DNA of 64,000 nucleotides from Phaeacidiphilus oryzae TH49. Lineage in GTDB: Bacteria; Actinomycetota; Actinomycetes; Streptomycetales; Streptomycetaceae. The notes below the pieces were generated by a model. The model saw nothing but the letters and a program-made list of their open reading frames with translations, ran no database searches and had not been told where the DNA came from. Of this stretch, positions 1-64,000 are shown one piece after another. The stretch's first letter is position 1. Every line of letters starts with the position of its first letter. The stretch covers positions 6,529,801 to 6,593,800 of the forward strand of contig NZ_JQMQ01000005.1 in the NCBI RefSeq assembly GCF_000744815.1. The letters run 5' to 3'. The position numbers and the translations under genes were made by a program.

Positions 1-1453
1 CCAGCGGGAGCTGCTCGGTGGCGCCGAGCGCCTGCCCGGCGGGCAGGATGGTGACCTTCGCCACCGGGTCCGCCTGCGGCTGCAGCGCGGCCACCAGCGC
101 GTGTCCGGCCTCGTGCACCGCCACCGCCCGCTTCTCGGCCGGCAGCAGCACGTTGGAGCCCTCCCGGCGGCCGAGCAGGATGCGGTCCCTGGCCTGGTCG
201 AAGTCGGTCGCGGTGAGGGTGTCGCGGTCCGCGCGGGCGGCGGTGATGGCCGCCTCGTTGGCGAGGTTGGCCAGGTCGGCGCCGGAGAACCCGGGCGTCG
301 CCCGGGCCACCCGCTCCAGGTCCACGTCCAGATCGAGGCGCTTGCCCAGGCAGTGCCGGGTGAGGATGGCCCGGCGCTCGGCCAGCGTCGGCAGCGGGAT
401 GACGATCTGCCGGTCGAACCGGCCCGGCCGCAGCAGCGCCGGATCCAGCACCTCGGGCCGGTTGGTGGCGGCCAGCACCACGATGCCGGTGGTCGGCTCG
501 AACCCGTCCATCTCGGAGAGGAGTTGGTTGAGGGTCTGCTCGCGCTCGTCGTTGCCCCCGATCGCCCCCGGCGCGGCCCGCCGCCCGCCCAGCGCGTCCA
601 CCTCGTCGACGAAGACGATCGCCGGGGCGCGCTTGCGGGCCTCCGCGAACAGGTCGCGGACCCGGGCCGCCCCGACGCCGACGAACATCTCCACGAACCC
701 GGAGCCGACCACCGAGAGGAACGGCACCTCGGCCTCCCCGGCGACCGCCCGGGCCAGCAGGGTCTTGCCGGTGCCGGGCGGGCCGACCATCAGCACCCCG
801 CGCGGCGCCGTCGCCCCGGCCCGCCGGTAGCGGTCGGGATGCCGCAGGAAGTCCACCACCTCGGCGATCTCCTCCTTCGCCCCCTCGTACCCGGCCACGT
901 CCTCGAAGGTGGTCTGCGGCCGCTCGGTGTCGAAGACCCGGGCCCGCGCCTTGCTCACCCCCAGCGCCCCCTGCATCTGACCGGAGGCCCCGCGGGAGAG
1001 CCGCCGCCAGAACCAGATGATCAGCAGGAACGGCCCCAGGATCAGCACCCAGTCCAGGATCTGCACGCCGACCGAGGGGGAGGAGGAGGGCGCGGTCGCC
1101 GTCACCGCGACATGCTTCGCGGCCAGCCGGTCCAGCAGCGCCGGGCCGGCGAGCTGGACCGGGATGACGGTGGTGTAGTCGCTGCCGTCGGTGAACCGCC
1201 CGCTACTGCGGCCGTTGCTCCCCTCGATGCTGACCGTGCTGATCCGCCCGGCGTCGACGTCCGAGAGGAACTGGGAGTACGTGAGGTCGGTGGGCGCCGC
1301 GCCGCCGCCGCGAGTCTGCGGCAGCGCGAACCACAGCCCCAGCGCGAGGAGGATCGCCATCGGCCACAGCCAGTGCCGCCAGGCCGGCGGCGGCGGGGGC
1401 GCGGTCGGCGCGGGGCGGTCATGCGGTGGGGGAGGGGTGGCCTGCTTGGTCAT
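1..1453 (-). CDS. ftsH: ATP-dependent zinc metalloprotease FtsH (C-terminus beyond the left edge)
   Basis: Membrane-anchored AAA+ protease that degrades misfolded membrane and short-lived cytosolic proteins. The 484 residues present start at an ATG and follow FtsH order: a Pro-rich N-terminus, TM1 at about residues 27-45, an extracytoplasmic domain, and TM2 at about 123-147. Walker A GPPGTGKT is at about 224, Walker B VFVDE at about 281, the SRH region follows, and the zinc motif HEAGH is at about 447. The frame is open to base 1, so the rest of the protease domain is missing. Streptomycetes often have more than one FtsH; which paralogue this is cannot be told from the fragment. Confidence 0.96.
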
Positions 1454-1574
1454 TCCGGCCACCGCCCCCTCGGGCAGCTGCTCTGACGAACCGTCACCCG
1501 CCCCACGCTAGGCGGCAGGAGAGGGGTGGCCGTAGGGCCGATGGGCTCCAAATGCCCGTGGGCCCGGGGAGGTC

Positions 1575-2006
1575 TCAGTCGAGGCAGAACTCGTTGCCCT
1601 CGACGTCCTGCATGACGATGCAGGAGTCGATGCCGTCGTAGAGGAGCTCCACGCGTACCGCGCCGAGCGGGAGCAGCCGGGCGCACTCCGCCTCCAGCGC
1701 GGCCAGCCGCTCCTCGCCCACCAGCCCGGTGCCGACCCGCACGTCCAGGTGCACCCGGTTCTTGACGACCTTGCCCTCGGGAACGCGCTGGAAGTAGAGC
1801 CGCGGACCGACCCCCGAGGGGTCGGTGCAGGCGAACCAGGAGCCGCGCTCCTCGGGCGGCTGGGCGCGCTGGTAGTCGTCCCAGGTGGCGAACCCCTCGG
1901 GTGGCTGCGGTAGGACGTATCCCAGCACCTCGCACCAGAACCGCGCGACCCGCTCCGGCTCCGCGCAGTCGAAGGTGACCTGGACCTGCCTGATCGATGT
2001 CGACAC
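1575..2006 (-). CDS. VOC superfamily (glyoxalase-like) protein
   Basis: Small cytoplasmic protein of 143 residues, the length of a single glyoxalase-like unit. It has two beta-alpha-beta-beta-beta halves: it opens with VQVTFDCAEPERVARFW and contains RVHLDVRV in the middle and GNEFCLD at the end, which resembles the glyoxalase_6 group. The ATG start lies next to the divergent carboxypeptidase promoter region. Substrate is unknown; members include resistance proteins and dioxygenase-like folds. It is 121 bp upstream of ftsH on the same strand, and nothing suggests a shared pathway. Confidence 0.85.
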   Translation of the reverse strand: MSTSIRQVQVTFDCAEPERVARFWCEVLGYVLPQPPEGFATWDDYQRAQPPEERGSWFACTDPSGVGPRLYFQRVPEGKVVKNRVHLDVRVGTGLVGEERLAALEAECARLLPLGAVRVELLYDGIDSCIVMQDVEGNEFCLD

Positions 2007-2159
2007 GCGCGCACCATAACAGCGCGACCGGGCCCCGGGGGGGCCGGTGGAATCCGGAGGATGCTGCGTGCCCTGTCGAGGGCGCCCTCGCGCGCCCGTT
2101 CGGGGGCATTCCGGGGGCGGCGGGGTTCGGCCGGGTCGCGCTGCGGGAAGCGAGTGATC

Positions 2160-3076
2160 ATGAAATCTCGGGATCGTTCCGGACGGGCCCGGCGGGCGCG
2201 GCTGCGAATCGCCGCCGTGGCGCTCGCGGGGCTCCTCGCCCCCTCGCCCCCCTCGTGGCGCCGGCCGGCCAGGCCGTCGCGGCCTCCGCCGGGCCGGTCG
2301 GCCTTCACACGCGGCATGCGTATCTGCTGGACGCCGGTCCCGCCGGGACCGCGCGGCGACGGCTGTGGGGCATCGGCGCCGCCACCCCGCTGCCGATGGC
2401 CAGCACCACCAAGATCATGACGGCGGTGGTCGTGCTGGAGACCCCGAGGCTGGACCTGAACCGCCGGTTGACGGTGCGTCAGGCCTACCTGGCATACGCC
2501 TCGCGGGTCGGCGCGAGCACCGCCGGGCTGCGGGCGGGAGACAGGTTGACGGTGCGTCAGCTTCTCTACGGGCTGTTGCTGCCCTCCGGAAGCGACGCTG
2601 CGTACGCGCTCGCCGACGGCCTCGGCAAAGGGTCCGACCGCGCGGCCCGGGTGGGCTCCTTCATCGGCCGGATGAACGCCGAGGCGCGCCGGCTCGGCAT
2701 GACCGGCACCCACTACGACTCCTTCGACGGAATCTCCCGGGGCGGCAACCGCAGCACCGCCGCCGACCTCGCCCGGCTCGGCGAAACCGCCCTCCGGCTC
2801 CCGGAGTTCGCCAGGATCGTGGCCACCCGGCGCAGCACCCAGCGCGGCGCCTATGGCCACCGCTACACCTGGACCAACACCGACCGGCTGCTGACCGCCT
2901 TCCCCGGCGCCCTCGGCGTCAAGACCGGCAACGGCCCCGCCGACGGGTACTGCCTGGTCTTCGCCGCCCGGAGGCACGGCCGCACCCTGGTCGGGGCACT
3001 GCTCGCGGACGACTCCCGGCACTGGTTCCGGGACGCGGCCGCGATCCTCGCCTGGGGCTTCCGGCAGCCACGCTGA
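2160..3076 (+). CDS. Secreted D-alanyl-D-alanine carboxypeptidase, apparent frameshift after the signal peptide
   Basis: Penicillin-binding D,D-carboxypeptidase that trims peptidoglycan stem peptides outside the membrane. The catalytic part shows the S-x-x-K motif STTK (Ser codon at 2402), a second motif SGSD near 2586, and KTG near 2921. No start with a signal peptide exists in that frame. A good one begins at ATG 2160 in another frame (MKSRDRSGRARRARLRIAAV...). If one base is restored in the C-runs at 2239-2252, the two join as ...LLAPLAPLVAPAGQAVAASA, a normal signal-peptide end. It is therefore either a sequencing deletion or a recently broken gene. Read without correction, the catalytic frame opens at 1997 with no export signal. 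Confidence 0.8.
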
Positions 3077-3083
3077 GGCCGTA

Positions 3084-3128
3084 GGCCCACCGGCCCACCC
3101 GCCCACCGGCCCATCGGCCCACCGGGCC
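3084..3128. repeat. Short tandem repeat of GGCCCACC-like units
   Basis: About five imperfect copies of an 8-9 base unit (GGCCCACCG / GGCCCATCG) lie between the carboxypeptidase stop and the convergent phosphoesterase stop. There is no coding signal. Confidence 0.7.
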
Positions 3129-3221
3129 CCGGTCCGCCGTGCCGCAGGCGGGGGACCGGGGACGCGGGGAACCGCACGGCCTGCCGTTCACGGCGCCGCA
3201 CTCGGCGACGCCCGCTCCGCC

Positions 3222-4658
3222 TCAGGGCCGATGCGGCCGCCACCCCGGCTCCTGGTGCGGCACGGTCTGCGCGGACCCCGGCAGCTTCGGCGCCGGCAGC
3301 GTCGCCACCTCCTGCTTGGCCTCGGCGAGCTGCGCGGCGGTGTCGTCCGGCAGCTTCGGCGCGGAGCGGCGGCCGGGGCCCCACTGGAAGGCCGAGGTGA
3401 GGTCGCCGAAGGTGCGCCGCCGCCACTCGCTGATGTTGGGCTCCTCGACCCCGGTGAAGCGCTCCAGGAACTGCAGTGTCGAGGTGTGGTCGAAGCGCTC
3501 GGAGGCGACCCAGCCGCCCACCGTCCAGGGCGAGATGATGATGCACGGCACCCGGAACCCGGCGCCGATCGGCTGCCCGCCGATGAACTCGTCCGGCGTC
3601 CCCGGCTTCGGGGTGGGCGGCGGGACGTGGTCGAAGAGGCCGTCGTTCTCGTCGTAGTTGAGGATGAAGACGGTCTTCCGCCAGACGTCCGGGTTGTCCG
3701 CGATGGCCTCGATCTTCGAGGCGACGTAGTCGGCGCCGGCCGCCGGCAGGTAGTCCGGGTGCTCGGACCAGCTGATGTCCGGGCAGAGCCAGGAGACGGC
3801 CGGCAGCCGGTCGTTGCGGGCGTCGTCCTCGAAGGCGCCGACGGGGGTGAGCGCCTGGCCGCGGTCGTACAGCGGTTCGCCGGGCTTGGCGTCCCGGTAC
3901 TGGGCGAAGGTGTCGTTCTGGCTGAGGCTGTAGCTGTCCTGGTAGATCTTCCAGTCCACGCCGGCCGCCTGCAGCCGCTCGGGATAGGTGGTCCAGCTGA
4001 AGGGCTTGCCGGTGGGCCAGGAGTTGTCGATCGCCGGGCCGCCGTGCAGCCCGTGCGGATCGATCGAGGCGCTGAGCCAGTAGAGCCGGTTGGGCCAGGT
4101 CGGGCCCATCACCGAGCAGTGGTAGTGGTCGCACACCGTGAAGGCGTCCGCCAGCGCGAACTGGAACGGGATGTCCTTGCGGGTGTAGTAGCCCATCGTG
4201 TAGGGGCCGTTGGCGCCGTCCGCAGAGCGGTGCGCGGGCATCCACTGGTTCATCTTCCCGTTGTTCCAGGCCTGGTGCTGGACGCTCCAGGCGTGGCTGG
4301 TGGACGGGATCGCCTGGGCACTGGTGGTGTGGGTGTCGAGGTGGAACGGCAGGGTGTAGCCGTCCGGGTTCTGGCTGTCGGGCTGGTGGAAGACCGAGCG
4401 GCCGGTGGAGAGCCGCAGCGCCGCCGGGTCGTCGAAGCCCCGAACGCCGGACAGCGTGCCGAAGTAGTGGTCGAAGGAGCGGTTCTCCATCATCAGCAGC
4501 ACGACGTGCTCGACATCGCGCAGCGAGCCGCGGGCGGGCACTCCGGCCGCCACCGCCTTGCGCACGCTGGCCGGCAGTGCGTTGAGCCCGGCCGCGGCGC
4601 CGGCGGCACCCGCCGCGCCGAGCAGCCGCCGCCGGGTGAGGCCTCGGGACTGGGACAT
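3222..4658 (-). CDS. Tat-exported phosphoesterase (phospholipase C / acid phosphatase family)
   Basis: A 478-residue secreted phosphoesterase of the bacterial phospholipase C/AcpA family, acting on phosphodiesters or phosphomonoesters outside the cell. The N-terminus has a twin-arginine signal (LTRRRLLGAAG) followed by an Ala-rich hydrophobic stretch. Family motifs are ENRSFDHYFGTL near residue 75 and NYDENDGLFDHVPPP in the C-terminal half. I chose ATG 4658, preceded by AGGAAAGGA, over an in-frame start 48 bases upstream because the Tat motif then sits near the N-terminus. It lacks the extra C-terminal domains of phosphocholine-specific enzymes, so the substrate is uncertain. Confidence 0.88.
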   Translation of the reverse strand: MSQSRGLTRRRLLGAAGAAGAAAGLNALPASVRKAVAAGVPARGSLRDVEHVVLLMMENRSFDHYFGTLSGVRGFDDPAALRLSTGRSVFHQPDSQNPDGYTLPFHLDTHTTSAQAIPSTSHAWSVQHQAWNNGKMNQWMPAHRSADGANGPYTMGYYTRKDIPFQFALADAFTVCDHYHCSVMGPTWPNRLYWLSASIDPHGLHGGPAIDNSWPTGKPFSWTTYPERLQAAGVDWKIYQDSYSLSQNDTFAQYRDAKPGEPLYDRGQALTPVGAFEDDARNDRLPAVSWLCPDISWSEHPDYLPAAGADYVASKIEAIADNPDVWRKTVFILNYDENDGLFDHVPPPTPKPGTPDEFIGGQPIGAGFRVPCIIISPWTVGGWVASERFDHTSTLQFLERFTGVEEPNISEWRRRTFGDLTSAFQWGPGRRSAPKLPDDTAAQLAEAKQEVATLPAPKLPGSAQTVPHQEPGWRPHRP

Positions 4659-4823
4659 CGGGGAGTCCTTTCCTCCGGTAGCCGTGGACCGTGACCGGTC
4701 CCGCACATGACAGTGACGCAGCGGAGGGGAAAGGTACTGGAGAGCCCCGGTGAACAGTCAGTCAACCCCTGCTATCGGTAGATGACTTGAGGGACCCAGG
4801 CCGGGTAGGGCACGGCCCGGGCC

Positions 4824-5792
4824 TCACGCCGAGTCCGGTTCGGAGTCCGGATCCGCGTCCGGCCTTGGGCCCGCGCCCGCGCCCGGGTCCGCGGCCAGCA
4901 CGATGTCGAAGCGCACGCTGGACCAGCCGCGGCCGGCGGGCAGCTCGCGCCCGTCCGGGGTCGGCGAGCCGGGGGCGTGCGCGGTGAACCGCTTGACCAG
5001 GGACTCCTTGACGCCGAACACCGCGTCCCGGTCCAGCAGTTCGTCGCCCTCGACGAAGATGTGGGTGACCAGCGTGCGCAGACCGCGGGCGGTCACCTTG
5101 AAGTGGAGATGGGAGGCGCGCAGCGGGGAGCGCCCGACGGCGGCGAGGAGCTCGCCGACCGGCCCGTCGTAGGGGATCGGGTACGGGGTGGGGGTCAGCC
5201 CCCAGAACCGGTAGCGGCCCTGGTCGTCGGTGAAGAGGTGGCCACGGGCGGCGAGCCGGCCGTCCTCCCGCTGGACGTCGTAGAGGCCCTCCTCGTCCGC
5301 CTCCCAGATCTCCAGGCGGGCCCCCGGCACCGGCTTCCCCTCGGTGTCGGTGACCGTTCCCTCCACCCAGCAGGGCTCGCCCGGCGCCCCGGCCGAGAGG
5401 TCGCCGCCGAGCGGGATCGCGGGGGAGCCCGCCACGAAGAACGGGCCGACCACGGTGGCCTCGGTGGCCGCCGAGCCCGCGTCGTGGTTGACGTTGATGG
5501 TCTGCATCGAGGCGCCGAGCACGTCGGAGAGGAGGACGAACTCCTGGCGGCTCTCGGTGGTGACGTCTCCGGCGGCGGTGAGGAAGTCGACGGCCCGCTG
5601 CCATTCGCCCTCGGTCAGCCGCACCTCGCGGATGAAGGAGTGGAGGTGCCGGACGAGGGACCGCAGGACGGTGCGGGTCCGGTCGTCCGGGGCGTTCCGG
5701 AAGGAGGCCAGGACGGCGTTCAGCAGGTCGTCCTCGACCTGGCGCTGGCGGTCCGGGACGTCGGCGGTGGGGGCGGGCTCGGGGGTGGTCAT
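4824..5792 (-). CDS. Intradiol ring-cleavage dioxygenase (hydroxyquinol/catechol 1,2-dioxygenase type)
   Basis: Non-haem Fe(III) enzyme cleaving catechol-type rings between the two hydroxyls. The 322 residues have the N-terminal helical dimerisation domain followed by the beta-sandwich catalytic domain. Expected iron ligands are visible: Tyr in GLYDVQ, Tyr in [10 protein letters not shown], and the two His of SHLHFKV near residue 226. The motif [11 protein letters not shown] and the overall length favour the hydroxyquinol 1,2-dioxygenase subgroup. No maleylacetate reductase or other ring-cleavage gene is next to it, so the upstream substrate is unknown. The C-terminal tail is Asp/Pro-rich and low complexity. 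Confidence 0.9.
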
Positions 5793-6121
5793 GAGCGCCT
5801 AACGTAGTGGAGCCCCGGAGGTCCCGGAAGCCGACGGTGGGCGCCGCGCCGGGAGGTGACGTCCCGTCAGGACGCTCCAGGATCCTCCCGCGGCCGGTGG
5901 ACTGACTCCGGAGCGCCGCGGTGGGAGGCTGGGAGACGTCCCGCGTCCGCGCCGCCGGAGGCGGAGGCGCAGGAGGAGGCGGCGGCCGGAAGGAACCACG
6001 GCCCCGGCGTGCGGCGTGCGCCGTCCGGATGCTCTTCAGCCGCCCCTTCCGCGTGGGAGCGGCGGTGGGCGCCCCCTCGCGGGCACACTCGACTGCCCCG
6101 GCGGCGGGAGGTGAGGGCTCC
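5793..6121. other. Divergent intergenic region without a gene
   Basis: This 329-bp spacer separates the dioxygenase start from the K+ channel start and must hold both promoters. I see a GGGAGGTGAGGG ribosome-binding site for the channel just before 6122, but no convincing -35/-10 pair, repeat or small gene. Confidence 0.5.
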
Positions 6122-6697
6122 ATGAGCACAGCGAAGGACGACGGCCACCAAGGCGGCGGCGCCGCCCGGTTGACCGATCTGCCGCCGGGGCGCCGCGCCC
6201 TGGCGGTGGCCGCGACCGCGGCCGAGACGGCGGCGGCGATCGCGGTACTCCTCTTCGGCTACGCCGTGGTGCCGCTGCACACCGGGGCGGGGGAGAGCGG
6301 GTGGGTCTGGCTGCGGCTGGCGGGTTGCCTTGCGCTCCTGGTGGGGGTGCTGGCCTGGCAGGTCCGCGGGGTGCTGCGGTCCCGGCTGCCGATGCTCCGC
6401 GCCTGCCGCGCGCTGGCCTGCGCGGTCTCGCTCTTCCTGGTGCTCTTCGCCACCGGCTACGCGGCTCTGGAGGGGAACAGCGCGGGTTCGTTCAACCACC
6501 CGCTCACCCGGATCGACGCCATGTACTTCACCGTCACCGTCTTCGGCACGGTGGGCTTCGGGGACTTGGCGCCGGTCAGCGCGACCGCGCGGGTGATCGT
6601 GGCGGTCCAGATCCTCTGCGATCTGGCGCTGATCGGCGTCGCCGTCAAACTGCTGCTCGGCGCGGCCAGGGTGAGCCTGCGCAGAACGAGCGGGTGA
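6122..6697 (+). CDS. Potassium channel family protein
   Basis: A 191-residue inner-membrane channel subunit. It has two N-terminal hydrophobic helices (about 27-50 and 58-80), then a pore module: outer helix at about 95-115, pore loop with selectivity filter TVGFGD near residue 143, and inner helix at about 150-172. No cytoplasmic RCK/TrkA-N domain follows, so gating must come from elsewhere. Start ATG 6122 has a strong GGGAGG site. In-frame codons upstream to 5921 are Gly/Arg-rich and not membrane-like, which supports this start. Confidence 0.88.
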   Translation: MSTAKDDGHQGGGAARLTDLPPGRRALAVAATAAETAAAIAVLLFGYAVVPLHTGAGESGWVWLRLAGCLALLVGVLAWQVRGVLRSRLPMLRACRALACAVSLFLVLFATGYAALEGNSAGSFNHPLTRIDAMYFTVTVFGTVGFGDLAPVSATARVIVAVQILCDLALIGVAVKLLLGAARVSLRRTSG

Positions 6698-6752
6698 GCC
6701 CCGCCCGGAAGGCCCCGGGCGGGGCTGCGCCGGGCGCTGCTCCGCGCCCGGC
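6698..6752. terminator. Two GC-rich hairpins between convergent genes
   Basis: An 11-bp perfect stem (6698-6708 with 6715-6725, 6-base loop) starts directly after the channel stop. It is followed by a 9-bp stem (6729-6737 with 6744-6752). The convergent position suits a bidirectional terminator; there is no U-tract, as is common in high-GC actinomycetes. Confidence 0.6.
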
Positions 6753-6760
6753 GGCCGGGC

Positions 6761-7039
6761 TCAGCCCGGGATCAGCCCGTCGTCGCTGACCAGGTCCCGC
6801 ACCTCGGAGAGCGGTGAGGCGGGGGAGGGCAGGATGAGCTTGGAGCGCACCACCGGCTCCGCCGGCACCGGCCTCCCCAACCGCTGCACCGCCTCCACCA
6901 GCGCCGACAGCGCGGCGGCGCAGCCGGCCTCGTCGCCCTGGCCGATCGCCTTGGCCAACTGGTCGTCGTGGGCGTTGAGTTGACCGAGCTGGTCGTCCTG
7001 AAGGTCGTACTGGCCGTCGCCCAGAATCCGAATGATCAC
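6761..7039 (-). CDS. pspAA: PspA-associated protein PspAA
   Basis: A 92-residue protein matching the PspAA domain, which in actinobacteria accompanies the membrane-stress protein PspA. It begins VIIRILGDGQYDL, then LNAHDDQLAKAIGQGDEAGCAAALSALVEAV and a conserved C-terminal SDDGLIPG. I chose GTG 7039 because GGAGGAG lies 7 bases upstream. The longer in-frame start at 7075 adds 12 residues not typical of the family. No pspA is in the window, so this copy stands alone. Confidence 0.78.
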   Translation of the reverse strand: MIIRILGDGQYDLQDDQLGQLNAHDDQLAKAIGQGDEAGCAAALSALVEAVQRLGRPVPAEPVVRSKLILPSPASPLSEVRDLVSDDGLIPG

Positions 7040-7183
7040 TCCGCCGGCTCCTCCGTTTTCCCTGCCGTGGCACACTTCCGCCCTCGCCGCCGGGGCGGGG
7101 CGAGAGGACAGTCTGCCAGCCGGCCCGGCTCCCCGGAGGAGCCCCCCGGGTACTCGGCGGTTCGCGCCGCCGGTGGGTCGCGG

Positions 7184-7720
7184 TCAGCCCATCGTCTTCT
7201 GGCCGTCCAGGGACTCCCGGATGATGTCCGCGTGGCCGGAGTGCTGGGCGGTCTCCGCGATGATGTGGAGGACGACCCGGCGGGCCGACCACTCGGAGGC
7301 GTCCTGGAACCAGGGGGCCTCGGGCAGCGGCTGGGCGTCGTCCAGGCTGGGCAGGGTGGCGACCAGCTCGTCGGTCTGCCGGGCGACCTGCTCGTACCCG
7401 GCGAGGACGCCGGACAGCGTCTCGTCCGGAAGCAGCTTGAAGTCGTCGGCCCAGGCCTCCCAGTCGGCCTCGGTCATGGCGTTGAAGTCGGGCATCGCGG
7501 CCGGGCCCTTGACGATGAACTCGGCCCAGTTCCGCTCGACGGCGCTGACGTGCTTGACCAGGCCGCCGAGGGTGAGCTCGCTGTCGGTGGTCCGCTGCCG
7601 GGCCTGATCGTCCGTCAGCTCGCGGACGGCGAACCGCAGGAAGTTCCGCTGCCTGGCCAGGATCGCCAGCAGGTCGGCGCGCTCACCGGAGGCTGCGGGG
7701 TGCTGCTCGGTCGCGGTCAT
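7184..7720 (-). CDS. DinB family protein
   Basis: A 178-residue protein of the DinB/YfiT-like four-helix bundle family, probably metal-binding, with putative thiol-dependent transferase activity. Visible features are LGGLVKHVSAVERNW in the second helix and VLHIIAETAQHSGHADIIRE near the C-terminus. Their His residues are the usual metal-ligand positions. Start ATG 7720 follows GGAGGACG. It is divergent from the WYL regulator with a shared 129-bp promoter region containing an inverted repeat, so that regulator probably controls it. Confidence 0.9.
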   Translation of the reverse strand: MTATEQHPAASGERADLLAILARQRNFLRFAVRELTDDQARQRTTDSELTLGGLVKHVSAVERNWAEFIVKGPAAMPDFNAMTEADWEAWADDFKLLPDETLSGVLAGYEQVARQTDELVATLPSLDDAQPLPEAPWFQDASEWSARRVVLHIIAETAQHSGHADIIRESLDGQKTMG

Positions 7721-7797
7721 GGTCGTCCTCCACGGGGTCTCTGCACTCGGGGTGCTGGGGTCTTCCGTTCCCTGCTGCTGATACCAAGGTAGAAGGG

Positions 7798-7822
7798 ATT
7801 GCGGCCACTTTCCGACCGCAAT
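7798..7822. promoter_or_regulatory. Inverted repeat, candidate operator of the WYL regulator
   Basis: ATTGCGG, 11 spacer bases, CCGCAAT: perfect 7-bp arms in the divergent spacer between the DinB gene and the regulator. The position suits autoregulation and control of the DinB gene. The role is inferred. Confidence 0.45.
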
Positions 7823-7849
7823 ACCGGGCAGCACGGAAGAATGGGAGAC

Positions 7850-8830
7850 ATGGCCAACACCAGCACCCGGACCCTGCGACTGCTGTCCCTGCTGCAGACC
7901 CATCGGTACTGGCCGGGAGCCGAGCTCGCCGAGCGGCTCGGGGTGTCCCCGCGCACCCTGCGCCGGGACGTGGAGCGGCTGCGCGAACTCGGCTATCCGG
8001 TCGAGGCGCAGCGCGGCGTCGACGGCGGCTACCAGCTGGCGGCGGGTGCCGCGCTGCCGCCGCTGGTGATCGACGACGAGGAGGCGGTCGCCCTCGCGGT
8101 GAGCCTCCAGGGCGCCGCCGAGGGGGCGGTGGACGGGGTGGCCGAGGCGTCCCTGCGCGCCCTGGCCAAGGTGGTGCAGGTGATGCCGGCCCGGCTGCGG
8201 CGCCGGGTGGAGGCGCTGCGCTCGATGACCGTGCCCGGTGAGTGGGGCGCGCCGGTGCGCCATGACGTCGACCCCGGCGTCCTCACCGCGCTCGCCCTGG
8301 CCTGCCGGGACGACGAGCGGCTGCGCTTCTCGTACACCGCGGCCGACGGCCGGGGCGGTGAGCGCGAGGTCGAGCCGCACCGGCTGGTCCGCCTCGGCCG
8401 CCGCTGGTACCTGGTGGCCTACGACCTCGGCCGGCAGGACTGGCGGACCTTCCGCGTCGACCGGGTCGCAGAGCAGCGCGGCACCGGCGTGCGGTTCCGG
8501 CAGCGCGCCCTCCCCGCCGAGGACGCGGCCGCCTTCGTCCGCGGCCGGATCGAGGGCCTGCCGGGGCAGTACCGGGTGGAGGTGCTGGTCGAGGCGCCGG
8601 CGGCGCGGGTGGGCGAGCGGGTCGGGCGGTGGGGCACCGTCGAGGAGTCGGACGGCCCCGACGCCGGCCGGCGCTGCCGGCTGCGGATGACCGCCGACTC
8701 GCTGGACTGGCCCGCGATGCTGCTGGGCTCGATCGGCGCCGAGTTCACCGTCCTCCAGCCCCCCGAACTGCTCGAACTGGTACGGGAATGGGGTGAACGT
8801 TTCGGCCGGGCGAACGTACCCGGGCGTTGA
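7850..8830 (+). CDS. YafY-type HTH-WYL transcriptional regulator
   Basis: A 326-residue cytoplasmic regulator. The N-terminal winged helix-turn-helix reads LLSLLQTHRYWPGAELAERLGVSPRTLRRDVERL. A WYL ligand-sensing domain follows in the middle (FSYTAADG...HRLVRLGRRWYLVAYDL), with a C-terminal WCX-like extension. ATG 7850 is chosen, but ATG 7841, nine bases upstream and in frame, is equally possible because neither has a well-placed ribosome site. It is divergent from the DinB gene, an arrangement I know from other streptomycetes. Confidence 0.9.
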   Translation: MANTSTRTLRLLSLLQTHRYWPGAELAERLGVSPRTLRRDVERLRELGYPVEAQRGVDGGYQLAAGAALPPLVIDDEEAVALAVSLQGAAEGAVDGVAEASLRALAKVVQVMPARLRRRVEALRSMTVPGEWGAPVRHDVDPGVLTALALACRDDERLRFSYTAADGRGGEREVEPHRLVRLGRRWYLVAYDLGRQDWRTFRVDRVAEQRGTGVRFRQRALPAEDAAAFVRGRIEGLPGQYRVEVLVEAPAARVGERVGRWGTVEESDGPDAGRRCRLRMTADSLDWPAMLLGSIGAEFTVLQPPELLELVREWGERFGRANVPGR

Positions 8831-8974
8831 TTGCCCGCCGAAACCACTAGCAGAGAGTGACGCGGATCGTCCCCGGATCGCGGAAACGGCACTCGACGGG
8901 TTGTCGCCCGTTAGGGTTACGGCCCTCCCCCGAAGTTGTGGTGCGGGGGTGAACGAGTGGTGGGGGTAAGGGCA

Positions 8975-9361
8975 GTGCAAGAGGTGAAGGCCTGTCTCGC
9001 AGATGCCATGGGCATAGTCGGCGCACTGGGCGTGCTGCTGGTCGACTGGACGAGCGGGCTGGCCCTGGAGTCGGTCGGGGACGTGATGGAGGCCTCCGGC
9101 GAGTCGTCGGCCGCCTACGCCTCCGATCTGGCGCGGACGGTGCTGCTGCGGCGGCCGCGCGGCGACCGGGTCTCGGACGCCGCGCGGACCGAGGACGTGA
9201 TAGTCAGCAGTGCCGGCGTCTACCACCTGATCAGGTTCGTCAAGGCACCGTTCACCGGGGGACTGCTGCTCTACCTGGTACTCGATCGGGAGGCGGCCAA
9301 TCTGGCGCTGGCCCGGCACCGCCTCGCGGCGATCTCGGATCGGCTGGTGGACACGCCATGA
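8975..9361 (+). CDS. Roadblock/LC7-fold protein
   Basis: A 128-residue protein with the roadblock pattern seen in actinobacterial GTPase partners: MGIVGALGVLLVDWTSGLALE at the start and VYHLIRFVKAPFTGGLLLYLVLD near the end. It resembles the protein encoded at 10803 closely enough by eye to be a paralogue. The GTG 8975 start is a choice; an in-frame GTG at 8957 is possible. Its stop overlaps the next start in ATGA, indicating translational coupling. It is the first gene of a four-gene operon. Confidence 0.75.
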   Translation: MQEVKACLADAMGIVGALGVLLVDWTSGLALESVGDVMEASGESSAAYASDLARTVLLRRPRGDRVSDAARTEDVIVSSAGVYHLIRFVKAPFTGGLLLYLVLDREAANLALARHRLAAISDRLVDTP

Positions 9362-10257
9362 CCGAACCGCGGACGGGGACCACGGCACTGCTGCCGCGCC
9401 GCCCCGGGCTCCCCGAGGGGGACTCGCCGGCCGGCGACCTCGCGGCGCAGCTCGGCGAGCTCGGCGCGCGCCGGGCCACCGGGGCACTGGAGGGCGACGC
9501 CGGCACTCTCTACCTGATCGACGGCGCGATCACCGGGGCACAGAGCCGGCTCGCGGTCGACAGCGCGCCGGCCGGCGGGGGCTCCGCCGCGGAACTGCGG
9601 AGGCTGACCGCCTTCCTGGACGCGGCGTTCTTCGCCTGCTCCGGCGCCACCGGGGCACTGCGGTTCCTGGACGGCGTCCCGTCGCCCGTCCCGCCCGCGG
9701 TGTCCCTCCCGGCCCGGGTGTTCCACCGCACCATCGCCCGGCGGCGGGTGCTGCTCCAGCAGATCTGGCCGTGGCCCGCGCTCGACCTGTCGGCGGTCCG
9801 GCCGCGGCCGGAGGCCTGCGCCGAGGGGCTGGGGCGGTGCCCCGACTCCTGGCGGGCGGTCGTCCAGGCCGCGGACGGCCACCGGACACCGCCGGAGATA
9901 GCCCGGCTGCTCGCCCGGTCGGCGTTCAGCACCGTGCTGGACGTCCGGCGGATGGCCGCGGCCGGACTGGTCGAGACGCCCGGGATCGGAGCCGGAAACG
10001 CGCCCGGGACCGAGGCCGGGGCAGTGCCCGGCATGGCGTCCGGCACGGCGTCCGGTGCGGCCTCCGGCTCCGCGCCGGGAGGCACGGCGTCCGGCGCGCC
10101 GGTCCGCGCGGACCCGACCGCGCACATGCCCGCCGAGGCGAGAGCGGCGGGCGCGAGGCGGCCCTCGCCGCCCGGGCCGGTGGGCTCCGGCGCGTTCGCC
10201 GACCCCACCGCCGCGCTGCTGCTGCGGCTGCGGGTGGCCCTGGAAGAGCGACTGTGA
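9358..10257 (+). CDS. Winged-helix-like protein with Gly/Ala-rich linker in a roadblock operon
   Basis: A 299-residue protein I cannot assign firmly. The N-terminal 110 residues (DLAAQLGELGARRATGALE, LYLIDGAITGAQ) resemble the DUF4388-type beta fold. Residues about 160-200 (SWRAVVQAADGHRTPPEIARLLARS, MAAAGLVE) look like a winged helix. A low-complexity Gly-Ala-Ser-Pro stretch follows (about 205-245), then a short C-terminal helix rich in Leu/Arg. The coupled position between roadblock genes suggests it is the effector or adaptor of that module. Confidence 0.6.
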   Translation: MTEPRTGTTALLPRRPGLPEGDSPAGDLAAQLGELGARRATGALEGDAGTLYLIDGAITGAQSRLAVDSAPAGGGSAAELRRLTAFLDAAFFACSGATGALRFLDGVPSPVPPAVSLPARVFHRTIARRRVLLQQIWPWPALDLSAVRPRPEACAEGLGRCPDSWRAVVQAADGHRTPPEIARLLARSAFSTVLDVRRMAAAGLVETPGIGAGNAPGTEAGAVPGMASGTASGAASGSAPGGTASGAPVRADPTAHMPAEARAAGARRPSPPGPVGSGAFADPTAALLLRLRVALEERL

Positions 10258-10294
10258 AGGCGGCGCTGGTATGCGAGAAGGGCAGGCTGACCCC

Positions 10295-10795
10295 ATGATC
10301 CGGCGACGCCGTCCCAAGGAGGGCGGGGCGGGCGCGGGCCGCACCAGGCAGAAGGCCGCCCCGCAGGCCTCGGGCCAGGGGGTGCTGGAGGCGCTCCCCA
10401 ATCTGCAGAGCGAGCTGAAGTCGGTGCGGACGGCGATCCCGGAGATGACCGGCGGTCTGGTCGCGACCACCGGAGGAGTGGTGCTCGCCCACGACACGGA
10501 CGGTCTGGAACCGGCCGGGGTGGCCGAACTCACCGCGGCCGCGCTGAACATCAGCGCACGGCTCGCCGAGGCCACCGGCCAGGGCACCTTCCTGGAGCTG
10601 ATCACCCGGGGCGAACGCGGCTACATCGCCACCTACGCGGCGGGCGCGCTCGTCGTGCTGACCCTGTTCGCGGGGCCGGACGCCAACCTCGGGCTACTGA
10701 ACTTCGAGGCACGCCGAGTGGGCACGCGCATCGCGGCCCAGACAGAGGCGCTGCTTCGACAGTCCGCAATGGACGATTCGAAGAGAGGACAGTGA
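10295..10795 (+). CDS. Roadblock/LC7 domain protein with basic N-terminus
   Basis: A 166-residue protein. It starts with a basic segment (MIRRRRPKEGGAGAGRTRQK), followed by a roadblock domain (GGLVATTGGVVLAHD; VAELTAAALNISARLAEATGQG; YAAGALVVLTLFAGPDANLGLLNFEARRVG). It is the most divergent of the three roadblock proteins here. ATG 10295 follows GAAGGGCAGG; an in-frame ATG at 10271 would add eight residues. It ends 7 bp before the next gene. Confidence 0.78.
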   Translation: MIRRRRPKEGGAGAGRTRQKAAPQASGQGVLEALPNLQSELKSVRTAIPEMTGGLVATTGGVVLAHDTDGLEPAGVAELTAAALNISARLAEATGQGTFLELITRGERGYIATYAAGALVVLTLFAGPDANLGLLNFEARRVGTRIAAQTEALLRQSAMDDSKRGQ

Positions 10796-10802
10796 CAACC
10801 AC

Positions 10803-11177
10803 ATGGCCAGCATCGAAACCGCACTCAAGGACGCGATGACCGCGATCGACGGCGCCCTCGGCGTCGCCCTCGTGGACTACAACAGCGGAATGGCCCTCGG
10901 AACCCTCGGGGGTGGGCCGGAGCTCGACCTGAGCGTCGCGGCCGCGGGCAATACCGACGTCGTGCGCGCCAAGATGCGCACGATCGAGATGCTCAAGCTC
11001 ACCGAGAACATCGAGGACATGCTGATCACCCTCAGCACCCAGTACCACCTGATCCGCCCGCTCACCAGCCGCTCCGGCAAGGGGATGTTCCTCTACCTGG
11101 CGCTGGACAAGGGCCGGGCGAACCTGGCGATGGCCCGGCACCAGATCCGCACCATCGAGTCGGACCTGGAGGTCTGA
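10803..11177 (+). CDS. Roadblock/LC7-fold protein
   Basis: A 124-residue protein, last gene of the roadblock operon. It has ALGVALVDYNSGMALGTLGGG and TQYHLIRPLTSRSGKGMFLYLALDKGRANLAMARHQI, each segment matching the protein at 8975. Members of this family bind MglA/Cvn-type small GTPases or regulate their cycle. No GTPase is encoded in this operon; the nearest is cvnD at 17.9 kb. Confidence 0.85.
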   Translation: MASIETALKDAMTAIDGALGVALVDYNSGMALGTLGGGPELDLSVAAAGNTDVVRAKMRTIEMLKLTENIEDMLITLSTQYHLIRPLTSRSGKGMFLYLALDKGRANLAMARHQIRTIESDLEV

Positions 11178-11201
11178 ACGGGTCGCGCACCCGCTCGGCC
11201 C

Positions 11202-11242
11202 CGGCGGGGCGGCCGCACTCCAGGAGTGCGGCCGCCCCGCCG
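11202..11242. terminator. Perfect 20-bp inverted repeat, bidirectional terminator
   Basis: Arms 11202-11221 and 11223-11242 are perfectly complementary around one central base. It lies between the convergent stops of the roadblock operon and the terpene synthase. Confidence 0.8.
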
Positions 11243-11247
11243 TCCGC

Positions 11248-12225
11248 TCAGCCCGCGTACCGGGCGTGGGCGATGTGCCAGGCGTAGGAGTGGACGACGG
11301 CGCCGAGGCGGGCCGCGTAGCCGGCCAGCGGCCCGGCCGGGTCCGCGGTGAGCTCCCCGATCAGGGCACGGGCCTCGGCGGCCCGCTCCTCGCACATCCG
11401 GGAGGCCTCGGCGAAGGCCTCCGGCAGGGAGCAGCGGCGGGCGTTCCGCAGCACGGTCGGCAGGCTGAGCGGCTCGGCGGCCCGGCGCCGCTCGCGGCGG
11501 TAGGAGGCCAGGTCGTTGAGCCAGCCGGCGAGGTCGCAGACGGCCTCCCGCAGCCGCCGGGCCGGCTCCGACTCGAGGGCCCGCTCGCCGGCCGGGTCCG
11601 GCGCCAGCACCTCGGCCATGGTGGCGGCGGCCGGGGCCAGCACGGTGTACCGACGGAGCGTCAGGTACTCCGCGAGCGGCACGGATTCGGGATCGGACAG
11701 GACGTGCGCCTCCCACACCGTGGCGGTCAGGGTGTCCCGCAGGTCGCCGGCGAGCCGGTGGCGGAGGGCAGGACCGGCCCGCTCCCGCAGCCGGGCCAGG
11801 AGATCGGCGAGGGCCGCCCCGAAGGGATCGTCCGCCGGCCCGGCCGGGCCGCCGCCGAGTACCGGAAGCAGCCCGGCGATCCGCCGCACGTACGCCGCCG
11901 GGTCGGCCGCCGCGGCCGTCTCGGCGTGGGTGTCGTCCAGGGCGACGAACCAGACGAACAGCGCGGCGGCCAGTGCCAGTCCGTCCGGGTCGGCCTCCGG
12001 ATAGGTGACGGCGACGCCCCGGCAGGTGATGTCCCGGAGCGCCTCGGCCGCGGCCGGCTCCAGCAGCGGGAAGCGGGCCAGCCACCGCCCGGTCTCGGCG
12101 GCGGCGTACCCGGCGTGCGGGCTCTTCGGAAAGGGCCCGGGGAAGGTGCGGCCGAGGTCGGGCAGGACCGGCTCGTCCGGCTCGTCCGGCTCGTCCGGCT
12201 CGGCTCGGCCGGCCGGCGCGGTCAC
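11248..12225 (-). CDS. Class I terpene synthase (labdane-type diterpene synthase by context)
   Basis: A 325-residue class I terpene synthase, which ionises an allylic diphosphate with Mg2+. The Asp-rich motif DDTHAE is at residues 97-102 and the NSE triad NDLASYRRE at 237-245, both intact. The N-terminus carries an EPD tandem repeat. GTG 12225 overlaps the TGA of the upstream P450 gene, so translation is coupled. It is the last gene after GGPP synthase, a class II cyclase and a P450. It therefore probably removes the diphosphate from the bicyclic product of the class II enzyme. The order matches, as I remember it, cldABCD of cyslabdan biosynthesis. Confidence 0.88.
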   Translation of the reverse strand: MTAPAGRAEPDEPDEPDEPVLPDLGRTFPGPFPKSPHAGYAAAETGRWLARFPLLEPAAAEALRDITCRGVAVTYPEADPDGLALAAALFVWFVALDDTHAETAAAADPAAYVRRIAGLLPVLGGGPAGPADDPFGAALADLLARLRERAGPALRHRLAGDLRDTLTATVWEAHVLSDPESVPLAEYLTLRRYTVLAPAAATMAEVLAPDPAGERALESEPARRLREAVCDLAGWLNDLASYRRERRRAAEPLSLPTVLRNARRCSLPEAFAEASRMCEERAAEARALIGELTADPAGPLAGYAARLGAVVHSYAWHIAHARYAG

Positions 12226-13655
12226 GAGGCCTCCCGGACCGGCTGCGGCCCCTGCTCGGCGGCCGTCGGCGAACCGCCGTACGCCCGCCGGGCCCTGGCC
12301 TCCAGACGCATGGTGAGCGGCGCCGGGTGGACGGTGATCTCGGGGACCGCGCGGACCTCCGCCCCGGTGTCCCGCAGCCGCCAGCGGGCCGCGATCACGG
12401 CCACCAGCACCACCGCCTCGGCCAGGCTGAACTGGTCGCCGATGCACATCCGCTTGCCCGCGCCGAACGGGACGTAGGCCCCGCGCGGCGGCTGGGGGCG
12501 CTCCGGCAGCCAGCGGTCCGGGTCGAAGCGCAGCGGCTCCGGGTAGTACGCGGGATCGCGGTGGAGGGCGTACGGGCTCCACAGGATGTCGGCCCCGGCC
12601 GGGAGCTCCCAGTCGCCCAGCCGGACCGGGTGCCGGGTGCGCCGGGTGACGATCCAGCCCACATGGTGCAGCCGCAGGGTCTCGTCCACCAGCCGCCGGG
12701 TGAAGGCGAGTTCGGGCAGGCGGTCGGCGGTGATCGGTCCGCCGGCGAGCACCGTGTCGACCTCCTCGTGCAGCCGCCGCTCGTACTCGGGATGCCGGGC
12801 GAGCTCGTGGAAGAGCCAGCCCAGGGTGACGGCGGTGGTCTCGGTGCCGGCCGCGAGGAAGGCCGTCATCTCGGCCAGCACCTCCTCGTTGGGCAGCTGC
12901 CGGCCCTCCTCGTCGCGGGCCGCCAGGAGGAGGCTGACCAGGTCCTGGTAGCGGTCGGGGTGCGCCCGGTGGCGCTCGATGACCTGGCTGAAGTGGGTGT
13001 GGACGGTGTCGGTGACCCGGCGGATCCGCCGGTTGCGGGGGGTCGGCACCCACTTCGGGGGGGCGATGGGGGTGAAGACCCGGCGGATCGCGGCGCGGAA
13101 GATGCCGTCCACGCCGATCAGGATCTCCTCCGCCCGCTCACGCTCCGGGGAGTCGCTGTACAGGACGTCCATCACGACGTCCTGGGTCATCCGCTGGAGG
13201 CGGTGGAGGAGGTCGAAGGTCTCGCCGTCGCGCCAGTCGGCGGTCTCCTTCTCCGCGGTCCGCCGCATCCCCTCGACGTACCCGGCGACCTGGGCGCGGT
13301 GGAAGGCGGGCTGGAGGAGGCGGCGGCGGGTGAGGTGCTCCCTGCCGTCGGCGATGGGCAGGGTGTTCTCCCCGAAGAGGCGGAGTTTGTCGCCCAGGCG
13401 GCCCTTGTCGAAGGCGTCCGCCTGGGAGGTGAGCATGGCGTGGAGCAGCTCCGGGCCGTTGACCACATAGGCCGGGATGGGACCGAACCGCACCTGGACC
13501 AGCGGCCCGTCCCGGCGCACCCGCTGGAAGAAGCCCAGCCGGTCGCGGAGGAAGGGCAGGACGTGGCCGAGGACGGGTCCGGCGCCGGAGGCGTGCGGGA
13601 CGGCGCGGGCGGTGGGGGAGGCGGAGGGCGTGCCGGGGGTCGGGGCGGAGGGCAT
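12222..13655 (-). CDS. Cytochrome P450 of the diterpene cluster
   Basis: A 477-residue P450. The I-helix motif AGTETTA, K-helix ETLR and haem loop FGAGKRMCIG (near residue 397) are intact, so it should be a working monooxygenase. The sequence resembles bacterial terpenoid hydroxylases (CYP102/CYP4-like type with HRDPAYYPEPLRFDPDRW). ATG 13655 follows AGGAAAGG. It lies between the class II cyclase and the class I synthase in the same operon and probably oxidises the labdane skeleton. The redox partner is not in the window. Confidence 0.92.
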   Translation of the reverse strand: MPSAPTPGTPSASPTARAVPHASGAGPVLGHVLPFLRDRLGFFQRVRRDGPLVQVRFGPIPAYVVNGPELLHAMLTSQADAFDKGRLGDKLRLFGENTLPIADGREHLTRRRLLQPAFHRAQVAGYVEGMRRTAEKETADWRDGETFDLLHRLQRMTQDVVMDVLYSDSPERERAEEILIGVDGIFRAAIRRVFTPIAPPKWVPTPRNRRIRRVTDTVHTHFSQVIERHRAHPDRYQDLVSLLLAARDEEGRQLPNEEVLAEMTAFLAAGTETTAVTLGWLFHELARHPEYERRLHEEVDTVLAGGPITADRLPELAFTRRLVDETLRLHHVGWIVTRRTRHPVRLGDWELPAGADILWSPYALHRDPAYYPEPLRFDPDRWLPERPQPPRGAYVPFGAGKRMCIGDQFSLAEAVVLVAVIAARWRLRDTGAEVRAVPEITVHPAPLTMRLEARARRAYGGSPTAAEQGPQPVREAS

Positions 13656-13738
13656 GGCGGGCGACCTTTCCTGGTGCCGGTGGCGCGGACGGTGCGCGGG
13701 CTGCGTCTGGTGGGTGCCGGTGCCGGTGCCGGTGCCGG

Positions 13739-15394
13739 TCACTCGGCGGCGGCCGGGGCGGCCGGAGCCGCGAGGGCGGGGCTTGCGGCGGTTGCTCCGG
13801 TTGCGGCGAGTGCGGCGAGGATCTCGGCGCGGATCATGGCGAGGGGCGCGTAGAGGGTCTTGTCGTGCCACAGCGCGGGGTGGTGGTGGTCCGGGTCCCC
13901 GGCCGCCCGACGGAGGACCGCGCCGGCCCGGTCCAGGGCGTCCCGGCCGGCCGGCTCGGCGCCGCCGCCCGCGTACCGCAGGATCTGCACGCCGTAGGCG
14001 GTCTCCTCGGCCGTGCCCGTCCACACCCCCCAGGAGCCGTCGGGGCGTTGGCTGCCGGCCGCCCAGGCGGCGGCGCGGGCGACGGCCCGGGCGGCGCCGG
14101 GCTGATCCGCCCCGGCGAGGGCGGCGACGCAGCGCGCGGTGGCGTAGTACGGGGAGGCGTGCCACTTGTCCGGCCAGGGGCCCTCCGGGTCCTGCTGCTC
14201 GATCAGCCAGCCGCGCACCTGCCGCAGCCGGTCCGCCGCCGCCCGGTCCCGGCCGCCGACGCGGCGCAGGTGGAGGGCGAGGGCCTGGGCGGCGTGGGCG
14301 TTGGCGGTGACCGAGCCGGTGTCCTCGCCGAGGTAGCAGTCGTAGTGGCGGTCGCGGGCGAAGAGCCGCAGCGGCGCCGGGTCCGGGGCGCCGCCCGTGA
14401 GCAGCGCGGTGACCAGGGCCATCGAGGTGTCGTCCGCGTCCACCATCAGACCGGGGGCGCCGCGTACCCCGGCCGGGTGGTAGAGGCCGGCGGCCCAGCC
14501 TCCGGCCACCGTGAGTTGACGGTCCGTCAGCAGTCCGGCCCGGGCCAGCGCGGCGCCGACCCACAGGCGTTCGAAGACGGTGATCGGGGCCGCCTCCGGG
14601 AACAGGCCGCGGTAGCGGGCGGCGACCGGGGCGAGCAGCCGGGCCGCCTCCTCCCGGTCCGCCGGGCCTCCGGTGGCCGCTGCCGCGGCGGTGGCCGCGG
14701 GGGAGCTGCCCAGCAGCCGCCCGGTGGCGGGCGCGGTGGCGGGCGGGAGGTGGGCGGCGACCCCCTCGTAGGTGTGGTGGAGCTTCTCCGGGAGGTGGGC
14801 GGCCAGCACCTTGGCCGCCACCGCGGCCGGGTACTCCGACCGGTAGGCGGGCGGTGGGGCGGGCCGACCGGCGCGCAGCCACGGGCCCAGCGGCTCTGGG
14901 GCGTCCGGCTGCCGGGCCAGCGCGTCCAGTTGCCCGGCCAGGGCGGAGAAGAGCGCCGGGACCAGGATCTCCGCCGCCGCGGTGTCCGGCCAGGGCCCGG
15001 TGGACGGCAGGGCGCGGAGCGCGGCCAGGCCGTCCGCCGCCGCCCGCGCTGCCCGCGCCGCCCGCGCCGTGGACGCGAGGGCTGCCGGGGAGCCGCCGAC
15101 GGCGTCCCGGCGCACCACCGCCAGCAGCGCCTCCACCGCGCTGAGGGTCGGCAGCAGCCGGTACCGCACCGGCCCCTCGCCCCAACTCCCGTCCGCCGCC
15201 TGCCGGTCGAGGAGGTAGTCCAGCCGGGTCCGCTCGCCGGGCAGCCAGGGCGCGAGCGAGAGCACCCGGGCCGTCTCGTAGACCGAGGGGCGGACGCTGC
15301 CCCACGGGTCGCGGTCGACCGAGGCGAGGAGCGCGGCGGCGGCGCTCTCCGCCCCGGCGGGGGCGGTGGGCCGGTCCAGCGGTGCCTGCTTCAC
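13739..15394 (-). CDS. Class II diterpene cyclase (copalyl/labdanyl diphosphate synthase type)
   Basis: A 551-residue alpha-barrel cyclase. The general-acid motif DADD is at residues 319-322, marking protonation-initiated cyclisation of GGPP. QW-like repeats such as DGSWG occur at both ends, and the segment PDKWHASPYYATARCV is typical of bacterial class II diterpene cyclases. There is no DDxxD, so it does not ionise the diphosphate itself; the class I enzyme downstream would do that. GTG 15394 overlaps the stop of the GGPP synthase gene as GTGA. The C-terminus ends in an Ala/Pro-rich tail. Confidence 0.92.
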   Translation of the reverse strand: MKQAPLDRPTAPAGAESAAAALLASVDRDPWGSVRPSVYETARVLSLAPWLPGERTRLDYLLDRQAADGSWGEGPVRYRLLPTLSAVEALLAVVRRDAVGGSPAALASTARAARAARAAADGLAALRALPSTGPWPDTAAAEILVPALFSALAGQLDALARQPDAPEPLGPWLRAGRPAPPPAYRSEYPAAVAAKVLAAHLPEKLHHTYEGVAAHLPPATAPATGRLLGSSPAATAAAAATGGPADREEAARLLAPVAARYRGLFPEAAPITVFERLWVGAALARAGLLTDRQLTVAGGWAAGLYHPAGVRGAPGLMVDADDTSMALVTALLTGGAPDPAPLRLFARDRHYDCYLGEDTGSVTANAHAAQALALHLRRVGGRDRAAADRLRQVRGWLIEQQDPEGPWPDKWHASPYYATARCVAALAGADQPGAARAVARAAAWAAGSQRPDGSWGVWTGTAEETAYGVQILRYAGGGAEPAGRDALDRAGAVLRRAAGDPDHHHPALWHDKTLYAPLAMIRAEILAALAATGATAASPALAAPAAPAAAE

Positions 15395-16575
15395 GACTGC
15401 CTCCTAGTGGATGCCAGGGCTATCTCCCGCAGCGCGGCGGACACCGCGGGCGGAAGCGCACCGCTGTCGAGTGCGTCCAGCGCCGCCTTGTAGCGGTCAG
15501 TGATCATGTCCTCGGCGGTGCTCCGGGCGCCGGTGGCGTCCACGATCCGCCGGATCCGGCCGGCCTCCGCCTCGGTGAGGTCGTCGGCGCCCAGGCGGTC
15601 CCGCAGCAGCCGGAGATCGGGCCCGGTGGCCCGGTGGAGGGCGAGCGCGATCGGCACCGTGGCCTTGCCTTCCCGCAGGTCGCCGAGGCCCGCCTTGCCG
15701 GTGCGCTCCGGGTCCCCGAAGAGCCCCAGCAGGTCGTCCCGCAGCTGGTAGGCCTCGCCCAGGGGCAGCGCGTATGCCTCGCAGGCGCGCCGGACGCGGT
15801 CGGTGGCGCCGGCCGCGGCGGCGCCGGTCAGCAGCGGGCGCAGGACGGTGTAGGTGGCGGTCTTGTAGTGCAGCACCCGCAGTGCGTCCTCCACGCTGGG
15901 ACGGGCGGCGGGCCGGCCGGTGTGCACCAGGTCGAGGTACTGGCCGTAGACGATCTCGGTGCGCATCAGGTCGAGCACCGGGAGGACGCGGGAGAGCTGA
16001 CCCGGCGTCAGGCCCGCGGTGTGCAGCAGCTCGTCGGACCAGACGAGGGCGAGGTCGCCGAGGAGGAGGCCGGCCGACAGGCCGTGCGCCTCGGACCGGG
16101 GATCGTCCGGCCGACCGGCGGGGACGCGGGCGGAGGCGTGGGCGGCGGCGAGTTCGCGGTGGGCGGTGGGCCGGCCGCGGCGGAGGTCCGCGGCGTCGAT
16201 GATGTCGTCGTGGACGAGGGCGAAGGACTGGAAGAGCTCCAGGGCGGCGGCGAGCCGCAGCACCGCGTCGGGGGTCTCCCGGACGGGCCGGCCGGCGACG
16301 GATACGGATGCGGATACGGACGCGGACGCGGATGGGGATGCGGCGCCGGCGGCCGGGCCGGCCCCGGCGTGCCAGCCGACCACGCAGAGCAGGGGGCGGA
16401 TCCGCTTCCCACCGACCAGGCTGCGGCGGAGGACACCGCTGAGGGCGCCGAGTTCGGGGCCGGGGGCGGTGTCCTCCTTGGCGGTCAGGAAGTCGTCGAG
16501 CGTGGCATCGATGTCAGCGCGGATCGAGGGCAGGTCCAGATGATCGGTCGAGGTCAGGATTCCGGTGTGCGTCAA
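15391..16575 (-). CDS. Geranylgeranyl diphosphate synthase (polyprenyl synthetase family)
   Basis: A 394-residue prenyl elongase. The first Asp-rich motif HDDIID and the second LRDDLLGLFGD are both present, with GGKRIRP near the N-terminus. Context (class II diterpene cyclase next) implies a C20 product. An insertion of about 25 residues (Ala/Ser/Val repeats) between the first helices comes from a hexamer-like DNA tandem repeat at about 16296-16340. The start is TTG 16575, preceded by AGAGGA. It begins 70 bp after the CvnE P450 stop on the same strand and probably belongs to one transcript with the conservon. Confidence 0.93.
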   Translation of the reverse strand: MTHTGILTSTDHLDLPSIRADIDATLDDFLTAKEDTAPGPELGALSGVLRRSLVGGKRIRPLLCVVGWHAGAGPAAGAASPSASASVSASVSVAGRPVRETPDAVLRLAAALELFQSFALVHDDIIDAADLRRGRPTAHRELAAAHASARVPAGRPDDPRSEAHGLSAGLLLGDLALVWSDELLHTAGLTPGQLSRVLPVLDLMRTEIVYGQYLDLVHTGRPAARPSVEDALRVLHYKTATYTVLRPLLTGAAAAGATDRVRRACEAYALPLGEAYQLRDDLLGLFGDPERTGKAGLGDLREGKATVPIALALHRATGPDLRLLRDRLGADDLTEAEAGRIRRIVDATGARSTAEDMITDRYKAALDALDSGALPPAVSAALREIALASTRRQS

Positions 16576-16644
16576 CGTCGGTTCCTCTCGGGGGGCGAGG
16601 AAGAACTCAGGCGCACATGCACTCGAGGCTGTGGCACCCAGGGG

Positions 16645-17913
16645 TCAGGGGGTATCGGGTACCGCCGCGGTCCTGGCGGACCAGGGGTTGGCGACCCGGG
16701 ATTGCGGGTGGAGGGCGGTGAAGGTGACCGGCAGCGCGGACAGGCTGCGGTGGACGGGGCTCGGGCGGTAGGTCAGCTCCTCCTTGGGGACGGCGATCTC
16801 GATGTCCGGCAGAAAGCCGAGCAGCCGCTCCACGGCGGCGGTCGCCACCAGCAGAGCGGTCGACTGGGCGGGGCAGGTGTGCGGTCCGGCCGCGAAGGAG
16901 AGGTGGGCGCGCGGCCCCGAGCGCTGCCCCTCGGTGGGAGCCCCCGCGTAGGGGCAGGTGTTCGCGGCGGCGTAGGAGACCATCACCGGCGAGCCGACCG
17001 GGATCAGCACGCCGTGGAAGGCGACGTCCCGGCGCGCGATGTGGAGGGAGTAGGTGGCCAGCGGCGCGTCCGCCCAGAGGGACTCGTGGATGGCGCTCTG
17101 CACCGGCAGGCCGCCGGTGGACAGGTCGGAGAAGTACCGTTCGTCGGTGAGGAGCCGCAGCAGGGTGTTGGCGATCAGGTTGGCCAGCGGCTCGTTGCCC
17201 GCGCCGAGGGTGATCAGGACCTGGTTGACCACCTCGTCCTGGTCCAGCCCGTTCGGGTGGTCCAGGTACCAGGAGGTGAGGTCCTGGCCGCGCCGGCTCA
17301 GCTTGGAGGTGTAGAGCCGGGACAGGTAGGCCTGGAAGGTCTGGGCGCCCTTGGCCTTGTCCGACTCGTCGCCGTCCACCATCGCGGTCAGGGCGTGGAT
17401 GAGGTCGTCCGCCTCCGCGTCCGGCATGCCGAAGAGCGCGTTGAACACCATCAGCGGCAGCCGGACCGCGTACTGCGAGACCAGGTCGGCCCGGCCCTCC
17501 GCGGCGAAGCCCCGGAGCAGCTCGTCCGCGTAGCGGAAGGTGCGGCGGCGGACGTCGTCCGGGTCGAGGAGGGCGAAGCTGTCAGTGATCACGGTACGCA
17601 GCCGGTCGTGCTCCGCGCCGTCGGCGAAGAAGACCGACGGCCGCCACTCCACCATCGGCCGCACCGCACTGGTCTCCGGCACCCGGTGCAGCCACGGGCG
17701 GGTGTCCTTGCTCCAGGTCTCGGTGTCCCGCAGCAGGTCGAGGGCGGCCCGGTAGTCGGTGACGACATACGCGTGGACGCCCTCGTCGATCTCGGCCAGG
17801 CCGACCGGCCCCTGGGCGCGCAGCAGCTCGTAGCTGCGCTGCGGGTCGGCGGCGTGCTCCGGCCCGTGCAGTCGCACAGGGGTGAACGACGAGGTCGTGG
17901 TCGTTGCGGTCAC
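16645..17913 (-). CDS. cvnE: Conservon cytochrome P450 CvnE, CYP157-like, lacking the ExxR motif
   Basis: A 422-residue P450, fifth gene of the conservon. The haem Cys loop is FAAGPHTCPAQ (near residue 340). The I-helix reads GAGNEPLANLI instead of the usual AGxDT, and the K-helix reads HESLWAD (near 276), so the normally invariant Arg of ExxR is absent. The CYP157 family is known to lack ExxR, so the enzyme may still fold and bind haem. GTG 17913 overlaps the cvnD stop as GTGA. The role of P450s in conservons is not established. Confidence 0.88.
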   Translation of the reverse strand: MTATTTTSSFTPVRLHGPEHAADPQRSYELLRAQGPVGLAEIDEGVHAYVVTDYRAALDLLRDTETWSKDTRPWLHRVPETSAVRPMVEWRPSVFFADGAEHDRLRTVITDSFALLDPDDVRRRTFRYADELLRGFAAEGRADLVSQYAVRLPLMVFNALFGMPDAEADDLIHALTAMVDGDESDKAKGAQTFQAYLSRLYTSKLSRRGQDLTSWYLDHPNGLDQDEVVNQVLITLGAGNEPLANLIANTLLRLLTDERYFSDLSTGGLPVQSAIHESLWADAPLATYSLHIARRDVAFHGVLIPVGSPVMVSYAAANTCPYAGAPTEGQRSGPRAHLSFAAGPHTCPAQSTALLVATAAVERLLGFLPDIEIAVPKEELTYRPSPVHRSLSALPVTFTALHPQSRVANPWSARTAAVPDTP

Positions 17914-18554
17914 TGGGCCTCTCCGGCACGGGCTACGAGATGGGTGGACAGGGCGATGAGGGATTCCAGGCTCGAGGTGCGATCCCGGGCGTCGCACACG
18001 ACCAGGGGCGTGGACGGGGCCAGGTCGAGCTTGGACCGCACCACCTCCAGGTCGTAGTCGGGAGAGTCGGGGAAATTGTTGACCCCGACCGCGTAGTCCA
18101 ATCCGGCTTCCTCTATGAGATCCATCACCTCGAAGGAGTCGTCAAGACGGCGTGTGTCGACCAGGACGAGGGCACCCAGGGCACCTCGGGCGATGTCCTC
18201 CCAGAGCGGCAGGAACCGGCGCTGACCGGGCGTCCCGTAGAGGTAGAGGATGATCTGCGAGCCGGTGCCGGGGCCGAGGGTGAGCCGGCCGAAGTCGATG
18301 GCGACCGTGGTGGTCCGCTTGTCCTTCAGCCCGTCCAGGGAGAGGTCGTCGGCCGTGGCGGCGGCGTTCGTCATCACCTCGTCCGTGTGGAGGGTGGGGA
18401 TCTCGGACATGGTGCGGATGAAGGTGGTCTTGCCGATCCCCAGCGGGCCGGCGACCAGGATCTTCACCCGGCGGTGGGTCTCGTCCGGCAGGTAGACCGG
18501 GGCGCCGGGGCGGGCCCCGGCGCGGACCTGGTCAACGGAGGGAGAGGAGACCAT
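17910..18554 (-). CDS. cvnD: Conservon small GTPase CvnD
   Basis: A 214-residue Ras/MglA-like GTPase. P-loop GPLGIGKTT is near residue 37, a switch-like TTTVAIDFGRL follows, then LYGTPGQRRF (G3, DxxG replaced as in this family) and VGVNNFPD near G4. It is thought to cycle between the CvnA-B membrane complex and a free form. The gene starts 23 bases inside cvnC and is followed by cvnE with a GTGA overlap. Confidence 0.93.
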   Translation of the reverse strand: MVSSPSVDQVRAGARPGAPVYLPDETHRRVKILVAGPLGIGKTTFIRTMSEIPTLHTDEVMTNAAATADDLSLDGLKDKRTTTVAIDFGRLTLGPGTGSQIILYLYGTPGQRRFLPLWEDIARGALGALVLVDTRRLDDSFEVMDLIEEAGLDYAVGVNNFPDSPDYDLEVVRSKLDLAPSTPLVVCDARDRTSSLESLIALSTHLVARAGEAQ

Positions 18555-18909
18555 TGAGCACCTCCTTCAGGAGTCCGGCCGAGGGCCGCGGGGCCGTTTC
18601 GTCGGGGGCGAGTGCGTCCGGCAGCGGAACCTCCGCGCGCAGGCATCCGTCGTCGATCAGCTGGGCCGCGAGCAGCCTGCACATGCTCACCGGCAGATCG
18701 AGGTAGGCCGCGGTCTCGCTGACCGAGAGCGCCCCGCCCGAGAGGAGGTCGAGCAGCCGCTGCTGCCCGGGGGTGTGCGCGGGCCCGGGGGGCAGACCGG
18801 TGGCCCGCAGCGCGGTCAGCGGCTGGAGGCTGAACACGGTGGGGGTGACGCCGCCCTGGGCGGCGAGGTAGGACGGCACCATCCGGCGCCGGGCCGGGCC
18901 GCGGCTCAC
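18532..18909 (-). CDS. cvnC: Conservon protein CvnC (DUF742)
   Basis: A 125-residue DUF742 protein with a winged-helix-like core (VFSLQPLTALRATG, LSVSETAAYLDLPVSMCRLLAAQLIDDGCL). It ends in the conserved LLKEVLNGLLSLR. In conservons it lies between the roadblock CvnB and the GTPase CvnD and is thought to bridge or regulate them. GTG 18909 overlaps the cvnB stop as GTGA. Confidence 0.93.
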   Translation of the reverse strand: MSRGPARRRMVPSYLAAQGGVTPTVFSLQPLTALRATGLPPGPAHTPGQQRLLDLLSGGALSVSETAAYLDLPVSMCRLLAAQLIDDGCLRAEVPLPDALAPDETAPRPSAGLLKEVLNGLLSLR

Positions 18910-19358
18910 GATGTGCCGCCGTCGTCGCTGCGGGCGCCGACCGACATCAGATGCTCGCCCAGCTTCCGGGCCTGCCGGGCCATGGTGTGGGCGGCCACGC
19001 CCATCGGCATCTTGTCGGTCCCGGCGACCGCGATGAAGGCGTTCGAGGCGCTGCCGGCCGGCATCATCATGTAGATCCCGTTCTGGGTCTGCACGGTGAC
19101 GGTCTCGACCGGGGTCGAGGTCGGCGCGCCCAGCGCGGAGTTGGTCGCGGTCCTGGCCGCCCCGTGGAGGGCGGAGGACATCGCGGCGATCCCCTCGGCC
19201 TCCTCCCGGGCGAGTCCCTCCGACGCCGCCACCACCATGCCGTCCACGGACAGGATGAGGGCGTGCAGCACCCCGTTGATGTCGGTGAGCGGGTTGAGGA
19301 CCCAGGACGGGTCCTGGAGCCGCTCGCGCAGAGATGATGAGTCGCTGGTGTCGGTCAC
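18906..19358 (-). CDS. cvnB: Conservon roadblock/LC7 protein CvnB
   Basis: A 150-residue roadblock protein, presumed GTPase regulator for CvnD. Core motifs are LSVDGMVVAASEGL, AAMSSALHGAARTA, VQTQNGIYMMMPAG and VAAHTMARQARKLGEHL. It is distinct from the three roadblock proteins at 9-11 kb. GTG 19358 overlaps the cvnA stop as GTGA. Confidence 0.94.
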   Translation of the reverse strand: MTDTSDSSSLRERLQDPSWVLNPLTDINGVLHALILSVDGMVVAASEGLAREEAEGIAAMSSALHGAARTATNSALGAPTSTPVETVTVQTQNGIYMMMPAGSASNAFIAVAGTDKMPMGVAAHTMARQARKLGEHLMSVGARSDDGGTS

Positions 19359-20800
19359 TTCTCGTCCTCGCCCGAGTTCTCGGAGTTGTCGCCGTCTTCT
19401 CCGTCGGAGCGTCCGCTCCGCACGCCCTGCTGGAACTGGTCCCACACGGCCGCGGCCCGGTCCGGGTCGACCGGCCGGGCGGGCGCGGCGGCCTCCTGGG
19501 CCGCGCGGTTCCTCCTCCGCCGCTGCGGGAGGTCGTTGGCGTCGGCGGGCGGGGCCGGCTCGGAGGAGGATGCCGGCTCGGCCGGCGCGGAGGACGCGGC
19601 GGCCGGGGAGCCCGCGGATTCCCCGCCGTCCTCTCGGGCCCCGGGGCCCGCGAAGTCCTCGGGGCCGGCCGGGGCGGTGACGTGCGGGCTGCGCGGGGGC
19701 GCCGCGGTGCCCGCTGCCAGGGCGGACATCTGCTCCTCCTCGTCCATCTCGGTCAGCAGGTCGGGCGGGATGGACACCACCGCGCGGGTTCCGCCGTAGG
19801 GGGAGACCTGGCCGATCTCGATCCGGAAGCCGTGGTCGGCGGCCAGCCGGCCGCAGGCGGCGAAGCCCAGCGCGGGAGGGTCGCCGAGCTCGGTCAGCAG
19901 CAGGTCCTCGCGGTCCTCGCCGGAGACCAGGCGCCGGCCGCGGCGGATCGCCTCGGGGGTCATCCCGGTGCCCGCGTCGTCGACGACCACCGAGACCGTC
20001 CCGCTGTCCCCCTGCATCAGCGCCACCTGGACCTCCAGGTCGTCCCGGGAGTGCTCCAGGGCGTTGGCCATCAGCTCGCCGAGGGCCACCGCGAGCGGCT
20101 CGGCCACCCGGCCGGCCACGCCGGTACGGGGGTCCGGGAGCTGGGAGGTGACCTTGATCCGCTCGTAGCCGGCGAGCCGGGACTGGGCTCCGCTGACCAC
20201 CTCGGAGAGGAAGGTGTCCGGGCGGACCATCCCCGGCCAGCCGCCGCAGACGATGGCCGCGCGCTGCACCCGGCGGGCGACCTGCTCGTTGAGGTGGTCC
20301 ATCTCGAAGAAGACCCGGGCGATGTCCGGCTCGACGGACTCGGCCTTCATCTGGAGCTCGGTGATCCGCGTCTGGAGCTGGAAGAGCAGTGCCTGGATGT
20401 CGGTCGAGGCGCCGCGCAGCGCGGCCTGCGCCGAGGCGTCCACCCGGCGCCGGGACTTCTCCACCGAACCGGCCAGGAGGTCCAGTACGGACTGGCCCAG
20501 CTCGGCGGCCTCGGCCAGATCGGGGTGGAGGGGGCCGGGCACCGGAAAGCGCGAACTCTCCACATTCTGCACCTGCGCCGGAAGCCTGTTGGTCACAAGG
20601 TGGCGGAGTTCGGCAAGAAGTTGTGCGTATTTCGCCTGCGCGGAGCCGACGTCCAGCTCCGAGCGGCTCAACTCGGCCGTTCGCTCACGTAGTCTGCCCC
20701 GCAGCGCGCTTCTGGAGCGGGCCAGCAGCGCTGCTCCGGCGGCGCCGACAAGGGTCGTGCCGCCGAGTATCCCGGCGGCCGTCTCTGGTATCGAACTCAC
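19355..20800 (-). CDS. cvnA: Conservon sensor histidine-kinase-like protein CvnA
   Basis: A 481-residue membrane-associated kinase-like protein. There is one N-terminal hydrophobic segment (ILGGTTLVGAAGAALLA), then a long helical region and a GHKL ATPase domain with N-box GELMANALEHS and G1 box VVDDAGTGM. A disordered acidic/proline-rich C-terminal tail of about 130 residues follows. GTG 20800 places the membrane segment at the N-terminus. It heads the operon cvnABCDE and probably anchors CvnB-D at the membrane. Confidence 0.92.
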   Translation of the reverse strand: MSSIPETAAGILGGTTLVGAAGAALLARSRSALRGRLRERTAELSRSELDVGSAQAKYAQLLAELRHLVTNRLPAQVQNVESSRFPVPGPLHPDLAEAAELGQSVLDLLAGSVEKSRRRVDASAQAALRGASTDIQALLFQLQTRITELQMKAESVEPDIARVFFEMDHLNEQVARRVQRAAIVCGGWPGMVRPDTFLSEVVSGAQSRLAGYERIKVTSQLPDPRTGVAGRVAEPLAVALGELMANALEHSRDDLEVQVALMQGDSGTVSVVVDDAGTGMTPEAIRRGRRLVSGEDREDLLLTELGDPPALGFAACGRLAADHGFRIEIGQVSPYGGTRAVVSIPPDLLTEMDEEEQMSALAAGTAAPPRSPHVTAPAGPEDFAGPGAREDGGESAGSPAAASSAPAEPASSSEPAPPADANDLPQRRRRNRAAQEAAAPARPVDPDRAAAVWDQFQQGVRSGRSDGEDGDNSENSGEDEK

Positions 20801-21263
20801 GCTTCCCCGGCAGAGGTTCGGGGCCCGCGAGCGACGAACGGCCGCACTCCCCGCCGTGCGCCGCCCCGGGACCGGACAGTAGGTCCTGCGAACTCGCACA
20901 ATTCCCGAGCACAAAGGCTCATGCTCGTTCGCCTCATCACATCAACTTCGGCACCAAGTCTTCAACACCGGACAGAAATTGACGGTGTGCCAGTTATACA
21001 GCCTCGTTGACTCCGGGCACCACACGGCACGTCCGCGGCGGCGGTGCGCGGCGGCGGTGCGCAGCGCGGCCCGCTGCGCCGCCCTCCGGAAAAGGCCCCG
21101 TGCGCTGGACTTCTGCCCTGAGGCTGGGCCAGGGTATGGCAACCCACCGGATCATCGCGGGGTACCCGCCGCCACCACCCACGGCGGCGCCGGCCCCGTG
21201 CGCCACCGCGTCCCAGCACTGCCGAATTCCGTGACCTTCGTGCACCTCTCTAGGGGAACCCCG
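20801..21263. other. Divergent spacer upstream of the conservon-terpene array and the ABC operon
   Basis: This 463-bp region should hold the promoter of the whole minus-strand array and that of the transporter operon. There is an AT-richer patch at 20880-21005 (for example TTGACG at 20979 and TTATACA near 20994), but the spacing does not give a standard promoter. A GCGGCGGT direct repeat lies at about 21035-21060. No gene is supported. Confidence 0.45.
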
Positions 21264-22103
21264 ATGCGACCGACCAGCAGGTCCCGCCACCGCTATGCCG
21301 CCGCCACAGCCCTCGCCGCCGCCGTCGCCCTCCTGGCCACCGCCTGCAGCGCGCAGAGCCAGGAGACGACACTGTCGAACGGGGTGAAGCTGGTCAAGAA
21401 GGGCCGGCTGACCACCTGCACCCATCTCCCGTACGCGCCCTTCCAGTCCACCCAGAACGGCAAGGTGGTCGGGTTCGACGTCTCGCTGATCGACCTGGTG
21501 GCCAAGAAGCTCGGGGTGAAGCAGCAGATCATCGACACCTCCTTCGAGACCATCAAGACCGGTGCCGCGCTCGACGCCGGCAGCTGCGACATAGCCGCGG
21601 CGGGGATGACCATCACTCCGGAACGCAAGCGGCATCTGGACTTCTCCGTCCCGTACTTCGACGCCACCCAGGCGCTGATGGCCCGCAAGGGCGTCCCGGC
21701 GACCGACCTGGCCGCGGTCGAGTCGCGGAAGCTCAAGCTCGGTTCGCAGTCCTCCACCACCGGCGAGGACTACGCCAACGCCCACGGCGGCGACCCGGTC
21801 TCCTACGAGAGCTCGGACGCGGAGCTCAACGGGCTGCGGACGGGCGCGGTGGACGTGATCATCCAGGACTACCCGGTGGTCCAGAACTGGCTGAAGGACC
21901 CGGCCAACTCGTCGAAGTTCGCCCTCGCCGGCGACATCGACACCGGCGAGCAGTACGGCTTCGCGGTGAAGAAGGGCGGCAACCCCAAGCTGCTCGCCAC
22001 CGTCGACGAGGTGATCAAGCAGGCCATCGCGGACGGCGCCTACAAGAAGCTCTACGAGCAGTGGATCGGCCCGATGCCGAAGAGCGCGGGGAACATCGGA
22101 TGA
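21264..22103 (+). CDS. Amino-acid ABC transporter substrate-binding lipoprotein
   Basis: A 279-residue solute-binding protein of the polar amino acid family (SBP_bac_3). The lipoprotein signal ends in LLATAC, and the mature part contains [38 protein letters not shown] and [10 protein letters not shown], the typical ligand-binding fold segments. ATG 21264 follows AGGGGAAC. It overlaps the permease start as ATGA and forms one operon with permease and ATPase. Confidence 0.93.
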
Positions 22104-22948
22104 CAGCGCCGGCGCCCGCTCCACCCTCCACCCCGGCCCCTGGTCCTGTGCGCTCCGGGCTCTCCCCGCGCCGCCGCCGGACGCTGCTCCGCGGCACCCA
22201 GTACCTGGTGCTGGTCGCGGCGCTCGCGCTGCTCGGCGGATTCGCCGACTGGACCGTGCTGCGGCAGCAGTTCCTCAACTGGTCGGTGGCCAGGCAGATG
22301 TTCCCCGACGTGATCACCACGGCGCTGGTGAACACCGTCGTCTACACCCTCTCCGGGTTCGCCGCCGGGCTCGTCCTCGGCCTGGTGGTGGCCCTGATGC
22401 GGCTCTCCTCGGTGGGCCCGTACCGGTGGCTGGCCGGCGCCTACGTCGAGGTCTTCCGCGGCCTGCCGGCGCTGCTCATCTTCATCTTCGTGGGCGTGGG
22501 CATCCCGCTGGCCTTCCCCGGGGTGGTCTTCCCCGGCGGCACGGTCGGTCAGGTCACGGTCGCCATCGGGCTGGTCTCCGCGGCCTATATGGCGGAGACC
22601 ATCCGGGCCGGGCTGCAGGCCGTGCCGCCCGGGCAGATGGAGGCCGCCCGCACCCTCGGGATGTCGCACGGGATGGCGATGCGGTCCATCGTCATCCCGC
22701 AGGCCTTCCGGATCATCGTGCCGCCGCTCACCAACGAGCTGGTCCTCCTCTTCAAGGACTCCTCGCTGGTGCTCTTCCTCGGCGTCACCATGCAGGAGCG
22801 CGAACTCACCAAGTTCGGGCGGGACCTGGCCAGCCAGACCGCGAACATCACCCCGATCTTCGTGGCCGGACTCTGCTACCTGCTGATCACCATCCCGCTC
22901 GGCTACCTGGTGCGGCGCCTGGAGGCGCGGCACTCCAAGGCGAGGTGA
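22100..22948 (+). CDS. Amino-acid ABC transporter permease
   Basis: A 282-residue inner-membrane permease with a Pro-rich N-terminal tail and several hydrophobic helices. The EAA loop [26 protein letters not shown] is typical of HisM/GlnP permeases, as are [16 protein letters not shown] and LFKDSSLV. A single permease gene implies a homodimeric channel. Confidence 0.93.
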
Positions 22949-22953
22949 CGCGC

Positions 22954-23760
22954 ATGAGCGCGACGACGTCCGACACGGCGGCGCCCGAGACGGCGGACGC
23001 GGCGATCGAGATCCGCGGGCTGCACAAGTCCTTCGGCGAGCTGGAGGTGCTGCGGGGGGTGGACTTCGCCATCGCCCCCGGTGAGGTGGTCTGCGTGATC
23101 GGCCCCTCCGGCTCCGGCAAGTCCACCCTGCTGCGCTGCGCGAACCTGCTGGAGCGGCCGACCAGCGGCCGCGTCCTGGTGGGCGGCACCGACATCACCG
23201 ATCCGGACGTGGACATCGACCGGGTGCGGCGGCGGATCGGCATGGTGTTCCAGCAGTTCAACCTCTTCCCGCATCTCAACGTGGAGCGGAACCTGACCAT
23301 CGCCCAGCGCCGGGTGCTGGGCCGCGGCCAGGAGGAGGCGGCCCGGATCGCCCGGGAGAACCTGGACCGGGTCGGCCTGGCCGAGAAGGCGGGCAGCTTC
23401 CCCTCGCAGCTCTCCGGCGGGCAGCAGCAGCGGGTGGCGATCGCCCGCGCCCTCTCCATGCAACCCGAGCTGATGCTCTTCGACGAGCCGACCAGCGCCC
23501 TCGACCCCGAGCTGGTCGGGGACGTGCTGGCGGTGATGCGCGGCCTCGCCGACGAGGGGATGACCATGCTGGTGGTCACCCATGAGATGGGGTTCGCCCG
23601 CGAGGTGGCCGACCGGGTGGTCTTCATGGACGGCGGCGTGGTGGTGGAGGAGGGCAGCCCCGAGGAGGTCCTCGGCAGCCCCCGGCACCCGCGGACCCGG
23701 GAGTTCCTGGCCCGGGTGGTCCGCCCGGAGGAGAACCCCGAGGAGACCGCCTCGACGTGA
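22954..23760 (+). CDS. Amino-acid ABC transporter ATP-binding protein
   Basis: A 268-residue ATPase of the GlnQ/HisP group. Walker A is [10 protein letters not shown]-loop FQQFNLFPH, signature LSGGQQQR, Walker [12 protein letters not shown], and switch His in VVTHEMGFA. It starts 5 bp after the permease stop and completes the importer. Substrate cannot be named beyond a polar amino acid. Confidence 0.95.
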
Positions 23761-23767
23761 GGGGGAG

Positions 23768-23828
23768 CGGGCCGCCGCCGCCCCAGTGGGCATATGCCCA
23801 TTAGTTGCCGGGAAGCGGCGGCGGCCCG
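23768..23828 (+). terminator. 14-bp stem terminator with nested palindrome
   Basis: Arms 23768-23781 and 23815-23828 pair perfectly. The loop holds a second perfect palindrome TGGGCATATGCCCA (23787-23800). It lies just after the ABC operon and can form a branched hairpin. Confidence 0.65.
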
Positions 23829-23890
23829 TTATGAAAAAGTGTTCGGCTTTGCGGGACAGGGATGTTTCGGGTCGCGTACCGTCGCTGGGC

Positions 23891-24763
23891 ATGGCTTGGC
23901 AACGTGCTGTGAACGGAGCCCTGACGCGTCTCACGGGCTACCACCTGACCCGTAGCAACAAACCGCGGACCGCCCCGCCGGGGCCGCCGGAGGCGGCAGC
24001 GCCCGCCGCGCCGAAACCCGCGCCCGATCCGGCGCCCGCCCCCGCCCCCGCTCCTGAGCCGGCCGCGCCGAAGCCCGCGCCCCCGCTGAAGCTGCCGGAG
24101 GACTACGACGAGGAGGCGAAGGAGGTCATCCGCGCGGTCAAGCCGTTCACGATGACCTCCCCTGAGCGCCTCAACGCGTTCATCCTGGCCACCCGGCATG
24201 TCGTCAAGCACGGCATCCCCGGGGACATCGTGGAGTGCGGGGTCTGGCGCGGCGGCTCGATGCAGGCCTGCGCCAGGACCCTCCTCTCGCTCGGGGTCAC
24301 CGACCGCGACCTCTACCTCTTCGACACCTTCGAGGGGATGACCCCGCCCACCGAGGAGGACACCCGCAGCGACGGCAAGACCGCGGCGGAACTGCTGGCG
24401 GCCTACGAGAAGGACCGGCCGATCTGGGCGGTGGCCTCGCTGGACGACGTCAAGGCCGGCTTCGCGGAGCTCGCCTATCCGGAGGAGAGGCTGCACTACG
24501 TCCAGGGCAAGGTGGAGGACACCGTGCCGGGCGAGGCGCCGGAGCAGATCTCGGTGCTCCGCCTGGACACCGACTGGTACGCCTCCACCAAGCACGAACT
24601 GGAGCACCTGTACTCGCGGTTGGTGAGCGGGGGCGTGCTGCTGATCGACGACTACGGCTACTGGCAGGGCTCGCGGCAGGCCGTGGACGAGTTCATGGAG
24701 AAGACCGGCGAGCGGCTGCTGCTGCTCCGGATGGACGAGGGGCGGATCGCGGTCAAGCCGTGA
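23891..24763 (+). CDS. TylF/MycF/NovP-type O-methyltransferase
   Basis: A 290-residue SAM-dependent methyltransferase of the macrocin O-methyltransferase family. The catalytic part has IVECGVWRGGSM (SAM loop), LFDTFEGM, and LRLDTDWYASTK with GGVLLIDDYGYW, whose Asp residues bind the divalent metal. Before it lies a Pro/Ala-rich linker (about residues 34-65) after a basic N-terminus (LTRLTGYHLTR). ATG 23891 is chosen; in-frame ATG 23831 is possible, and neither has a strong ribosome site. No sugar or macrolide genes are nearby, so the acceptor is unknown. Confidence 0.85.
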   Translation: MAWQRAVNGALTRLTGYHLTRSNKPRTAPPGPPEAAAPAAPKPAPDPAPAPAPAPEPAAPKPAPPLKLPEDYDEEAKEVIRAVKPFTMTSPERLNAFILATRHVVKHGIPGDIVECGVWRGGSMQACARTLLSLGVTDRDLYLFDTFEGMTPPTEEDTRSDGKTAAELLAAYEKDRPIWAVASLDDVKAGFAELAYPEERLHYVQGKVEDTVPGEAPEQISVLRLDTDWYASTKHELEHLYSRLVSGGVLLIDDYGYWQGSRQAVDEFMEKTGERLLLLRMDEGRIAVKP

Positions 24764-24814
24764 ACCGTCCGGCGCCGGCCCCGGCCCGGACCGCCGACCG
24801 GGATTGACGTTCCG

Positions 24815-25858
24815 TCAGATCCCGGTCCGCGGCCGGTGCGCCGGGTCGGCGGGGGACGGCACGACCGGCCGCGGCAGCGGCTGGACGAGGAGCAGGGTGA
24901 GGTCGTCGGCGTTCCCCGGCGCCTCCGCCGTGTGCGCGCGGAGGAGCCCCAGCAGGGCGTCGAGCGAGTCGTCCAGCAGCGGTTCGGTGAGCGAGCGGCG
25001 TACCGCCTCGCTCCAGCGGAACATCTCGCCTTCCCCGTCCCGGGCCTCGGTGAGGCCGTCGGTGTAGAAGAGGAGGCGCTCGCAGGGCGCCAGCCGGGCC
25101 CGCAGCTGCATCGGCTCCGGGCAGAGGCCGAGCGGCGGCGCGGGCTCGGCGCCGGCCAGCGGTTCCAGCCGCTCGCCGACCCGGACCGGCGCCGGGTGGC
25201 CGCAGTTGACGATCCGCACCTCGGCCGGGCCGAACTCGGCGAGCACGGCGGTGACGAAGTCCTCCGGCCTGAGGGCGGCGGCCAGCCGGTCGTCCAGCTC
25301 CCGGGTGAGCCGGACCAGGTCCGGCGAGGTGTACGCGAGATCGCGGAAGTGGCCGAGGACGGCCGCGGCCAGGGGCGCCGCCGCCAGACCCTGGCCGCGC
25401 ACGTCCCCGACGATCAGCCGCAGCCCGTACGGGGTGTCGGCGACGTCGTAGAGGTCGCCGCCCACCGAGTCCACCTCGCGGAGGGTGGGGCCCGGCGGGT
25501 CGCCGGGGAGGAGGCGGTCCGCGCCGGCCGGGCAGTGGTAGCGGACGGCCAGCGACAGGCCGGCCACCCGGGGCGCCACCGGGCGGAGCATCGCCCGGCG
25601 GGCGGCCCGCGCGATCCGGTGGGCGGCGCGCTCGGCGGCCTCCCGGCGACGGACGGCGGACACCGCCACGGCGCCGATCAGCGCGACGGCCGGGGCGTCC
25701 AGCGCGAACCCGAGGGTGTCCAGGGCGTGCCGCAGGCCCGCGGCCACGGCCGTCAGGGCGAGTGCGGCGACCGCGAGTGCCGCGGTCGCCGCCGTGGCCG
25801 ACCGGCCGAGCCGCTGCGATGAGTCCCGACGCACGTCGTGGTCGCCCTCCATGGTCAT
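24815..25858 (-). CDS. PP2C/SpoIIE-family serine phosphatase, membrane-anchored
   Basis: A 347-residue protein with two N-terminal hydrophobic segments (about 20-42 and 50-65) and a SpoIIE/RsbU-like phosphatase domain. Metal-binding signatures are VGGDLYDV, VGDVRGQG and NADDLTLLLV. In actinomycetes such phosphatases usually dephosphorylate anti-anti-sigma factors. No partner kinase or anti-sigma gene is adjacent. The start is GTG/ATG at 25858 with an alternative ATG at 25852. Confidence 0.88.
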   Translation of the reverse strand: MTMEGDHDVRRDSSQRLGRSATAATAALAVAALALTAVAAGLRHALDTLGFALDAPAVALIGAVAVSAVRRREAAERAAHRIARAARRAMLRPVAPRVAGLSLAVRYHCPAGADRLLPGDPPGPTLREVDSVGGDLYDVADTPYGLRLIVGDVRGQGLAAAPLAAAVLGHFRDLAYTSPDLVRLTRELDDRLAAALRPEDFVTAVLAEFGPAEVRIVNCGHPAPVRVGERLEPLAGAEPAPPLGLCPEPMQLRARLAPCERLLFYTDGLTEARDGEGEMFRWSEAVRRSLTEPLLDDSLDALLGLLRAHTAEAPGNADDLTLLLVQPLPRPVVPSPADPAHRPRTGI

Positions 25859-26127
25859 GGACCTGACTTGCCGTCAAGGCGGCTGGGGTCAGCGGTGGCT
25901 GACGGGCCGACGATAGGGGCCCGGCACAACGGATGCGTGGCCATGGCACGGTTCTGCCGGGAATCGATCGGATCATGTTCGTTCGCCGCCCGGAACGGCC
26001 CCGTATCGAGACCGAAGTGTCGGAAACACGGCCGGTTCGGACCTCTGGATCCAACCGGTGGTGCGGCTCCGTCACTCCCGGTATAGCTGGTGGCGACCAT
26101 GGCGATTTTCGACGGGGAGGCGGGGCG

Positions 26128-28341
26128 ATGTCGGAGCCTGTGGGGCCGGCCGGCCGGAGAGGCGGCGCCGACGGCGACTGCCTCGGGGAGCACGGCAATC
26201 TGCCCGGCGAGTGGACCAGCTTCATCGGGCGCGCCGCCGAGCTGGACACCCTCGCGCGGCTCCTCACCGCCCCCGCGGCGGCGGCCGACGGGCCGGACCG
26301 CGGTTCCCGGCTGATCACCCTGACCGGCGTCGGCGGGGTGGGGAAGACCCGCCTCGCCCTGCGCGCCGCGGCAAGCGCGGCCGGCCTCGGCCGCCCGGCC
26401 GCCTCTCCGACCGCCTTTCCGGACGGCGCCTGGCTGGTGGAGCTCTCCCGGCTGAAGGACGCCCGGCTGCTCGGCCTCACCGTCTGCGAGGCGCTGGGCG
26501 CCACCGACCAGACCACCCGCCACCCCGTCGAGGTGCTCCGCGAGCATCTCGCGGACAAGCGGCTGCTGCTGATCGCCGACAGCTGCGAGCATCTCGCCCC
26601 GCACTGCCGGGGGTTCCTCACCGACCTGCTGGCCGCCGCCCCCGGACTGCGGATCCTGGCCACCAGCCGGCAGGCGCTCGGCGCCCCCGGCGAGCGCACC
26701 GTCGTCGTCCCACCGCTCCCGGCCCCCGCCGAGGGCGCCGCGCTCTTCGCGGACCGGGCCGCCGGCGTCCGCCCCGGCTTCACCGTCGACGACCGCAACC
26801 GCCCCGCCGTCACCCGGCTCTGCGAGCGGCTGGAGGGCATCCCGCTGGCCATCGAACTCGCGGCCAGGCGGCTGCGCGGGATGACGGTGGACGAGATCCT
26901 CGCCCACCTCGACGACCGCTTCCTGCTCCTGACCGACGACGAGGTGGACGTCACCGACATCGACGTGGACTGGCCGGACGGCATCCCCGCCCGCCACCAG
27001 GCGCTGCGCACCACCATCGGCTGGAGCCACGAGCTCTGCTCGCCCGCCGAGCGGCTGCTCTGGTCCCGGCTCTCCGTCTTCGGCGGCGACTGCGACCCGG
27101 ACGCCGCCCAGGAGGTGTGCTCCGACGCCCGGTTGACGGCGGGCGCGGTCCGCGAGGGGGTGGCCGCGTTGGTCGACAAGTCGATCGTGGACCGGGAGTC
27201 CACCCCGGCCGGCCCCCGGCTGCGGATGCTCGACACGGTCCGGGAGTACGGCGGCCAGTGGCTGGCCATGATCGGCGACGGCGAGGGCGCCCGGCTGAGC
27301 CGCCGCCACCGTGACCACTACATCCGCTTCGCCGAGCACGGCGAGCGCTCCTGGTTCGGCCCCGCCCAGTCGGCCGTCTTCCGCGCCGCACAGGCCGAGC
27401 GGGCCAACCTCCGCGCGGCCCTGGAGTACTGCCTGACCACCCCCGGGGAGCTGCGGCGCGGCCTCCACCTGGCCGGCACCCTCTGGTACTACTGGGTCGG
27501 CTGCGGCTTCCTCGCCGAGGGCCGGCAGTGGCTGGACCGTGTCCTCGCCCTCAGCCGCGACCCCGAGCACGGCGCCGAACGCGGCCCCGAGCGGGCCAAG
27601 GCGCTCTGGGTGAACGGATACATCGCCACCCTCCAGGGCGACTACCCGGCCGCGACCCGGATGCTGGAGGAGTGCAGGGAGCAGGCCAGGGCCGCCGGCG
27701 ACCAGCGCGCGCTGGCCTACGCCGTCCACCGGCTCGGCTGCGCCGCGCTGCTCCAGGACGAGCACGCCCTCGCGGAGAAGCTCTTCACCGAGGCGCTCGA
27801 CCGCTACCGGGAGCAGGGCGAGCTCAACAGCAACGTGCTGATGGGCCAGGTGGAGCTGGCCATGGCGCTGGCCTTCCAGGGCCAGCTGGACCGGGCCGTC
27901 GACCTGTGCACGGAGGTCCGCGCGATCTGCGCCGAGCACGGCGAGCAGTGGTCGCTCGCCTACGCCCTCTACGTGCTGGCCCAGGCCGAGCTGGCCGACG
28001 GCGAGCTGGACCGCGCCACCGAACTGGCCGGCGAGGCCCTGCGGATCAACCACGCCTTCCACGACCTCCTCGGTACCGCGCTGCCGATGGAGCTGCTGGC
28101 CCTCTTCGCCGCGCTGCGCGGCCGGCCCGAGCAGGCCGCGGTGCTCCAGGGCGGGGCCGGGCGGATCTGGACCGCGGTCGGTCCGCAGCTCTTCGGCTCC
28201 AAGCACTTCAACGCCCCCCATCTGCGCTGCGAGGCGCTGGCCCGGAAGGCCCTCGGCGACCAGGCGTACGAGGCCGCGTACCGCAGGGGCGCCGCGCTGA
28301 GCCCGGACGGCGCGGTCGGGCGCGCCCTGTCGGGCGGGTGA
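26128..28341 (+). CDS. STAND-type ATPase with TPR-like C-terminus, no DNA-binding domain
   Basis: A 737-residue NTPase. The P-loop is GVGGVGKTRLAL (near residue 68), Walker B is LLLIADSCEHL, sensor ILATSRQALG, and GIPLAIELAARRL is the GxP motif, followed by a winged-helix segment. The C-terminal half is made of helical TPR-like repeats. Most Streptomyces relatives end in a LuxR helix-turn-helix or begin with a SARP domain. Here the frame stops at AALSPDGAVGRALSGG with neither. ATG 26128 has GGGGAGG upstream. Confidence 0.85.
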   Translation: MSEPVGPAGRRGGADGDCLGEHGNLPGEWTSFIGRAAELDTLARLLTAPAAAADGPDRGSRLITLTGVGGVGKTRLALRAAASAAGLGRPAASPTAFPDGAWLVELSRLKDARLLGLTVCEALGATDQTTRHPVEVLREHLADKRLLLIADSCEHLAPHCRGFLTDLLAAAPGLRILATSRQALGAPGERTVVVPPLPAPAEGAALFADRAAGVRPGFTVDDRNRPAVTRLCERLEGIPLAIELAARRLRGMTVDEILAHLDDRFLLLTDDEVDVTDIDVDWPDGIPARHQALRTTIGWSHELCSPAERLLWSRLSVFGGDCDPDAAQEVCSDARLTAGAVREGVAALVDKSIVDRESTPAGPRLRMLDTVREYGGQWLAMIGDGEGARLSRRHRDHYIRFAEHGERSWFGPAQSAVFRAAQAERANLRAALEYCLTTPGELRRGLHLAGTLWYYWVGCGFLAEGRQWLDRVLALSRDPEHGAERGPERAKALWVNGYIATLQGDYPAATRMLEECREQARAAGDQRALAYAVHRLGCAALLQDEHALAEKLFTEALDRYREQGELNSNVLMGQVELAMALAFQGQLDRAVDLCTEVRAICAEHGEQWSLAYALYVLAQAELADGELDRATELAGEALRINHAFHDLLGTALPMELLALFAALRGRPEQAAVLQGGAGRIWTAVGPQLFGSKHFNAPHLRCEALARKALGDQAYEAAYRRGAALSPDGAVGRALSGG

Positions 28342-28421
28342 CGCCCCGTCACGGCATCATCGATGGTGTTGCCGTGTCGCGGCCCGCGACCCGACGGGCC
28401 CGGGGGACGAAGGGAGCAGCC

Positions 28422-29447
28422 ATGAGCGCGGAGAAGGCGGAGACGACGCAGAACGGGGAACGCGGGGCGTTCGTCCGGGACACCCGCTACCTGGACGCCC
28501 GGATCACCGCGGACGGGCGGGACGGCTGGCCGGTGGAGCCTGGACGCTACCGGCTGGTGGTCTCCCGGGCCTGCCCGTGGGCCAGCCGGGCGGTGATCGT
28601 GCGCCGACTGCTGGGCCTGGAGCCCGCGCTGTCGATGGCCGTCGCCGGGCCGACCCACGACGAGCGCAGCTGGACCTTCGACCTGGACCCCGGGGGAGTG
28701 GACCCGGTGCTCGGCATCGAGCGGCTCGCCGAGGCCTACGAGAAGGCCGAGCCGGGCTACGACCGCGGGGTGACGGTGCCGGCGATGGTCGACATCCCGT
28801 CCGGCGCCGTGGTCACCAACGACTACCCGCGGATCACCGTCGACCTGGAGACCGAGTGGACCGCGTACCACCGGGACGGCGCCCCCGACCTCTATCCGGA
28901 GGCCCACCGGGAGGAGATCGAGGAGGTCGGCGAGCTGGTCTACCGGGACGTCAACAACGGGGTCTACCAGGCCGGCTTCGCGACCGGCCAGTCCGCCTAC
29001 GAGGCCGCGTACCAGCGGCTGTTCGCCCGCCTCGACTGGCTGGGCGAACGCCTCGCGGACCGGCGCTACCTGGTCGGCGACACCATCACCGAGGCCGACG
29101 TGCGGCTCTTCACCACCCTGGTCCGCTTCGACGCGGTGTACCACGGGCACTTCAAGTGCAACCGCGCCAAGCTGACCGAGCTGCCGGTGCTGTGGGCCTA
29201 CGCCCGGGACCTCTTCCAGACCCCGGGCTTCGGCGACACCGTCGACTTCGCCCACATCAAGCGCCACTACTACGTGGTCCACTCGTCCATCAACCCGACC
29301 GGGATCGTCCCGGCGGGGCCCGACCTCACCGGTTGGCTCACCCCCCACGGCCGCGAGGCCCTGGGCGGCCGGCCCTTCGGCGACGGCACGCCGCCGGGCC
29401 CGACCGCCCCGGGAGAGGCGGTCCCGGCGGAGCACTGGGTGCGCTGA
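28422..29447 (+). CDS. Xi-class glutathione S-transferase / glutathionyl-hydroquinone reductase family
   Basis: A 341-residue thioredoxin-fold enzyme. The catalytic motif ACPWASRAVIVRRLLGL and the segments TVPAMVDIPSGAVVTNDYPRI, VNNGVYQAGFA and EADVRLFTTLVRFDAVY match S-glutathionyl-hydroquinone reductases. Actinomycetes mostly use mycothiol, so its thiol cosubstrate may differ. ATG 28422 follows AAGGGAG. It begins 80 bp after the STAND gene; a functional link is not evident. Confidence 0.9.
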   Translation: MSAEKAETTQNGERGAFVRDTRYLDARITADGRDGWPVEPGRYRLVVSRACPWASRAVIVRRLLGLEPALSMAVAGPTHDERSWTFDLDPGGVDPVLGIERLAEAYEKAEPGYDRGVTVPAMVDIPSGAVVTNDYPRITVDLETEWTAYHRDGAPDLYPEAHREEIEEVGELVYRDVNNGVYQAGFATGQSAYEAAYQRLFARLDWLGERLADRRYLVGDTITEADVRLFTTLVRFDAVYHGHFKCNRAKLTELPVLWAYARDLFQTPGFGDTVDFAHIKRHYYVVHSSINPTGIVPAGPDLTGWLTPHGREALGGRPFGDGTPPGPTAPGEAVPAEHWVR

Positions 29448-29480
29448 CGGCGCCTCGGCACGTCGGCGCGTCGGCGGGCC

Positions 29481-30623
29481 TCAGCGGCGGGCCGGCGCCC
29501 GGCGGCGGGGGGTCGCTTCGGCCTCCTCGTCCGGGTACTCGTCGAGTTCGTCGGCCTCCTCGTCCTCCTCCTCGGGGAGCTCGTCCTCCTCCTCGGGGAG
29601 CTCGTCCTCCTCCTCGGGCAGTTCCTCCTCGGGGAGGTCCTCCTCCGGGAGCTCGTCCCCGAACTCGTCGAGCTCGTCCGGGCCTTCGGGCTCCTCGGCC
29701 GATTCGGGCTCCTCGGGCTCCTCGGCCGACGCCTCGTCCTCCGGCGCCAGATCCTCCTCCCGCTCCCGGTCCTCCTCCCGCTCCTGCTCCTGGTCCTGCG
29801 CCGAGGACTCCTCTTCCTCCTGGACGGCGTCCTCGTGGGAGAGGACCACCTCGCCGTCGCGGATCTCGCCGCGCCAGGCGCCGGTCGACTCGTTGCGGGT
29901 GCTGATGAAGCGCCGGTAGAGCTTGAGGTCCAGGCGGGCCCGCCGGCCCTGGGCGCGCCAGATGTTGCCGGTCTTCTCGAAGAGGCCCTTCGGGAAGTAC
30001 TCGATGACCAGCAGCACCTTGGTGAGGTTCGGACCCAGCGAGTGGAAGGTGACGACGCCCTTGGTGGTGCCCTTGGCGCCCTCCGAGGACCAGGCGATCC
30101 GCTCGTCCGGCACCTGCTCGATCACCTTGCCCTGCCAACTCCGGGTGGACCAGAAGACCTTGGCCTTCCAGTTGGAGGTGACGTCGTCCGCCCGGTCCAC
30201 GCTCTTGACGCCGTGCGCCCAGGTCGGGAACTCCTGGAACTGCGTCCACTGGTCGTAGGCGGTGCGGACCGGGACGCCGACGTCGATGTCCTCGACAATG
30301 GTGATCGACCGCCCGCCGGCGCCGCCGCGGCCCTTGCCGCCGCGCCCCTTGCCGAGAAGACCGCCGAGGCGCTCCTTCACACCGCCGATGGTCCGGTCCT
30401 TGATCTGCTGCTTCAGCTGGTCGGCACCCACCTTCGCGAGGGCCGCGCCGGGGCTCTTGCCGCCGGTGAGGCTCTCGGTGAGGGCGCCGGGGTTCTCGGT
30501 GAGTTTCGCTGTGGCCTCGCCGACCTTCCGGCCCAGTCCGTTCAGTGCGTGCTCGGTGCGGGCCCGCAGATAGTCCTGGAGGGCGTCGCCCAGGCGGGAG
30601 TTGCCGAGTGCGCTGTCAGCCAT
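29481..30623 (-). CDS. SRPBCC (START-like) protein with long acidic tail, GvpZ-like
   Basis: A 380-residue protein. An N-terminal helical part (about 1-95) is followed by an SRPBCC domain (about 105-255) with VEDIDVGVPVRTAYDQWTQF, FPTWAHGVKSV and VTFHSLGPNLTKV. The last 110 residues are almost all Glu/Asp with LPEEEDE repeats, encoded by a 21-bp tandem repeat at about 29560-29640. Its start overlaps the upstream gene by 8 bases. From memory, streptomycete gas-vesicle clusters carry a similar gene next to a GvpY-like gene. No gvpA/J/L/K genes are here. Confidence 0.72.
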   Translation of the reverse strand: MADSALGNSRLGDALQDYLRARTEHALNGLGRKVGEATAKLTENPGALTESLTGGKSPGAALAKVGADQLKQQIKDRTIGGVKERLGGLLGKGRGGKGRGGAGGRSITIVEDIDVGVPVRTAYDQWTQFQEFPTWAHGVKSVDRADDVTSNWKAKVFWSTRSWQGKVIEQVPDERIAWSSEGAKGTTKGVVTFHSLGPNLTKVLLVIEYFPKGLFEKTGNIWRAQGRRARLDLKLYRRFISTRNESTGAWRGEIRDGEVVLSHEDAVQEEEESSAQDQEQEREEDREREEDLAPEDEASAEEPEEPESAEEPEGPDELDEFGDELPEEDLPEEELPEEEDELPEEEDELPEEEDEEADELDEYPDEEAEATPRRRAPARR

Positions 30624-31287
30624 TGCGGCCACCCCCGTCCGTCCGCTTGGCGGTGGCGCGCTTGCGGGCCGGGGTGTGGGCGGCACTGGAGGCGGCGCGC
30701 TTGGCGCCGGACGCCGGCTTGCGCGCGGCACCGCGGGCCGGCCGGCTCGCCGCGTCCGCGGTCTTCGCCGGGCGCGAAGGGCGGGTGCGGGACTGGGCGG
30801 AGCCGCGCTCCCCGCCGTTCTCGGAGCCCTTGCCGGAGTTCTCGTCGGAGCCGTCGTCGGAGCCGTCCCGGGAGGACTTCGACGCCCGCGCGGTCCCGGA
30901 CTCCTCCTCCCGGTCGGCGGACTCGTTCTCGTCCTCCGGCTCCTCCGCGTCCTCCTCCGCGTCCGCGCCGCCGTCGGCGGCGGCCGAGGCGGCTCCGCGT
31001 AGGCTCTCGGTGCGGCGGTTCAGCGCGTCGGCCAGCCGGTCGCCCTGCGCGGTCAGCGCCTTGCTGCCGACCTCCTTGCCGATCCGGGTCAGATCACCTC
31101 GTACCTGCTCGTTCAACTCCCCGAGTATCGGCAGGCGTTGCACCAGCTCGGGCAGGCGTGCCGGGTCGATGCTGATCTTCTTGCCGGTGAGCCAGAGGCC
31201 CAGTCCGATCGCGAGCTTGGCGTTGTGGCCCCGTCCCAGCAGGTAGCCGCCGGCCACGGCGACAGCGATCTTGCCTGTGTTCTTCAT
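30616..31287 (-). CDS. GvpY-like hypothetical protein with Lys/Arg/Ser-rich tail
   Basis: A 223-residue protein I do not recognise as an enzyme. The N-terminal 40 residues are hydrophobic and Gly-rich (KIAVAVAGGYLLGRGHNAKLAIGLGLWLTGKK). Then comes a short helical domain (LPELVQRLPILGELNEQVRGDL) and a 130-residue disordered tail, first acidic, then strongly basic with Ala/Lys/Arg. It is coupled to the acidic-tail SRPBCC gene by an 8-base overlap. The opposite charges of the two tails suggest they may interact. Similar proteins are sometimes misannotated as DNA primase. Confidence 0.68.
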   Translation of the reverse strand: MKNTGKIAVAVAGGYLLGRGHNAKLAIGLGLWLTGKKISIDPARLPELVQRLPILGELNEQVRGDLTRIGKEVGSKALTAQGDRLADALNRRTESLRGAASAAADGGADAEEDAEEPEDENESADREEESGTARASKSSRDGSDDGSDENSGKGSENGGERGSAQSRTRPSRPAKTADAASRPARGAARKPASGAKRAASSAAHTPARKRATAKRTDGGGRNG

Positions 31288-31459
31288 CGCCTCATCTCTC
31301 CATCACAGAAGGCGCCCGAAAGCGTGCGAACGGGCTCAGGTTGAACACCATTTCCCTACCTCCCGGGCCCCTACCCCGGCCCTCCGAGGCCATGCGGTGT
31401 TCCCCCGGCGCCCGCCCTCCCGGCGAGGGCTGCCCGGGCTCCCCGGCGCCAAACGGCCG

Positions 31460-31517
31460 CCGGCGGCGTGGACGTCCACGCCGCCGGTCCCGGCCGGAGT
31501 GCCCGCACTCCGGCCGG
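31460..31517. terminator. Two consecutive hairpins downstream of the glutarate operon
   Basis: A perfect 28-bp palindrome (31460-31487) is followed by a 13-bp stem (31490-31502 with 31505-31517). It lies 3' of the minus-strand operon and 5' of the GvpY-like gene, so it probably insulates them. The rest of the 279-bp gap 31288-31566 shows no gene. Confidence 0.65.
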
Positions 31518-31566
31518 CTGATCCGTTCCTTCCGAGCCGAGTCGACAGAGGCGAGCCGGCCAGGGC

Positions 31567-32739
31567 TCAGCCGCGGAAGGCGTCCTGGCCGGTGAGGGTC
31601 TTGCCGATGACGAGCTGGTGCATCTCCACGGTGCCCTCGTAGGTGAGGACGGACTCCAGGTTGGCCGCGTGGCGCATGACCGGGTACTCGTAGCTGATGC
31701 CGTTGGCGCCCAGGATGGTGCGGGCGGTGCGGGCGATCTCGATGGCCTCCCGGACGGAGTTCAGCTTGCCGTAGCTGACCTGCTCCGGGCGGAGGGTGCC
31801 GGCGTCCATCCGGCGGCCCAGGTGCAGCGCGAGCAGCAGGCCCTTGTTCAGCTCCAGGGACATGTCGGCCAGCTTGGCCTGGGTCAGCTGGAACCCGGCG
31901 ATCGGCCGGCCGAACTGCTCGCGGCCGATGGCGTACTCGCGGGCCGACTCCAGGCAGGAGCGGGCGGCGCCGAGCGCCCCCCAGACGATGCCGTAGCGGG
32001 CCTGGTTGAGGCAGGAGAGGGGGCCCTTGAGGCCCTTGACCTCCGGCAGCACCGCGTCGGCCGGCAGCCGCACGCCGTCCAGCACCAGCTCGCTGGTGAC
32101 CGAGGCCCGAAGGGAGGCCTTGTGCTTGATCTCCGGGGCGGAGAAGCCGGGGGTGTCGGCCGGCACGACGAAGCCGCGCACGCCCTCCTCGGTCTGCGCC
32201 CAGACGACGGCCACCGAGGCCACCGAGCCGTTGGTGATCCACATCTTGCGGCCGTCCAGGACCCAGTCCGAGCCGTCGCGCTTGGCGCGGGTGCGCATCG
32301 AGGCCGGGTCGGAGCCGTGGTCCGGCTCGGTCAGGCCGAAGCAGCCGATCGCCTCGCCGGCGGCCATCCGCGGCAGCCAGTTCTGCTTCTGCTCCTCGCT
32401 GCCCCAGCGGTGGATCGCGTACATCGCCAGCGAGCCCTGGACGGAGACCAGCGAGCGCAGCCCGGAGTCCGCGGCCTCCAGCTCCAGGCAGGCCAGGCCG
32501 TACTGGACGGCGGTGGCACCGGCGCAGCCGTAGCCCTCCAGGTGCATCCCGAGGGCGCCCAACCCGCCCAGCTCGCGGGCGAGTTCGCGGACCTCGGGCA
32601 GCTCCCCGCGCTCGTACCACTCGGCGACCTGCGGCAGCACGCGGCGCTCGCACCAGGCGCGGACGGTGTCCCGGATGGCCAGGTCCTCCTCTCCCAGCAG
32701 GTCGTCGAAGCCCAGCGGATCGGTCTGAGGGTTGCTCAT
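31567..32739 (-). CDS. Glutaryl-CoA dehydrogenase-type acyl-CoA dehydrogenase
   Basis: A 390-residue FAD enzyme. Marks are GCFGLTEPDHGSDP and KMWITNGSVASVAVVWAQ (FAD/substrate binding), and the catalytic Glu in LTYEGTVEMH near the C-terminus. The N-terminal LGALGMHLEGYGCAG and SGLRSLVSVQGSLAM resemble glutaryl-CoA dehydrogenases, which oxidise and decarboxylate glutaryl-CoA to crotonyl-CoA. It starts 5 bp after the CoA-transferase stop, with GGAAGA inside that spacer. Confidence 0.88.
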   Translation of the reverse strand: MSNPQTDPLGFDDLLGEEDLAIRDTVRAWCERRVLPQVAEWYERGELPEVRELARELGGLGALGMHLEGYGCAGATAVQYGLACLELEAADSGLRSLVSVQGSLAMYAIHRWGSEEQKQNWLPRMAAGEAIGCFGLTEPDHGSDPASMRTRAKRDGSDWVLDGRKMWITNGSVASVAVVWAQTEEGVRGFVVPADTPGFSAPEIKHKASLRASVTSELVLDGVRLPADAVLPEVKGLKGPLSCLNQARYGIVWGALGAARSCLESAREYAIGREQFGRPIAGFQLTQAKLADMSLELNKGLLLALHLGRRMDAGTLRPEQVSYGKLNSVREAIEIARTARTILGANGISYEYPVMRHAANLESVLTYEGTVEMHQLVIGKTLTGQDAFRG

Positions 32740-32744
32740 GGCGT

Positions 32745-34001
32745 TCAGTCTTCCTCGGGATCGGTGGTTCCGGTCAGGCGGGCGATGGCGTCGTCGTCGT
32801 AGCCGAGGGCGGAGAGCACCTCGTGGTTGTGCTGGCCGAGGGTGGGCGGCGCGCTGCGCACGGCGGGCCGCTCGCCGCGGAAGTTGACCGGGAAGGCCAC
32901 CTGCTGGAGCGGGCCCGCCTCCGGGTGCTCGACGGTGCGGACCATGCCCAGGGCGGCGGTCTGCTCCGAGCCGTAGACCTCGTCCAGTCCGCGGATCGGG
33001 GTGACCGGCACCCCGCCGGCCTTGAGCAGCGCGCACCAGTTCCCCACGGTGTCCGTGCCGAGGACCGCCTCCAGTTCGGCGTTGAGCTCCTTGCGGTGCT
33101 CCACCCGGTCCCGGTTGCGGGTGAAGCGCGGATCGGCGGCCAGGTCAGGACGCTCCAGCAGCCGGCAGAGCTGCTGGAACATCGCGTCGTTGCCGACCGC
33201 GATCACGAAGTAGCCGTCCTGCGCCGGATAGGCCTGGTACGGCACCAGGCTGGGGTGCCCGGAGCCGAGCCGGGTCGGCGTCTCGCCGGTGGCGAAGTAG
33301 GCGGTGGCCCAGTTGATGTGGAGGGCCAGCTGGGTCTCGTAGAGGGAGGTCGTCAGGTACTGGCCGCGGCCGGTGCGTTCGCGCTCGACCAGGGCCGAGG
33401 TGACGCCGATGGTGCCGAAGAGCGCCGCGCCCAGGTCGCCCATCGCGTAGCCGGCCTTGACCGGCGGCCCGTCCGGCTCGCCGGTCAGCGACATCAGCCC
33501 GGCGGAGGCCTGGGCGACCATGTCGTAGCCGGGCTCCAGCCTCAGCGGGCCGGTCTCGCCGAAGGCGGAGATGTGCAGCACCACCAGGCGCGGGTAGCGC
33601 TCGCTGAGCAGGTCGTAGCGGAAGACCTCGGCCAGGCTGCTGCCCGGCTTGAAGTTCTCCACCAGCACGTCCGCCCCGGCCAGCATCCGGTGGACGGCCT
33701 CCTGGCCCTCCGCGGACTTCAGGTCCAGGGTCACCGAGCGCTTGTTGCGGTTGGCGGCCAGATAGTAGGTGGCGTCCGGGCCGTTGAAGGGCGGACCCCA
33801 CTTGCGGGTGGGGTCGCCGCCGTCCGGGTGCTCGACCTTGGTCACCTCGGCGCCGAGGTCGGCCAGCGACATGGTGGTGTACGGGCCGGCCAGGATCTTC
33901 GACAGGTCCACCACCCGCAGGCCGGCCAGCGGCCCCTGGAAGCCCTCTGCGGGCTTGCCGGACACGTCGGACACCTCGGACACCTCGTTCAGGTCAGACA
34001 C
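32745..34001 (-). CDS. CaiB/BaiF family CoA-transferase (family III)
   Basis: A 418-residue class III CoA-transferase. GPLAGLRVVDLSKILAGPY and LADLGAEVTKVEHPDGGDPTR at the N-terminus, with the catalytic Asp expected in GYDMVAQA (near residue 160), are characteristic. Next to a glutaryl-CoA dehydrogenase it probably activates glutarate, as succinyl-CoA:glutarate CoA-transferase does. GTG 34001 overlaps the upstream dehydrogenase gene by 8 bases. Confidence 0.9.
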   Translation of the reverse strand: MSDLNEVSEVSDVSGKPAEGFQGPLAGLRVVDLSKILAGPYTTMSLADLGAEVTKVEHPDGGDPTRKWGPPFNGPDATYYLAANRNKRSVTLDLKSAEGQEAVHRMLAGADVLVENFKPGSSLAEVFRYDLLSERYPRLVVLHISAFGETGPLRLEPGYDMVAQASAGLMSLTGEPDGPPVKAGYAMGDLGAALFGTIGVTSALVERERTGRGQYLTTSLYETQLALHINWATAYFATGETPTRLGSGHPSLVPYQAYPAQDGYFVIAVGNDAMFQQLCRLLERPDLAADPRFTRNRDRVEHRKELNAELEAVLGTDTVGNWCALLKAGGVPVTPIRGLDEVYGSEQTAALGMVRTVEHPEAGPLQQVAFPVNFRGERPAVRSAPPTLGQHNHEVLSALGYDDDAIARLTGTTDPEED

Positions 34002-35727
34002 GGGAGTCCACCACCAGCGCGGCCTGCGCCTCGGCGAGCGGGACCGCACCGCCGTCGGCCAGCTCGGGCAGCCGGGCGAGGGCCGGGCGCAGCGCGGAGG
34101 GGCGGGCGCCGAGGGCCAGCGAGAGCCAGGCGTTGGCCACCATCAGCCCGCGGTGGCCGCGGTCGGCCTTCGCGCCGTCCCCGCTCTCGAACTCCGCCTG
34201 CTCCAGCAGCACCGTGGCCATCACCGCCCGCGCGAGGTCGTCGGTGTACTCGCCGATCGCGTACTGCTGCTCCTCCTCCGGGGCGGCCAGCAACGCGTCG
34301 CCGGCCGCCAGGAGTTCGGCCCAGTACCGATCCAACGCGGCCACCGGGGCGGCCAGTTCGGCGGCCGCGGCGCCGAGGGCCTTGAGCCGGGCCCGGTAGG
34401 CGTCCGCCAGCAGCCGGTGGTTGCCGGAGCGGCGCATGCAGCGCAGCACGTCCAGTGCGATGACGTTGGAGGAGCCCTCCCAGATCGAGCCCAGATGGGC
34501 GTCGCGCAGCAGCCGGGGGTCGACCCAGTCCTCGATGTAGCCGTTGCCGCCGCGGATCTCCATCGACTCGCCGGTGACCGCCCTGGCCTCCTTGCAGACC
34601 AGGTGCTTGGCCATCGGGGTGAGGATCCGGACCAGTTCGCGGGCGGACTCCTCGCCCGCGTCCGCCGCGTCCAGCTGGGCCGCCGACTCCAGCACCAGGG
34701 CCAGCGAGGCCTCCGCGGTGAGGAGCATCGGCAGCAGGGTCGCGCGCATCAGCGGCTGGTCGAAGAGCGGCTTGCCGAAGACCGCCCGCTCGCGGGTGTG
34801 GTCCACCGACTCGCGCACGGCCCGCCGCATCAGCGCCGAGGAGCGCATCGCGTTGGACAGCCGCGAGACGTTGAGCATCTCGGCCATCTGCAGGAAGCCG
34901 CGGTCGAGCCGGCCGACCGGCAGCGCGTACGCGTCCTCCAGGGTGACCTCGCCGCTGGCCATCGAGCGGGCGCCGAGCTTCTCCTTCAGCCGGTCGATCC
35001 GGACGGAGTTGCGGGTGCCGTCCGGGCGCAGCCGCGGGACCAGGAACATCCCCAGCCCGCGCGTCCCCTCGCCCTGGCCGGGCACCCTGGCCAGGGTGAG
35101 CACCACGTCCGCGGTGACGTTGGAGGCGAACCACTTCTGCCCGCGCAGGGTCCAGTGGTCGCCGCGGTCGGTGGCCTCGGTGGCGGTCTGTGCGATGTCG
35201 GTGCCGCCCTGACGCTCCGTCATGAACATCGCGCCGGTGGCGAGCCGGTCCAGATCGGTGGCGCTGAGCGCGTCGATCTCGGCGGCGTACCGCTCGGGGT
35301 CGAAGAGCCGCAGCACCCGGGCCGCCGAGTCGGTCATCGAGACCGGGCAGGCGAGCCCGAACTCGGCCTGCACGAAGAGGTAGGAGATCGCGTACTTGGC
35401 GACGTGCGGGGCCCTGGTCGGCCAGCCGTGGACGCCGCTCCGGTGCGACATGGCGGCCAGGCCGAAGCGCTCGAAGGCGAGTTCGCACATCCGGCGGTAG
35501 GCGGGGTGGAAGTCGACCTCGTCGATCCGTTCGCCGGAGGGCGAGTACGGGCGGAGCACGGGCGGGTTGGCGTCGGCCACCGCGGCCAGCGCGTCCAGCT
35601 CTCCGGCGGCCACCGCGCCGGCGTCCGCGAGCACCGGCTCGATCCGCTCGCGGTCCTCGGCGGAGAGCACCCGGTCCAGCATGGGCCGCAGCGCGGGGTC
35701 GCGTTCGGCGAAGTCAGGAGTCATCAT
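33994..35727 (-). CDS. AidB-like acyl-CoA dehydrogenase family protein
   Basis: A 577-residue flavoprotein longer than classical acyl-CoA dehydrogenases and with the AidB layout. Features are TGAMFMTERQGGTDIAQT, LRGQKWFASNVTADVVL, MEIRGGNGYIEDW and SIWEGSSNVIALDVLR, the last replacing the catalytic Glu region. ATG 35727 follows AAGGACG. It is the first structural gene of the operon, so it may act on an acyl-CoA of the same pathway or protect flavin chemistry; the exact reaction is unknown. Confidence 0.85.
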   Translation of the reverse strand: MMTPDFAERDPALRPMLDRVLSAEDRERIEPVLADAGAVAAGELDALAAVADANPPVLRPYSPSGERIDEVDFHPAYRRMCELAFERFGLAAMSHRSGVHGWPTRAPHVAKYAISYLFVQAEFGLACPVSMTDSAARVLRLFDPERYAAEIDALSATDLDRLATGAMFMTERQGGTDIAQTATEATDRGDHWTLRGQKWFASNVTADVVLTLARVPGQGEGTRGLGMFLVPRLRPDGTRNSVRIDRLKEKLGARSMASGEVTLEDAYALPVGRLDRGFLQMAEMLNVSRLSNAMRSSALMRRAVRESVDHTRERAVFGKPLFDQPLMRATLLPMLLTAEASLALVLESAAQLDAADAGEESARELVRILTPMAKHLVCKEARAVTGESMEIRGGNGYIEDWVDPRLLRDAHLGSIWEGSSNVIALDVLRCMRRSGNHRLLADAYRARLKALGAAAAELAAPVAALDRYWAELLAAGDALLAAPEEEQQYAIGEYTDDLARAVMATVLLEQAEFESGDGAKADRGHRGLMVANAWLSLALGARPSALRPALARLPELADGGAVPLAEAQAALVVDSRV

Positions 35728-35735
35728 CGGCGTCC

Positions 35736-38063
35736 TTACTCGGTATGAGACGCAGGCCACTCTGGCGCGGAAATTAGGACCAGTCCAATACTGATTCGGC
35801 CTACCGGTGATACCTCATTCGTCATAATCGCCGCCATGGTCCCGGTCGTCCCGCCTACTCGTAGTCGGCCGGGGTGGGCAGCGCCTTCTCGGCGACCCGG
35901 AGCACCGCCCGCAGCGCGGCCGAGGAGTTGTCCGAGCGCCAGGCCAGGGCGATCGGCAGGACCGGCACGTCCCCGCGCAGCGCGCGGTAGGCGACCTGCT
36001 CCATCCGGATCGTCCGGGCCGAGTCGACCACGATCGCGATGCCGACCCCGGCGCCGACCAGGGTCAGCAGGTTGTACGCGTCCGGCGCCTCCTGGATCAC
36101 GGTGGGGCGGATGCCCGCGTTGAGGAACATCTGCACGCTGGCGTCCCGCACCGCCGAGCCGCGCTGCGGCGGAAAGGAGACGAAGCGCTCGCCGGCCAGC
36201 TCGGCCACCCCGATCTCCGCCCGCTCGGCCAGCGGATGGGTGTCCGGCAGCGCCGCCACAAGACGCTCGGCCCGCACCACCCGGGTGGAGAGCCCGGGCG
36301 CCACCGGCAGCGCGACGAAGCCCAGGTCCAGCGAGCCGTCCGCGATCCGCGCCTCCGCCTCCCCGGCGAAGGTCTGGCCGCGCAGCACGAACTCGATCCC
36401 GGGCAGCTCCGAGGTGACCGCCCTGGTGAGCCGGGGGAGGACGGCGTAGCTGCTGGCCCCCGCGAAGCCGATGCTGACCCGTCCCACCTCGCCCGCCGAC
36501 GCGGCCCGTACCGCGCGCTGGGCGGCGGAGGCCTCGGCGAGCACCCGGCGGGCTGGGGCGAGCAGCGCCTCGCCGGCCGCGGTCAGCCGCACCGAGCGGG
36601 TGCTGCGCTCGAAGAGGGAGGCGCCGAGATCCCGCTCCAGCAGCCGGATCTGCTGGCTGAGCGGCGGCTGGGCCATGTGCAGCCGGGCCGCGGCCCGCCC
36701 GAAGTGGAGCTCTTCGGCGACGGCGACGAAGGCGGTGAGATGACGGAGTTCCACCCGCACAACCTACGGGGAGCGCAGAACGCCACCCGCACAACCTACG
36801 GGGAGCGCAGAACGCGGAGCGCGCGCGGGGGAGTGCGGGGCCGGCGCCGGGGGCGGCGGGCAGGGTCAGCGGCCCGCAGCCGGGGGTGAGGGAGCCCAGC
36901 ACGGCGGCCCGGCGGGCGCCCGTGCAGGAGGGTACGGAGGCGGGCAGCCCGTGCACGGTGAGGAAGCCCAGCACGGCGAAGGCCAGCGCCTCCTTGGCCG
37001 TGCCGTCCACCCCCAGCTCGGCGCTGGGGGCGATGCGCAGCTCCGGGGCCTCCTCGGCGAGCATCCGCATCAGCGTCGGATTGCGGGCGCCGCCGCCGGA
37101 GGCGAAGAGCTCGCCGACGCCGTGGGCGCGGCAGGCCTCGGCGACGGTCACCGCGGTGAGGCGGGTGAGGGTGGCCAGCACGTCGTCCTGGTCCGGGACC
37201 GGCTCTGCGGCCAGCGCGGTCCGCAGATAGGGGAGGTGGAAGTGCTCCTTGCCGGTGGACTTGGGGGCGGGGCGGCGGTAGTAGGGGTCGGCGAGGAGCC
37301 GGGCGAGGAGGCCGGGGTGGACCCGCCCGGCCGCGGCGCCGCGGCCGTCCTCGTCGAAGTCCCGTGCGCCGCCGCTGAACTCGCGCACGGCGGCGTCGAT
37401 CAGGGCGTTCGCCGGGCCGGTGTCGAAGGCCAGCGGGGCGGCGTCCGGATCGGCGGGCACCACGGTGATGTTGGCGATGCCGCCGAGGTTGAGCGCGGCC
37501 CGGACGCCCGGGCCGGGGGCGTGCCGGTCGCCGTGGCCGTCGCCGGGGCCGTCGCCGTGCCGGTCGCCGTGCCCGTCGCCGGCCTCGTGCCCGCGCAGCA
37601 GCAGGGTGTCGAAGAGGCCGACCAGCGGGGCGCCCTGGCCGCCCGCCGCCACGTCCCGGCTGCGCAGGTCGGAGACGACCGGGAGCCCGGTCGCCTCGGC
37701 GATCCAGGCGGGCTGCCCGAGTTGGAGGGTGCCGCGCACCCGTCCGTCCTCCACCCAGTGGTGGACCGTCTGCCCGTGCGAGACCACCAGGTCGGCGGCG
37801 CCCGAGCAGAGCTCCTCGACGGCGCGGACGGCCGCGGCGGCGAAGACCTGGCCGAGCTCGGTGTCCAGTCGGCAGACCGCCTCCACGGTGGTCGCGGCCG
37901 GCGGCAGCACGGCGGCGATCCGGCGACGGACCCCGGCGTCCAGCGGAAGGGTCAGCGCGCCCAGCGGGCGCAGCAGCAACTCGCCGTCCTCCAGGGCGAG
38001 TTCGGCCGCGGCGGCCTCCACCGCGTCGTAGGAGGTGCCGGACATCAGGCCGATCACCCGCAT
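35736..38063 (-). CDS. anmK: Anhydro-N-acetylmuramic acid kinase (AnmK) with lost stop codon
   Basis: Peptidoglycan-recycling kinase that hydrolyses and phosphorylates 1,6-anhydroMurNAc. The recognisable part (about 36860-38063, near 400 residues) has MRVIGLMSGTSYDAVE (phosphate loop), LVVSHGQTVHHW, LNLGGIANITV, FDTGPANALIDA and FASGGGARNPTLM. A Gly/His/Asp-rich repeat insertion sits at about residues 160-185. After GSLTPGCGPLTLPAAPG the frame has no stop and continues to 35736, across the 32-bp duplication and the whole LysR gene. One missing base near 36815-36880 would give a stop at 36796. ATG 38063 is preferred; GTG 38069 is an alternative. Confidence 0.8.
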   Translation of the reverse strand: MRVIGLMSGTSYDAVEAAAAELALEDGELLLRPLGALTLPLDAGVRRRIAAVLPPAATTVEAVCRLDTELGQVFAAAAVRAVEELCSGAADLVVSHGQTVHHWVEDGRVRGTLQLGQPAWIAEATGLPVVSDLRSRDVAAGGQGAPLVGLFDTLLLRGHEAGDGHGDRHGDGPGDGHGDRHAPGPGVRAALNLGGIANITVVPADPDAAPLAFDTGPANALIDAAVREFSGGARDFDEDGRGAAAGRVHPGLLARLLADPYYRRPAPKSTGKEHFHLPYLRTALAAEPVPDQDDVLATLTRLTAVTVAEACRAHGVGELFASGGGARNPTLMRMLAEEAPELRIAPSAELGVDGTAKEALAFAVLGFLTVHGLPASVPSCTGARRAAVLGSLTPGCGPLTLPAAPGAGPALPRARSAFCAPRRLCGWRSALPVGCAGGTPSSHRLRRRRRRAPLRAGRGPAAHGPAAAQPADPAAGAGSRRLPLRAQHPLGAADRGRRGAARPSPPGARRGLRRPARGTGRVGGRGGTGQHRLRGGQQLRRPPPAHQGGHLGAARDRVRAARPDLRRGGGGADRGRLAGPGLRRAAGGARALHPGGAGRASCGGAAGHPSAGRAGGDRGGRAGRRALRLLSAAARLGGAGRQRADVPQRGHPPHRDPGGAGRVQPADPGRRRGRHRDRGRLGPDDPDGAGRLPRAARGRAGPADRPGLALGQLLGRAAGGAPGRREGAAHPGRLRVGGTTGTMAAIMTNEVSPVGRISIGLVLISAPEWPASHTE
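35774..35789. promoter_or_regulatory. Imperfect palindrome upstream of the dehydrogenase operon
   Basis: TTAGGAC-CA-GTCCAAT lies 47-62 bp upstream of the AidB-like start, between it and the LysR gene. It is a possible operator; arms match at GGAC/GTCC with flanking near matches. Confidence 0.3.
35855..36760 (-). CDS. LysR family transcriptional regulator
   Basis: A 301-residue LysR regulator. The N-terminal helix-turn-helix reads FVAVAEELHFGRAAARLHMAQPPLSQQIRLLE, followed by the effector-binding domain (VSIGFAGASSYAVLPRL, LDLGFVALPV, GVGIAIVVDS). It lies upstream of and in line with the AidB/CaiB/GCDH genes, separated by 127 bp, and is their likely regulator. Start GTG 36760 lies inside the first copy of a 32-bp tandem duplication, so the second copy carries an identical GTG and leader in another frame. 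Confidence 0.9.
   Translation of the reverse strand: MRVELRHLTAFVAVAEELHFGRAAARLHMAQPPLSQQIRLLERDLGASLFERSTRSVRLTAAGEALLAPARRVLAEASAAQRAVRAASAGEVGRVSIGFAGASSYAVLPRLTRAVTSELPGIEFVLRGQTFAGEAEARIADGSLDLGFVALPVAPGLSTRVVRAERLVAALPDTHPLAERAEIGVAELAGERFVSFPPQRGSAVRDASVQMFLNAGIRPTVIQEAPDAYNLLTLVGAGVGIAIVVDSARTIRMEQVAYRALRGDVPVLPIALAWRSDNSSAALRAVLRVAEKALPTPADYE
36751..36814. repeat. Perfect 32-bp tandem duplication at the LysR start / anmK 3' end
   Basis: Bases 36751-36782 and 36783-36814 are identical. The unit contains the LysR GTG start codon and, on the minus strand, a TAG in one frame. The duplication (32 bases, not a multiple of 3) alters the frame of anything read through it. Confidence 0.95.
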
Positions 38064-38065
38064 GG

Positions 38066-39699
38066 TCACTCGCCCGCCCCGGCCCCGGCGGCGCCGGACC
38101 CGGCGGGCCCGGCCTGCGTCGCGGGCCCGGCCTGAGTCCCGCCGTCGGCCTGCGCGCCCCCGCTCCGGCGACGGCCGCGGCCCCCTCCCGTTCCCGCCCC
38201 CGCTCGGCCGGTCGTCGATGGCAGAGGCTGGCCGACCCGCCCACCAGCAGGGTGATCAGCACCCCGATCGGCACCAGCCACTGCGCCGCGATCCCGGCCG
38301 GCGCGGTGACGCCCGCCGTGGTGGCGTCCACCTTCACATACCGGACGATGTAGGTCATCGCCGCCACCGTCGCCAGGAAGGCGATGATCGCGTCCAGCTG
38401 GGTGGCCCGGCGCACCAGCCGCCCCAGCAGGAAGGCGCCGAGCAGCGCGCCGTAGCTGTAGCCGGTGATGGTCAGCGCGGTCAGGTAGACGTTGCCGGTG
38501 CTGGAGCTGAAGCCGCAGGCGAAGACCGCCATCAGCGCCGCCCACAGCAGCGTGGTCCACCGCCCCAGCCGCAGCATCGCCGCCTCGGAGGGCCGGTAGC
38601 GGGTCAGGCCGTGGACGATGTCGGAGACCGAGGAGTTCGCCATCGAGTTGAGCGCCGAGGAGAGCGAGCCCATCGCGGCCCCCAGGATGCCCGCCACCAG
38701 CAGCCCGGAGATCCCGATCGGCAGCCCGTGGAGGATGAAGCTCGGGTAGAGGTCGTCGGAGCTCTTCAGCCCCAGCTGCTGGAAGGTCCTCCCCCCGTGG
38801 TACGCCCACAGCAGCGCCCCCACCAGGGAGAACGCCGCGAACTGCACGGCGACGAAGATTCCCGAGCCGATCATCGCCTTCTGACCGTCCCTCAGGGTGC
38901 GGCAGGCCAGCACCCGCTGGACGATCAGCTGGTCGGAACCGTGGCTGGCCATGGCGAAGACCGCGCCGCCGAGGATTGCCGTCGGCAGGGCGAAGGAGCT
39001 GGTCAGCACGTGGGCGGCGGAGAAGTCGGTGTCGAAGACCCGGAAGTTCCCGGCGTGCAGCGCGGAGGCGAAGCCGTGCCCGCCGACATGCCCGCCGAGG
39101 ACGCCGATCGCCAGCAGCGCCCCGCCCGCGTACAGGCCCATCTGGATCACGTCGGTCCAGATCACCGCCTTGATGCCGCCGAGGTAGGTGTAGCCGACGG
39201 TGATCACGGTCAGCACGATGATGATCAGCTTGTAGCCGATGTGCAGGCCGAACTCGTCCAGCAGCAGCTTGATCGGGATCGCCGAGGCGAAGAGCCGGAC
39301 GCCCTCGGCGAGCAGCCGGGTGAAGACGAAGGCGATCGAGGCGATCCCCTGCAGCCGCGGCCCGAACCGCTCCGCCAGGTACTGGTAGGCGCTGACGAAG
39401 TCGCCCCGCTTGTAGAGCGGGATCAGCACGGTCGCCACCACGACCCGCCCGATGACGTAGCCCAGTGCCAGCTCGACGTTGCCGAAGGCCTGGCCGCCGG
39501 CGGCCCCGCCGGGGATGCTGATCACGGTCAGCACGCTGGTCTCGGTCGCCACCACCGAGAAGCACACCGTCCACCACGGCATCCGCCGCTCGCCGACGAA
39601 GTAGTCGGCGGCGGACTTCTGGCGCCCCGAGAGACGCAGCCCGACCCAGGCGACGACGACGAGGTACACCACGATCACGACCAGGTCGACGCCGCGCAC
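38066..39699 (-). CDS. Sodium:solute symporter (SSS family), apparent frameshift in the C-terminal tail
   Basis: Inner-membrane Na+/solute cotransporter with about 13 hydrophobic helices. Family marks are VVATETSVLTVISIPG near the N-terminus, GYTYLGGIKAVIWTD, and LGAAMGSLSSALNSMANS with the conserved Ser-rich Na+ site. GTG 39699 follows GGGGAG. All helices are in one frame, which then runs on without a stop to 36796. A shift of one base at about 38130-38225 leads to TGA 38066-38068, overlapping the GTG before anmK. With anmK downstream it may import anhydro-muropeptide sugars; this is inference. Confidence 0.82.
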
Positions 39700-39896
39700 A
39701 GACTCACTCCCCGAAGACGGATCCGCACCTGGCACGGACATCCAGGGCCGCGCCGAGTGCCTCAACGTACGGGAACCGATCGCCTCCGAACAAGGCCCCG
39801 CCGACGGCCTCGCGCCGCAGCCCGCGGGGCCGGGAGCGCGCGTCCGCCGCGTGGCGGAATTGGCCGATTGTCAGTGCCGTCCGGTTGCATAGGGGC

Positions 39897-42088
39897 ATGG
39901 ACGATCAGCAGCCCAGCCCGCCCCCGCGGTCCCGCGAGCAGCTCCGCGAAGAGGCCGACGCGATCCTCGCCGAGCTCGTCGGCGATCCCGGCGGCTCCGC
40001 GCGCCTGCGGGACGACCAGTGGCGGGCGGTCGCCGCCCTGGTCGACGAGCGCCGCCGGGCGCTGGTCGTGCAGCGCACCGGCTGGGGCAAGTCGGCGGTG
40101 TACTTCGTCGCCACCGCGCTGCTGCGCCGGCGCGGCGCCGGGCCGACGGTGATCGTCTCGCCGCTGCTGGCCCTGATGCGCAACCAGGTCGAGGCGGCGG
40201 CCCGGGCCGGCATCCGGGCCCGCACGATCAACTCGGCCAACCCGGAGGACTGGGCGGCCGTCTACGCGGAGATCGAGCGCGGCGAGACGGACGTCCTGCT
40301 GGTCAGCCCCGAGCGGCTGAACTCCGTCGACTTCCGCGACCAGGTGCTGCCCAAGCTGGCCGCCACCACCGGGCTGCTGGTCGTCGACGAGGCGCACTGC
40401 ATCTCCGACTGGGGCCATGACTTCCGGCCGGACTACCGCCGGCTGCGCACCATGCTCGCCGAGCTGCCGGAGGGCGTCCCCGTGCTGGCCACCACGGCCA
40501 CCGCGAACGCCCGGGTCACCGCGGACGTCGCCGAGCAGCTGGGCACCGGCGGCGAGGACGCCCTCGTCCTGCGCGGGCCGCTGCACCGGGACAGCCTCCG
40601 CCTGGGGGTGCTCGAACTCCCGGACGCCGCCCACCGGTTGGCCTGGCTGGGGGAGCGGCTGGGCGAGCTGCCCGGCTCCGGCATCGTCTACACCCTCACC
40701 GTCGCCGCCGCCGAGGAGGTCGCCGGCTACCTCCGCGGGCGCGGATACCCCGTCTCCTCGTACACCGGCAGGACCGAGAACGCCGACCGCCTGCAGGCCG
40801 AGGAGGATCTCCTCGCCAACCGGGTCAAGGCGCTGGTCGCCACCTCCGCCCTCGGCATGGGGTTCGACAAGCCGGACCTGGGCTTCGTCGTCCACCTCGG
40901 CTCGCCATCCTCGCCGATCGCGTACTACCAGCAGGTCGGCCGGGCCGGCCGCGGGGTGGACCACGCCGACGTCCTCCTCCTCCCCGGCCGGGAGGACAAG
41001 GCGATCTGGGACTACTTCGCCTCGGTCGGCTTCCCGCCCGAGGAGCAGGTGCGGCGGACGCTCTCGGTGCTCGAGGAGGCCGGCCGCCCGCTGTCGGTCC
41101 CCGCCCTGGAGACCCGGGTCGAGCTGCGCCGCTCGCGGCTGGAGACCATGCTCAAGGTGCTGGACGTGGACGGCGCGGTCAAACGGGTCAAGGGCGGCTG
41201 GACCGCCACCGGTCAGCGGTGGGAGTACGACGCCGAGCGGTACGCCTGGGTGGCCCGCCAGCGCGAGGCCGAGCAGCAGGCCATGCGGGACTACGTGGCG
41301 ACCGCCGGCTGCCGGATGGAGTTCCTCCAGCGCCAGCTGGACGACGAGCAGGCGGCGCCGTGCGGGCGCTGCGACAACTGCGCCGGGCCGTGGTTCGACC
41401 CGGCCGTCTCCCCGGAGTCGCTGGCCGGCGCGGCCGGCGAGCTGGAGCGCCCGGGGGTGGAGGTCGAGCCGCGGCGGATGTGGCCCTCGGGGATGGCCGC
41501 GGTCGGCGTCGACCTCAAGGGCCGCATCCCGGCGGGGGAGCAGGCCGAGACCGGCCGCGCCCTCGGGCGGCTCTCCGACATCGGCTGGGGCAACCGGCTC
41601 CGCCCGCTGCTCTCCGAGCAGGCCGCGGACGGGCCGGTCCCGGAGGACGTGCTGAACGCCGTGGTCACGGTCGTCGCCGACTGGGCGCGCTCGCCCGGCG
41701 GCTGGGCCGGCGGGGCCCCGAGGCGACCGCCAGGCCGGTCGGCGTGGTCGCGATGCCGTCCCGCAACCGGCCGCAGCTGGTCTCCTCCTTCGCGGCCGGA
41801 CTGGCCGGGGTCGGCCGGCTGCCCCTCCTCGGCAGCCTCGCCCACACCCCGCAGGCCCTCGAACTCCCGCCGCCGCACCGCAGCAACTCCGCGCAGCGCC
41901 TCCGCGCCCTGGCCGCCTCCTTCGCCGTCCCCGACGACCTCGCCGAGGCGCTGGCCGAAACCCCCGGCCCCGTCCTCCTCGTCGACGACTACACCGAGAC
42001 CGGCTGGACCCTCGCCGTGGCCACCCGCCTCCTCCGCGGCGCGGGCGCGGACCGGGTACTCCCACTGGTGCTCGCCATCGCCGGCTAG
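39897..42088 (+). CDS. recQ: RecQ-like DNA helicase fused to a phosphoribosyltransferase-like domain, with one frameshift
   Basis: ATP-dependent 3'-5' DNA helicase. Residues 1-510 are one frame: Walker A RTGWGKSAVYF (near 60), DEAHCISDWGHDFRPDYRRL (near 164), helicase C-terminal motifs YYQQVGRAGRG, and a zinc site CGRCDNC (near 489). After SPGGWAGG the frame loses sense. One base restored in the G-run at 41712-41715 joins it to GPEATARPVGVVAMPSRNRP and a PRTase-like domain with VLLVDDYTETGWTLAVA, ending at TAG 42088. ATG 39897 has AGGGG upstream. Uncorrected, the helicase frame runs on to 44048 as nonsense. Confidence 0.85.
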
Positions 42089-42095
42089 CGCGGTG

Positions 42096-42323
42096 GGCGG
42101 CGACGGTGGTGGGGTTGCAACCGGGTCTCCGCGGCGGTCTGCGGCGCCGTTCGGGGTTGGGCGTGCGGTTCCTCGCGCCCCCTGGGGGGCTTGTCTGGGT
42201 GGTTGGCTGCGGTTCGCGGGTTGTGGCGGCGGAGCCGCGCATGGGGGGCGCGGGGAACTGCGCGGCCCGCTATCCGCGGAGCGTGGGGCGGCGACGGTGG
42301 TGGGGCTGCAACCGGGTCTCCGC
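42096..42323. repeat. Intergenic direct and inverted repeats between recQ and the alcohol dehydrogenase
   Basis: A 37-bp direct repeat (42096-42132 and 42287-42323, one mismatch) flanks a near-perfect inverted repeat (about 42165-42183 with 42244-42262). The inverted repeat resembles the GGGGCGCGGGGAACTGCGC elements common in streptomycete intergenic regions. It lies between convergent genes and may act as terminator. Confidence 0.75.
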
Positions 42324-42350
42324 AGCCGTTCGCGGCCGGGCGCGCAGCCG

Positions 42351-43400
42351 CTAGCGCTGGGGTTCGATCACGGTGACGCCCGCGCCCCGCGCGCCGCTCA
42401 TCGCGGCCAGCGCCGCCGGCGCCCCCGCCAGCGGGATGGTCGAGGTGACCAGGCGGTCCGGGCGGACCACGCCGGCGCGGACCAGTTCCAGCAGCGGCGG
42501 GTAGGCGTGCGCGGCCATCCCGTGGCTGCCGAGGAGTTCGAGTTCGAACGCGATCACCCGGCTCATCGGCACGACCGCGTCCTCCGGCAGCAGCCCCACC
42601 TGGACGTGGCGCCCTCGGCGGCGCAGCGAGCGAACCGAGGCCGCGCAGGTGGCCGGCGAGCCCAGGGCGTCGAGGGAGAGATGCGCCCCGCCACCGGTGA
42701 CCTCCCGTACCGCCTCGGCCGTCCGGGCCGTCCCGGCCGTCTCGGCGGCCTCCGCCCGGACCCACTCCGCCGCGCCCAACTCCCGTGCCAGCTCCAGCGC
42801 CTGCGGCGAGACGTCGACCGCGACGACACGCGCCCCCGCCGCCGCGGCGATCATCACCGCGGAGAGGCCCACGCCCCCGCACCCGAACACCGCCACCCAC
42901 TCGCCGGCCGCCGCCCGCCCCTGCGCGGTGACCGCCCGGTACGCCGTCGCGAACCGGCAGCCGAGCGAGGCCGCCGTGCCGAACGAGAGCTCCTCCGGCA
43001 CGGCGACCAGATTGACGTCGGCGTGGTCCAGGGCCACGTACTCGGTGAAGGATCCCCACTGGGTGAAGCCGGGCTGCGTCTGCCGCTCGCAGACCTGCTG
43101 CTCCCCGGCCGCGCACGCCGCGCAGCTCCCGCAGGCGCAGACGAACGGCACGGTGACCCGGTCGCCGACCCGCCAGCGGGTCACCCGCGCGCCCACCGCC
43201 GCGACGACACCGGCGAGTTCGTGCCCCGGCACATGCGGGAGCCGGACGTCCGGGTCGTGCCCCAGCCAGCCGTGCCAGTCGCTGCGGCACAGTCCGGTCG
43301 CCTCGACCCGCACCACCACGCCGTGCGGCGCCGGCTCGGGATCCGGCACCTCGCGCAGCCCGGCGGGCTCCCCGTACTCCTCGAACACCACTGCCCGCAT
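42351..43400 (-). CDS. Zinc-dependent alcohol dehydrogenase (MDR family)
   Basis: A 349-residue medium-chain dehydrogenase. Catalytic zinc ligands are in [11 protein letters not shown] (Cys) and [10 protein letters not shown] (His-Glu). The structural zinc Cys cluster is [17 protein letters not shown], and the NAD(P) fold is [18 protein letters not shown] 43400 follows GGCAGGGCGG. Substrate is unknown. It is divergent from the GH76 gene with a 235-bp spacer. Confidence 0.93.
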
Positions 43401-43548
43401 CCGCCCTGCCCCGCCGTTCCGCCGTTGCGCTGCCGCGCTGTTCCGCCGTCGCACCCCCGCGCCGCGCCGTCGTCGGCGGACGCCGTTCCGGCCGGAACGC
43501 TAGCAGTGGGACGCGTCAACGCCCGAAGTACCCATGGTGACCGAGTTA

Positions 43549-43577
43549 TTGACTTTCTCTCACCTGGTGGTTACTCG
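43549..43577 (+). promoter_or_regulatory. Possible promoter of the GH76 gene
   Basis: TTGACT (43549-43554), 17 bases, then TACTCG (43572-43577). The -35 is good and the -10 weak. A GAAGGATTC triplication follows just before the start codon. Confidence 0.35.
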
Positions 43578-43635
43578 TTGTGTCGTACTCCTGTCCGCTC
43601 CGGTACGAAGGATTCGAAGGATTCGAAGGATGCAC

Positions 43636-44766
43636 ATGCGACTCCGCAGACTGCGCAGACTGCTGGTCCCGCTCGTCACCGCCGTGCTCGCCGTGCTGGG
43701 GCTGGGGATGTCTCCCGCCGTCGCCAGCGCCGAGACGACAACGTTGTCCAAGCCCCACCCGGCCACCTCGGCCGCCGACTACGCGCAGGCCGCCGCCACC
43801 GCTCTGCAGCGCTTCTACGACCCGTCGACCGGTCTGTGGACCGGCACCGGCTGGTGGAACGGCGCCAACGACCTCACCGCACTGCTGGACCTCGACCGGC
43901 TGTCCGGCAGCCGCGCCTACACCGCCACCGCCGCGAACACCTACGCGAAGCAGGTGAACACCGGCGACGGGCAGTTCCGCAACGAGTACCTGGACGACAC
44001 CGGCTGGTGGGGCCTCGCCTGGATCCAGGCCTACGACCTCACCGGTGACCAGCGTTACCTGGCCACCGCCCGCGCCGACGCCGACTGGATGTGGTCCTAC
44101 TGGGACGGCACCTGCGGCGGCGGCATCTACTGGTCCACCGCCAAGACCTACAAGAACGCCATCCCCAACGAGCTCTTCCTCAAGCTGGCCGCACAGCTCC
44201 ACCAGCGGATCCCGCACGACACCACCTACCTCGACAGGGCGAACCAGGAGTGGTCCTGGTTCGCCGCCAGCGGCATGATCAATTCCGGCCACCTGGTCAA
44301 TGACGGCCTGGACTCCTCGACCTGCCAGAACAACGGCGGGCAGACCTGGACCTATAACCAGGGCGTGATCCTCGGCGGACTGCTCGAACTCGACCGCGCC
44401 TCCGGCGGCACCCGCCCCGAACTCCTCACCGAGGCACGGCAGATAGCGACCGCCGCCACCACCAGCCCGCTGCTCACCCCCGGCGGCGTCCTCACCGAGC
44501 CCTGCGAGGCGAACGGCGGCGACTGCGGTGCCGACGGCCCCTCCTTCAAGGGCATCTTCGTCCGCAACCTGGGCGAGCTGAACAGTGCCCTCTCCGACCG
44601 CCCGTACTCGCCCTTCCTGGCCCGCCAGGAGGCGACCCTGGTGGCCGACGACCGCAATGCCCAGGACGACTACGGAGTCCACTGGGCCGGCCCCTTCGAC
44701 AAGGCCGACCCCGCACGCCAGCACAGTGCCCTGGACGCGCTGACCGCGGCGGCGTGGAACGCCTGA
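43636..44766 (+). CDS. Secreted GH76 family glycoside hydrolase (alpha-1,6-mannanase type)
   Basis: A 376-residue exported hydrolase. The signal peptide (RLRRLRRLLVPLVTAVLAVLG...AVASA) is followed by an (alpha/alpha)6-barrel. The catalytic Asp pair of GH76 is visible in NEYLDDTGWWGLAW, and GQTWTYNQGVILGGLLEL is conserved. GH76 enzymes cleave alpha-1,6-mannan of yeast or fungal walls. I prefer ATG 43636, spaced from GAAGGA, over ATG 43630. A convergent terminator follows. Confidence 0.92.
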   Translation: MRLRRLRRLLVPLVTAVLAVLGLGMSPAVASAETTTLSKPHPATSAADYAQAAATALQRFYDPSTGLWTGTGWWNGANDLTALLDLDRLSGSRAYTATAANTYAKQVNTGDGQFRNEYLDDTGWWGLAWIQAYDLTGDQRYLATARADADWMWSYWDGTCGGGIYWSTAKTYKNAIPNELFLKLAAQLHQRIPHDTTYLDRANQEWSWFAASGMINSGHLVNDGLDSSTCQNNGGQTWTYNQGVILGGLLELDRASGGTRPELLTEARQIATAATTSPLLTPGGVLTEPCEANGGDCGADGPSFKGIFVRNLGELNSALSDRPYSPFLARQEATLVADDRNAQDDYGVHWAGPFDKADPARQHSALDALTAAAWNA

Positions 44767-44790
44767 GCCCGACCGGCCGCCGTCTGGCGC

Positions 44791-44829
44791 CGGCGGGCCG
44801 GCTCCCTCCCCTGCGGAGCCGGCCCGCCG
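44791..44829. terminator. 15-bp perfect stem, bidirectional terminator
   Basis: Arms 44791-44805 and 44815-44829 with a 9-base loop, between the convergent GH76 and acetyltransferase genes. Confidence 0.75.
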
Positions 44830-44833
44830 CAGG

Positions 44834-45367
44834 TCACGGCGTGACCGCGAGCACCTGACCCGGCCAGGGGTCCCGGCCCGGGCGCTGGACGGAGAACGCC
44901 TCGGTCGGGCGGAAGCCGAGCCTGCGGTACTGGTCGACGAGCCGGCCGCCCGCGCCGGCGTAGCAGTCCACCCGGAGGAGGTCGAGGCCGCGCTCGCGGG
45001 CGATCTCGCGGGCGTCGGCGACCAGGGCGGCGCCGATCCCGCTCCCGCTCCGGGCGCGGTCGGTGACCAGCAGGCGGAGGTAGATCTCCGGCCCGGCGAG
45101 GGGTTCGACGTAGGACGGCGGCCGGTCCGCGAGGACGCAGACCCCGATCACCCGGCCGAGGCCGTCCTCGGCGATCCGGGCGGTGTGGTCGCGCAGGTAC
45201 TCCTCGACGTGGGCGACCCGGGCGGGGCTCGCCGAGTACCGCTCGCTGCCCCACTGCTCGGTGATGCCGCGCGCCACCAGCCACTCCACCGCGCCGTCCA
45301 GCAGGCCGAGGAGGGCCGGCAGGTCCGCGGGGCCGCCGGTTCGCACTGTGGGGATCTTCGTCGTCAT
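44834..45367 (-). CDS. GNAT family N-acetyltransferase
   Basis: A 177-residue acetyltransferase. The acetyl-CoA loop is in LRLLVTDRARSGSGIGAALVADAREIARERGL, followed by LLRVDCYAGAGGRLVDQYRRLGFRPTE. The N-terminus has LLDGAVEWLVARGITEQWGSE, shared with a group of small-molecule GNATs. The substrate is unknown. ATG 45367 is preceded by a weak GGGG site. Confidence 0.88.
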   Translation of the reverse strand: MTTKIPTVRTGGPADLPALLGLLDGAVEWLVARGITEQWGSERYSASPARVAHVEEYLRDHTARIAEDGLGRVIGVCVLADRPPSYVEPLAGPEIYLRLLVTDRARSGSGIGAALVADAREIARERGLDLLRVDCYAGAGGRLVDQYRRLGFRPTEAFSVQRPGRDPWPGQVLAVTP

Positions 45368-45462
45368 GCCCCCGTTTCTACCGCCTGCGGGCCGGCCTGC
45401 CGAGAGCGCGGGAAAACGGATTCGGCGGGAGGCCGTCAGTGCTGTACTGTTCCCCTCAACGA

Positions 45463-45536
45463 CGCGGGGTGGAGCAGCTCGGTAGCTCGCTGGGCTCATA
45501 ACCCAGAGGTCGCAGGTTCAAATCCTGTCCCCGCTA
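45463..45536 (+). tRNA. tRNA-Met (initiator, anticodon CAT)
   Basis: A 74-nt cloverleaf starting CGCGGGG and ending CCCCGCTA. The anticodon loop CTCATAA sits on a stem with three consecutive G-C pairs, and position 1 is unpaired (C against T): both mark an initiator tRNA. TTCAAAT in the T-loop is present. The 3' CCA is not encoded. Confidence 0.95.
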
Positions 45537-45543
45537 CGCAGAG

Positions 45544-45579
45544 GTGAGGGCCCGGTTTCCGCCGGGCCCTCACTGTTTT
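45544..45579 (+). terminator. Rho-independent terminator of the tRNA gene
   Basis: A 12-bp stem (45544-45555 with 45562-45573), 6-base loop, followed by TGTTTT. Confidence 0.85.
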
Positions 45580-45674
45580 CCGCGCGGGCCGCCGAGTGGC
45601 CGGGGCGGCGGGGCTGACGGACGATCAGATCAGGATCGACCGCCGCCCACGACCGCCGCTGAGGAGCCCGCCGC

Positions 45675-46484
45675 ATGCCCCCGCTCCCTCCCCGCTCCTG
45701 CCGTCGCCCTCGCCTCCGTCCTCGCTTTCGCCCTCGCTTTCGTCCTCTGCGTCCTCTCCGTCCTCGCGCTCGCCCCGCCGCCCTGCTCGGGCTCACCGCC
45801 ATCGCCGCCGTGGCGGCGGCCGCGCCCCCCGGCCCGGGCCCCGCCGTCCGGCCCGCGAGCGCGACCGCCGCACCGGCGCGGTGGCCCGTCCCGGTGAACC
45901 TCGCCCCGGGCACCGCCCAGGTCGTCACCGTCCAGTCGCGTGGCACCCACGCCACCGTGATCGCTTGGCAGTTGGAGCCGGACGGCGTCTGGCGGAGAGT
46001 GCTGGCGACCGCGGCAGGACGGGTGGGCGCCCACGGCGTCGTCGCCGGGGCGGCCCGCCGCCAGGGCACCCTGACCACCCCGACCGGGACGTACACCCTC
46101 ACCCAGGGCTTCGGCGTCGGCCCCGACCCGGGCACCCGGATGCCCTACCACCGGGTGGGCCCGCGGGACTGGTGGGTCGAGGATCCCGAGACCCGCTACT
46201 ACAACCAGCTGCGCCGCTCGGACCAGGGCGGCTTCCCCCTCACCGAGGACGGGCCGCGCGGCAGCGAGCACCTTGTCGACCACCCCGTCCCGTACCGCAA
46301 CGCGCTGGTCGTCGACTTCAACCGGAGCCCGGCGGTACCCGGCCGCGGAGCCGGCATCTTCCTCCACGACCTGGGCCCGAAGGGCGGCCCCACCGCCGGC
46401 TGCGTCGCCGTCCCGGCCCCCGTCCTCACCGCCGTCCTGCGCTGGGCCACCCCGTCCCAGCACCCGGAGATCGCCATCGGCTGA
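45675..46484 (+). CDS. Exported L,D-transpeptidase (YkuD family)
   Basis: A 269-residue cell-wall enzyme. A very Arg/Pro-rich N-terminal segment precedes one hydrophobic stretch (ALLGLTAIAAVAAAA), so it is secreted or membrane-anchored. The catalytic motif reads FLHDLGPKGGPTAGCVAVP, with the nucleophile Cys near residue 240 and the usual His upstream. It forms 3-3 crosslinks or related peptidoglycan attachments, or is a murein-processing relative. ATG 45675 follows GAGGAG. Confidence 0.85.
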   Translation: MPPLPPRSCRRPRLRPRFRPRFRPLRPLRPRARPAALLGLTAIAAVAAAAPPGPGPAVRPASATAAPARWPVPVNLAPGTAQVVTVQSRGTHATVIAWQLEPDGVWRRVLATAAGRVGAHGVVAGAARRQGTLTTPTGTYTLTQGFGVGPDPGTRMPYHRVGPRDWWVEDPETRYYNQLRRSDQGGFPLTEDGPRGSEHLVDHPVPYRNALVVDFNRSPAVPGRGAGIFLHDLGPKGGPTAGCVAVPAPVLTAVLRWATPSQHPEIAIG

Positions 46485-46494
46485 ACACCGCCTC

Positions 46495-46534
46495 GACGCT
46501 CCCGCGCGCGACGCTCCCGCGCGCGACGCTCCCG
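46495..46534. repeat. 15-bp tandem repeat
   Basis: GACGCTCCCGCGCGC occurs twice in direct succession and a third copy is truncated, in the gap after the transpeptidase gene. Confidence 0.8.
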
Positions 46535-46654
46535 GCCGCCCCGGCCCGTCGGCGCGGGCGGCGCGCCCTGGCCGGCTCCACCCCCGCCGCCAACGCCGCC
46601 CGGGGTTCCGCGGTGAGCCGCTGGGGCGGCTGAGTCGTGGCGGTGCCAAGGCTA

Positions 46655-46716
46655 TTGACGGGGTGTCGGAAGTCTCATAGATTGCCGCTGCATCGTGCGG
46701 ATGAAACGATTCATCC
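46655..46716 (+). promoter_or_regulatory. Promoter and LacI-type operator of the rhamnosidase gene
   Basis: TTGACG (46655-46660), 17 bases, TAGATT (46678-46683) form a near-consensus sigma-70-type promoter. The 18-bp palindrome GGATGAAACGATTCATCC (46699-46716) lies just after the expected transcription start. TGAAACG-type palindromes are typical LacI-family operators, so sugar-responsive repression is likely. No lacI gene is in the window. Confidence 0.7.
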
Positions 46717-46748
46717 TCCATCTTCCGGCGCAGTGAAGGGGTACTTCA

Positions 46749-49700
46749 GTGGCCAGTCAGACAACGATGTCAGAGCCGGATCCGATGAGTCGCCGCCGTT
46801 TCCTCGGCGTGGGCTCGGCGCTGGCCGCCGGGGCGCTCACGGCGGGGGCGGTCGGCGCGGCCGGCGCCCTCGCCACCCCCGCGCTGGCGGCCGCCGCCGG
46901 CACGCCCGCCGCCGGACCCGCGCCCGTCGACCTCTCCCCGGCGCACTGGATCTGGTACCCGGAGGGGAACCCCGCCACCGCCGCCCCGGCCGGCCACCGC
47001 TACTTCCGCAGGCGGTTCACCGTCCCCGCGGGCGAGGTGACGGACGCTCAGCTGGTGGTGACCGGCGACCAGGCGCTGAACGTATGGCTCAACGGAACCC
47101 CGCTCGCCGCCACCGCGCGGGCCGCCGACTCCTGGCGGAAGGCGGTCTACGTGGACCTCCGGCCCGCGCTGGTGCCCGGCGGCAGCAACACCCTCGCGCT
47201 GGCCGGCCGCAGCGGCGGCGGCCCCGCCGGCCTCCTCGGCCGGGTGCGGGTCGTCACCAGCGGTGGGACGGCGGACCTCGTCACTGACGGCAGTTGGTCG
47301 GTGGGACGCGAGGGGCCGACCGGCTGGGAGCAGCCCGCCTTCGACGACGGCGGCTGGGCGCCCGCCCGCGACCTCGGCCGATACGGCATCGCCCCCTGGC
47401 GTACCGGCGTGGCCGCGCCCGACCTCTCCGCCCCCTCGCCGCTGGCGGTGGTCGACGGCACGGTCGAGCACCGCAGCACTCCGCTGGGCATCGACACCGG
47501 TCAGCCGCGCTTCGGCTGGGTCCTGGGCTCGACAGAGAACGGGCTGCGCCAGGCCGGCTACCAGCTCCAGGTCTCCACCACCCCCGAGGGCGGCGGCGAC
47601 GTATGGGACAGCGGCCGGGTCGCCTCCGCCCAGCAGATCGACCTCGCGTACGCCGGCCCCGCCCTGGCCGGCCTGACCCGGTACCACTGGCGGGTGCGGG
47701 TCTGGGACGGGCAGGGCCGGGCCGGCGCCTGGAGCGCCGTGCGGTGGTTCGAGACCGGGCTGATGGCCCCGGCGAAGGAGTGGACCGCCGCCTTCATCGG
47801 CGGACCGGCCGCCCCGGACCTCTCCGGCGCCTCCTGGATCTGGTACCCGGAGGGCGATCCTGCCTCCGGGCTGCCCGTCGAGGACCGCTACTTCCGGCGC
47901 GACTTCACCCTCGGCTCCGCGCCCGCCGCGGCCACCCTGATCGTCACCGGCGACGACACCGCCGACGTGTGGGTCAACGGGGTGGAGGTCAGCACCTCGC
48001 CCCGGGTCACCGACTCCTGGAAGACCTCGGCCACCGTCGACGTCACCGCCCATCTGGCGGCCGGCGCCAACACCCTGGCCGTGGCGAGCTCCAACACCAC
48101 CCAGTCCCCGGCCGGCATGATCGCCAAGCTGATCGTGGACGGCGCCACGGCCCTCGTCACCGACTCCTCCTGGAAGGCCGCCAAGTCCGCGCCCGCCGGC
48201 TGGAACACCGCGGGGTACGACGACGGCGACGCGGCCGTCTGGCCCGCCGCGCTGGTGGTGGCCGGCTACGGCAGCGGGCCGTGGGGGGCTGATGTCCGGG
48301 TGGTGACGCCGGCGCCGATGCTCCGCAAGGCATTCACGGTCGCCAAGCCGGTCGCCTCCGCCCGGCTGCTGACCACCGCGCTGGGCCTCCACGAGACCCG
48401 TCTGAACGGCCGGAAGGTCGGCGACGAGGCCCTCGCGCCCGGCTGGACCGACTACCGCAAGCGGGTGCAGTACCGGGTGCACGACGTCACCTCGCAGATC
48501 CGGCGCGGCGCCAACGTGCTGGGCGCCTGGCTCGGCAACGGCTGGTACTCCGGCAACGTCGGCTTCGCCGGCACCGCGATCTACGGCTCCCGGCCGTGGT
48601 ACTCCGCGCAGTTGGCCCTCACCTTCACCGACGGCAGCACCCAGGTGCTGAGGACCGACGGCAGCTGGCGGACCGCGACCGGTGCCATCCGGGCCGACGA
48701 CCTCTACCAGGGCGAGACCTTCGACTCCCGTCTGGACGCGGCCGGTTGGGACGCTCCCGGCTTCGACGACGGCCGGTGGTCCGCCGTGGCGGTGTCCGGC
48801 GACGCCGCCCCCACCCTGGTCTCCCAGATCGACGACGGCGTCACCGTCCACCAGGAGCTGCGCCCGGTCTCGGTCGCCCAGCCGGCCCCCGGCGTGTGGA
48901 TCTTCGACCTCGGCCAGAACTTCGCCGGCTGGACCCGGATCGCCGTCCGCGGCCCGGCGGGGACGCAGGTGACCGTCCGGCACGGCGAGGTGCTCAATCC
49001 GGACGGCACCCTCTACACCGCCAACCTCCGCACCGCCCAGGCCACCGACCGGTTCGTGCTGTCCGGCACGGGCCGGACCGAGACCTACGAGCCCCGGTTC
49101 ACCGTCCACGGCTTCCGGTACGTCGAACTCACCGGCCTCCCGGCCGGATTCACCCCGGACGCGGGCACCGTGACCGGCCGCGCGGCCTGGACCGACGCGG
49201 CCCAGGCGGGCACCTTCGACACCTCCGACGAGCTGGTCGACCGGATCCAGCACAACATCCTGTGGGGCGAGCGCAGCAACATGCTCTCCATCCCCACCGA
49301 CTGCCCGCAGCGGGACGAACGGCTCGGCTGGACCGGCGACATCGGCGCCTTCTGCGCCACCTCCACCTTCAACCTGGACACCCGCCGCTTCCTGGCCAAG
49401 TTCGCCGACGACCTGACCGACGCCCAGCGCTCGGACGGCGCCTTCACCGACGTCGCCCCCGCGGTGATCAGCGGGGCGGGCACGGCCGGCTGGGGCGACG
49501 CGGGGGTGATCGTGCCCTTCACCATGTGGCAGCGCTTCGGCGACCTGCGGGTGGTGGACCGGCACTTCGCGGCGATGGCCCAGTGGGTGGACTACCTCCG
49601 CTCCACCTCCGGCAGCGATCTGATCCGCGATCAGCAGACCTACGGCGACTGGCTGAACGTCGACGACAACACCGCCCAGGACCTGATCTGCACGGCCTTC

Positions 49701-50510
49701 TTCGCCCACGCGGCCCGGATGGTCGCCGAGATGGCCTCGGCCACCGGCCGCTCGGCCGAGGCCGCCTCGTACGGGAAGCTGGCCGACCAGGTGGCGGCCG
49801 CCTTCACCGGCCGGTTCGTCGCGGCCGACGGCACGGTGAGCGGCGACACCCAGACCGGCTATGTGCTGCCGCTGGCCTTCGGGCTGCTGCCGGAGCCCCT
49901 GGTCCAGCCGGCCGCCGACAAGCTGGCCGCGAAGGTCGCCGCGTGCGGCGGCCATCTCAGCGTCGGCTTCCTCGGCGTGGAGAACCTGCTGCACGTGCTG
50001 GCCGATCACGGCCACGCCGACACCGCCTACCGCATCCTGCTGCAGCGGGACTTCCCCGGCTGGGGCTACATGATCGCCAACGGGGCGACCACCGTCTGGG
50101 AGCGCTGGGACGGGATCAGGACCGACGGCTCCTTCAACGACCCGGGGATGAACTCCTTCAACCACTACGGTCTCGGCTCGGTCGGCGACTTCCTCTACCG
50201 CCGGGTCGGCGGCCTCGCCCCGGCGAGCCCCGGGTACGGCTCGCTGCGGATCGCCCCCGTCGTCGGCGGCGGTCTGACCTCGGCCCGCAGCACGTACCAG
50301 ACCGGCTACGGCACGGCCTCCAGCGACTGGGCGGTGGCCGGCGGCCGGCTGGCGCTGCACGTCGCGGTCCCGGTCAACACCACCGCCACGGTGACGGTGC
50401 CGACCTCCCGGCCGGACTCCGTCACCGCCCCGGCGGAGGCGGTCCCGACGGGGGTGCCGGGGACCTACTACCTGCCGGCGGGGCGGTACACCTTCACGGC
50501 GGCGAGCTAG
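46749..50510 (+). CDS. Tat-exported alpha-L-rhamnosidase (GH78), large multidomain
   Basis: A 1253-residue extracellular hydrolase. The twin-arginine signal MSRRRFLGVGSALAAG is followed by two homologous beta-sandwich modules (about residues 58-150 and 357-455), each opening with S-x-WIWYPEG and containing VTGD...VWVNG/VWLNG. Next comes the Bac_rhamnosid N-terminal region (LRKAFTVAKPVASARL, LNGRKVGDEALAPGWTDYRKRVQY). The catalytic (alpha/alpha)6-barrel has ERSNMLSIPTDCPQRDERLGWTGD, where the acidic residues act, and NGATTVWERWDG. GTG 46749 follows GAAGGGG. It is expressed alone behind a LacI-type operator. Confidence 0.93.
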   Translation: MASQTTMSEPDPMSRRRFLGVGSALAAGALTAGAVGAAGALATPALAAAAGTPAAGPAPVDLSPAHWIWYPEGNPATAAPAGHRYFRRRFTVPAGEVTDAQLVVTGDQALNVWLNGTPLAATARAADSWRKAVYVDLRPALVPGGSNTLALAGRSGGGPAGLLGRVRVVTSGGTADLVTDGSWSVGREGPTGWEQPAFDDGGWAPARDLGRYGIAPWRTGVAAPDLSAPSPLAVVDGTVEHRSTPLGIDTGQPRFGWVLGSTENGLRQAGYQLQVSTTPEGGGDVWDSGRVASAQQIDLAYAGPALAGLTRYHWRVRVWDGQGRAGAWSAVRWFETGLMAPAKEWTAAFIGGPAAPDLSGASWIWYPEGDPASGLPVEDRYFRRDFTLGSAPAAATLIVTGDDTADVWVNGVEVSTSPRVTDSWKTSATVDVTAHLAAGANTLAVASSNTTQSPAGMIAKLIVDGATALVTDSSWKAAKSAPAGWNTAGYDDGDAAVWPAALVVAGYGSGPWGADVRVVTPAPMLRKAFTVAKPVASARLLTTALGLHETRLNGRKVGDEALAPGWTDYRKRVQYRVHDVTSQIRRGANVLGAWLGNGWYSGNVGFAGTAIYGSRPWYSAQLALTFTDGSTQVLRTDGSWRTATGAIRADDLYQGETFDSRLDAAGWDAPGFDDGRWSAVAVSGDAAPTLVSQIDDGVTVHQELRPVSVAQPAPGVWIFDLGQNFAGWTRIAVRGPAGTQVTVRHGEVLNPDGTLYTANLRTAQATDRFVLSGTGRTETYEPRFTVHGFRYVELTGLPAGFTPDAGTVTGRAAWTDAAQAGTFDTSDELVDRIQHNILWGERSNMLSIPTDCPQRDERLGWTGDIGAFCATSTFNLDTRRFLAKFADDLTDAQRSDGAFTDVAPAVISGAGTAGWGDAGVIVPFTMWQRFGDLRVVDRHFAAMAQWVDYLRSTSGSDLIRDQQTYGDWLNVDDNTAQDLICTAFFAHAARMVAEMASATGRSAEAASYGKLADQVAAAFTGRFVAADGTVSGDTQTGYVLPLAFGLLPEPLVQPAADKLAAKVAACGGHLSVGFLGVENLLHVLADHGHADTAYRILLQRDFPGWGYMIANGATTVWERWDGIRTDGSFNDPGMNSFNHYGLGSVGDFLYRRVGGLAPASPGYGSLRIAPVVGGGLTSARSTYQTGYGTASSDWAVAGGRLALHVAVPVNTTATVTVPTSRPDSVTAPAEAVPTGVPGTYYLPAGRYTFTAAS

Positions 50511-50575
50511 GCGGCCGGGCGGCCCGGCGGCCCAGGCGGCCCGGCGGCCCAGGCGGCCCGGCGGCCGAGGCGAGC
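50511..50575. repeat. Tandem repeat of CGGCCCAGGCGGCC units
   Basis: Several imperfect copies of a 15-16 base unit (GGCGGCCCGGCGGCCCA) follow the rhamnosidase stop, in the convergent spacer before the M20 gene. Confidence 0.7.
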
Positions 50576-50636
50576 CGTCCCGAGGCCGCCCGGCACGCCC
50601 GGCCGCCCCGCCTCCCGGCCCTCCCGTCGGCCGCCC

Positions 50637-51761
50637 CTACCGCCCCGACACCCCGCCGATCAGCGCAGCCACCAGCGCCGCCCGGCGGGGGAGTTCGGCG
50701 AGGAGGGCGTACTCGCCGGGTGCGTGGGCGTGGTCGCCGACGGCGCCGAGGCCGTCCAGGGTGGGGATGCCGATCCCCGCGGTGAAGTTGCCGTCGGAGC
50801 CGCCGCCGACGGCCACCGCCGGGAGTTCGCCGAGGTCCAGGCGGGCGGCGGCGTCCCGGGCCAGGGCGAGGAGGCCGGCGCACTGCTCGGGCTCCATCGG
50901 GCGGCGGTTGACGCCGCCCTCGACGAGGACCCGGGCCTCCGGGTGCCGGGGCTTCAGGGCGAGCATCCGGGTGTGGAGGGCGTCCTGGTCCGCAGCGGTG
51001 GCGGCCCGGGCGTCGATCTCCACATGGGCGGTCGCCGGCACGGTGTTGGTCGTGGTGCCGGCGGCCGCGACGGTCGGGACGACGGTGAGCGAGCCGGCGC
51101 CCATCGCGTCGATCTCCTGGACCAGGGCGGCCAGTTCGAGGAGGGCGTTGACCCCCTTCTCCGGTTCCAGCCCGGCGTGGGCGGCGCGGCCGGTGACCCG
51201 GACCGTGTAGCGGCTGACACCCTTTCGGGCGGTCTTGAGCGCCCCGCCCGCCGAGCCCTCGGTCACCAGGACGGCCGAGCAGCCCGCCGCCACCCGCTCG
51301 ATCAGCGGGCGGAAGACCGGCGAGCCCAGCTCCTCGTCGGTGGTGAGGAGGAGGCCGCACCCGGTGGCGTCCGGGCCGCCCGCCGCCGCCATCGCGTACA
51401 TCGCCTGGACGACGCCCGCCTTCATGTCGAAGGCGCCCGGCGCGGAGATCCGCAGCTCGTCCCTGAGCGGCCGCGGCCAGTCGGCGAGGGTGCCGATCGG
51501 CCAGACGGTGTCCAGGTGGCCGAGGAGGAGGACGCCGCCCGGCGCGGGCTCCCAGAGGAGGGCGGGGCGGCCCTCCTCGGTGAGCCGGCCCGGCGGCCGG
51601 CCGAGCAGCCCGGTACCGAGGGCGGCGGCGTGCTCGGCCACGGCGTGGAGGGCGGCCAGGTCCTCCGAGGGGGACTCGATCCGGCAGAGGTCGAGCACCG
51701 CGCCGGCCATCTCCTCGGTGCGGGCGGCCAGGTCGGCGAGGAGCCCGGGGCGGACGGCCAT
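50637..51761 (-). CDS. M20 family amidohydrolase (N-acyl-L-amino acid deacylase type)
   Basis: A 374-residue dinuclear zinc hydrolase. Metal-ligand motifs are LLGHLDTVW, DMKAG and TTDEELGSP (Glu-Glu), and the dimerisation domain has VTGRAAHAGLEPEKGVNAL. The C-terminal GGGSDGNFTAGIGIPTLDGLG precedes the last His. It resembles ArgE/carboxypeptidase G2. Its start shares one base with the stop of the racemase gene, so it is translated together with it and probably releases the L-amino acid from the N-acyl product. Confidence 0.9.
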   Translation of the reverse strand: MAVRPGLLADLAARTEEMAGAVLDLCRIESPSEDLAALHAVAEHAAALGTGLLGRPPGRLTEEGRPALLWEPAPGGVLLLGHLDTVWPIGTLADWPRPLRDELRISAPGAFDMKAGVVQAMYAMAAAGGPDATGCGLLLTTDEELGSPVFRPLIERVAAGCSAVLVTEGSAGGALKTARKGVSRYTVRVTGRAAHAGLEPEKGVNALLELAALVQEIDAMGAGSLTVVPTVAAAGTTTNTVPATAHVEIDARAATAADQDALHTRMLALKPRHPEARVLVEGGVNRRPMEPEQCAGLLALARDAAARLDLGELPAVAVGGGSDGNFTAGIGIPTLDGLGAVGDHAHAPGEYALLAELPRRAALVAALIGGVSGR

Positions 51762-52966
51762 CACCGCGCCTCCGCACGGCCGGCGTCCTGCGCGGCAGCC
51801 GGGCCGGCACCCCGCGCCTGCGAGCTCTCCCGCCGCACGGTCTCCGGCCTTACGCTCTCCGGCCGCACGGTCTCCCGGCGCACGGTCAGTTCGGCGAGGA
51901 CCTCCGGGATCGGGGTGACGCCGATGCCCGGTCCGTCCGGCACCGCGATCCGGCCGTCGGCAACGGTGAACGGCTCGGTCAGGTCCTGGCGGAAGTAGCG
52001 GTCGGAGCCGGAGATGTCGGACGGCAGGGTGAAGCCGGGCAGCCCGGCGAGCGCCAGGTTGGCCGCCCGTCCGACGCCGCTCTCCAGCATCCCGCCGGCC
52101 CAGACCGGCACCCCGGCGGCCGCGCAGACGTCGTGCACCCGGCGGGCCTCCAGATAGCCGCCGACCCGCCCGGGCTTGATGTTGACGATCCGGCAGGCGC
52201 CCATCGCGATCGCCTCGTGGGCGGCCCGCGCCGAGGTGATCGACTCGTCCAGGCAGATCGGCGTCTCCAGGCCGGCCGCGGCCAGCTGGGCGTGCCCGGC
52301 GACATCCTCCTCCGGCAGCGGCTGCTCGATCAGCAGCAGGTCGAAGCGGTCGAGGGCGCGGAGGGTGCGGAGGTCGTTGCGGGTGTAGGCGGCGTTGGCG
52401 TCCACCTGGAGCAGCACCTCGTCCCCGAAGCGCTCGCGGACGGCGGCGACCGGCGCCAGGTCCCAGCCGGGCTCGATCTTGAGCTTGATCCGGGCGTAGC
52501 CGGCCGCCAGGTATCCGCCGACGGCGTCCAGCAGCGCGGGCACGGAGTCGTGGATGCCGACCGAGACGCCCGAGCTGACCGAGGCCTGGACGGCGCCCAG
52601 GTAGGCCGCCAGCGGCATGCCGGCCGCCCGGAGCTGGGCGTCCAGGACGGCGGTCTCCAGGGCGGCCTTGGCCATCCGGTGGCCGTGGACGGGGGCCAGC
52701 GCCGGGGCGACGGCCGCGGCGGTCACGTCCGGGAGGGCGAGCAGCCGGGGGAGCAGCTGGTCCGCGAGCACCCGGTGGGCGGCCTCGGTGTACTCGCTGG
52801 AGTAGAGGGGCTCGGCCATGGCCACGCACTCGCCCCAGCCCTCGGCCCCGTCCGCGACGACCCGCACCAGCAGGACGTCGCGGCGAGTCTGGGTGCCGAA
52901 GGAGGTGCGGAAGGGGGCGACCAACGGCAGGTCGAGCCGCAGCAGTTCGACGAGGTCGATCTTCAT
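51761..52966 (-). CDS. N-acylamino acid racemase / o-succinylbenzoate synthase-like enolase
   Basis: A 401-residue enolase-superfamily enzyme of the MenC/NSAR group. The catalytic Lys pair is in ARIKLKIEP (near residue 162), metal ligands in LLQVDANAAY, LLIEQPLP and CLDESI, and the second base Lys in VNIKPGRVGG. The last 45 residues are an Arg/Glu/Pro repeat tail (RRETVRPES-like) not typical of the family. Position between a GNAT gene (ATGA overlap) and an M20 hydrolase argues for N-succinyl/N-acylamino acid racemase rather than menaquinone synthesis. Confidence 0.88.
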   Translation of the reverse strand: MKIDLVELLRLDLPLVAPFRTSFGTQTRRDVLLVRVVADGAEGWGECVAMAEPLYSSEYTEAAHRVLADQLLPRLLALPDVTAAAVAPALAPVHGHRMAKAALETAVLDAQLRAAGMPLAAYLGAVQASVSSGVSVGIHDSVPALLDAVGGYLAAGYARIKLKIEPGWDLAPVAAVRERFGDEVLLQVDANAAYTRNDLRTLRALDRFDLLLIEQPLPEEDVAGHAQLAAAGLETPICLDESITSARAAHEAIAMGACRIVNIKPGRVGGYLEARRVHDVCAAAGVPVWAGGMLESGVGRAANLALAGLPGFTLPSDISGSDRYFRQDLTEPFTVADGRIAVPDGPGIGVTPIPEVLAELTVRRETVRPESVRPETVRRESSQARGAGPAAAQDAGRAEAR

Positions 52967-53871
52967 GCGAGGGGGCTCTCCTCAGGTGTCGGGGCAGGCT
53001 CGGTGCGGAGGGGTTCGGACGGCGGTACGAGGGTGCAGCGGCCGTCGGCGGTCACGCCGGTCCAGCGGTAGCCGGCGTCCAGCAGCGGCGCCATCCGCTC
53101 GCGCAGCGCGTGCCGCCAGGCCAGGGCGTGGGCGGGGGGCACGGCGATGGGGAGCCGGAGGACCACGCGGGGGCTCTCGCTCGCGTCCCCGCCAGCGGAC
53201 GCACCGGTGCTCGTAGCGGCGCGGGTGCCCGCGTCCGCGTCCGTACCCGCGCGCGGCGACCGCGGGGCTCCGCCGGAGCGGCGGTCGGCGACCGGCTCGC
53301 CGTCCGCCCCGGGGCCCAGCACCGGTTCCTCCGCCGGGGGCGGGCCGGGGTCGGGGGCCGGGCCGGACAGCTCCCAGTGGACGAGCACCCGGTCGCTCGG
53401 CAGCCCGCTGTTCCGGCTGTCCGGCATCTCCCCGTAGTAGTCCGGGAGGTAGCCGACGCCCGCGGCTCCCAGCCGGTCGATGTTGAAGACCGCGTTGCGG
53501 TGCACCAGCGGATCGAAGGTCCAGGTCATAGCCGTGATCCCGCGGTCCAGGCACCACCGGCGCTGGTGCTGCTTGATCGCCCGGCCGATCCCCGTCCCCT
53601 GGCGGGCCGGGTCGACGCCGACGATGTGCGAGTGGAGGGCGGGCCGGTCCGGGGAGCGGAACCCGAGCGCGCCGCCGACCAGCCGCCCGTTCCCGTCCCG
53701 GGCGCCCAGCACCATCCCGCCGCACTGCGCCAGGGCGCGCAGCACCGCGAAGGGGACCAGCGGGGCCGGGGAGCCCCAGATCCGGTCCAGCAGCGCGCCC
53801 AGGGCCTCCAGCTCCTCCCGCCGCCGGAGGTCGGTTATCCGCAGATCGTCGGTCATGGCCGCAGCGTTCAT
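52963..53871 (-). CDS. GNAT N-acyltransferase, first gene of the racemase operon
   Basis: A 302-residue GNAT protein, longer than usual. The acyl-CoA site is SHIVGVDPARQGTGIGRAIKQHQRRWC, followed by MTWTFDPLVHRNAVFNIDRLGA and YLPDYYGEM. A low-complexity Asp/Ala/Gly/Ser segment (about 205-245) precedes a C-terminal domain. The same GNAT type is found next to N-succinylamino acid racemases in other bacteria, where it acylates D-amino acids. ATG 53871 is chosen; ATG 53856 is possible. Its stop overlaps the racemase start as ATGA. Confidence 0.85.
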   Translation of the reverse strand: MNAAAMTDDLRITDLRRREELEALGALLDRIWGSPAPLVPFAVLRALAQCGGMVLGARDGNGRLVGGALGFRSPDRPALHSHIVGVDPARQGTGIGRAIKQHQRRWCLDRGITAMTWTFDPLVHRNAVFNIDRLGAAGVGYLPDYYGEMPDSRNSGLPSDRVLVHWELSGPAPDPGPPPAEEPVLGPGADGEPVADRRSGGAPRSPRAGTDADAGTRAATSTGASAGGDASESPRVVLRLPIAVPPAHALAWRHALRERMAPLLDAGYRWTGVTADGRCTLVPPSEPLRTEPAPTPEESPLA

Positions 53872-53934
53872 GACCGCAGCCTGCCCCGCCGGGCGCGGCT
53901 GGGCGTCGTCCCCCGCGTCAAGCGGACCGCGGCC

Positions 53935-53956
53935 GGATTGTGTCCTGCCACAATCC
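53935..53956. promoter_or_regulatory. Palindromic operator candidate in the divergent spacer
   Basis: GGATTGTG, spacer TCCTGC, CACAATCC: perfect 8-bp arms, 22 bp in total. It lies 42 bp upstream of the PucR gene and 64 bp upstream of the GNAT start, well placed to control both. Confidence 0.55.
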
Positions 53957-53997
53957 ATCCCTCCCCGCGGATCGCTCCGGACCCGTACGATGCCGCC

Positions 53998-55680
53998 ATG
54001 CAGGGCGAACTGACGGTGCGCGGGCTGGTGGAGCAGCTGGGCTCCGCCGTCCTGCGCCTGGCGGCCGAGTCCGGCCGCCCGGGCAGCGAGGACCGCGTGC
54101 TGGGCAGCGTCTCGATCCACGACCCGGGCGCGGAGGGCGCGGCGGAGGAGGTCCCCGGCGCGGGCGGGGTGGTGCTCGGCGTCGGCCTGCGCGACCACGC
54201 CGAGCTGCGGGCCCTCGCCGAGCGCGCGGCCGCCGCCGGCGTCCACGCCCTCGCGGTGAAGGGGCCCCTGCCCGACCCCTGGGAGGACTGCCCGCTGCCG
54301 GTCATCGAGGTGAACCCGGGTGCCTCCTGGCTGCACATCGCCACCACCGTGCGGGAGCTGCTGCTGGACCGGGCCCGCTCCCGGGTGGAGCCGGCCGCCG
54401 GCCCCGGCGACCTGTTCGGCCTCGCGCAGGCGATCGGCTCGCTGCTCGGCGCCCCGGTGACCATCGAGGACCCCTCCTCCGCCGTCCTCGCCTGGTCCTC
54501 CGGACAGGACGGCACCGACCCCGGCCGGATCGAGACCGTCCTCGGCCGGGCGGTGAAGCGGGAGCGGCTGGAGGTGCTGAACGCCCGCGGCGACTTCGCC
54601 CGGCTGCGGGCCAGCGAGGACCCGGTGTTCATCGAGCCGGTGGCACCCGGGATGCTGCCCCGGGTGGCCATCGCGATCCGCGCCGGCTCCGAGGTGATCG
54701 GCTACGTGTGGGCGGTGGCCTCCGCACCTCTCCCGCCCGAACTGTCGGCCCGGCTGCGCGAGTTGACGCCGATGGTGGCCCTGCACCTGATGGGCGCGCG
54801 GGCGGACCGGATCCGGCAGCGCGAGTACCGGCGGGAGCTGGCCGCCGCCGTGCTCGGCGGGGGAGCGGCGGCCGCCGACGCCGCGGCCCGGCTGCGGCTG
54901 GACGCCGGGCCGCTGTGCGTACTGGCGGCGGCGCCGCGGTGGGAGGCCGAGGCGGGGGCGGATCCGGCCGCGGCCGCCTCCGCGGCCCGCCGGCAGCGCT
55001 TCGAGGACGAGCTGGACCGCTATCTCTCCGCGATGCACCCGTCCGGCGTCGCCCTCTCCGCGGGCGCCACGGTGTACGCGGTGCTGGCCTGGCCGCAGCG
55101 GACCCCCGAGGAGGCGGAGGCCCGCTCCCGGGCCCTGGCCGCGGACTTCCTGGAGAGGTCGCCCGCGGGCCGGGGCTTCGCGGCCGCCGTCGGCGGGCCG
55201 GCGGCCGCGGTCGGCCGGATACCGACCGCGCTGCGGCAGGCGGACGCCGTGCTGCGGGTGCTGTGCGGCGCCGACGCACCGGAGTGGGAGGCCCGGGGCC
55301 TCGCGGCGGACGGCGAGCCGGTGGTGGCGACCGTGCCGGAGGCGATGCTGCCGGTGCTCCTCAACGGCCTCGCGGACCGGGTGCGGGAGCTCGGCCTGCC
55401 GGCCGAGTCCGGGCCGGTCCGACGGCTGCGCGAACTGGACGGGCGGGACGGCCGGCGGGGGGTGCTGGGGGAGACCCTGGCCGCCTACTTCGCGGCCGGC
55501 GGCAACACCGAGGCCGCGGCCGAGCGGCTGCGGATCCACGTCAACACCATGCGGTACCGCCTCCGCCGGATCCGCGAGGCCGGCGGTCTGGACTTCGCCG
55601 ACGCCGACGCCATGCTCCTCGCCCAGCTCCAGCTGCGGATGGGGCGGGCGGCGTCGCCGGAGCCGTTCGGCGGACTTTGA
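53998..55680 (+). CDS. PucR family transcriptional regulator
   Basis: A 560-residue regulator. There is an N-terminal PucR-type domain (LTVRGLVEQLG, HALAVKGPLPDPW), a middle GGDEF-like/GAF-like region, and a C-terminal helix-turn-helix (ETLAAYFAAGGNTEAAAERLRIHVNTMRYRLRRI). PucR members sense purine or amino-acid-type metabolites. It is divergent from the racemase operon and 120 bp upstream of the D-aminoacylase gene, so it probably controls both arms. Confidence 0.92.
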   Translation: MQGELTVRGLVEQLGSAVLRLAAESGRPGSEDRVLGSVSIHDPGAEGAAEEVPGAGGVVLGVGLRDHAELRALAERAAAAGVHALAVKGPLPDPWEDCPLPVIEVNPGASWLHIATTVRELLLDRARSRVEPAAGPGDLFGLAQAIGSLLGAPVTIEDPSSAVLAWSSGQDGTDPGRIETVLGRAVKRERLEVLNARGDFARLRASEDPVFIEPVAPGMLPRVAIAIRAGSEVIGYVWAVASAPLPPELSARLRELTPMVALHLMGARADRIRQREYRRELAAAVLGGGAAAADAAARLRLDAGPLCVLAAAPRWEAEAGADPAAAASAARRQRFEDELDRYLSAMHPSGVALSAGATVYAVLAWPQRTPEEAEARSRALAADFLERSPAGRGFAAAVGGPAAAVGRIPTALRQADAVLRVLCGADAPEWEARGLAADGEPVVATVPEAMLPVLLNGLADRVRELGLPAESGPVRRLRELDGRDGRRGVLGETLAAYFAAGGNTEAAAERLRIHVNTMRYRLRRIREAGGLDFADADAMLLAQLQLRMGRAASPEPFGGL

Positions 55681-55800
55681 CGGAACCGACAGTTGTCCAC
55701 CGGGAAGCCGGTGATCCGGCACAAGAATCACCGGCAGGACGCCCCCACACTGCTTCTCGACGGTTCTCGAACGACCCGTGTCGGGTGGCTGGGAGGCGGT

Positions 55801-57396
55801 ATGCAGATCCGGGAGAGCTTGATCCGCGGCGCGGTGGTCGCCGACGGTGGGGGCGGCGAGCCGGCCCCGGCCGACGTCCTCGTCGACGCGCGGGGGAGGA
55901 TCGCCGCCGTCTCGCCGCCCGGTTCGATCCCGCCCGCCGACCGGGCCACGGTGGACGCGACCGGGCTGGTCCTCGCCCCCGGCTTCGTCGACGTCCACTC
56001 GCACGCCGACAACGCCCCGCTGCTCGCCGAGGACGACACCAGCAAGATCCTGCAGGGCGTCACCACCGAGGTGGTCGGCAACTGCGGCTTCTCGCTGGCT
56101 CCGATCGGCCCGGCCACCGCCGCCGAGATGACCTCCTTCAGCCGGCGGATCTTCCCCCCGCTCGGCATGGAGTGGCGGGACTGGTCGGAGTGGACCGCCC
56201 TGCTGGACTCGCGCGGCTACGTCACCAACTACGCCCCCCTGGTCGGCCACGGCACCCTGCGGATCGCCGTCCTCGGCATGGCCGACGCCACCCCGGACAG
56301 GGCCCAGCTCGCCGAGATGGCGGGCCTGCTGGACAAGGCCCTGGAGGGCGGGGCGTTCGGCATGTCCAGCGGACTGGTCTACCCGCCGGCCGTCTTCTCC
56401 GAGACCGAGGAGCTGGTCGCGCTGGCCGCGCGGCTCGGCCGGGAGCGGCTCTACACCACCCATATGCGCGGGGAGGGCGACTCGCTGCTCCAGTCCCTCG
56501 CGGAGACCGCGCGGATCGGCGCCGAGGGCGGCTGCCCGGTGCACATCTCCCATCTCAAGTGGACCGGGCGGAGCAACTGGGGCCGGATGCCCGAGGCCCT
56601 GGCCGCGATCCGGCGGGCCGCCGAGGACGGCCTCGCGGTCAGCAAGGACATCTACCCCTACCCGGCCGGCTCGACCATGCTCACCGGCCTCCTCCCGCCC
56701 CCGTTCCTCGCCGACGGCGACGAGGGCGTCCTCGCCCGGCTCGAATCCGCCGAGTCCAGGCGGCAGTTGGCGGTGATGATGGAACGCGGTCTGCCGGGCT
56801 GGGACAGCCACCAGCACTCGGCCGGCTGGGACGGCGTCCTCGTCTCGACCACCGCCAGCCACCGCTACGAGGGCCGCACCATCGCCGAACTCTCCGCCGC
56901 CCTCGGCGAGCCCGAACTCGACGTACTGGTGCGGGTGCTGCGCGAGGAGCGGCTGCGGGCCAGCATGGTGATCTTCTCGATGGACGAGGAGGACGTCCGC
57001 ACCGCCTTCGCCGACCCGGACACCATGGTCGGCACCGACGGCCTCCCGCCGGGCACCGGAGGCAAGCCGCACCCGCGGCTCTTCGGCACCTTCCCGCGGA
57101 TCCTGGGCGAGTACGTCCGCAAGGCGGCGGTGCTGCCGCTCGGCGAGGCGGTCCGGCGGATGACCGCCGTCCCCGCCCGGACCTTCCGCATCCCCGACCG
57201 GGGGGCGGTCCGCCCCGGGCTGGTCGCCGACCTGGTGGCCTTCGATCCGGAGTCGGTCGGGCACGAGACCGACTACCGCGACCCGGTGCGCCCGCCGACC
57301 GGCATCGCCTGGGTGATGCAGGCGGGCCGGCTGGTCGTGGACGGCGGCCGCTACCTGGGCCCGCGCTCCGGCCGCCGGCTGAGCCCGGCCGACTGA
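55801..57396 (+). CDS. N-acyl-D-amino acid deacylase (D-aminoacylase, amidohydrolase superfamily)
   Basis: A 531-residue TIM-barrel amidohydrolase. Metal sites are DVHSHADN (near residue 65), the Cys in GNCGFSLAP, HMRGEGDS, HISHLKW and the Asp in MVGTDGLPP (near 410). These match D-aminoacylases, which release D-amino acids from N-acyl-D-amino acids. ATG 55801 follows GGGAGG. The gene lies between the PucR regulator and an MFS carrier. Confidence 0.92.
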   Translation: MQIRESLIRGAVVADGGGGEPAPADVLVDARGRIAAVSPPGSIPPADRATVDATGLVLAPGFVDVHSHADNAPLLAEDDTSKILQGVTTEVVGNCGFSLAPIGPATAAEMTSFSRRIFPPLGMEWRDWSEWTALLDSRGYVTNYAPLVGHGTLRIAVLGMADATPDRAQLAEMAGLLDKALEGGAFGMSSGLVYPPAVFSETEELVALAARLGRERLYTTHMRGEGDSLLQSLAETARIGAEGGCPVHISHLKWTGRSNWGRMPEALAAIRRAAEDGLAVSKDIYPYPAGSTMLTGLLPPPFLADGDEGVLARLESAESRRQLAVMMERGLPGWDSHQHSAGWDGVLVSTTASHRYEGRTIAELSAALGEPELDVLVRVLREERLRASMVIFSMDEEDVRTAFADPDTMVGTDGLPPGTGGKPHPRLFGTFPRILGEYVRKAAVLPLGEAVRRMTAVPARTFRIPDRGAVRPGLVADLVAFDPESVGHETDYRDPVRPPTGIAWVMQAGRLVVDGGRYLGPRSGRRLSPAD

Positions 57397-57480
57397 CCGA
57401 CCCGATCCCCGGCCTCCCGAGCCTCCGCAGCCTCCGTAGCCTCCCCAGCCTCCGTCCCCGCGTACCGAGTTGGAGTCCGC

Positions 57481-58830
57481 ATGCCTCCGAGTACGGCCCT
57501 CCGCCCGCGCAGACCGGCCCCCTCCGCCCGCCGGGTCACCGCGGTGACGGTGACCATCCTCTTCGTGGCCTGGATCGTCGACTACGTCGACCGCCTGGTC
57601 ATCTCCACCGCGCTGCCCAGCATCGGCAAGGAGTTCGGCCTCGACCACACCCAGCAGGGCCTGGTCATGACCGTCTTCTTCATCAGCTACGCGCTCTGCC
57701 AGTTCCCCGGCGGGATGCTGGCCGACCGGGTCGGCTGCCGCCGGATCATGGTGGCGGCCATGGTCGCCTGGTCGGTCTTCACCGGGCTCACCGGGCTGGC
57801 CGCGTCCTTCGGCATGCTGCTGGTGGTGCGGGTGCTGTTCGGGGTCACCGAGGGGGTGTTCCCCGGCGCCTCGCTGAAGGCGGTGACCGAGCGGACCGAG
57901 CCGCGCACCCGGATGACCGCGAACGGCATCATGCTCGGCTCCAACCCCCTCGGCGCCGCGCTCGCGCCGCTGATCGCCGCGCCGGTGATCGTGGCCGTCG
58001 GGTGGAAGGAGTCCTTCTACTCGGTCGCCCTGGCGGGGGTGGTGGTGGCCGCCGTGCTCTGGTTCTTCCTGCCGGAGCCGCTGCCGCAGGCCGCCGGGGC
58101 GGAAGCGGCGGAGCCGGAAGCGGCCCAGCCGGAAGCGGCCGGGCAGCCGGTCCGGCCGGCGGCCGTCCTCCGTCCCGCCGCCCTGATCCGGCGCGGTGTG
58201 CTGTGGCGGTTCGCCCTCCTCTTCGCCGGCCAGGACCTGATCGCCTGGGGGCTGACCAGCTGGGTGCCCAGCTACCTGCAGACCGTCAAGCACGTCTCCA
58301 CCGGGGCCACCGGGGTGCTGGCCTCGATCCCCTTCTTCTGCGCCACGGCGGGCACGGTGGTCGGCGGCCTGCTCTTCGACCGGCTGTTCTACGGGCGCCA
58401 CCGGCTGCTGCTGGTACCGGCGTTCGCGGTCTCCGGCGTCTTCCTGCTGCTGATGGCGAGCACGCCGTCCACCGGGATGTTCGTCTTCTACCAGTCGGTG
58501 TCCATGCTCGCGCTGTACCTCGCCTTCATGCCGATCCTCGGCCTGCCTCTGCGGCTGCTGCCGCGCGAGGTCGCCGGGTCGGCCGCGGGACTGGTCAACA
58601 TGGGCGGCCAACTCGCGGGCGCGGTGGCCCCGTTCGTGATGGGCTTCCTCTCCGACCGGTTCTCCTTCACCGCCGCCTTCCTCTTCCTGGAGGTCGGTGC
58701 GGTGATCGGAATCGGTGCCGCGCTGTGGGCGCCGGAGCGCCCCGAGCAGCTCGCCCGGCACTTCCCCGAGCTCGCCGCCCGCCCGGACGCCCGGTCCGCA
58801 CCGAACACCGCGAGCACCCGTAACTCCTGA
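57481..58830 (+). CDS. MFS transporter (anion:cation symporter-like)
   Basis: A 449-residue carrier with 12 hydrophobic helices and a Glu/Ala/Pro-rich cytoplasmic loop between helices 6 and 7 (about residues 200-225). The helix 1-2 segment WIVDYVDRLVISTALPSIGKEF, LADRVGCRRIM and FGVTEGVFPGAS resemble the ACS family of organic anion importers. Following the D-aminoacylase gene, it probably imports N-acylated amino acids. Confidence 0.9.
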   Translation: MPPSTALRPRRPAPSARRVTAVTVTILFVAWIVDYVDRLVISTALPSIGKEFGLDHTQQGLVMTVFFISYALCQFPGGMLADRVGCRRIMVAAMVAWSVFTGLTGLAASFGMLLVVRVLFGVTEGVFPGASLKAVTERTEPRTRMTANGIMLGSNPLGAALAPLIAAPVIVAVGWKESFYSVALAGVVVAAVLWFFLPEPLPQAAGAEAAEPEAAQPEAAGQPVRPAAVLRPAALIRRGVLWRFALLFAGQDLIAWGLTSWVPSYLQTVKHVSTGATGVLASIPFFCATAGTVVGGLLFDRLFYGRHRLLLVPAFAVSGVFLLLMASTPSTGMFVFYQSVSMLALYLAFMPILGLPLRLLPREVAGSAAGLVNMGGQLAGAVAPFVMGFLSDRFSFTAAFLFLEVGAVIGIGAALWAPERPEQLARHFPELAARPDARSAPNTASTRNS

Positions 58831-59128
58831 CCGGCGGGCCCGGGGCGGCCGTCCGCGCGGGGGCGGAGGCGTCCGTCCTCGCAGTCCACGCCGGGCGCGG
58901 CGTCCGGGGCGTGCGCCCCGCGCGGTGCGCCGTGGGCGCGTGCGCGGCCGGCCAGGTGCGGGGCCGCGCTCGGCGGCGGAGTCCCGGCTGCGGCTCGGTG
59001 GCCGTTGCCGTTGCCGGGCGTGGCGCGCGGGGGCCTCCATGTCGAGCGGGCCGGACCGCCGGACCGCCGGACCGCCCGACCGCCGGACGCCGCACCGGCC
59101 TCGCCGGACGGGCATGCCGGCGGTCGGT
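58831..59128. other. Convergent spacer with CGGACCGC tandem repeat, no gene
   Basis: Between the MFS gene and the thioesterase stop. CGGACCGC repeats about five times at 59049-59090. No coding frame is supported. Confidence 0.5.
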
Positions 59129-59629
59129 TCAGTCCCCGGCCTCGACCTCCGCCTCGACCTCCGCCTCCGACCTCGCCGCTGCCGCTGCTGCCGCCGCCAG
59201 GCGGTCGTGGGGGTCGGCCACCAGGCGCCGCTGCGTCACGTCCAGCACGCCGGCCGTGCACTCGGCCTCCGCGGCGACCGTGTCGTCCGGCGTGCCGTCC
59301 GCCCTCCGCACCCGGGTGAGGCGGTGGGTGACGGTGAACGGCTTGCGCTCGGTGAAGTGGATTCTCGAGTCCACCTCGACCACGTCGCCGGCCCGCAGCT
59401 CGGCGAGGTACCGCATCGTCGAGGCGAGCAGCACCACCGTCACGCCCTGCCGCTCCAGCGCGGGCTGGTCCACCCCGGCCCGCCGGAGGTGCTCCATCCG
59501 CGCGTGCTCCGTGTACTGGTGGTAGACGGCCTGGTTGAGATGGCCGTTCACGTCGATCTCGTAGCTCCTGACCTCCACCCGCGTCCTGAACGTCCCGGTC
59601 AGCAGCCCGGCACCGGTGATCTCGCGCAC
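59129..59629 (-). CDS. Hotdog-fold acyl-CoA thioesterase (4-hydroxybenzoyl-CoA thioesterase type)
   Basis: A 166-residue hotdog protein. VEVRSYEIDVNGHLNQAVYHQYTEHARMEHL holds the usual Asp/His-containing active-site segment, and MRYLAELRAGDVVEVDSRI matches FatA/YbgC-like enzymes. GTG 59629 follows GGAGGCGAAGG. An ATG at 59656 would add an Arg-rich extension. The C-terminus ends in a short Glu-Val-Glu-Ala repeat from a DNA tandem repeat. It is divergent from a second hotdog gene. Confidence 0.85.
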   Translation of the reverse strand: MREITGAGLLTGTFRTRVEVRSYEIDVNGHLNQAVYHQYTEHARMEHLRRAGVDQPALERQGVTVVLLASTMRYLAELRAGDVVEVDSRIHFTERKPFTVTHRLTRVRRADGTPDDTVAAEAECTAGVLDVTQRRLVADPHDRLAAAAAAAARSEAEVEAEVEAGD

Positions 59630-59727
59630 CCTTCGCCTCCTCGGATCGGGGATCATCCTCCCCCATCGCACCGCCGGCCCGGCCTACTCTGGGACGCAGG
59701 ATCGCGGCGGACTCCCCGGGAGGATGC

Positions 59728-60192
59728 GTGGGCGGCACGGAGCCATCGGACGAGCGGGCGGCTGCCCCCGAGGTCCGCAAGCGGGTGCAGGAGAGCTTCG
59801 ACCGGCAGGGGCTGATGAGCCACCTGGGCGCGCGGATCACCCTGATCGCCCCCGGGCGCGTCCACATCGAGCTGCCCCGGCGGCCCGAACTCACCCAGCA
59901 GCACGGCTACTTCCACGCCGGCGCCAGCAGCGCCATCGCGGACAGCGCGGGCGGCTACGCCGGCCTCACCCTCTTCGACGAGGACTCCGACGTCCTCACC
60001 GTCGAGTACAAGCTGAACCTCCTCGCCCCGGCCGTGGGCGACCGCCTTCTGGCCGCCGGCACCGTGATCAGGTCCGGCCGCACCCTGACCGTCTGCCGGC
60101 TGGAGGTCTACGGCGTCACCGGCACCGAGCACACCCTCGTGGCCAACGGCCAGCAGACCCTGATCCGCATCACCGCCCCCGGCGGCGGCTGA
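59728..60192 (+). CDS. PaaI-family hotdog thioesterase
   Basis: A 154-residue PaaI-type thioesterase. The conserved HGYFHAGASSAIADSAGGYA and LTVEYKLNLLAPAVGDRL are clear. It hydrolyses acyl- or aryl-CoA. GTG 59728 follows GGGAGG. It shares a 98-bp spacer with the divergent thioesterase. Confidence 0.9.
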   Translation: MGGTEPSDERAAAPEVRKRVQESFDRQGLMSHLGARITLIAPGRVHIELPRRPELTQQHGYFHAGASSAIADSAGGYAGLTLFDEDSDVLTVEYKLNLLAPAVGDRLLAAGTVIRSGRTLTVCRLEVYGVTGTEHTLVANGQQTLIRITAPGGG

Positions 60193-60593
60193 GGCCCGGC
60201 CGCGAGGTAACCCGCCGGTCGGCCCCGCCCCTGGCCCTGAGCCCGGCCCCCGCCCCCGACCCCCGCCCCGGCTCGGATCGGCTTGCGGCGGCCCGGCTCG
60301 ACCGGAAGGACGACGGCGGTGGCCGGCGCCTCGGGCCGGTCCAGGCGCTGCGGCAGAGGACAGAAGGCAGAGGGCAGAGGGCAGAGTGCGGACGGCCGCG
60401 GCCCCGATCGCCTGGCTGTCCACGGCCCGGACAGGCCGCCGGCCCCCGGCAGTGTCCGCAGGCGGACGCCGAGCAGATCCACGACCGGATCGTCCTCCGA
60501 CGCCAGGTGGTGAACGATCTCGGTGGATATACAGGAACCAAGGGCTGAAAGGCCCGTTCGCGCCCGTCCCTCCGAACCCTGGAGTCACCGAGG
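60193..60593. other. Intergenic region with GGCAGAG repeat, no gene
   Basis: This 401-bp spacer precedes the beta-mannosidase gene and must hold its promoter. An imperfect GGCAGAG(A) tandem repeat lies at about 60351-60386, and a TATACA box near 60528 could be a -10 element without a clear -35. No coding frame is convincing. Confidence 0.5.
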
Positions 60594-63068
60594 ATGAAGT
60601 CCCACCAGACCCTGCACGACGGCTGGCAGCTGACCGCGGCCGGCGGGCCCGTACCCGAGCACATCGCCGGCCGGACCGTCCCGGCGCAGGTCCCCGGCAG
60701 CGCCCATCTCGACCTGCTGGCCGCCGGGTTGATCCCCGACCCCTACCTGGACCGGGCCGAGGAGGAACTGGCCTGGGCGCACCGCGCGGCCTGGCGCTAC
60801 ACCCTCTCCTTCGAGGCCGCGGCCCCCGCCCCCGGCGAGCGCGTCGACCTGGTCTTCGACGGCCTGGACACGGTCGCCGAGGTCCGGCTGAACGGCTGGC
60901 TGCTGGGCAGCACGGCCAACATGCACCGGTCGTACCGCTTCGACGTCCGCGAGGCCCTCCGCGCCGGCGCCAACGAGCTGGTGGTGGAGTTCCGTTCGGC
61001 GCTGGAGTACGCGGAGGAGCAGGAGCACGCGATCGGCCGGGTGCACAGCTACCCGCACCCCTTCAACATGGTCCGCAAGATGGCCTGCAGCTTCGGCTGG
61101 GACTGGGGCCCCGACCTGCAGACCGCCGGGATCTGGAAGCCGGTGCGGCTGGAGCGCTGGGCGGTCGCCCGGCTGGTCGAGGTCCGCCCGCTGGTCACGG
61201 TCGGCGCGGACGGCACCGGCCGGGTCGAGGTGCACGCCGGGATCGAGCGCTCCGGTAGCGACGGCGAGGACGGCGGACTCGCCCTCGGCATACGGGTGGC
61301 CGGCCGTGAGCACCGGGTCGAGGTGCCGGCGGGGGAGGACACCGCGGTGCTCGCCGTCGAGGTCCCCGACGCCGACCTGTGGTGGCCGGCCGGCTACGGG
61401 GACCAGCCGCTCTACGACCTCTCCGTGGAGCTGAACGACGGAGCCGGCGGCGCCGCCCTCGACTCGGCCGAGCACCGGATCGGCTTCCGCACCGTCACCG
61501 TCGACACCACACCCGACGACATCGGCACCCCCTTCACCTTCGTCGTCAACGGCCGCCCGGTCTTCGTCAAGGGCGCCAACTGGATCCCGGACGACCACTT
61601 CCTGACCCGGATCACCCGCGAGCGGCTGGCCCGCCGGGTCGACCAGGCCCTCGGCGCCCACATCAACCTGCTGCGGGTGTGGGGCGGCGGCATCTACGAG
61701 ACCGAGGACTTCTACCGGGTCTGCGACGAGCGCGGAGTGCTGGTCTGGCAGGACTTCCCGTTCGCCTGCGCCGCCTACCCCGAGGAGGAGCCGCTGCGCT
61801 CCGAGGTCGAGGCCGAGGCCCGGGAGAACGTCGCCCGTCTCACCCCCCACCCCTCGCTCGCCCTGTGGAACGGCGCCAACGAGAACATGTGGGGCTTCTG
61901 CGACTGGGACTGGCAGCCCCAGCTCAAGGACCGCACCTGGGGCAACGGCTACTACACCGAGCTGCTCCCGAGGATCGTCGCCGAGCTCGACCCCACCCGC
62001 GCCTACTCCGCCAACAGCCCGTACAGCCCCGGCCACCCCCTGGACGAGGTCCACCCCAACGACGAGAACCACGGCACCCGGCACGAGTGGGCGGTCTGGA
62101 ACGCCCTCGACTACACCGCCTACCGCGACCACATCCCCCGGTTCTGCTCGGAGTTCGGCTTCCAGGCCCCGCCCGCCTGGGCCACCCTGAAGCGCTCGGT
62201 CCACGACGAGCCGCTGTCCACCGACTCGCCCGGCTTCCTCCTCCACCAAAAGGCCCACGACGGCACCGGGAAGCTGGAGCGCGGCCTCGCCGCCCACCTG
62301 CCCCGGCCGGCCGGCTTCGCCGACTGGCACTGGGCCACCCAGCTCAACCAGGCCCGGGCGGTGGCCTTCGGCATCGAGCACTTCCGCTCCTGGTGGCCGC
62401 GGACCGCGGGTGCGATCGTCTGGCAGCTCAACGACTGCTGGCCGGTCACCTCCTGGGCCGCCGTGGACGGCGACGAGCGCCGCAAGCCGCTCTGGTACGC
62501 CCTGCGCCGGGCGTTCGCGCCCCGGCTGCTCACCGTCCAGCCGCGGGACGGCCGTTCGGCGGTGATCGCGGTGAACGACACCGACTCCGAGTGGCGGGGG
62601 GTGCTGCGGGCCGAACTCCAGGACTTCGACGGGTCGGTGCGGCAGACGGCCGACATCGAGCTCGCGGTGTCCCCCCGGTCCGCGGCCCGGTTCGACCTCC
62701 CCGACCCACTGCTGAAGCCGGACCGCGCCGACCGCGAGGCCCTCGTGCTGACCTGCGAGGGGACCCGTACCGTCCACACCTTCCTGGAGGACCGCGAACT
62801 GGCCTACGAAACACGGCCGTTGAGCGCCACCGCGACCGCCGTGCCGGGCGGCTACCGGGTGGACGTCCGGGCCCGCTCCCTGGCCAGGGACGTGTCCCTG
62901 TTCGCAGACCGCCTCGCCCCCGACGCCGAGGCCGACGAGATGCTGGTCACCCTCCTCGCCGGGGAGTCCCACTCGTTCCTGATCCGCACCGGCGAGCGGC
63001 TGGACCCGGCCGAACTCACCGGTCCGCTGGTCCTCCGCACGGCCAACGACCTCCGCGAACCCGCCTGA
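60594..63068 (+). CDS. Beta-mannosidase (glycoside hydrolase family 2)
   Basis: An 824-residue cytoplasmic exo-glycosidase (no signal peptide). It has the N-terminal sugar-binding domain (YTLSFEAAAP, VRLNGWLLGSTANMHRSYRFDV), SFGWDWGPDLQTAG, then the TIM barrel with the acid/base Glu in LWNGANENMWG (near residue 430) and the nucleophile Glu in RFCSEFGFQAPPAW (near 520). It releases mannose from beta-mannosides. ATG 60594 has GGAG nine bases upstream. The convergent gene and a strong terminator follow. Confidence 0.94.
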   Translation: MKSHQTLHDGWQLTAAGGPVPEHIAGRTVPAQVPGSAHLDLLAAGLIPDPYLDRAEEELAWAHRAAWRYTLSFEAAAPAPGERVDLVFDGLDTVAEVRLNGWLLGSTANMHRSYRFDVREALRAGANELVVEFRSALEYAEEQEHAIGRVHSYPHPFNMVRKMACSFGWDWGPDLQTAGIWKPVRLERWAVARLVEVRPLVTVGADGTGRVEVHAGIERSGSDGEDGGLALGIRVAGREHRVEVPAGEDTAVLAVEVPDADLWWPAGYGDQPLYDLSVELNDGAGGAALDSAEHRIGFRTVTVDTTPDDIGTPFTFVVNGRPVFVKGANWIPDDHFLTRITRERLARRVDQALGAHINLLRVWGGGIYETEDFYRVCDERGVLVWQDFPFACAAYPEEEPLRSEVEAEARENVARLTPHPSLALWNGANENMWGFCDWDWQPQLKDRTWGNGYYTELLPRIVAELDPTRAYSANSPYSPGHPLDEVHPNDENHGTRHEWAVWNALDYTAYRDHIPRFCSEFGFQAPPAWATLKRSVHDEPLSTDSPGFLLHQKAHDGTGKLERGLAAHLPRPAGFADWHWATQLNQARAVAFGIEHFRSWWPRTAGAIVWQLNDCWPVTSWAAVDGDERRKPLWYALRRAFAPRLLTVQPRDGRSAVIAVNDTDSEWRGVLRAELQDFDGSVRQTADIELAVSPRSAARFDLPDPLLKPDRADREALVLTCEGTRTVHTFLEDRELAYETRPLSATATAVPGGYRVDVRARSLARDVSLFADRLAPDAEADEMLVTLLAGESHSFLIRTGERLDPAELTGPLVLRTANDLREPA

Positions 63069-63178
63069 GCCGACCCCGCCGGAGTCGGCCCCGTCTGGGC
63101 CGGGCCCGTCTGGGCCGGCCCCAACGCCTCCGCGCCGGCCCTGATCCCGTCGGCATCGCGGTGAAGGCGTGACCCAGG

Positions 63179-63232
63179 CCGGGCGGGGCCGGGCCGGAGC
63201 GCACATGTCGCGTCCGGCCCGGCCCCGCCCGG
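63179..63232. terminator. Perfect 20-bp inverted repeat, bidirectional terminator
   Basis: Arms 63179-63198 and 63213-63232 pair perfectly with a 14-base loop. It lies between the beta-mannosidase gene and the convergent MFS gene. Confidence 0.85.
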
Positions 63233-63244
63233 CCCGTTCGAAGC

Positions 63245-64000
63245 TCAGGCCCGGCGGGCGGAGCGTCCGCGCCGGAGGCGGAGCAGCGGCACCAGGTTGA
63301 GGAGGAGGCCGATCCCGGCGACCACCGTCACCAGGTTGGCCCCCGGGCGGTAAGGCCCGAAGTCGGCACCGGTGTGCGCGGTCCCCGCGACCAGCGCGGT
63401 GACCAGGGCCAGCACCAGCGCGGCGCCCACCTGTCCGGAGGTCTGCACCAGGCCGGAGGCCAGGCCCTGCTCGGAGTCGTCGATCCCCTCGGTGGCCTGC
63501 GACATGATCGAGCTGAAGCCGAAGGCGAACCCGCCGCCCAGCAGCAGCATGGTCGGCAGCACGGTCGTGGCGTAGTGCGGGGTGCTGCCGGCGGTGGCCA
63601 GGAACCAGAGGTAGCCGAGGGTCAGCGAGGTCATCGAGGCGATGATCAGAGGGGCCGTGCCGAAGCGGTTGACCAGCCGGCCGACCAGCGGCGAGCCGAC
63701 CGCCACCACCACGCCCGCGGGCAGCAGTGCCAGCGCCATCCGCAGCGGCGACCAGCCCAGTCCGTCCTGCAGATACAGGGTCATCATGAACTGGAAGCTC
63801 ATGTAGGAGCCGAAGAGGGCGATGATGCTGAGGTTGGCCCGCACTGTGGAGCCGACCCGCAGGATGCCGAAGCGCACCAGCGGGTGCGGATGCCGCCGCT
63901 CGATCACCACGAAGGCGGTCAGCAGTGCGGCGGCGAGGAGGAACGAGCCCAGGGTGAGCGGCGCCGTCCAGCCGTGGCTGGGCGCCGCGACCACGGCGTA
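63245..64000 (-). CDS. MFS exporter, C-terminal part (DHA2 type), cut by the right edge
   Basis: The 251 residues present form the C-terminal half of a drug/proton antiporter: about seven hydrophobic helices, including LFGSYMSFQFMMTLYLQDGLGWSP, LLPAGVVVAVGSPLVGRLVNRFG and the motif C-like EQGLASGLVQTSGQVGAAL. The open frame continues past base 64000, so the start and N-terminal helices are missing. The substrate is unknown. Confidence 0.88.
   Translation of the reverse strand, partial: YAVVAAPSHGWTAPLTLGSFLLAAALLTAFVVIERRHPHPLVRFGILRVGSTVRANLSIIALFGSYMSFQFMMTLYLQDGLGWSPLRMALALLPAGVVVAVGSPLVGRLVNRFGTAPLIIASMTSLTLGYLWFLATAGSTPHYATTVLPTMLLLGGGFAFGFSSIMSQATEGIDDSEQGLASGLVQTSGQVGAALVLALVTALVAGTAHTGADFGPYRPGANLVTVVAGIGLLLNLVPLLRLRRGRSARRA

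What the first reader, a model, noticed from the sequence alone, without database searches (positions are those of the whole stretch)
11248..20800. A complete conservon runs directly into a labdane-type diterpene operon
Seen: nine minus-strand genes cvnA-B-C-D-E, GGPP synthase, class II cyclase, P450 and class I synthase follow each other. Five junctions overlap as GTGA, one overlaps by 23 bases (cvnC/cvnD), and the conservon-GGPPS gap is only 70 bp. Known: conservons form membrane GTPase signalling complexes, and the order GGPPS-class II-P450-class I is, as I recall, that of cyslabdan-type clusters. Inference: the GTPase system may sense or gate diterpene production, or the CvnE P450 may have been recruited to the pathway.
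Basis: partly seen in the sequence, partly recalled or inferred. Interest (0 to 1): 0.65.

Follow-up and report, generated by a model that had tools for sequence, protein, structure and literature searches.

The report
G-protein sensor built into diterpene cluster
A bacterial membrane G-protein signalling set and the enzymes for a labdane-type diterpene sit side by side and have been inherited together as one nine-gene block in Streptomyces and its relatives, and a second, differently built pairing of the same kind exists in other actinobacteria, which suggests that some of these natural products come with their own dedicated signalling system.

Summary
Nine minus-strand genes, cvnA-B-C-D-E-GGPPS-class II cyclase-P450-class I synthase, run from 20800 to 11248; the cvnE-GGPPS gap is 69 bp. 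The linkage is not local. In a draw of 199 Streptomyces genomes, class II cyclases at least 55% identical occur in 8, CvnE proteins at least 56% identical occur in the same 8, and all 8 carry the block (one lacks the P450, one is cut by a contig end). The linked CvnD proteins form one clade (100/98), conservon and terpene genes diverge in step (Mantel r 0.96), and little beyond the nine genes is shared. The biformene synthase LrdC finds only conservon-linked homologues there (7 of 7). A second cassette (P450-class I-class II-cvnA(NIT)BCD: other order, other conservon lineage) was found in 10 of 11 loci with the related class II type, so diterpene clusters joined conservons at least twice. CvnE looks like an ordinary CYP157-like conservon subunit. 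In most relatives a conserved hairpin separates conservon and GGPPS; this window lacks it. I read it as a diterpene cluster with a dedicated G-protein sensor-switch. Signal, output and expression are untested, and related four-gene clusters reportedly work in other hosts without it.

The parts
19355..20800 (-). cvnA: sensor-kinase-like ATPase with one weak N-terminal hydrophobic segment and no extracytoplasmic sensor domain
   Evidence: Pfam HATPase_c; GTG at 20800, one segment at residues 8-27, score 1.65 against a threshold of 1.6
18906..19358 (-). cvnB: Roadblock/LC7 (MglB-like)
   Evidence: Pfam Robl_LC7 50 bits; GTGA overlap with cvnA
18532..18909 (-). cvnC: DUF742
   Evidence: Pfam DUF742 57 bits
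17910..18554 (-). cvnD: small Ras-like GTPase; in the clade of diterpene-linked CvnD proteins
   Evidence: Pfam ATP_bind_1; clade 100/98; 23-bp overlap with cvnC
16645..17913 (-). cvnE: P450-like accessory protein, CYP157-like (heme Cys kept, HESLW in place of ExxR, AGNEP in the I-helix)
   Evidence: PDB P450 matches; motif comparison; GTGA overlap with cvnD
16576..16644 (-). 69-bp conservon/diterpene junction; lacks the long hairpin of relatives, has a 7-bp stem whose 3' arm includes the likely ribosome-binding stretch
15391..16575 (-). GGPP synthase (TTG start), DDIIDAAD and DDLLG motifs
   Evidence: Pfam polyprenyl_synt 148 bits; sequence
13739..15394 (-). class II diterpene cyclase, DADD motif
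   Evidence: Pfam; best PDB match 5bp8 ent-copalyl diphosphate synthase, 328 bits
12222..13742 (-). tailoring cytochrome P450 with intact AGTETT, ETLR and FGAGKRMCIG motifs; start may be 13655
   Evidence: Pfam p450 252 bits; sequence; starts checked
11248..12225 (-). class I diterpene synthase, LrdC family
   Evidence: Pfam Terpene_syn_C_2; best PDB match 6oh6 labdane-related diterpene synthase, 231 bits

Best explanation
The nine genes are one inherited functional unit: a labdane-type diterpene gene cluster that carries its own actinobacterial G-protein signalling system (conservon). Shown: the anatomy, the two-way co-occurrence in the genomes searched, the single clade and co-divergence of the pairing, and a second pairing with another conservon lineage in other families. 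Inferred: CvnA, which has no outside sensor domain, is controlled by the P450-like CvnE, which binds a small hydrophobic signal in its heme pocket instead of catalysing a tailoring step; CvnA with CvnB and CvnC sets the GTP state of CvnD; CvnD then adjusts expression of the diterpene operon (or membrane recruitment of its enzymes). In most relatives a conserved hairpin after cvnE probably limits read-through from the conservon into the enzyme genes; in this genome the hairpin is missing and the two halves are probably co-transcribed.
For: Order conserved in 19 of 21 loci (1 contig-cut, 1 broken). In 199 Streptomyces genomes 12 have a class II match; all 8 at 55-61% carry the conservon (6 with all nine genes, 1 without the P450, 1 contig-cut) and 0 of 4 at 39-44% do; CvnE over the same draw puts the same 8 genomes at 56-64% with the next at 51%. 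Linked CvnD one clade, 100/98, 26 of 75 rows. Mantel r 0.96, 0 of 5000 permutations as high, 24 loci. Largest shared flanking family in 4 of 26 loci. On plasmids, the 20 CvnE records listed (of 66 matched) all hold the class II gene 1.39-1.43 kb away; all nine genes seen in the 4 such plasmids that I opened. Second pairing: 8 of 8 other genomes found in a 197-genome draw plus two named records, with its conservon lineage split from the first by a branch of 100/99. CvnE keeps the heme Cys in 24 of 24 linked copies, lacks the ExxR Arg in all 24, and is among the most conserved proteins of the block. CvnE/CvnF go with CvnA proteins without sensor domains (PMC13343842, passages).
Against: No expression, mutant or ligand data. 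No transcription factor lies inside the nine genes, so the output of CvnD is unknown. A review passage reports labdanes from hosts given the cld or lrd cluster (PMC10301674), so the conservon is not strictly needed for synthesis there. The hairpin in relatives argues against simple co-transcription in them. Seven more distant class II loci have no conservon within about 9 kb, including S. clavuligerus (46%) and L060, whose class II is 50% identical to that of the second cassette. Linkage and co-inheritance can also arise from shared transfer. CvnA of the window passes the membrane-segment threshold only narrowly, and 5 of 10 relatives tested show no segment with the starts that I chose.
Confidence: 0.65

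Rival explanations
1. CvnE is a diterpene-tailoring P450 recruited from a conservon, and the linkage mainly serves the pathway's chemistry.
For: CvnE lies directly upstream of GGPPS and its divergence correlates strongly with GGPPS, class II and class I (0.95-0.97; 0.83 with the operon P450). Heme Cys kept in 24 of 24 linked copies.
Against: The ExxR Arg is missing in all 24 linked copies, Pro replaces the usual I-helix Thr in 20 of 24, and L053 and L054 keep a Thr there but lack the neighbouring acid. The operon P450 has intact motifs in the 23 of 25 loci where it was found. CvnE of 23 of 28 unlinked conservons also lacks the Arg. Transformants with the cld or lrd cluster made labdanes (PMC10301674, passages; the hosts may have CvnE-like proteins of their own). 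The second cassette shows no CvnE.
Confidence: 0.13
2. CvnD acts like MglA: it recruits the diterpene enzymes or an exporter to the membrane instead of controlling transcription.
For: [quoted passage not shown] no transcription factor lies among the nine genes.
Against: Cvn8 changes transcription of gene clusters (PMC8510531, title and start of abstract; PMC13343842, passages).
Confidence: 0.13
3. The conservon is a passenger: the block was joined once by chance and has simply been moved around as one piece.
For: The linked CvnD proteins form a single clade, consistent with one joining event; the block lies on linear plasmids.
Against: The five conservon genes are kept in every linked locus that I examined, even where the P450 is missing (L049); flanks are hardly shared; another conservon lineage is joined to other labdane-type clusters in a different order.
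Confidence: 0.09

Closest known systems
Conservon (cvnABCD with cvnE), also called actinobacterial G protein system, e.g. Cvn9-Cvn12 of S. coelicolor
   Same: Gene order, domains, CvnA without sensor domain together with a P450-type CvnE, and CYP157-like loss of ExxR.
   Different: Of 28 unlinked CvnE conservons fetched, 19 show a second P450-like gene after CvnE and one (L062) was seen next to leuA; here one CvnE is followed by a diterpene operon.
lrdABDC ((E)-biformene) and cldABCD (cyslabdan) clusters of Streptomyces
   Same: LrdC is 76 and 79% identical to class I enzymes of two conservon-linked loci and 50-53% to the other five found; enzyme types agree with the window.
   Different: Described as four-gene clusters in the passages that I saw (PMC10301674); no conservon mentioned there. 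Whether the original strains carry one was not tested.
Conservon upstream of indole prenyltransferase (iptA-type) clusters
   Same: [quoted passage not shown] L087 here shows Trp_DMAT near a CvnE conservon.
   Different: Different chemistry, and L087's CvnD lies outside the diterpene-linked clade.
sat/terp1 isopimaradiene cluster of Salinispora
   Same: Class I enzyme of the second cassette matches Sat1646 at 413 bits.
   Different: The words conservon, roadblock, GTP and histidine kinase do not occur in the paper's text (PMC9814573); in the cassettes found here a conservon follows the class II gene.
Frankiamicin (fkm) cluster conservon of Frankia
   Same: A conservon inside a biosynthetic cluster (PMC4383371, passages).
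   Different: Type II polyketide cluster, not terpenoid.

Membership tests
Conservon / actinobacterial G protein system | Four syntenic genes: HATPase CvnA, Roadblock CvnB, DUF742 CvnC, small GTPase CvnD | tested here: met
   definition from PMC13343842
Conservon / actinobacterial G protein system | P-loop and TPGQ motifs in the GTPase | tested here: met
   GPLGIGKT and YGTPGQ in the window's CvnD; the same two patterns in 25 of 25 relatives
[quoted passage not shown]
   known from the title of the Cvn9 paper cited; not tested
CvnE / CYP157 group | P450 with heme Cys but without ExxR Arg, encoded after cvnD | tested here: met
   definition from PMC3599690 passages. Formal CYP naming was not done; some unlinked CvnE keep the Arg (5 of 28)
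Labdane-type diterpene cluster (cld/lrd type) | GGPPS, class II (DxDD), P450, class I (aspartate-rich and NSE motifs) in this order | tested here: met
   relatives, where my pattern for the first GGPPS motif was mis-specified and matched nothing, so that motif was read by eye in the window only
Labdane-type diterpene cluster (cld/lrd type) | Product is a labdane | not testable with these tools
   inferred from matches to LrdC and an ent-copalyl diphosphate synthase
Intrinsic terminator between the two halves | GC-rich stem followed by a U run | tested here: not met
   window: no terminator-like site there; relatives: stem supported by compensatory changes but no U run after it

The most novel reading that the evidence does not exclude
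The block is a signal-and-receptor cassette: the diterpenoid made by the four enzymes (or its precursor) is itself the ligand of the CvnE/CvnA receptor, so that actinobacteria possess diterpenoid hormones read by dedicated G-protein systems, acquired at least twice and spread in part on linear plasmids.
Probability: 0.2. Interest if true: 0.9.

Novelty: new variant of a known kind. Interest (0 to 1): 0.7.

Why it matters
Signals and targets of conservons are poorly understood (PMC13343842), and the passages that I saw on labdane clusters do not mention them. A conservon locked to one small biosynthetic operon gives a compact, movable system in which sensor, switch and target genes are probably all within about 9.6 kb. 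The second pairing, with another conservon lineage, argues that the coupling is useful in itself. Since four-gene clusters reportedly produce in other hosts, comparing such strains with and without the conservon would show directly what the G-protein system adds.

Tried and rejected
Passenger hypothesis: disfavoured by the one-clade origin, two-way co-occurrence and unshared flanks. CvnE as recruited tailoring enzyme: disfavoured. A second RNA element before GGPPS (outer and inner inverted repeats): 93% of cells pair, but there is no change on both sides and the shuffle control is not exceeded, so it may equally be a promoter or operator; not claimed. RNAalifold on free alignments gave almost no structure. 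Rfam: no match at gathering score in 10000-22000. Promoter scan: 0 found, 0.1 expected, uninformative. A general rule that CvnE conservons sit by prenyl chemistry: among 28 unlinked CvnE loci (chosen by similarity, not at random) I saw a terpene synthase or Trp_DMAT in 3 (L079, L091, L087); not every neighbour was annotated, so no claim is made. Literature: conservon with terpene, 3 papers; conservon with diterpen, 1 paper; mixed terms. I judged these by titles and starts of abstracts as not about this pairing and did not open the three. Open PMC papers only.

Many NBC plasmids look like near copies. One search used six exact 8-residue patterns and so favours close relatives. In one search the 49 unlinked CvnD rows were chosen, not at random. 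In one search I used 23 relatives (L025 and L049 lack genes and were left out), 15 relatives (near copies and rows whose stem does not align were left out), 12 linked relatives, and L059 (partial class II) was left out. Gene calls come from a crude GC-frame script of mine. The stem scan takes the longest stem anywhere in the gap and allows G-U pairs.
Full report
What is there. On the minus strand from 20800 to 11248 lie nine genes in one direction (junctions): cvnA, cvnB, cvnC, cvnD, cvnE, GGPP synthase, class II diterpene cyclase, P450 and class I diterpene synthase. Five junctions overlap as GTGA, cvnC/cvnD overlap by 23 bases, cvnE and GGPPS are 69 bp apart (16576-16644), and class II/P450 is either a sixth GTGA or an 83-bp gap, depending on the P450 start. 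The enzymes carry their motifs: DDIIDAAD and DDLLG (GGPPS), DADD (class II), AGTETT, ETLR and FGAGKRMCIG (P450), LDDTHAE and NDLASYRRE (class I). The best-scoring solved structures are an ent-copalyl diphosphate synthase for class II and a labdane-related diterpene synthase, 6oh6, for class I. I take 6oh6 to be LrdC, the (E)-biformene synthase; that identity is recalled. The window lies at G000:C5:6529801-6593800, and the genus search found only G000.

The linkage is conserved. A scan of public genome contigs with the class II protein, blind to conservon genes, returned 21 loci from Streptomyces and Kitasatospora. Of these, 19 have all nine genes in the same order, one (L025) has the first seven and then nears its contig end, and one (L028) has only class II pieces and a P450. 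In a draw of 199 genomes of one genus, inferred to be Streptomyces, 12 have a class II match. The 8 at 55-61% identity all carry the conservon upstream of GGPPS: 6 with all nine genes, one (L049) without the P450, one contig-cut. The 4 at 39-44% do not, nor do two further distant loci. CvnE searched over the same draw returned these 8 genomes at 56-64% identity, with the next at 51%; the loci of those next two, L098 and L062, hold a conservon and no diterpene gene. Eight of 8 both ways in 199 genomes is far beyond chance, though shared ancestry makes a formal probability meaningless.

One clade, inherited as a block. A tree of 75 CvnD proteins puts the 26 diterpene-linked ones in one clade (100/98) with the window inside. 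Distances of the five conservon proteins and the four terpene proteins over 24 loci correlate at r 0.96, above all 5000 permutations. Genes outside the nine are hardly shared: the largest flanking family occurs in 4 of 26 loci, at differing places (crude gene calls). In PLSDB, 29 records hold a class II match, 24 of them at 52-56%. The 20 CvnE records listed (of 66 matched) are all among those 24, with CvnE and class II 1.39-1.43 kb apart. I opened seven of the 29: the four Streptomyces ones at 52-55% have all nine genes, S. clavuligerus (46%) has the enzymes but no conservon in the 10 kb on either side, and the other two are described below. So the unit also lives on linear plasmids.

Link to known pathways. 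A review reports (E)-biformene synthase LrdC from S. thermocarboxydus K155 and says that hosts given the lrd or the four-gene cld cluster made labdanes (PMC10301674, passages). LrdC matches 7 of the 199 genomes at E 1e-40 or better, and all 7 matches are the conservon-linked class I genes, two of them at 76 and 79% identity. So close relatives of characterised enzymes sit behind a conservon. I did not test the original strains. The reported production also means that the conservon is not strictly needed in those hosts.

A second pairing. The Micromonospora zamorensis plasmid hit (38%) shows P450-class I-class II followed after 155 bp by a conservon whose CvnA has a NIT sensor domain; no CvnE is seen. 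Nonomuraea gerenzanensis, whose 11.9-Mb record PLSDB lists as a plasmid, has a homologous conservon behind its class II gene. This class II protein searched in 197 genomes of the class gave 9 hits including the window's own; all 8 others have P450, class II and the NIT conservon in this order, 7 of them with the recognisable class I gene. L125 and L131 have instead an ORF without Pfam match between class II and cvnA. The exception is L060 (G039), whose class II is 50% identical to the Micromonospora one but has no conservon nearby: 10 of 11 loci at this level are linked. The class I enzyme matches Sat1646 (413 bits), which makes isopimara-8,15-diene (PMC9814573, abstract and passages). In the CvnD tree this set is its own clade (100/97), split from the first set by a branch of 100/99. 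In the class II tree the first set is one clade (100/100) with unlinked S. clavuligerus as sister; the second set is mixed with two unlinked sequences (L057, L060), and long branches make that part unsure. Two conservon lineages, in different gene order, thus joined two labdane-type lineages. An early linkage followed by exchange of the conservon is not excluded. In all, seven distant class II loci have none within about 9 kb.

What CvnE is. All 24 linked CvnE sequences keep the heme Cys and none has the ExxR Arg; 20 have Pro where the I-helix Thr is expected, two (L029, L048) have the usual Thr, and two (L053, L054) have a Thr but lack the neighbouring acid. Of 28 unlinked CvnE, 23 lack the Arg and 20 have the Pro. 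The Arg loss is known for CYP157 (PMC3599690, passages). CvnE and GGPPS (median identity 73% each) are the most conserved proteins of the block after CvnD (77%), so CvnE is not decaying. CvnA of the window has one weak membrane segment and no outside domain; 5 of 10 relatives tested show a segment and 5 do not, in part because of the starts that I chose. This fits the report that CvnE and CvnF go with CvnA proteins lacking sensor domains and may be their sensory inputs (PMC13343842, passages). A signal-binding role is my inference.

The junction. Between cvnE and GGPPS relatives have 134-210 bp. In 18 of 25 distinct relatives this holds an uninterrupted stem of at least 13 pairs, in four (L014, L023, L053, L054) 9-11, in three (L009, L011, L019) 8-9, and in the window 7. 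On 15 aligned relatives the 15-pair stem is formed in 96.4% of cells, with 4 pairs changed on both sides; 2 of 500 shuffles reach that count and none reaches the covariation score, a control that does not remove relatedness. Folding z-scores are below -1.9 in most relatives but not in L009, L012, L019, L023, L053 and L054. There is no U run, so it is a hairpin of unproved function; a brake on read-through is my guess. A second conserved stretch before GGPPS shows no covariation.

Mechanism and standing. Shown: anatomy, conservation, one clade, co-divergence, presence on plasmids, a second pairing. Inferred: that the conservon adjusts the operon, that CvnE is the sensor, and that CvnD acts on expression. 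Conservons beside biosynthetic genes are known for indole prenyltransferases (PMC3617294, passages) and frankiamicin (PMC4383371, passages). P450s of family CYP157 have been counted in biosynthetic clusters before (PMC7369989, passages). I found no open PMC paper that joins conservon and diterpene; subscription journals were not searched. I therefore file it as a new variant of a known kind.

Noticed in passing
window 9358-11177 (+): Three plus-strand genes converge on the class I gene: a 299-aa protein without Pfam match, a Roadblock/LC7 protein (10055-10795) and a 124-aa protein that looks Roadblock-like by eye but has no Pfam match. No tblastn match to them in the 21 related loci.
   Followed up: partly
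L124 11677-15509, L125 12749-16500, L130-L137: Second diterpene-conservon cassette (P450-class I-class II-cvnA with NIT domain-B-C-D) in other actinobacterial families.
   Followed up: yes
L079 5059-7755 (own genome, G000:C5 about 1725059-1727755) and L091: Another CvnE-type conservon of the same genome is followed by a convergent class I terpene synthase (nearest NCBIfam model eudesmol synthase, below its cut-off); L091 in G302 has one nearest to selinadiene synthase in the same place.
   Followed up: partly
L087 (G208), 4097-5371: Trp_DMAT indole prenyltransferase near a CvnE conservon, in line with the iptA literature.
   Followed up: partly
L049 (G236) 8064-10694: The diterpene P450 is missing between class II and class I while the whole conservon is kept.
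   Followed up: partly
L028 (Streptomyces odonnellii): Interrupted class II match lacking about its first 172 residues, no conservon or GGPPS match in the 6.2 kb upstream, and no Pfam match in three upstream ORFs.
   Followed up: partly
L083 and L084 (own genome, G000:C5 about 2415000-2425000): Two conservons in tandem about 6 kb apart with nearly identical CvnD.
   Followed up: no
window 24815-25858 (-) and 25933-28341 (+): SpoIIE-type phosphatase gene divergent from a gene for a TPR protein with weak AAA/NB-ARC matches.
   Followed up: no
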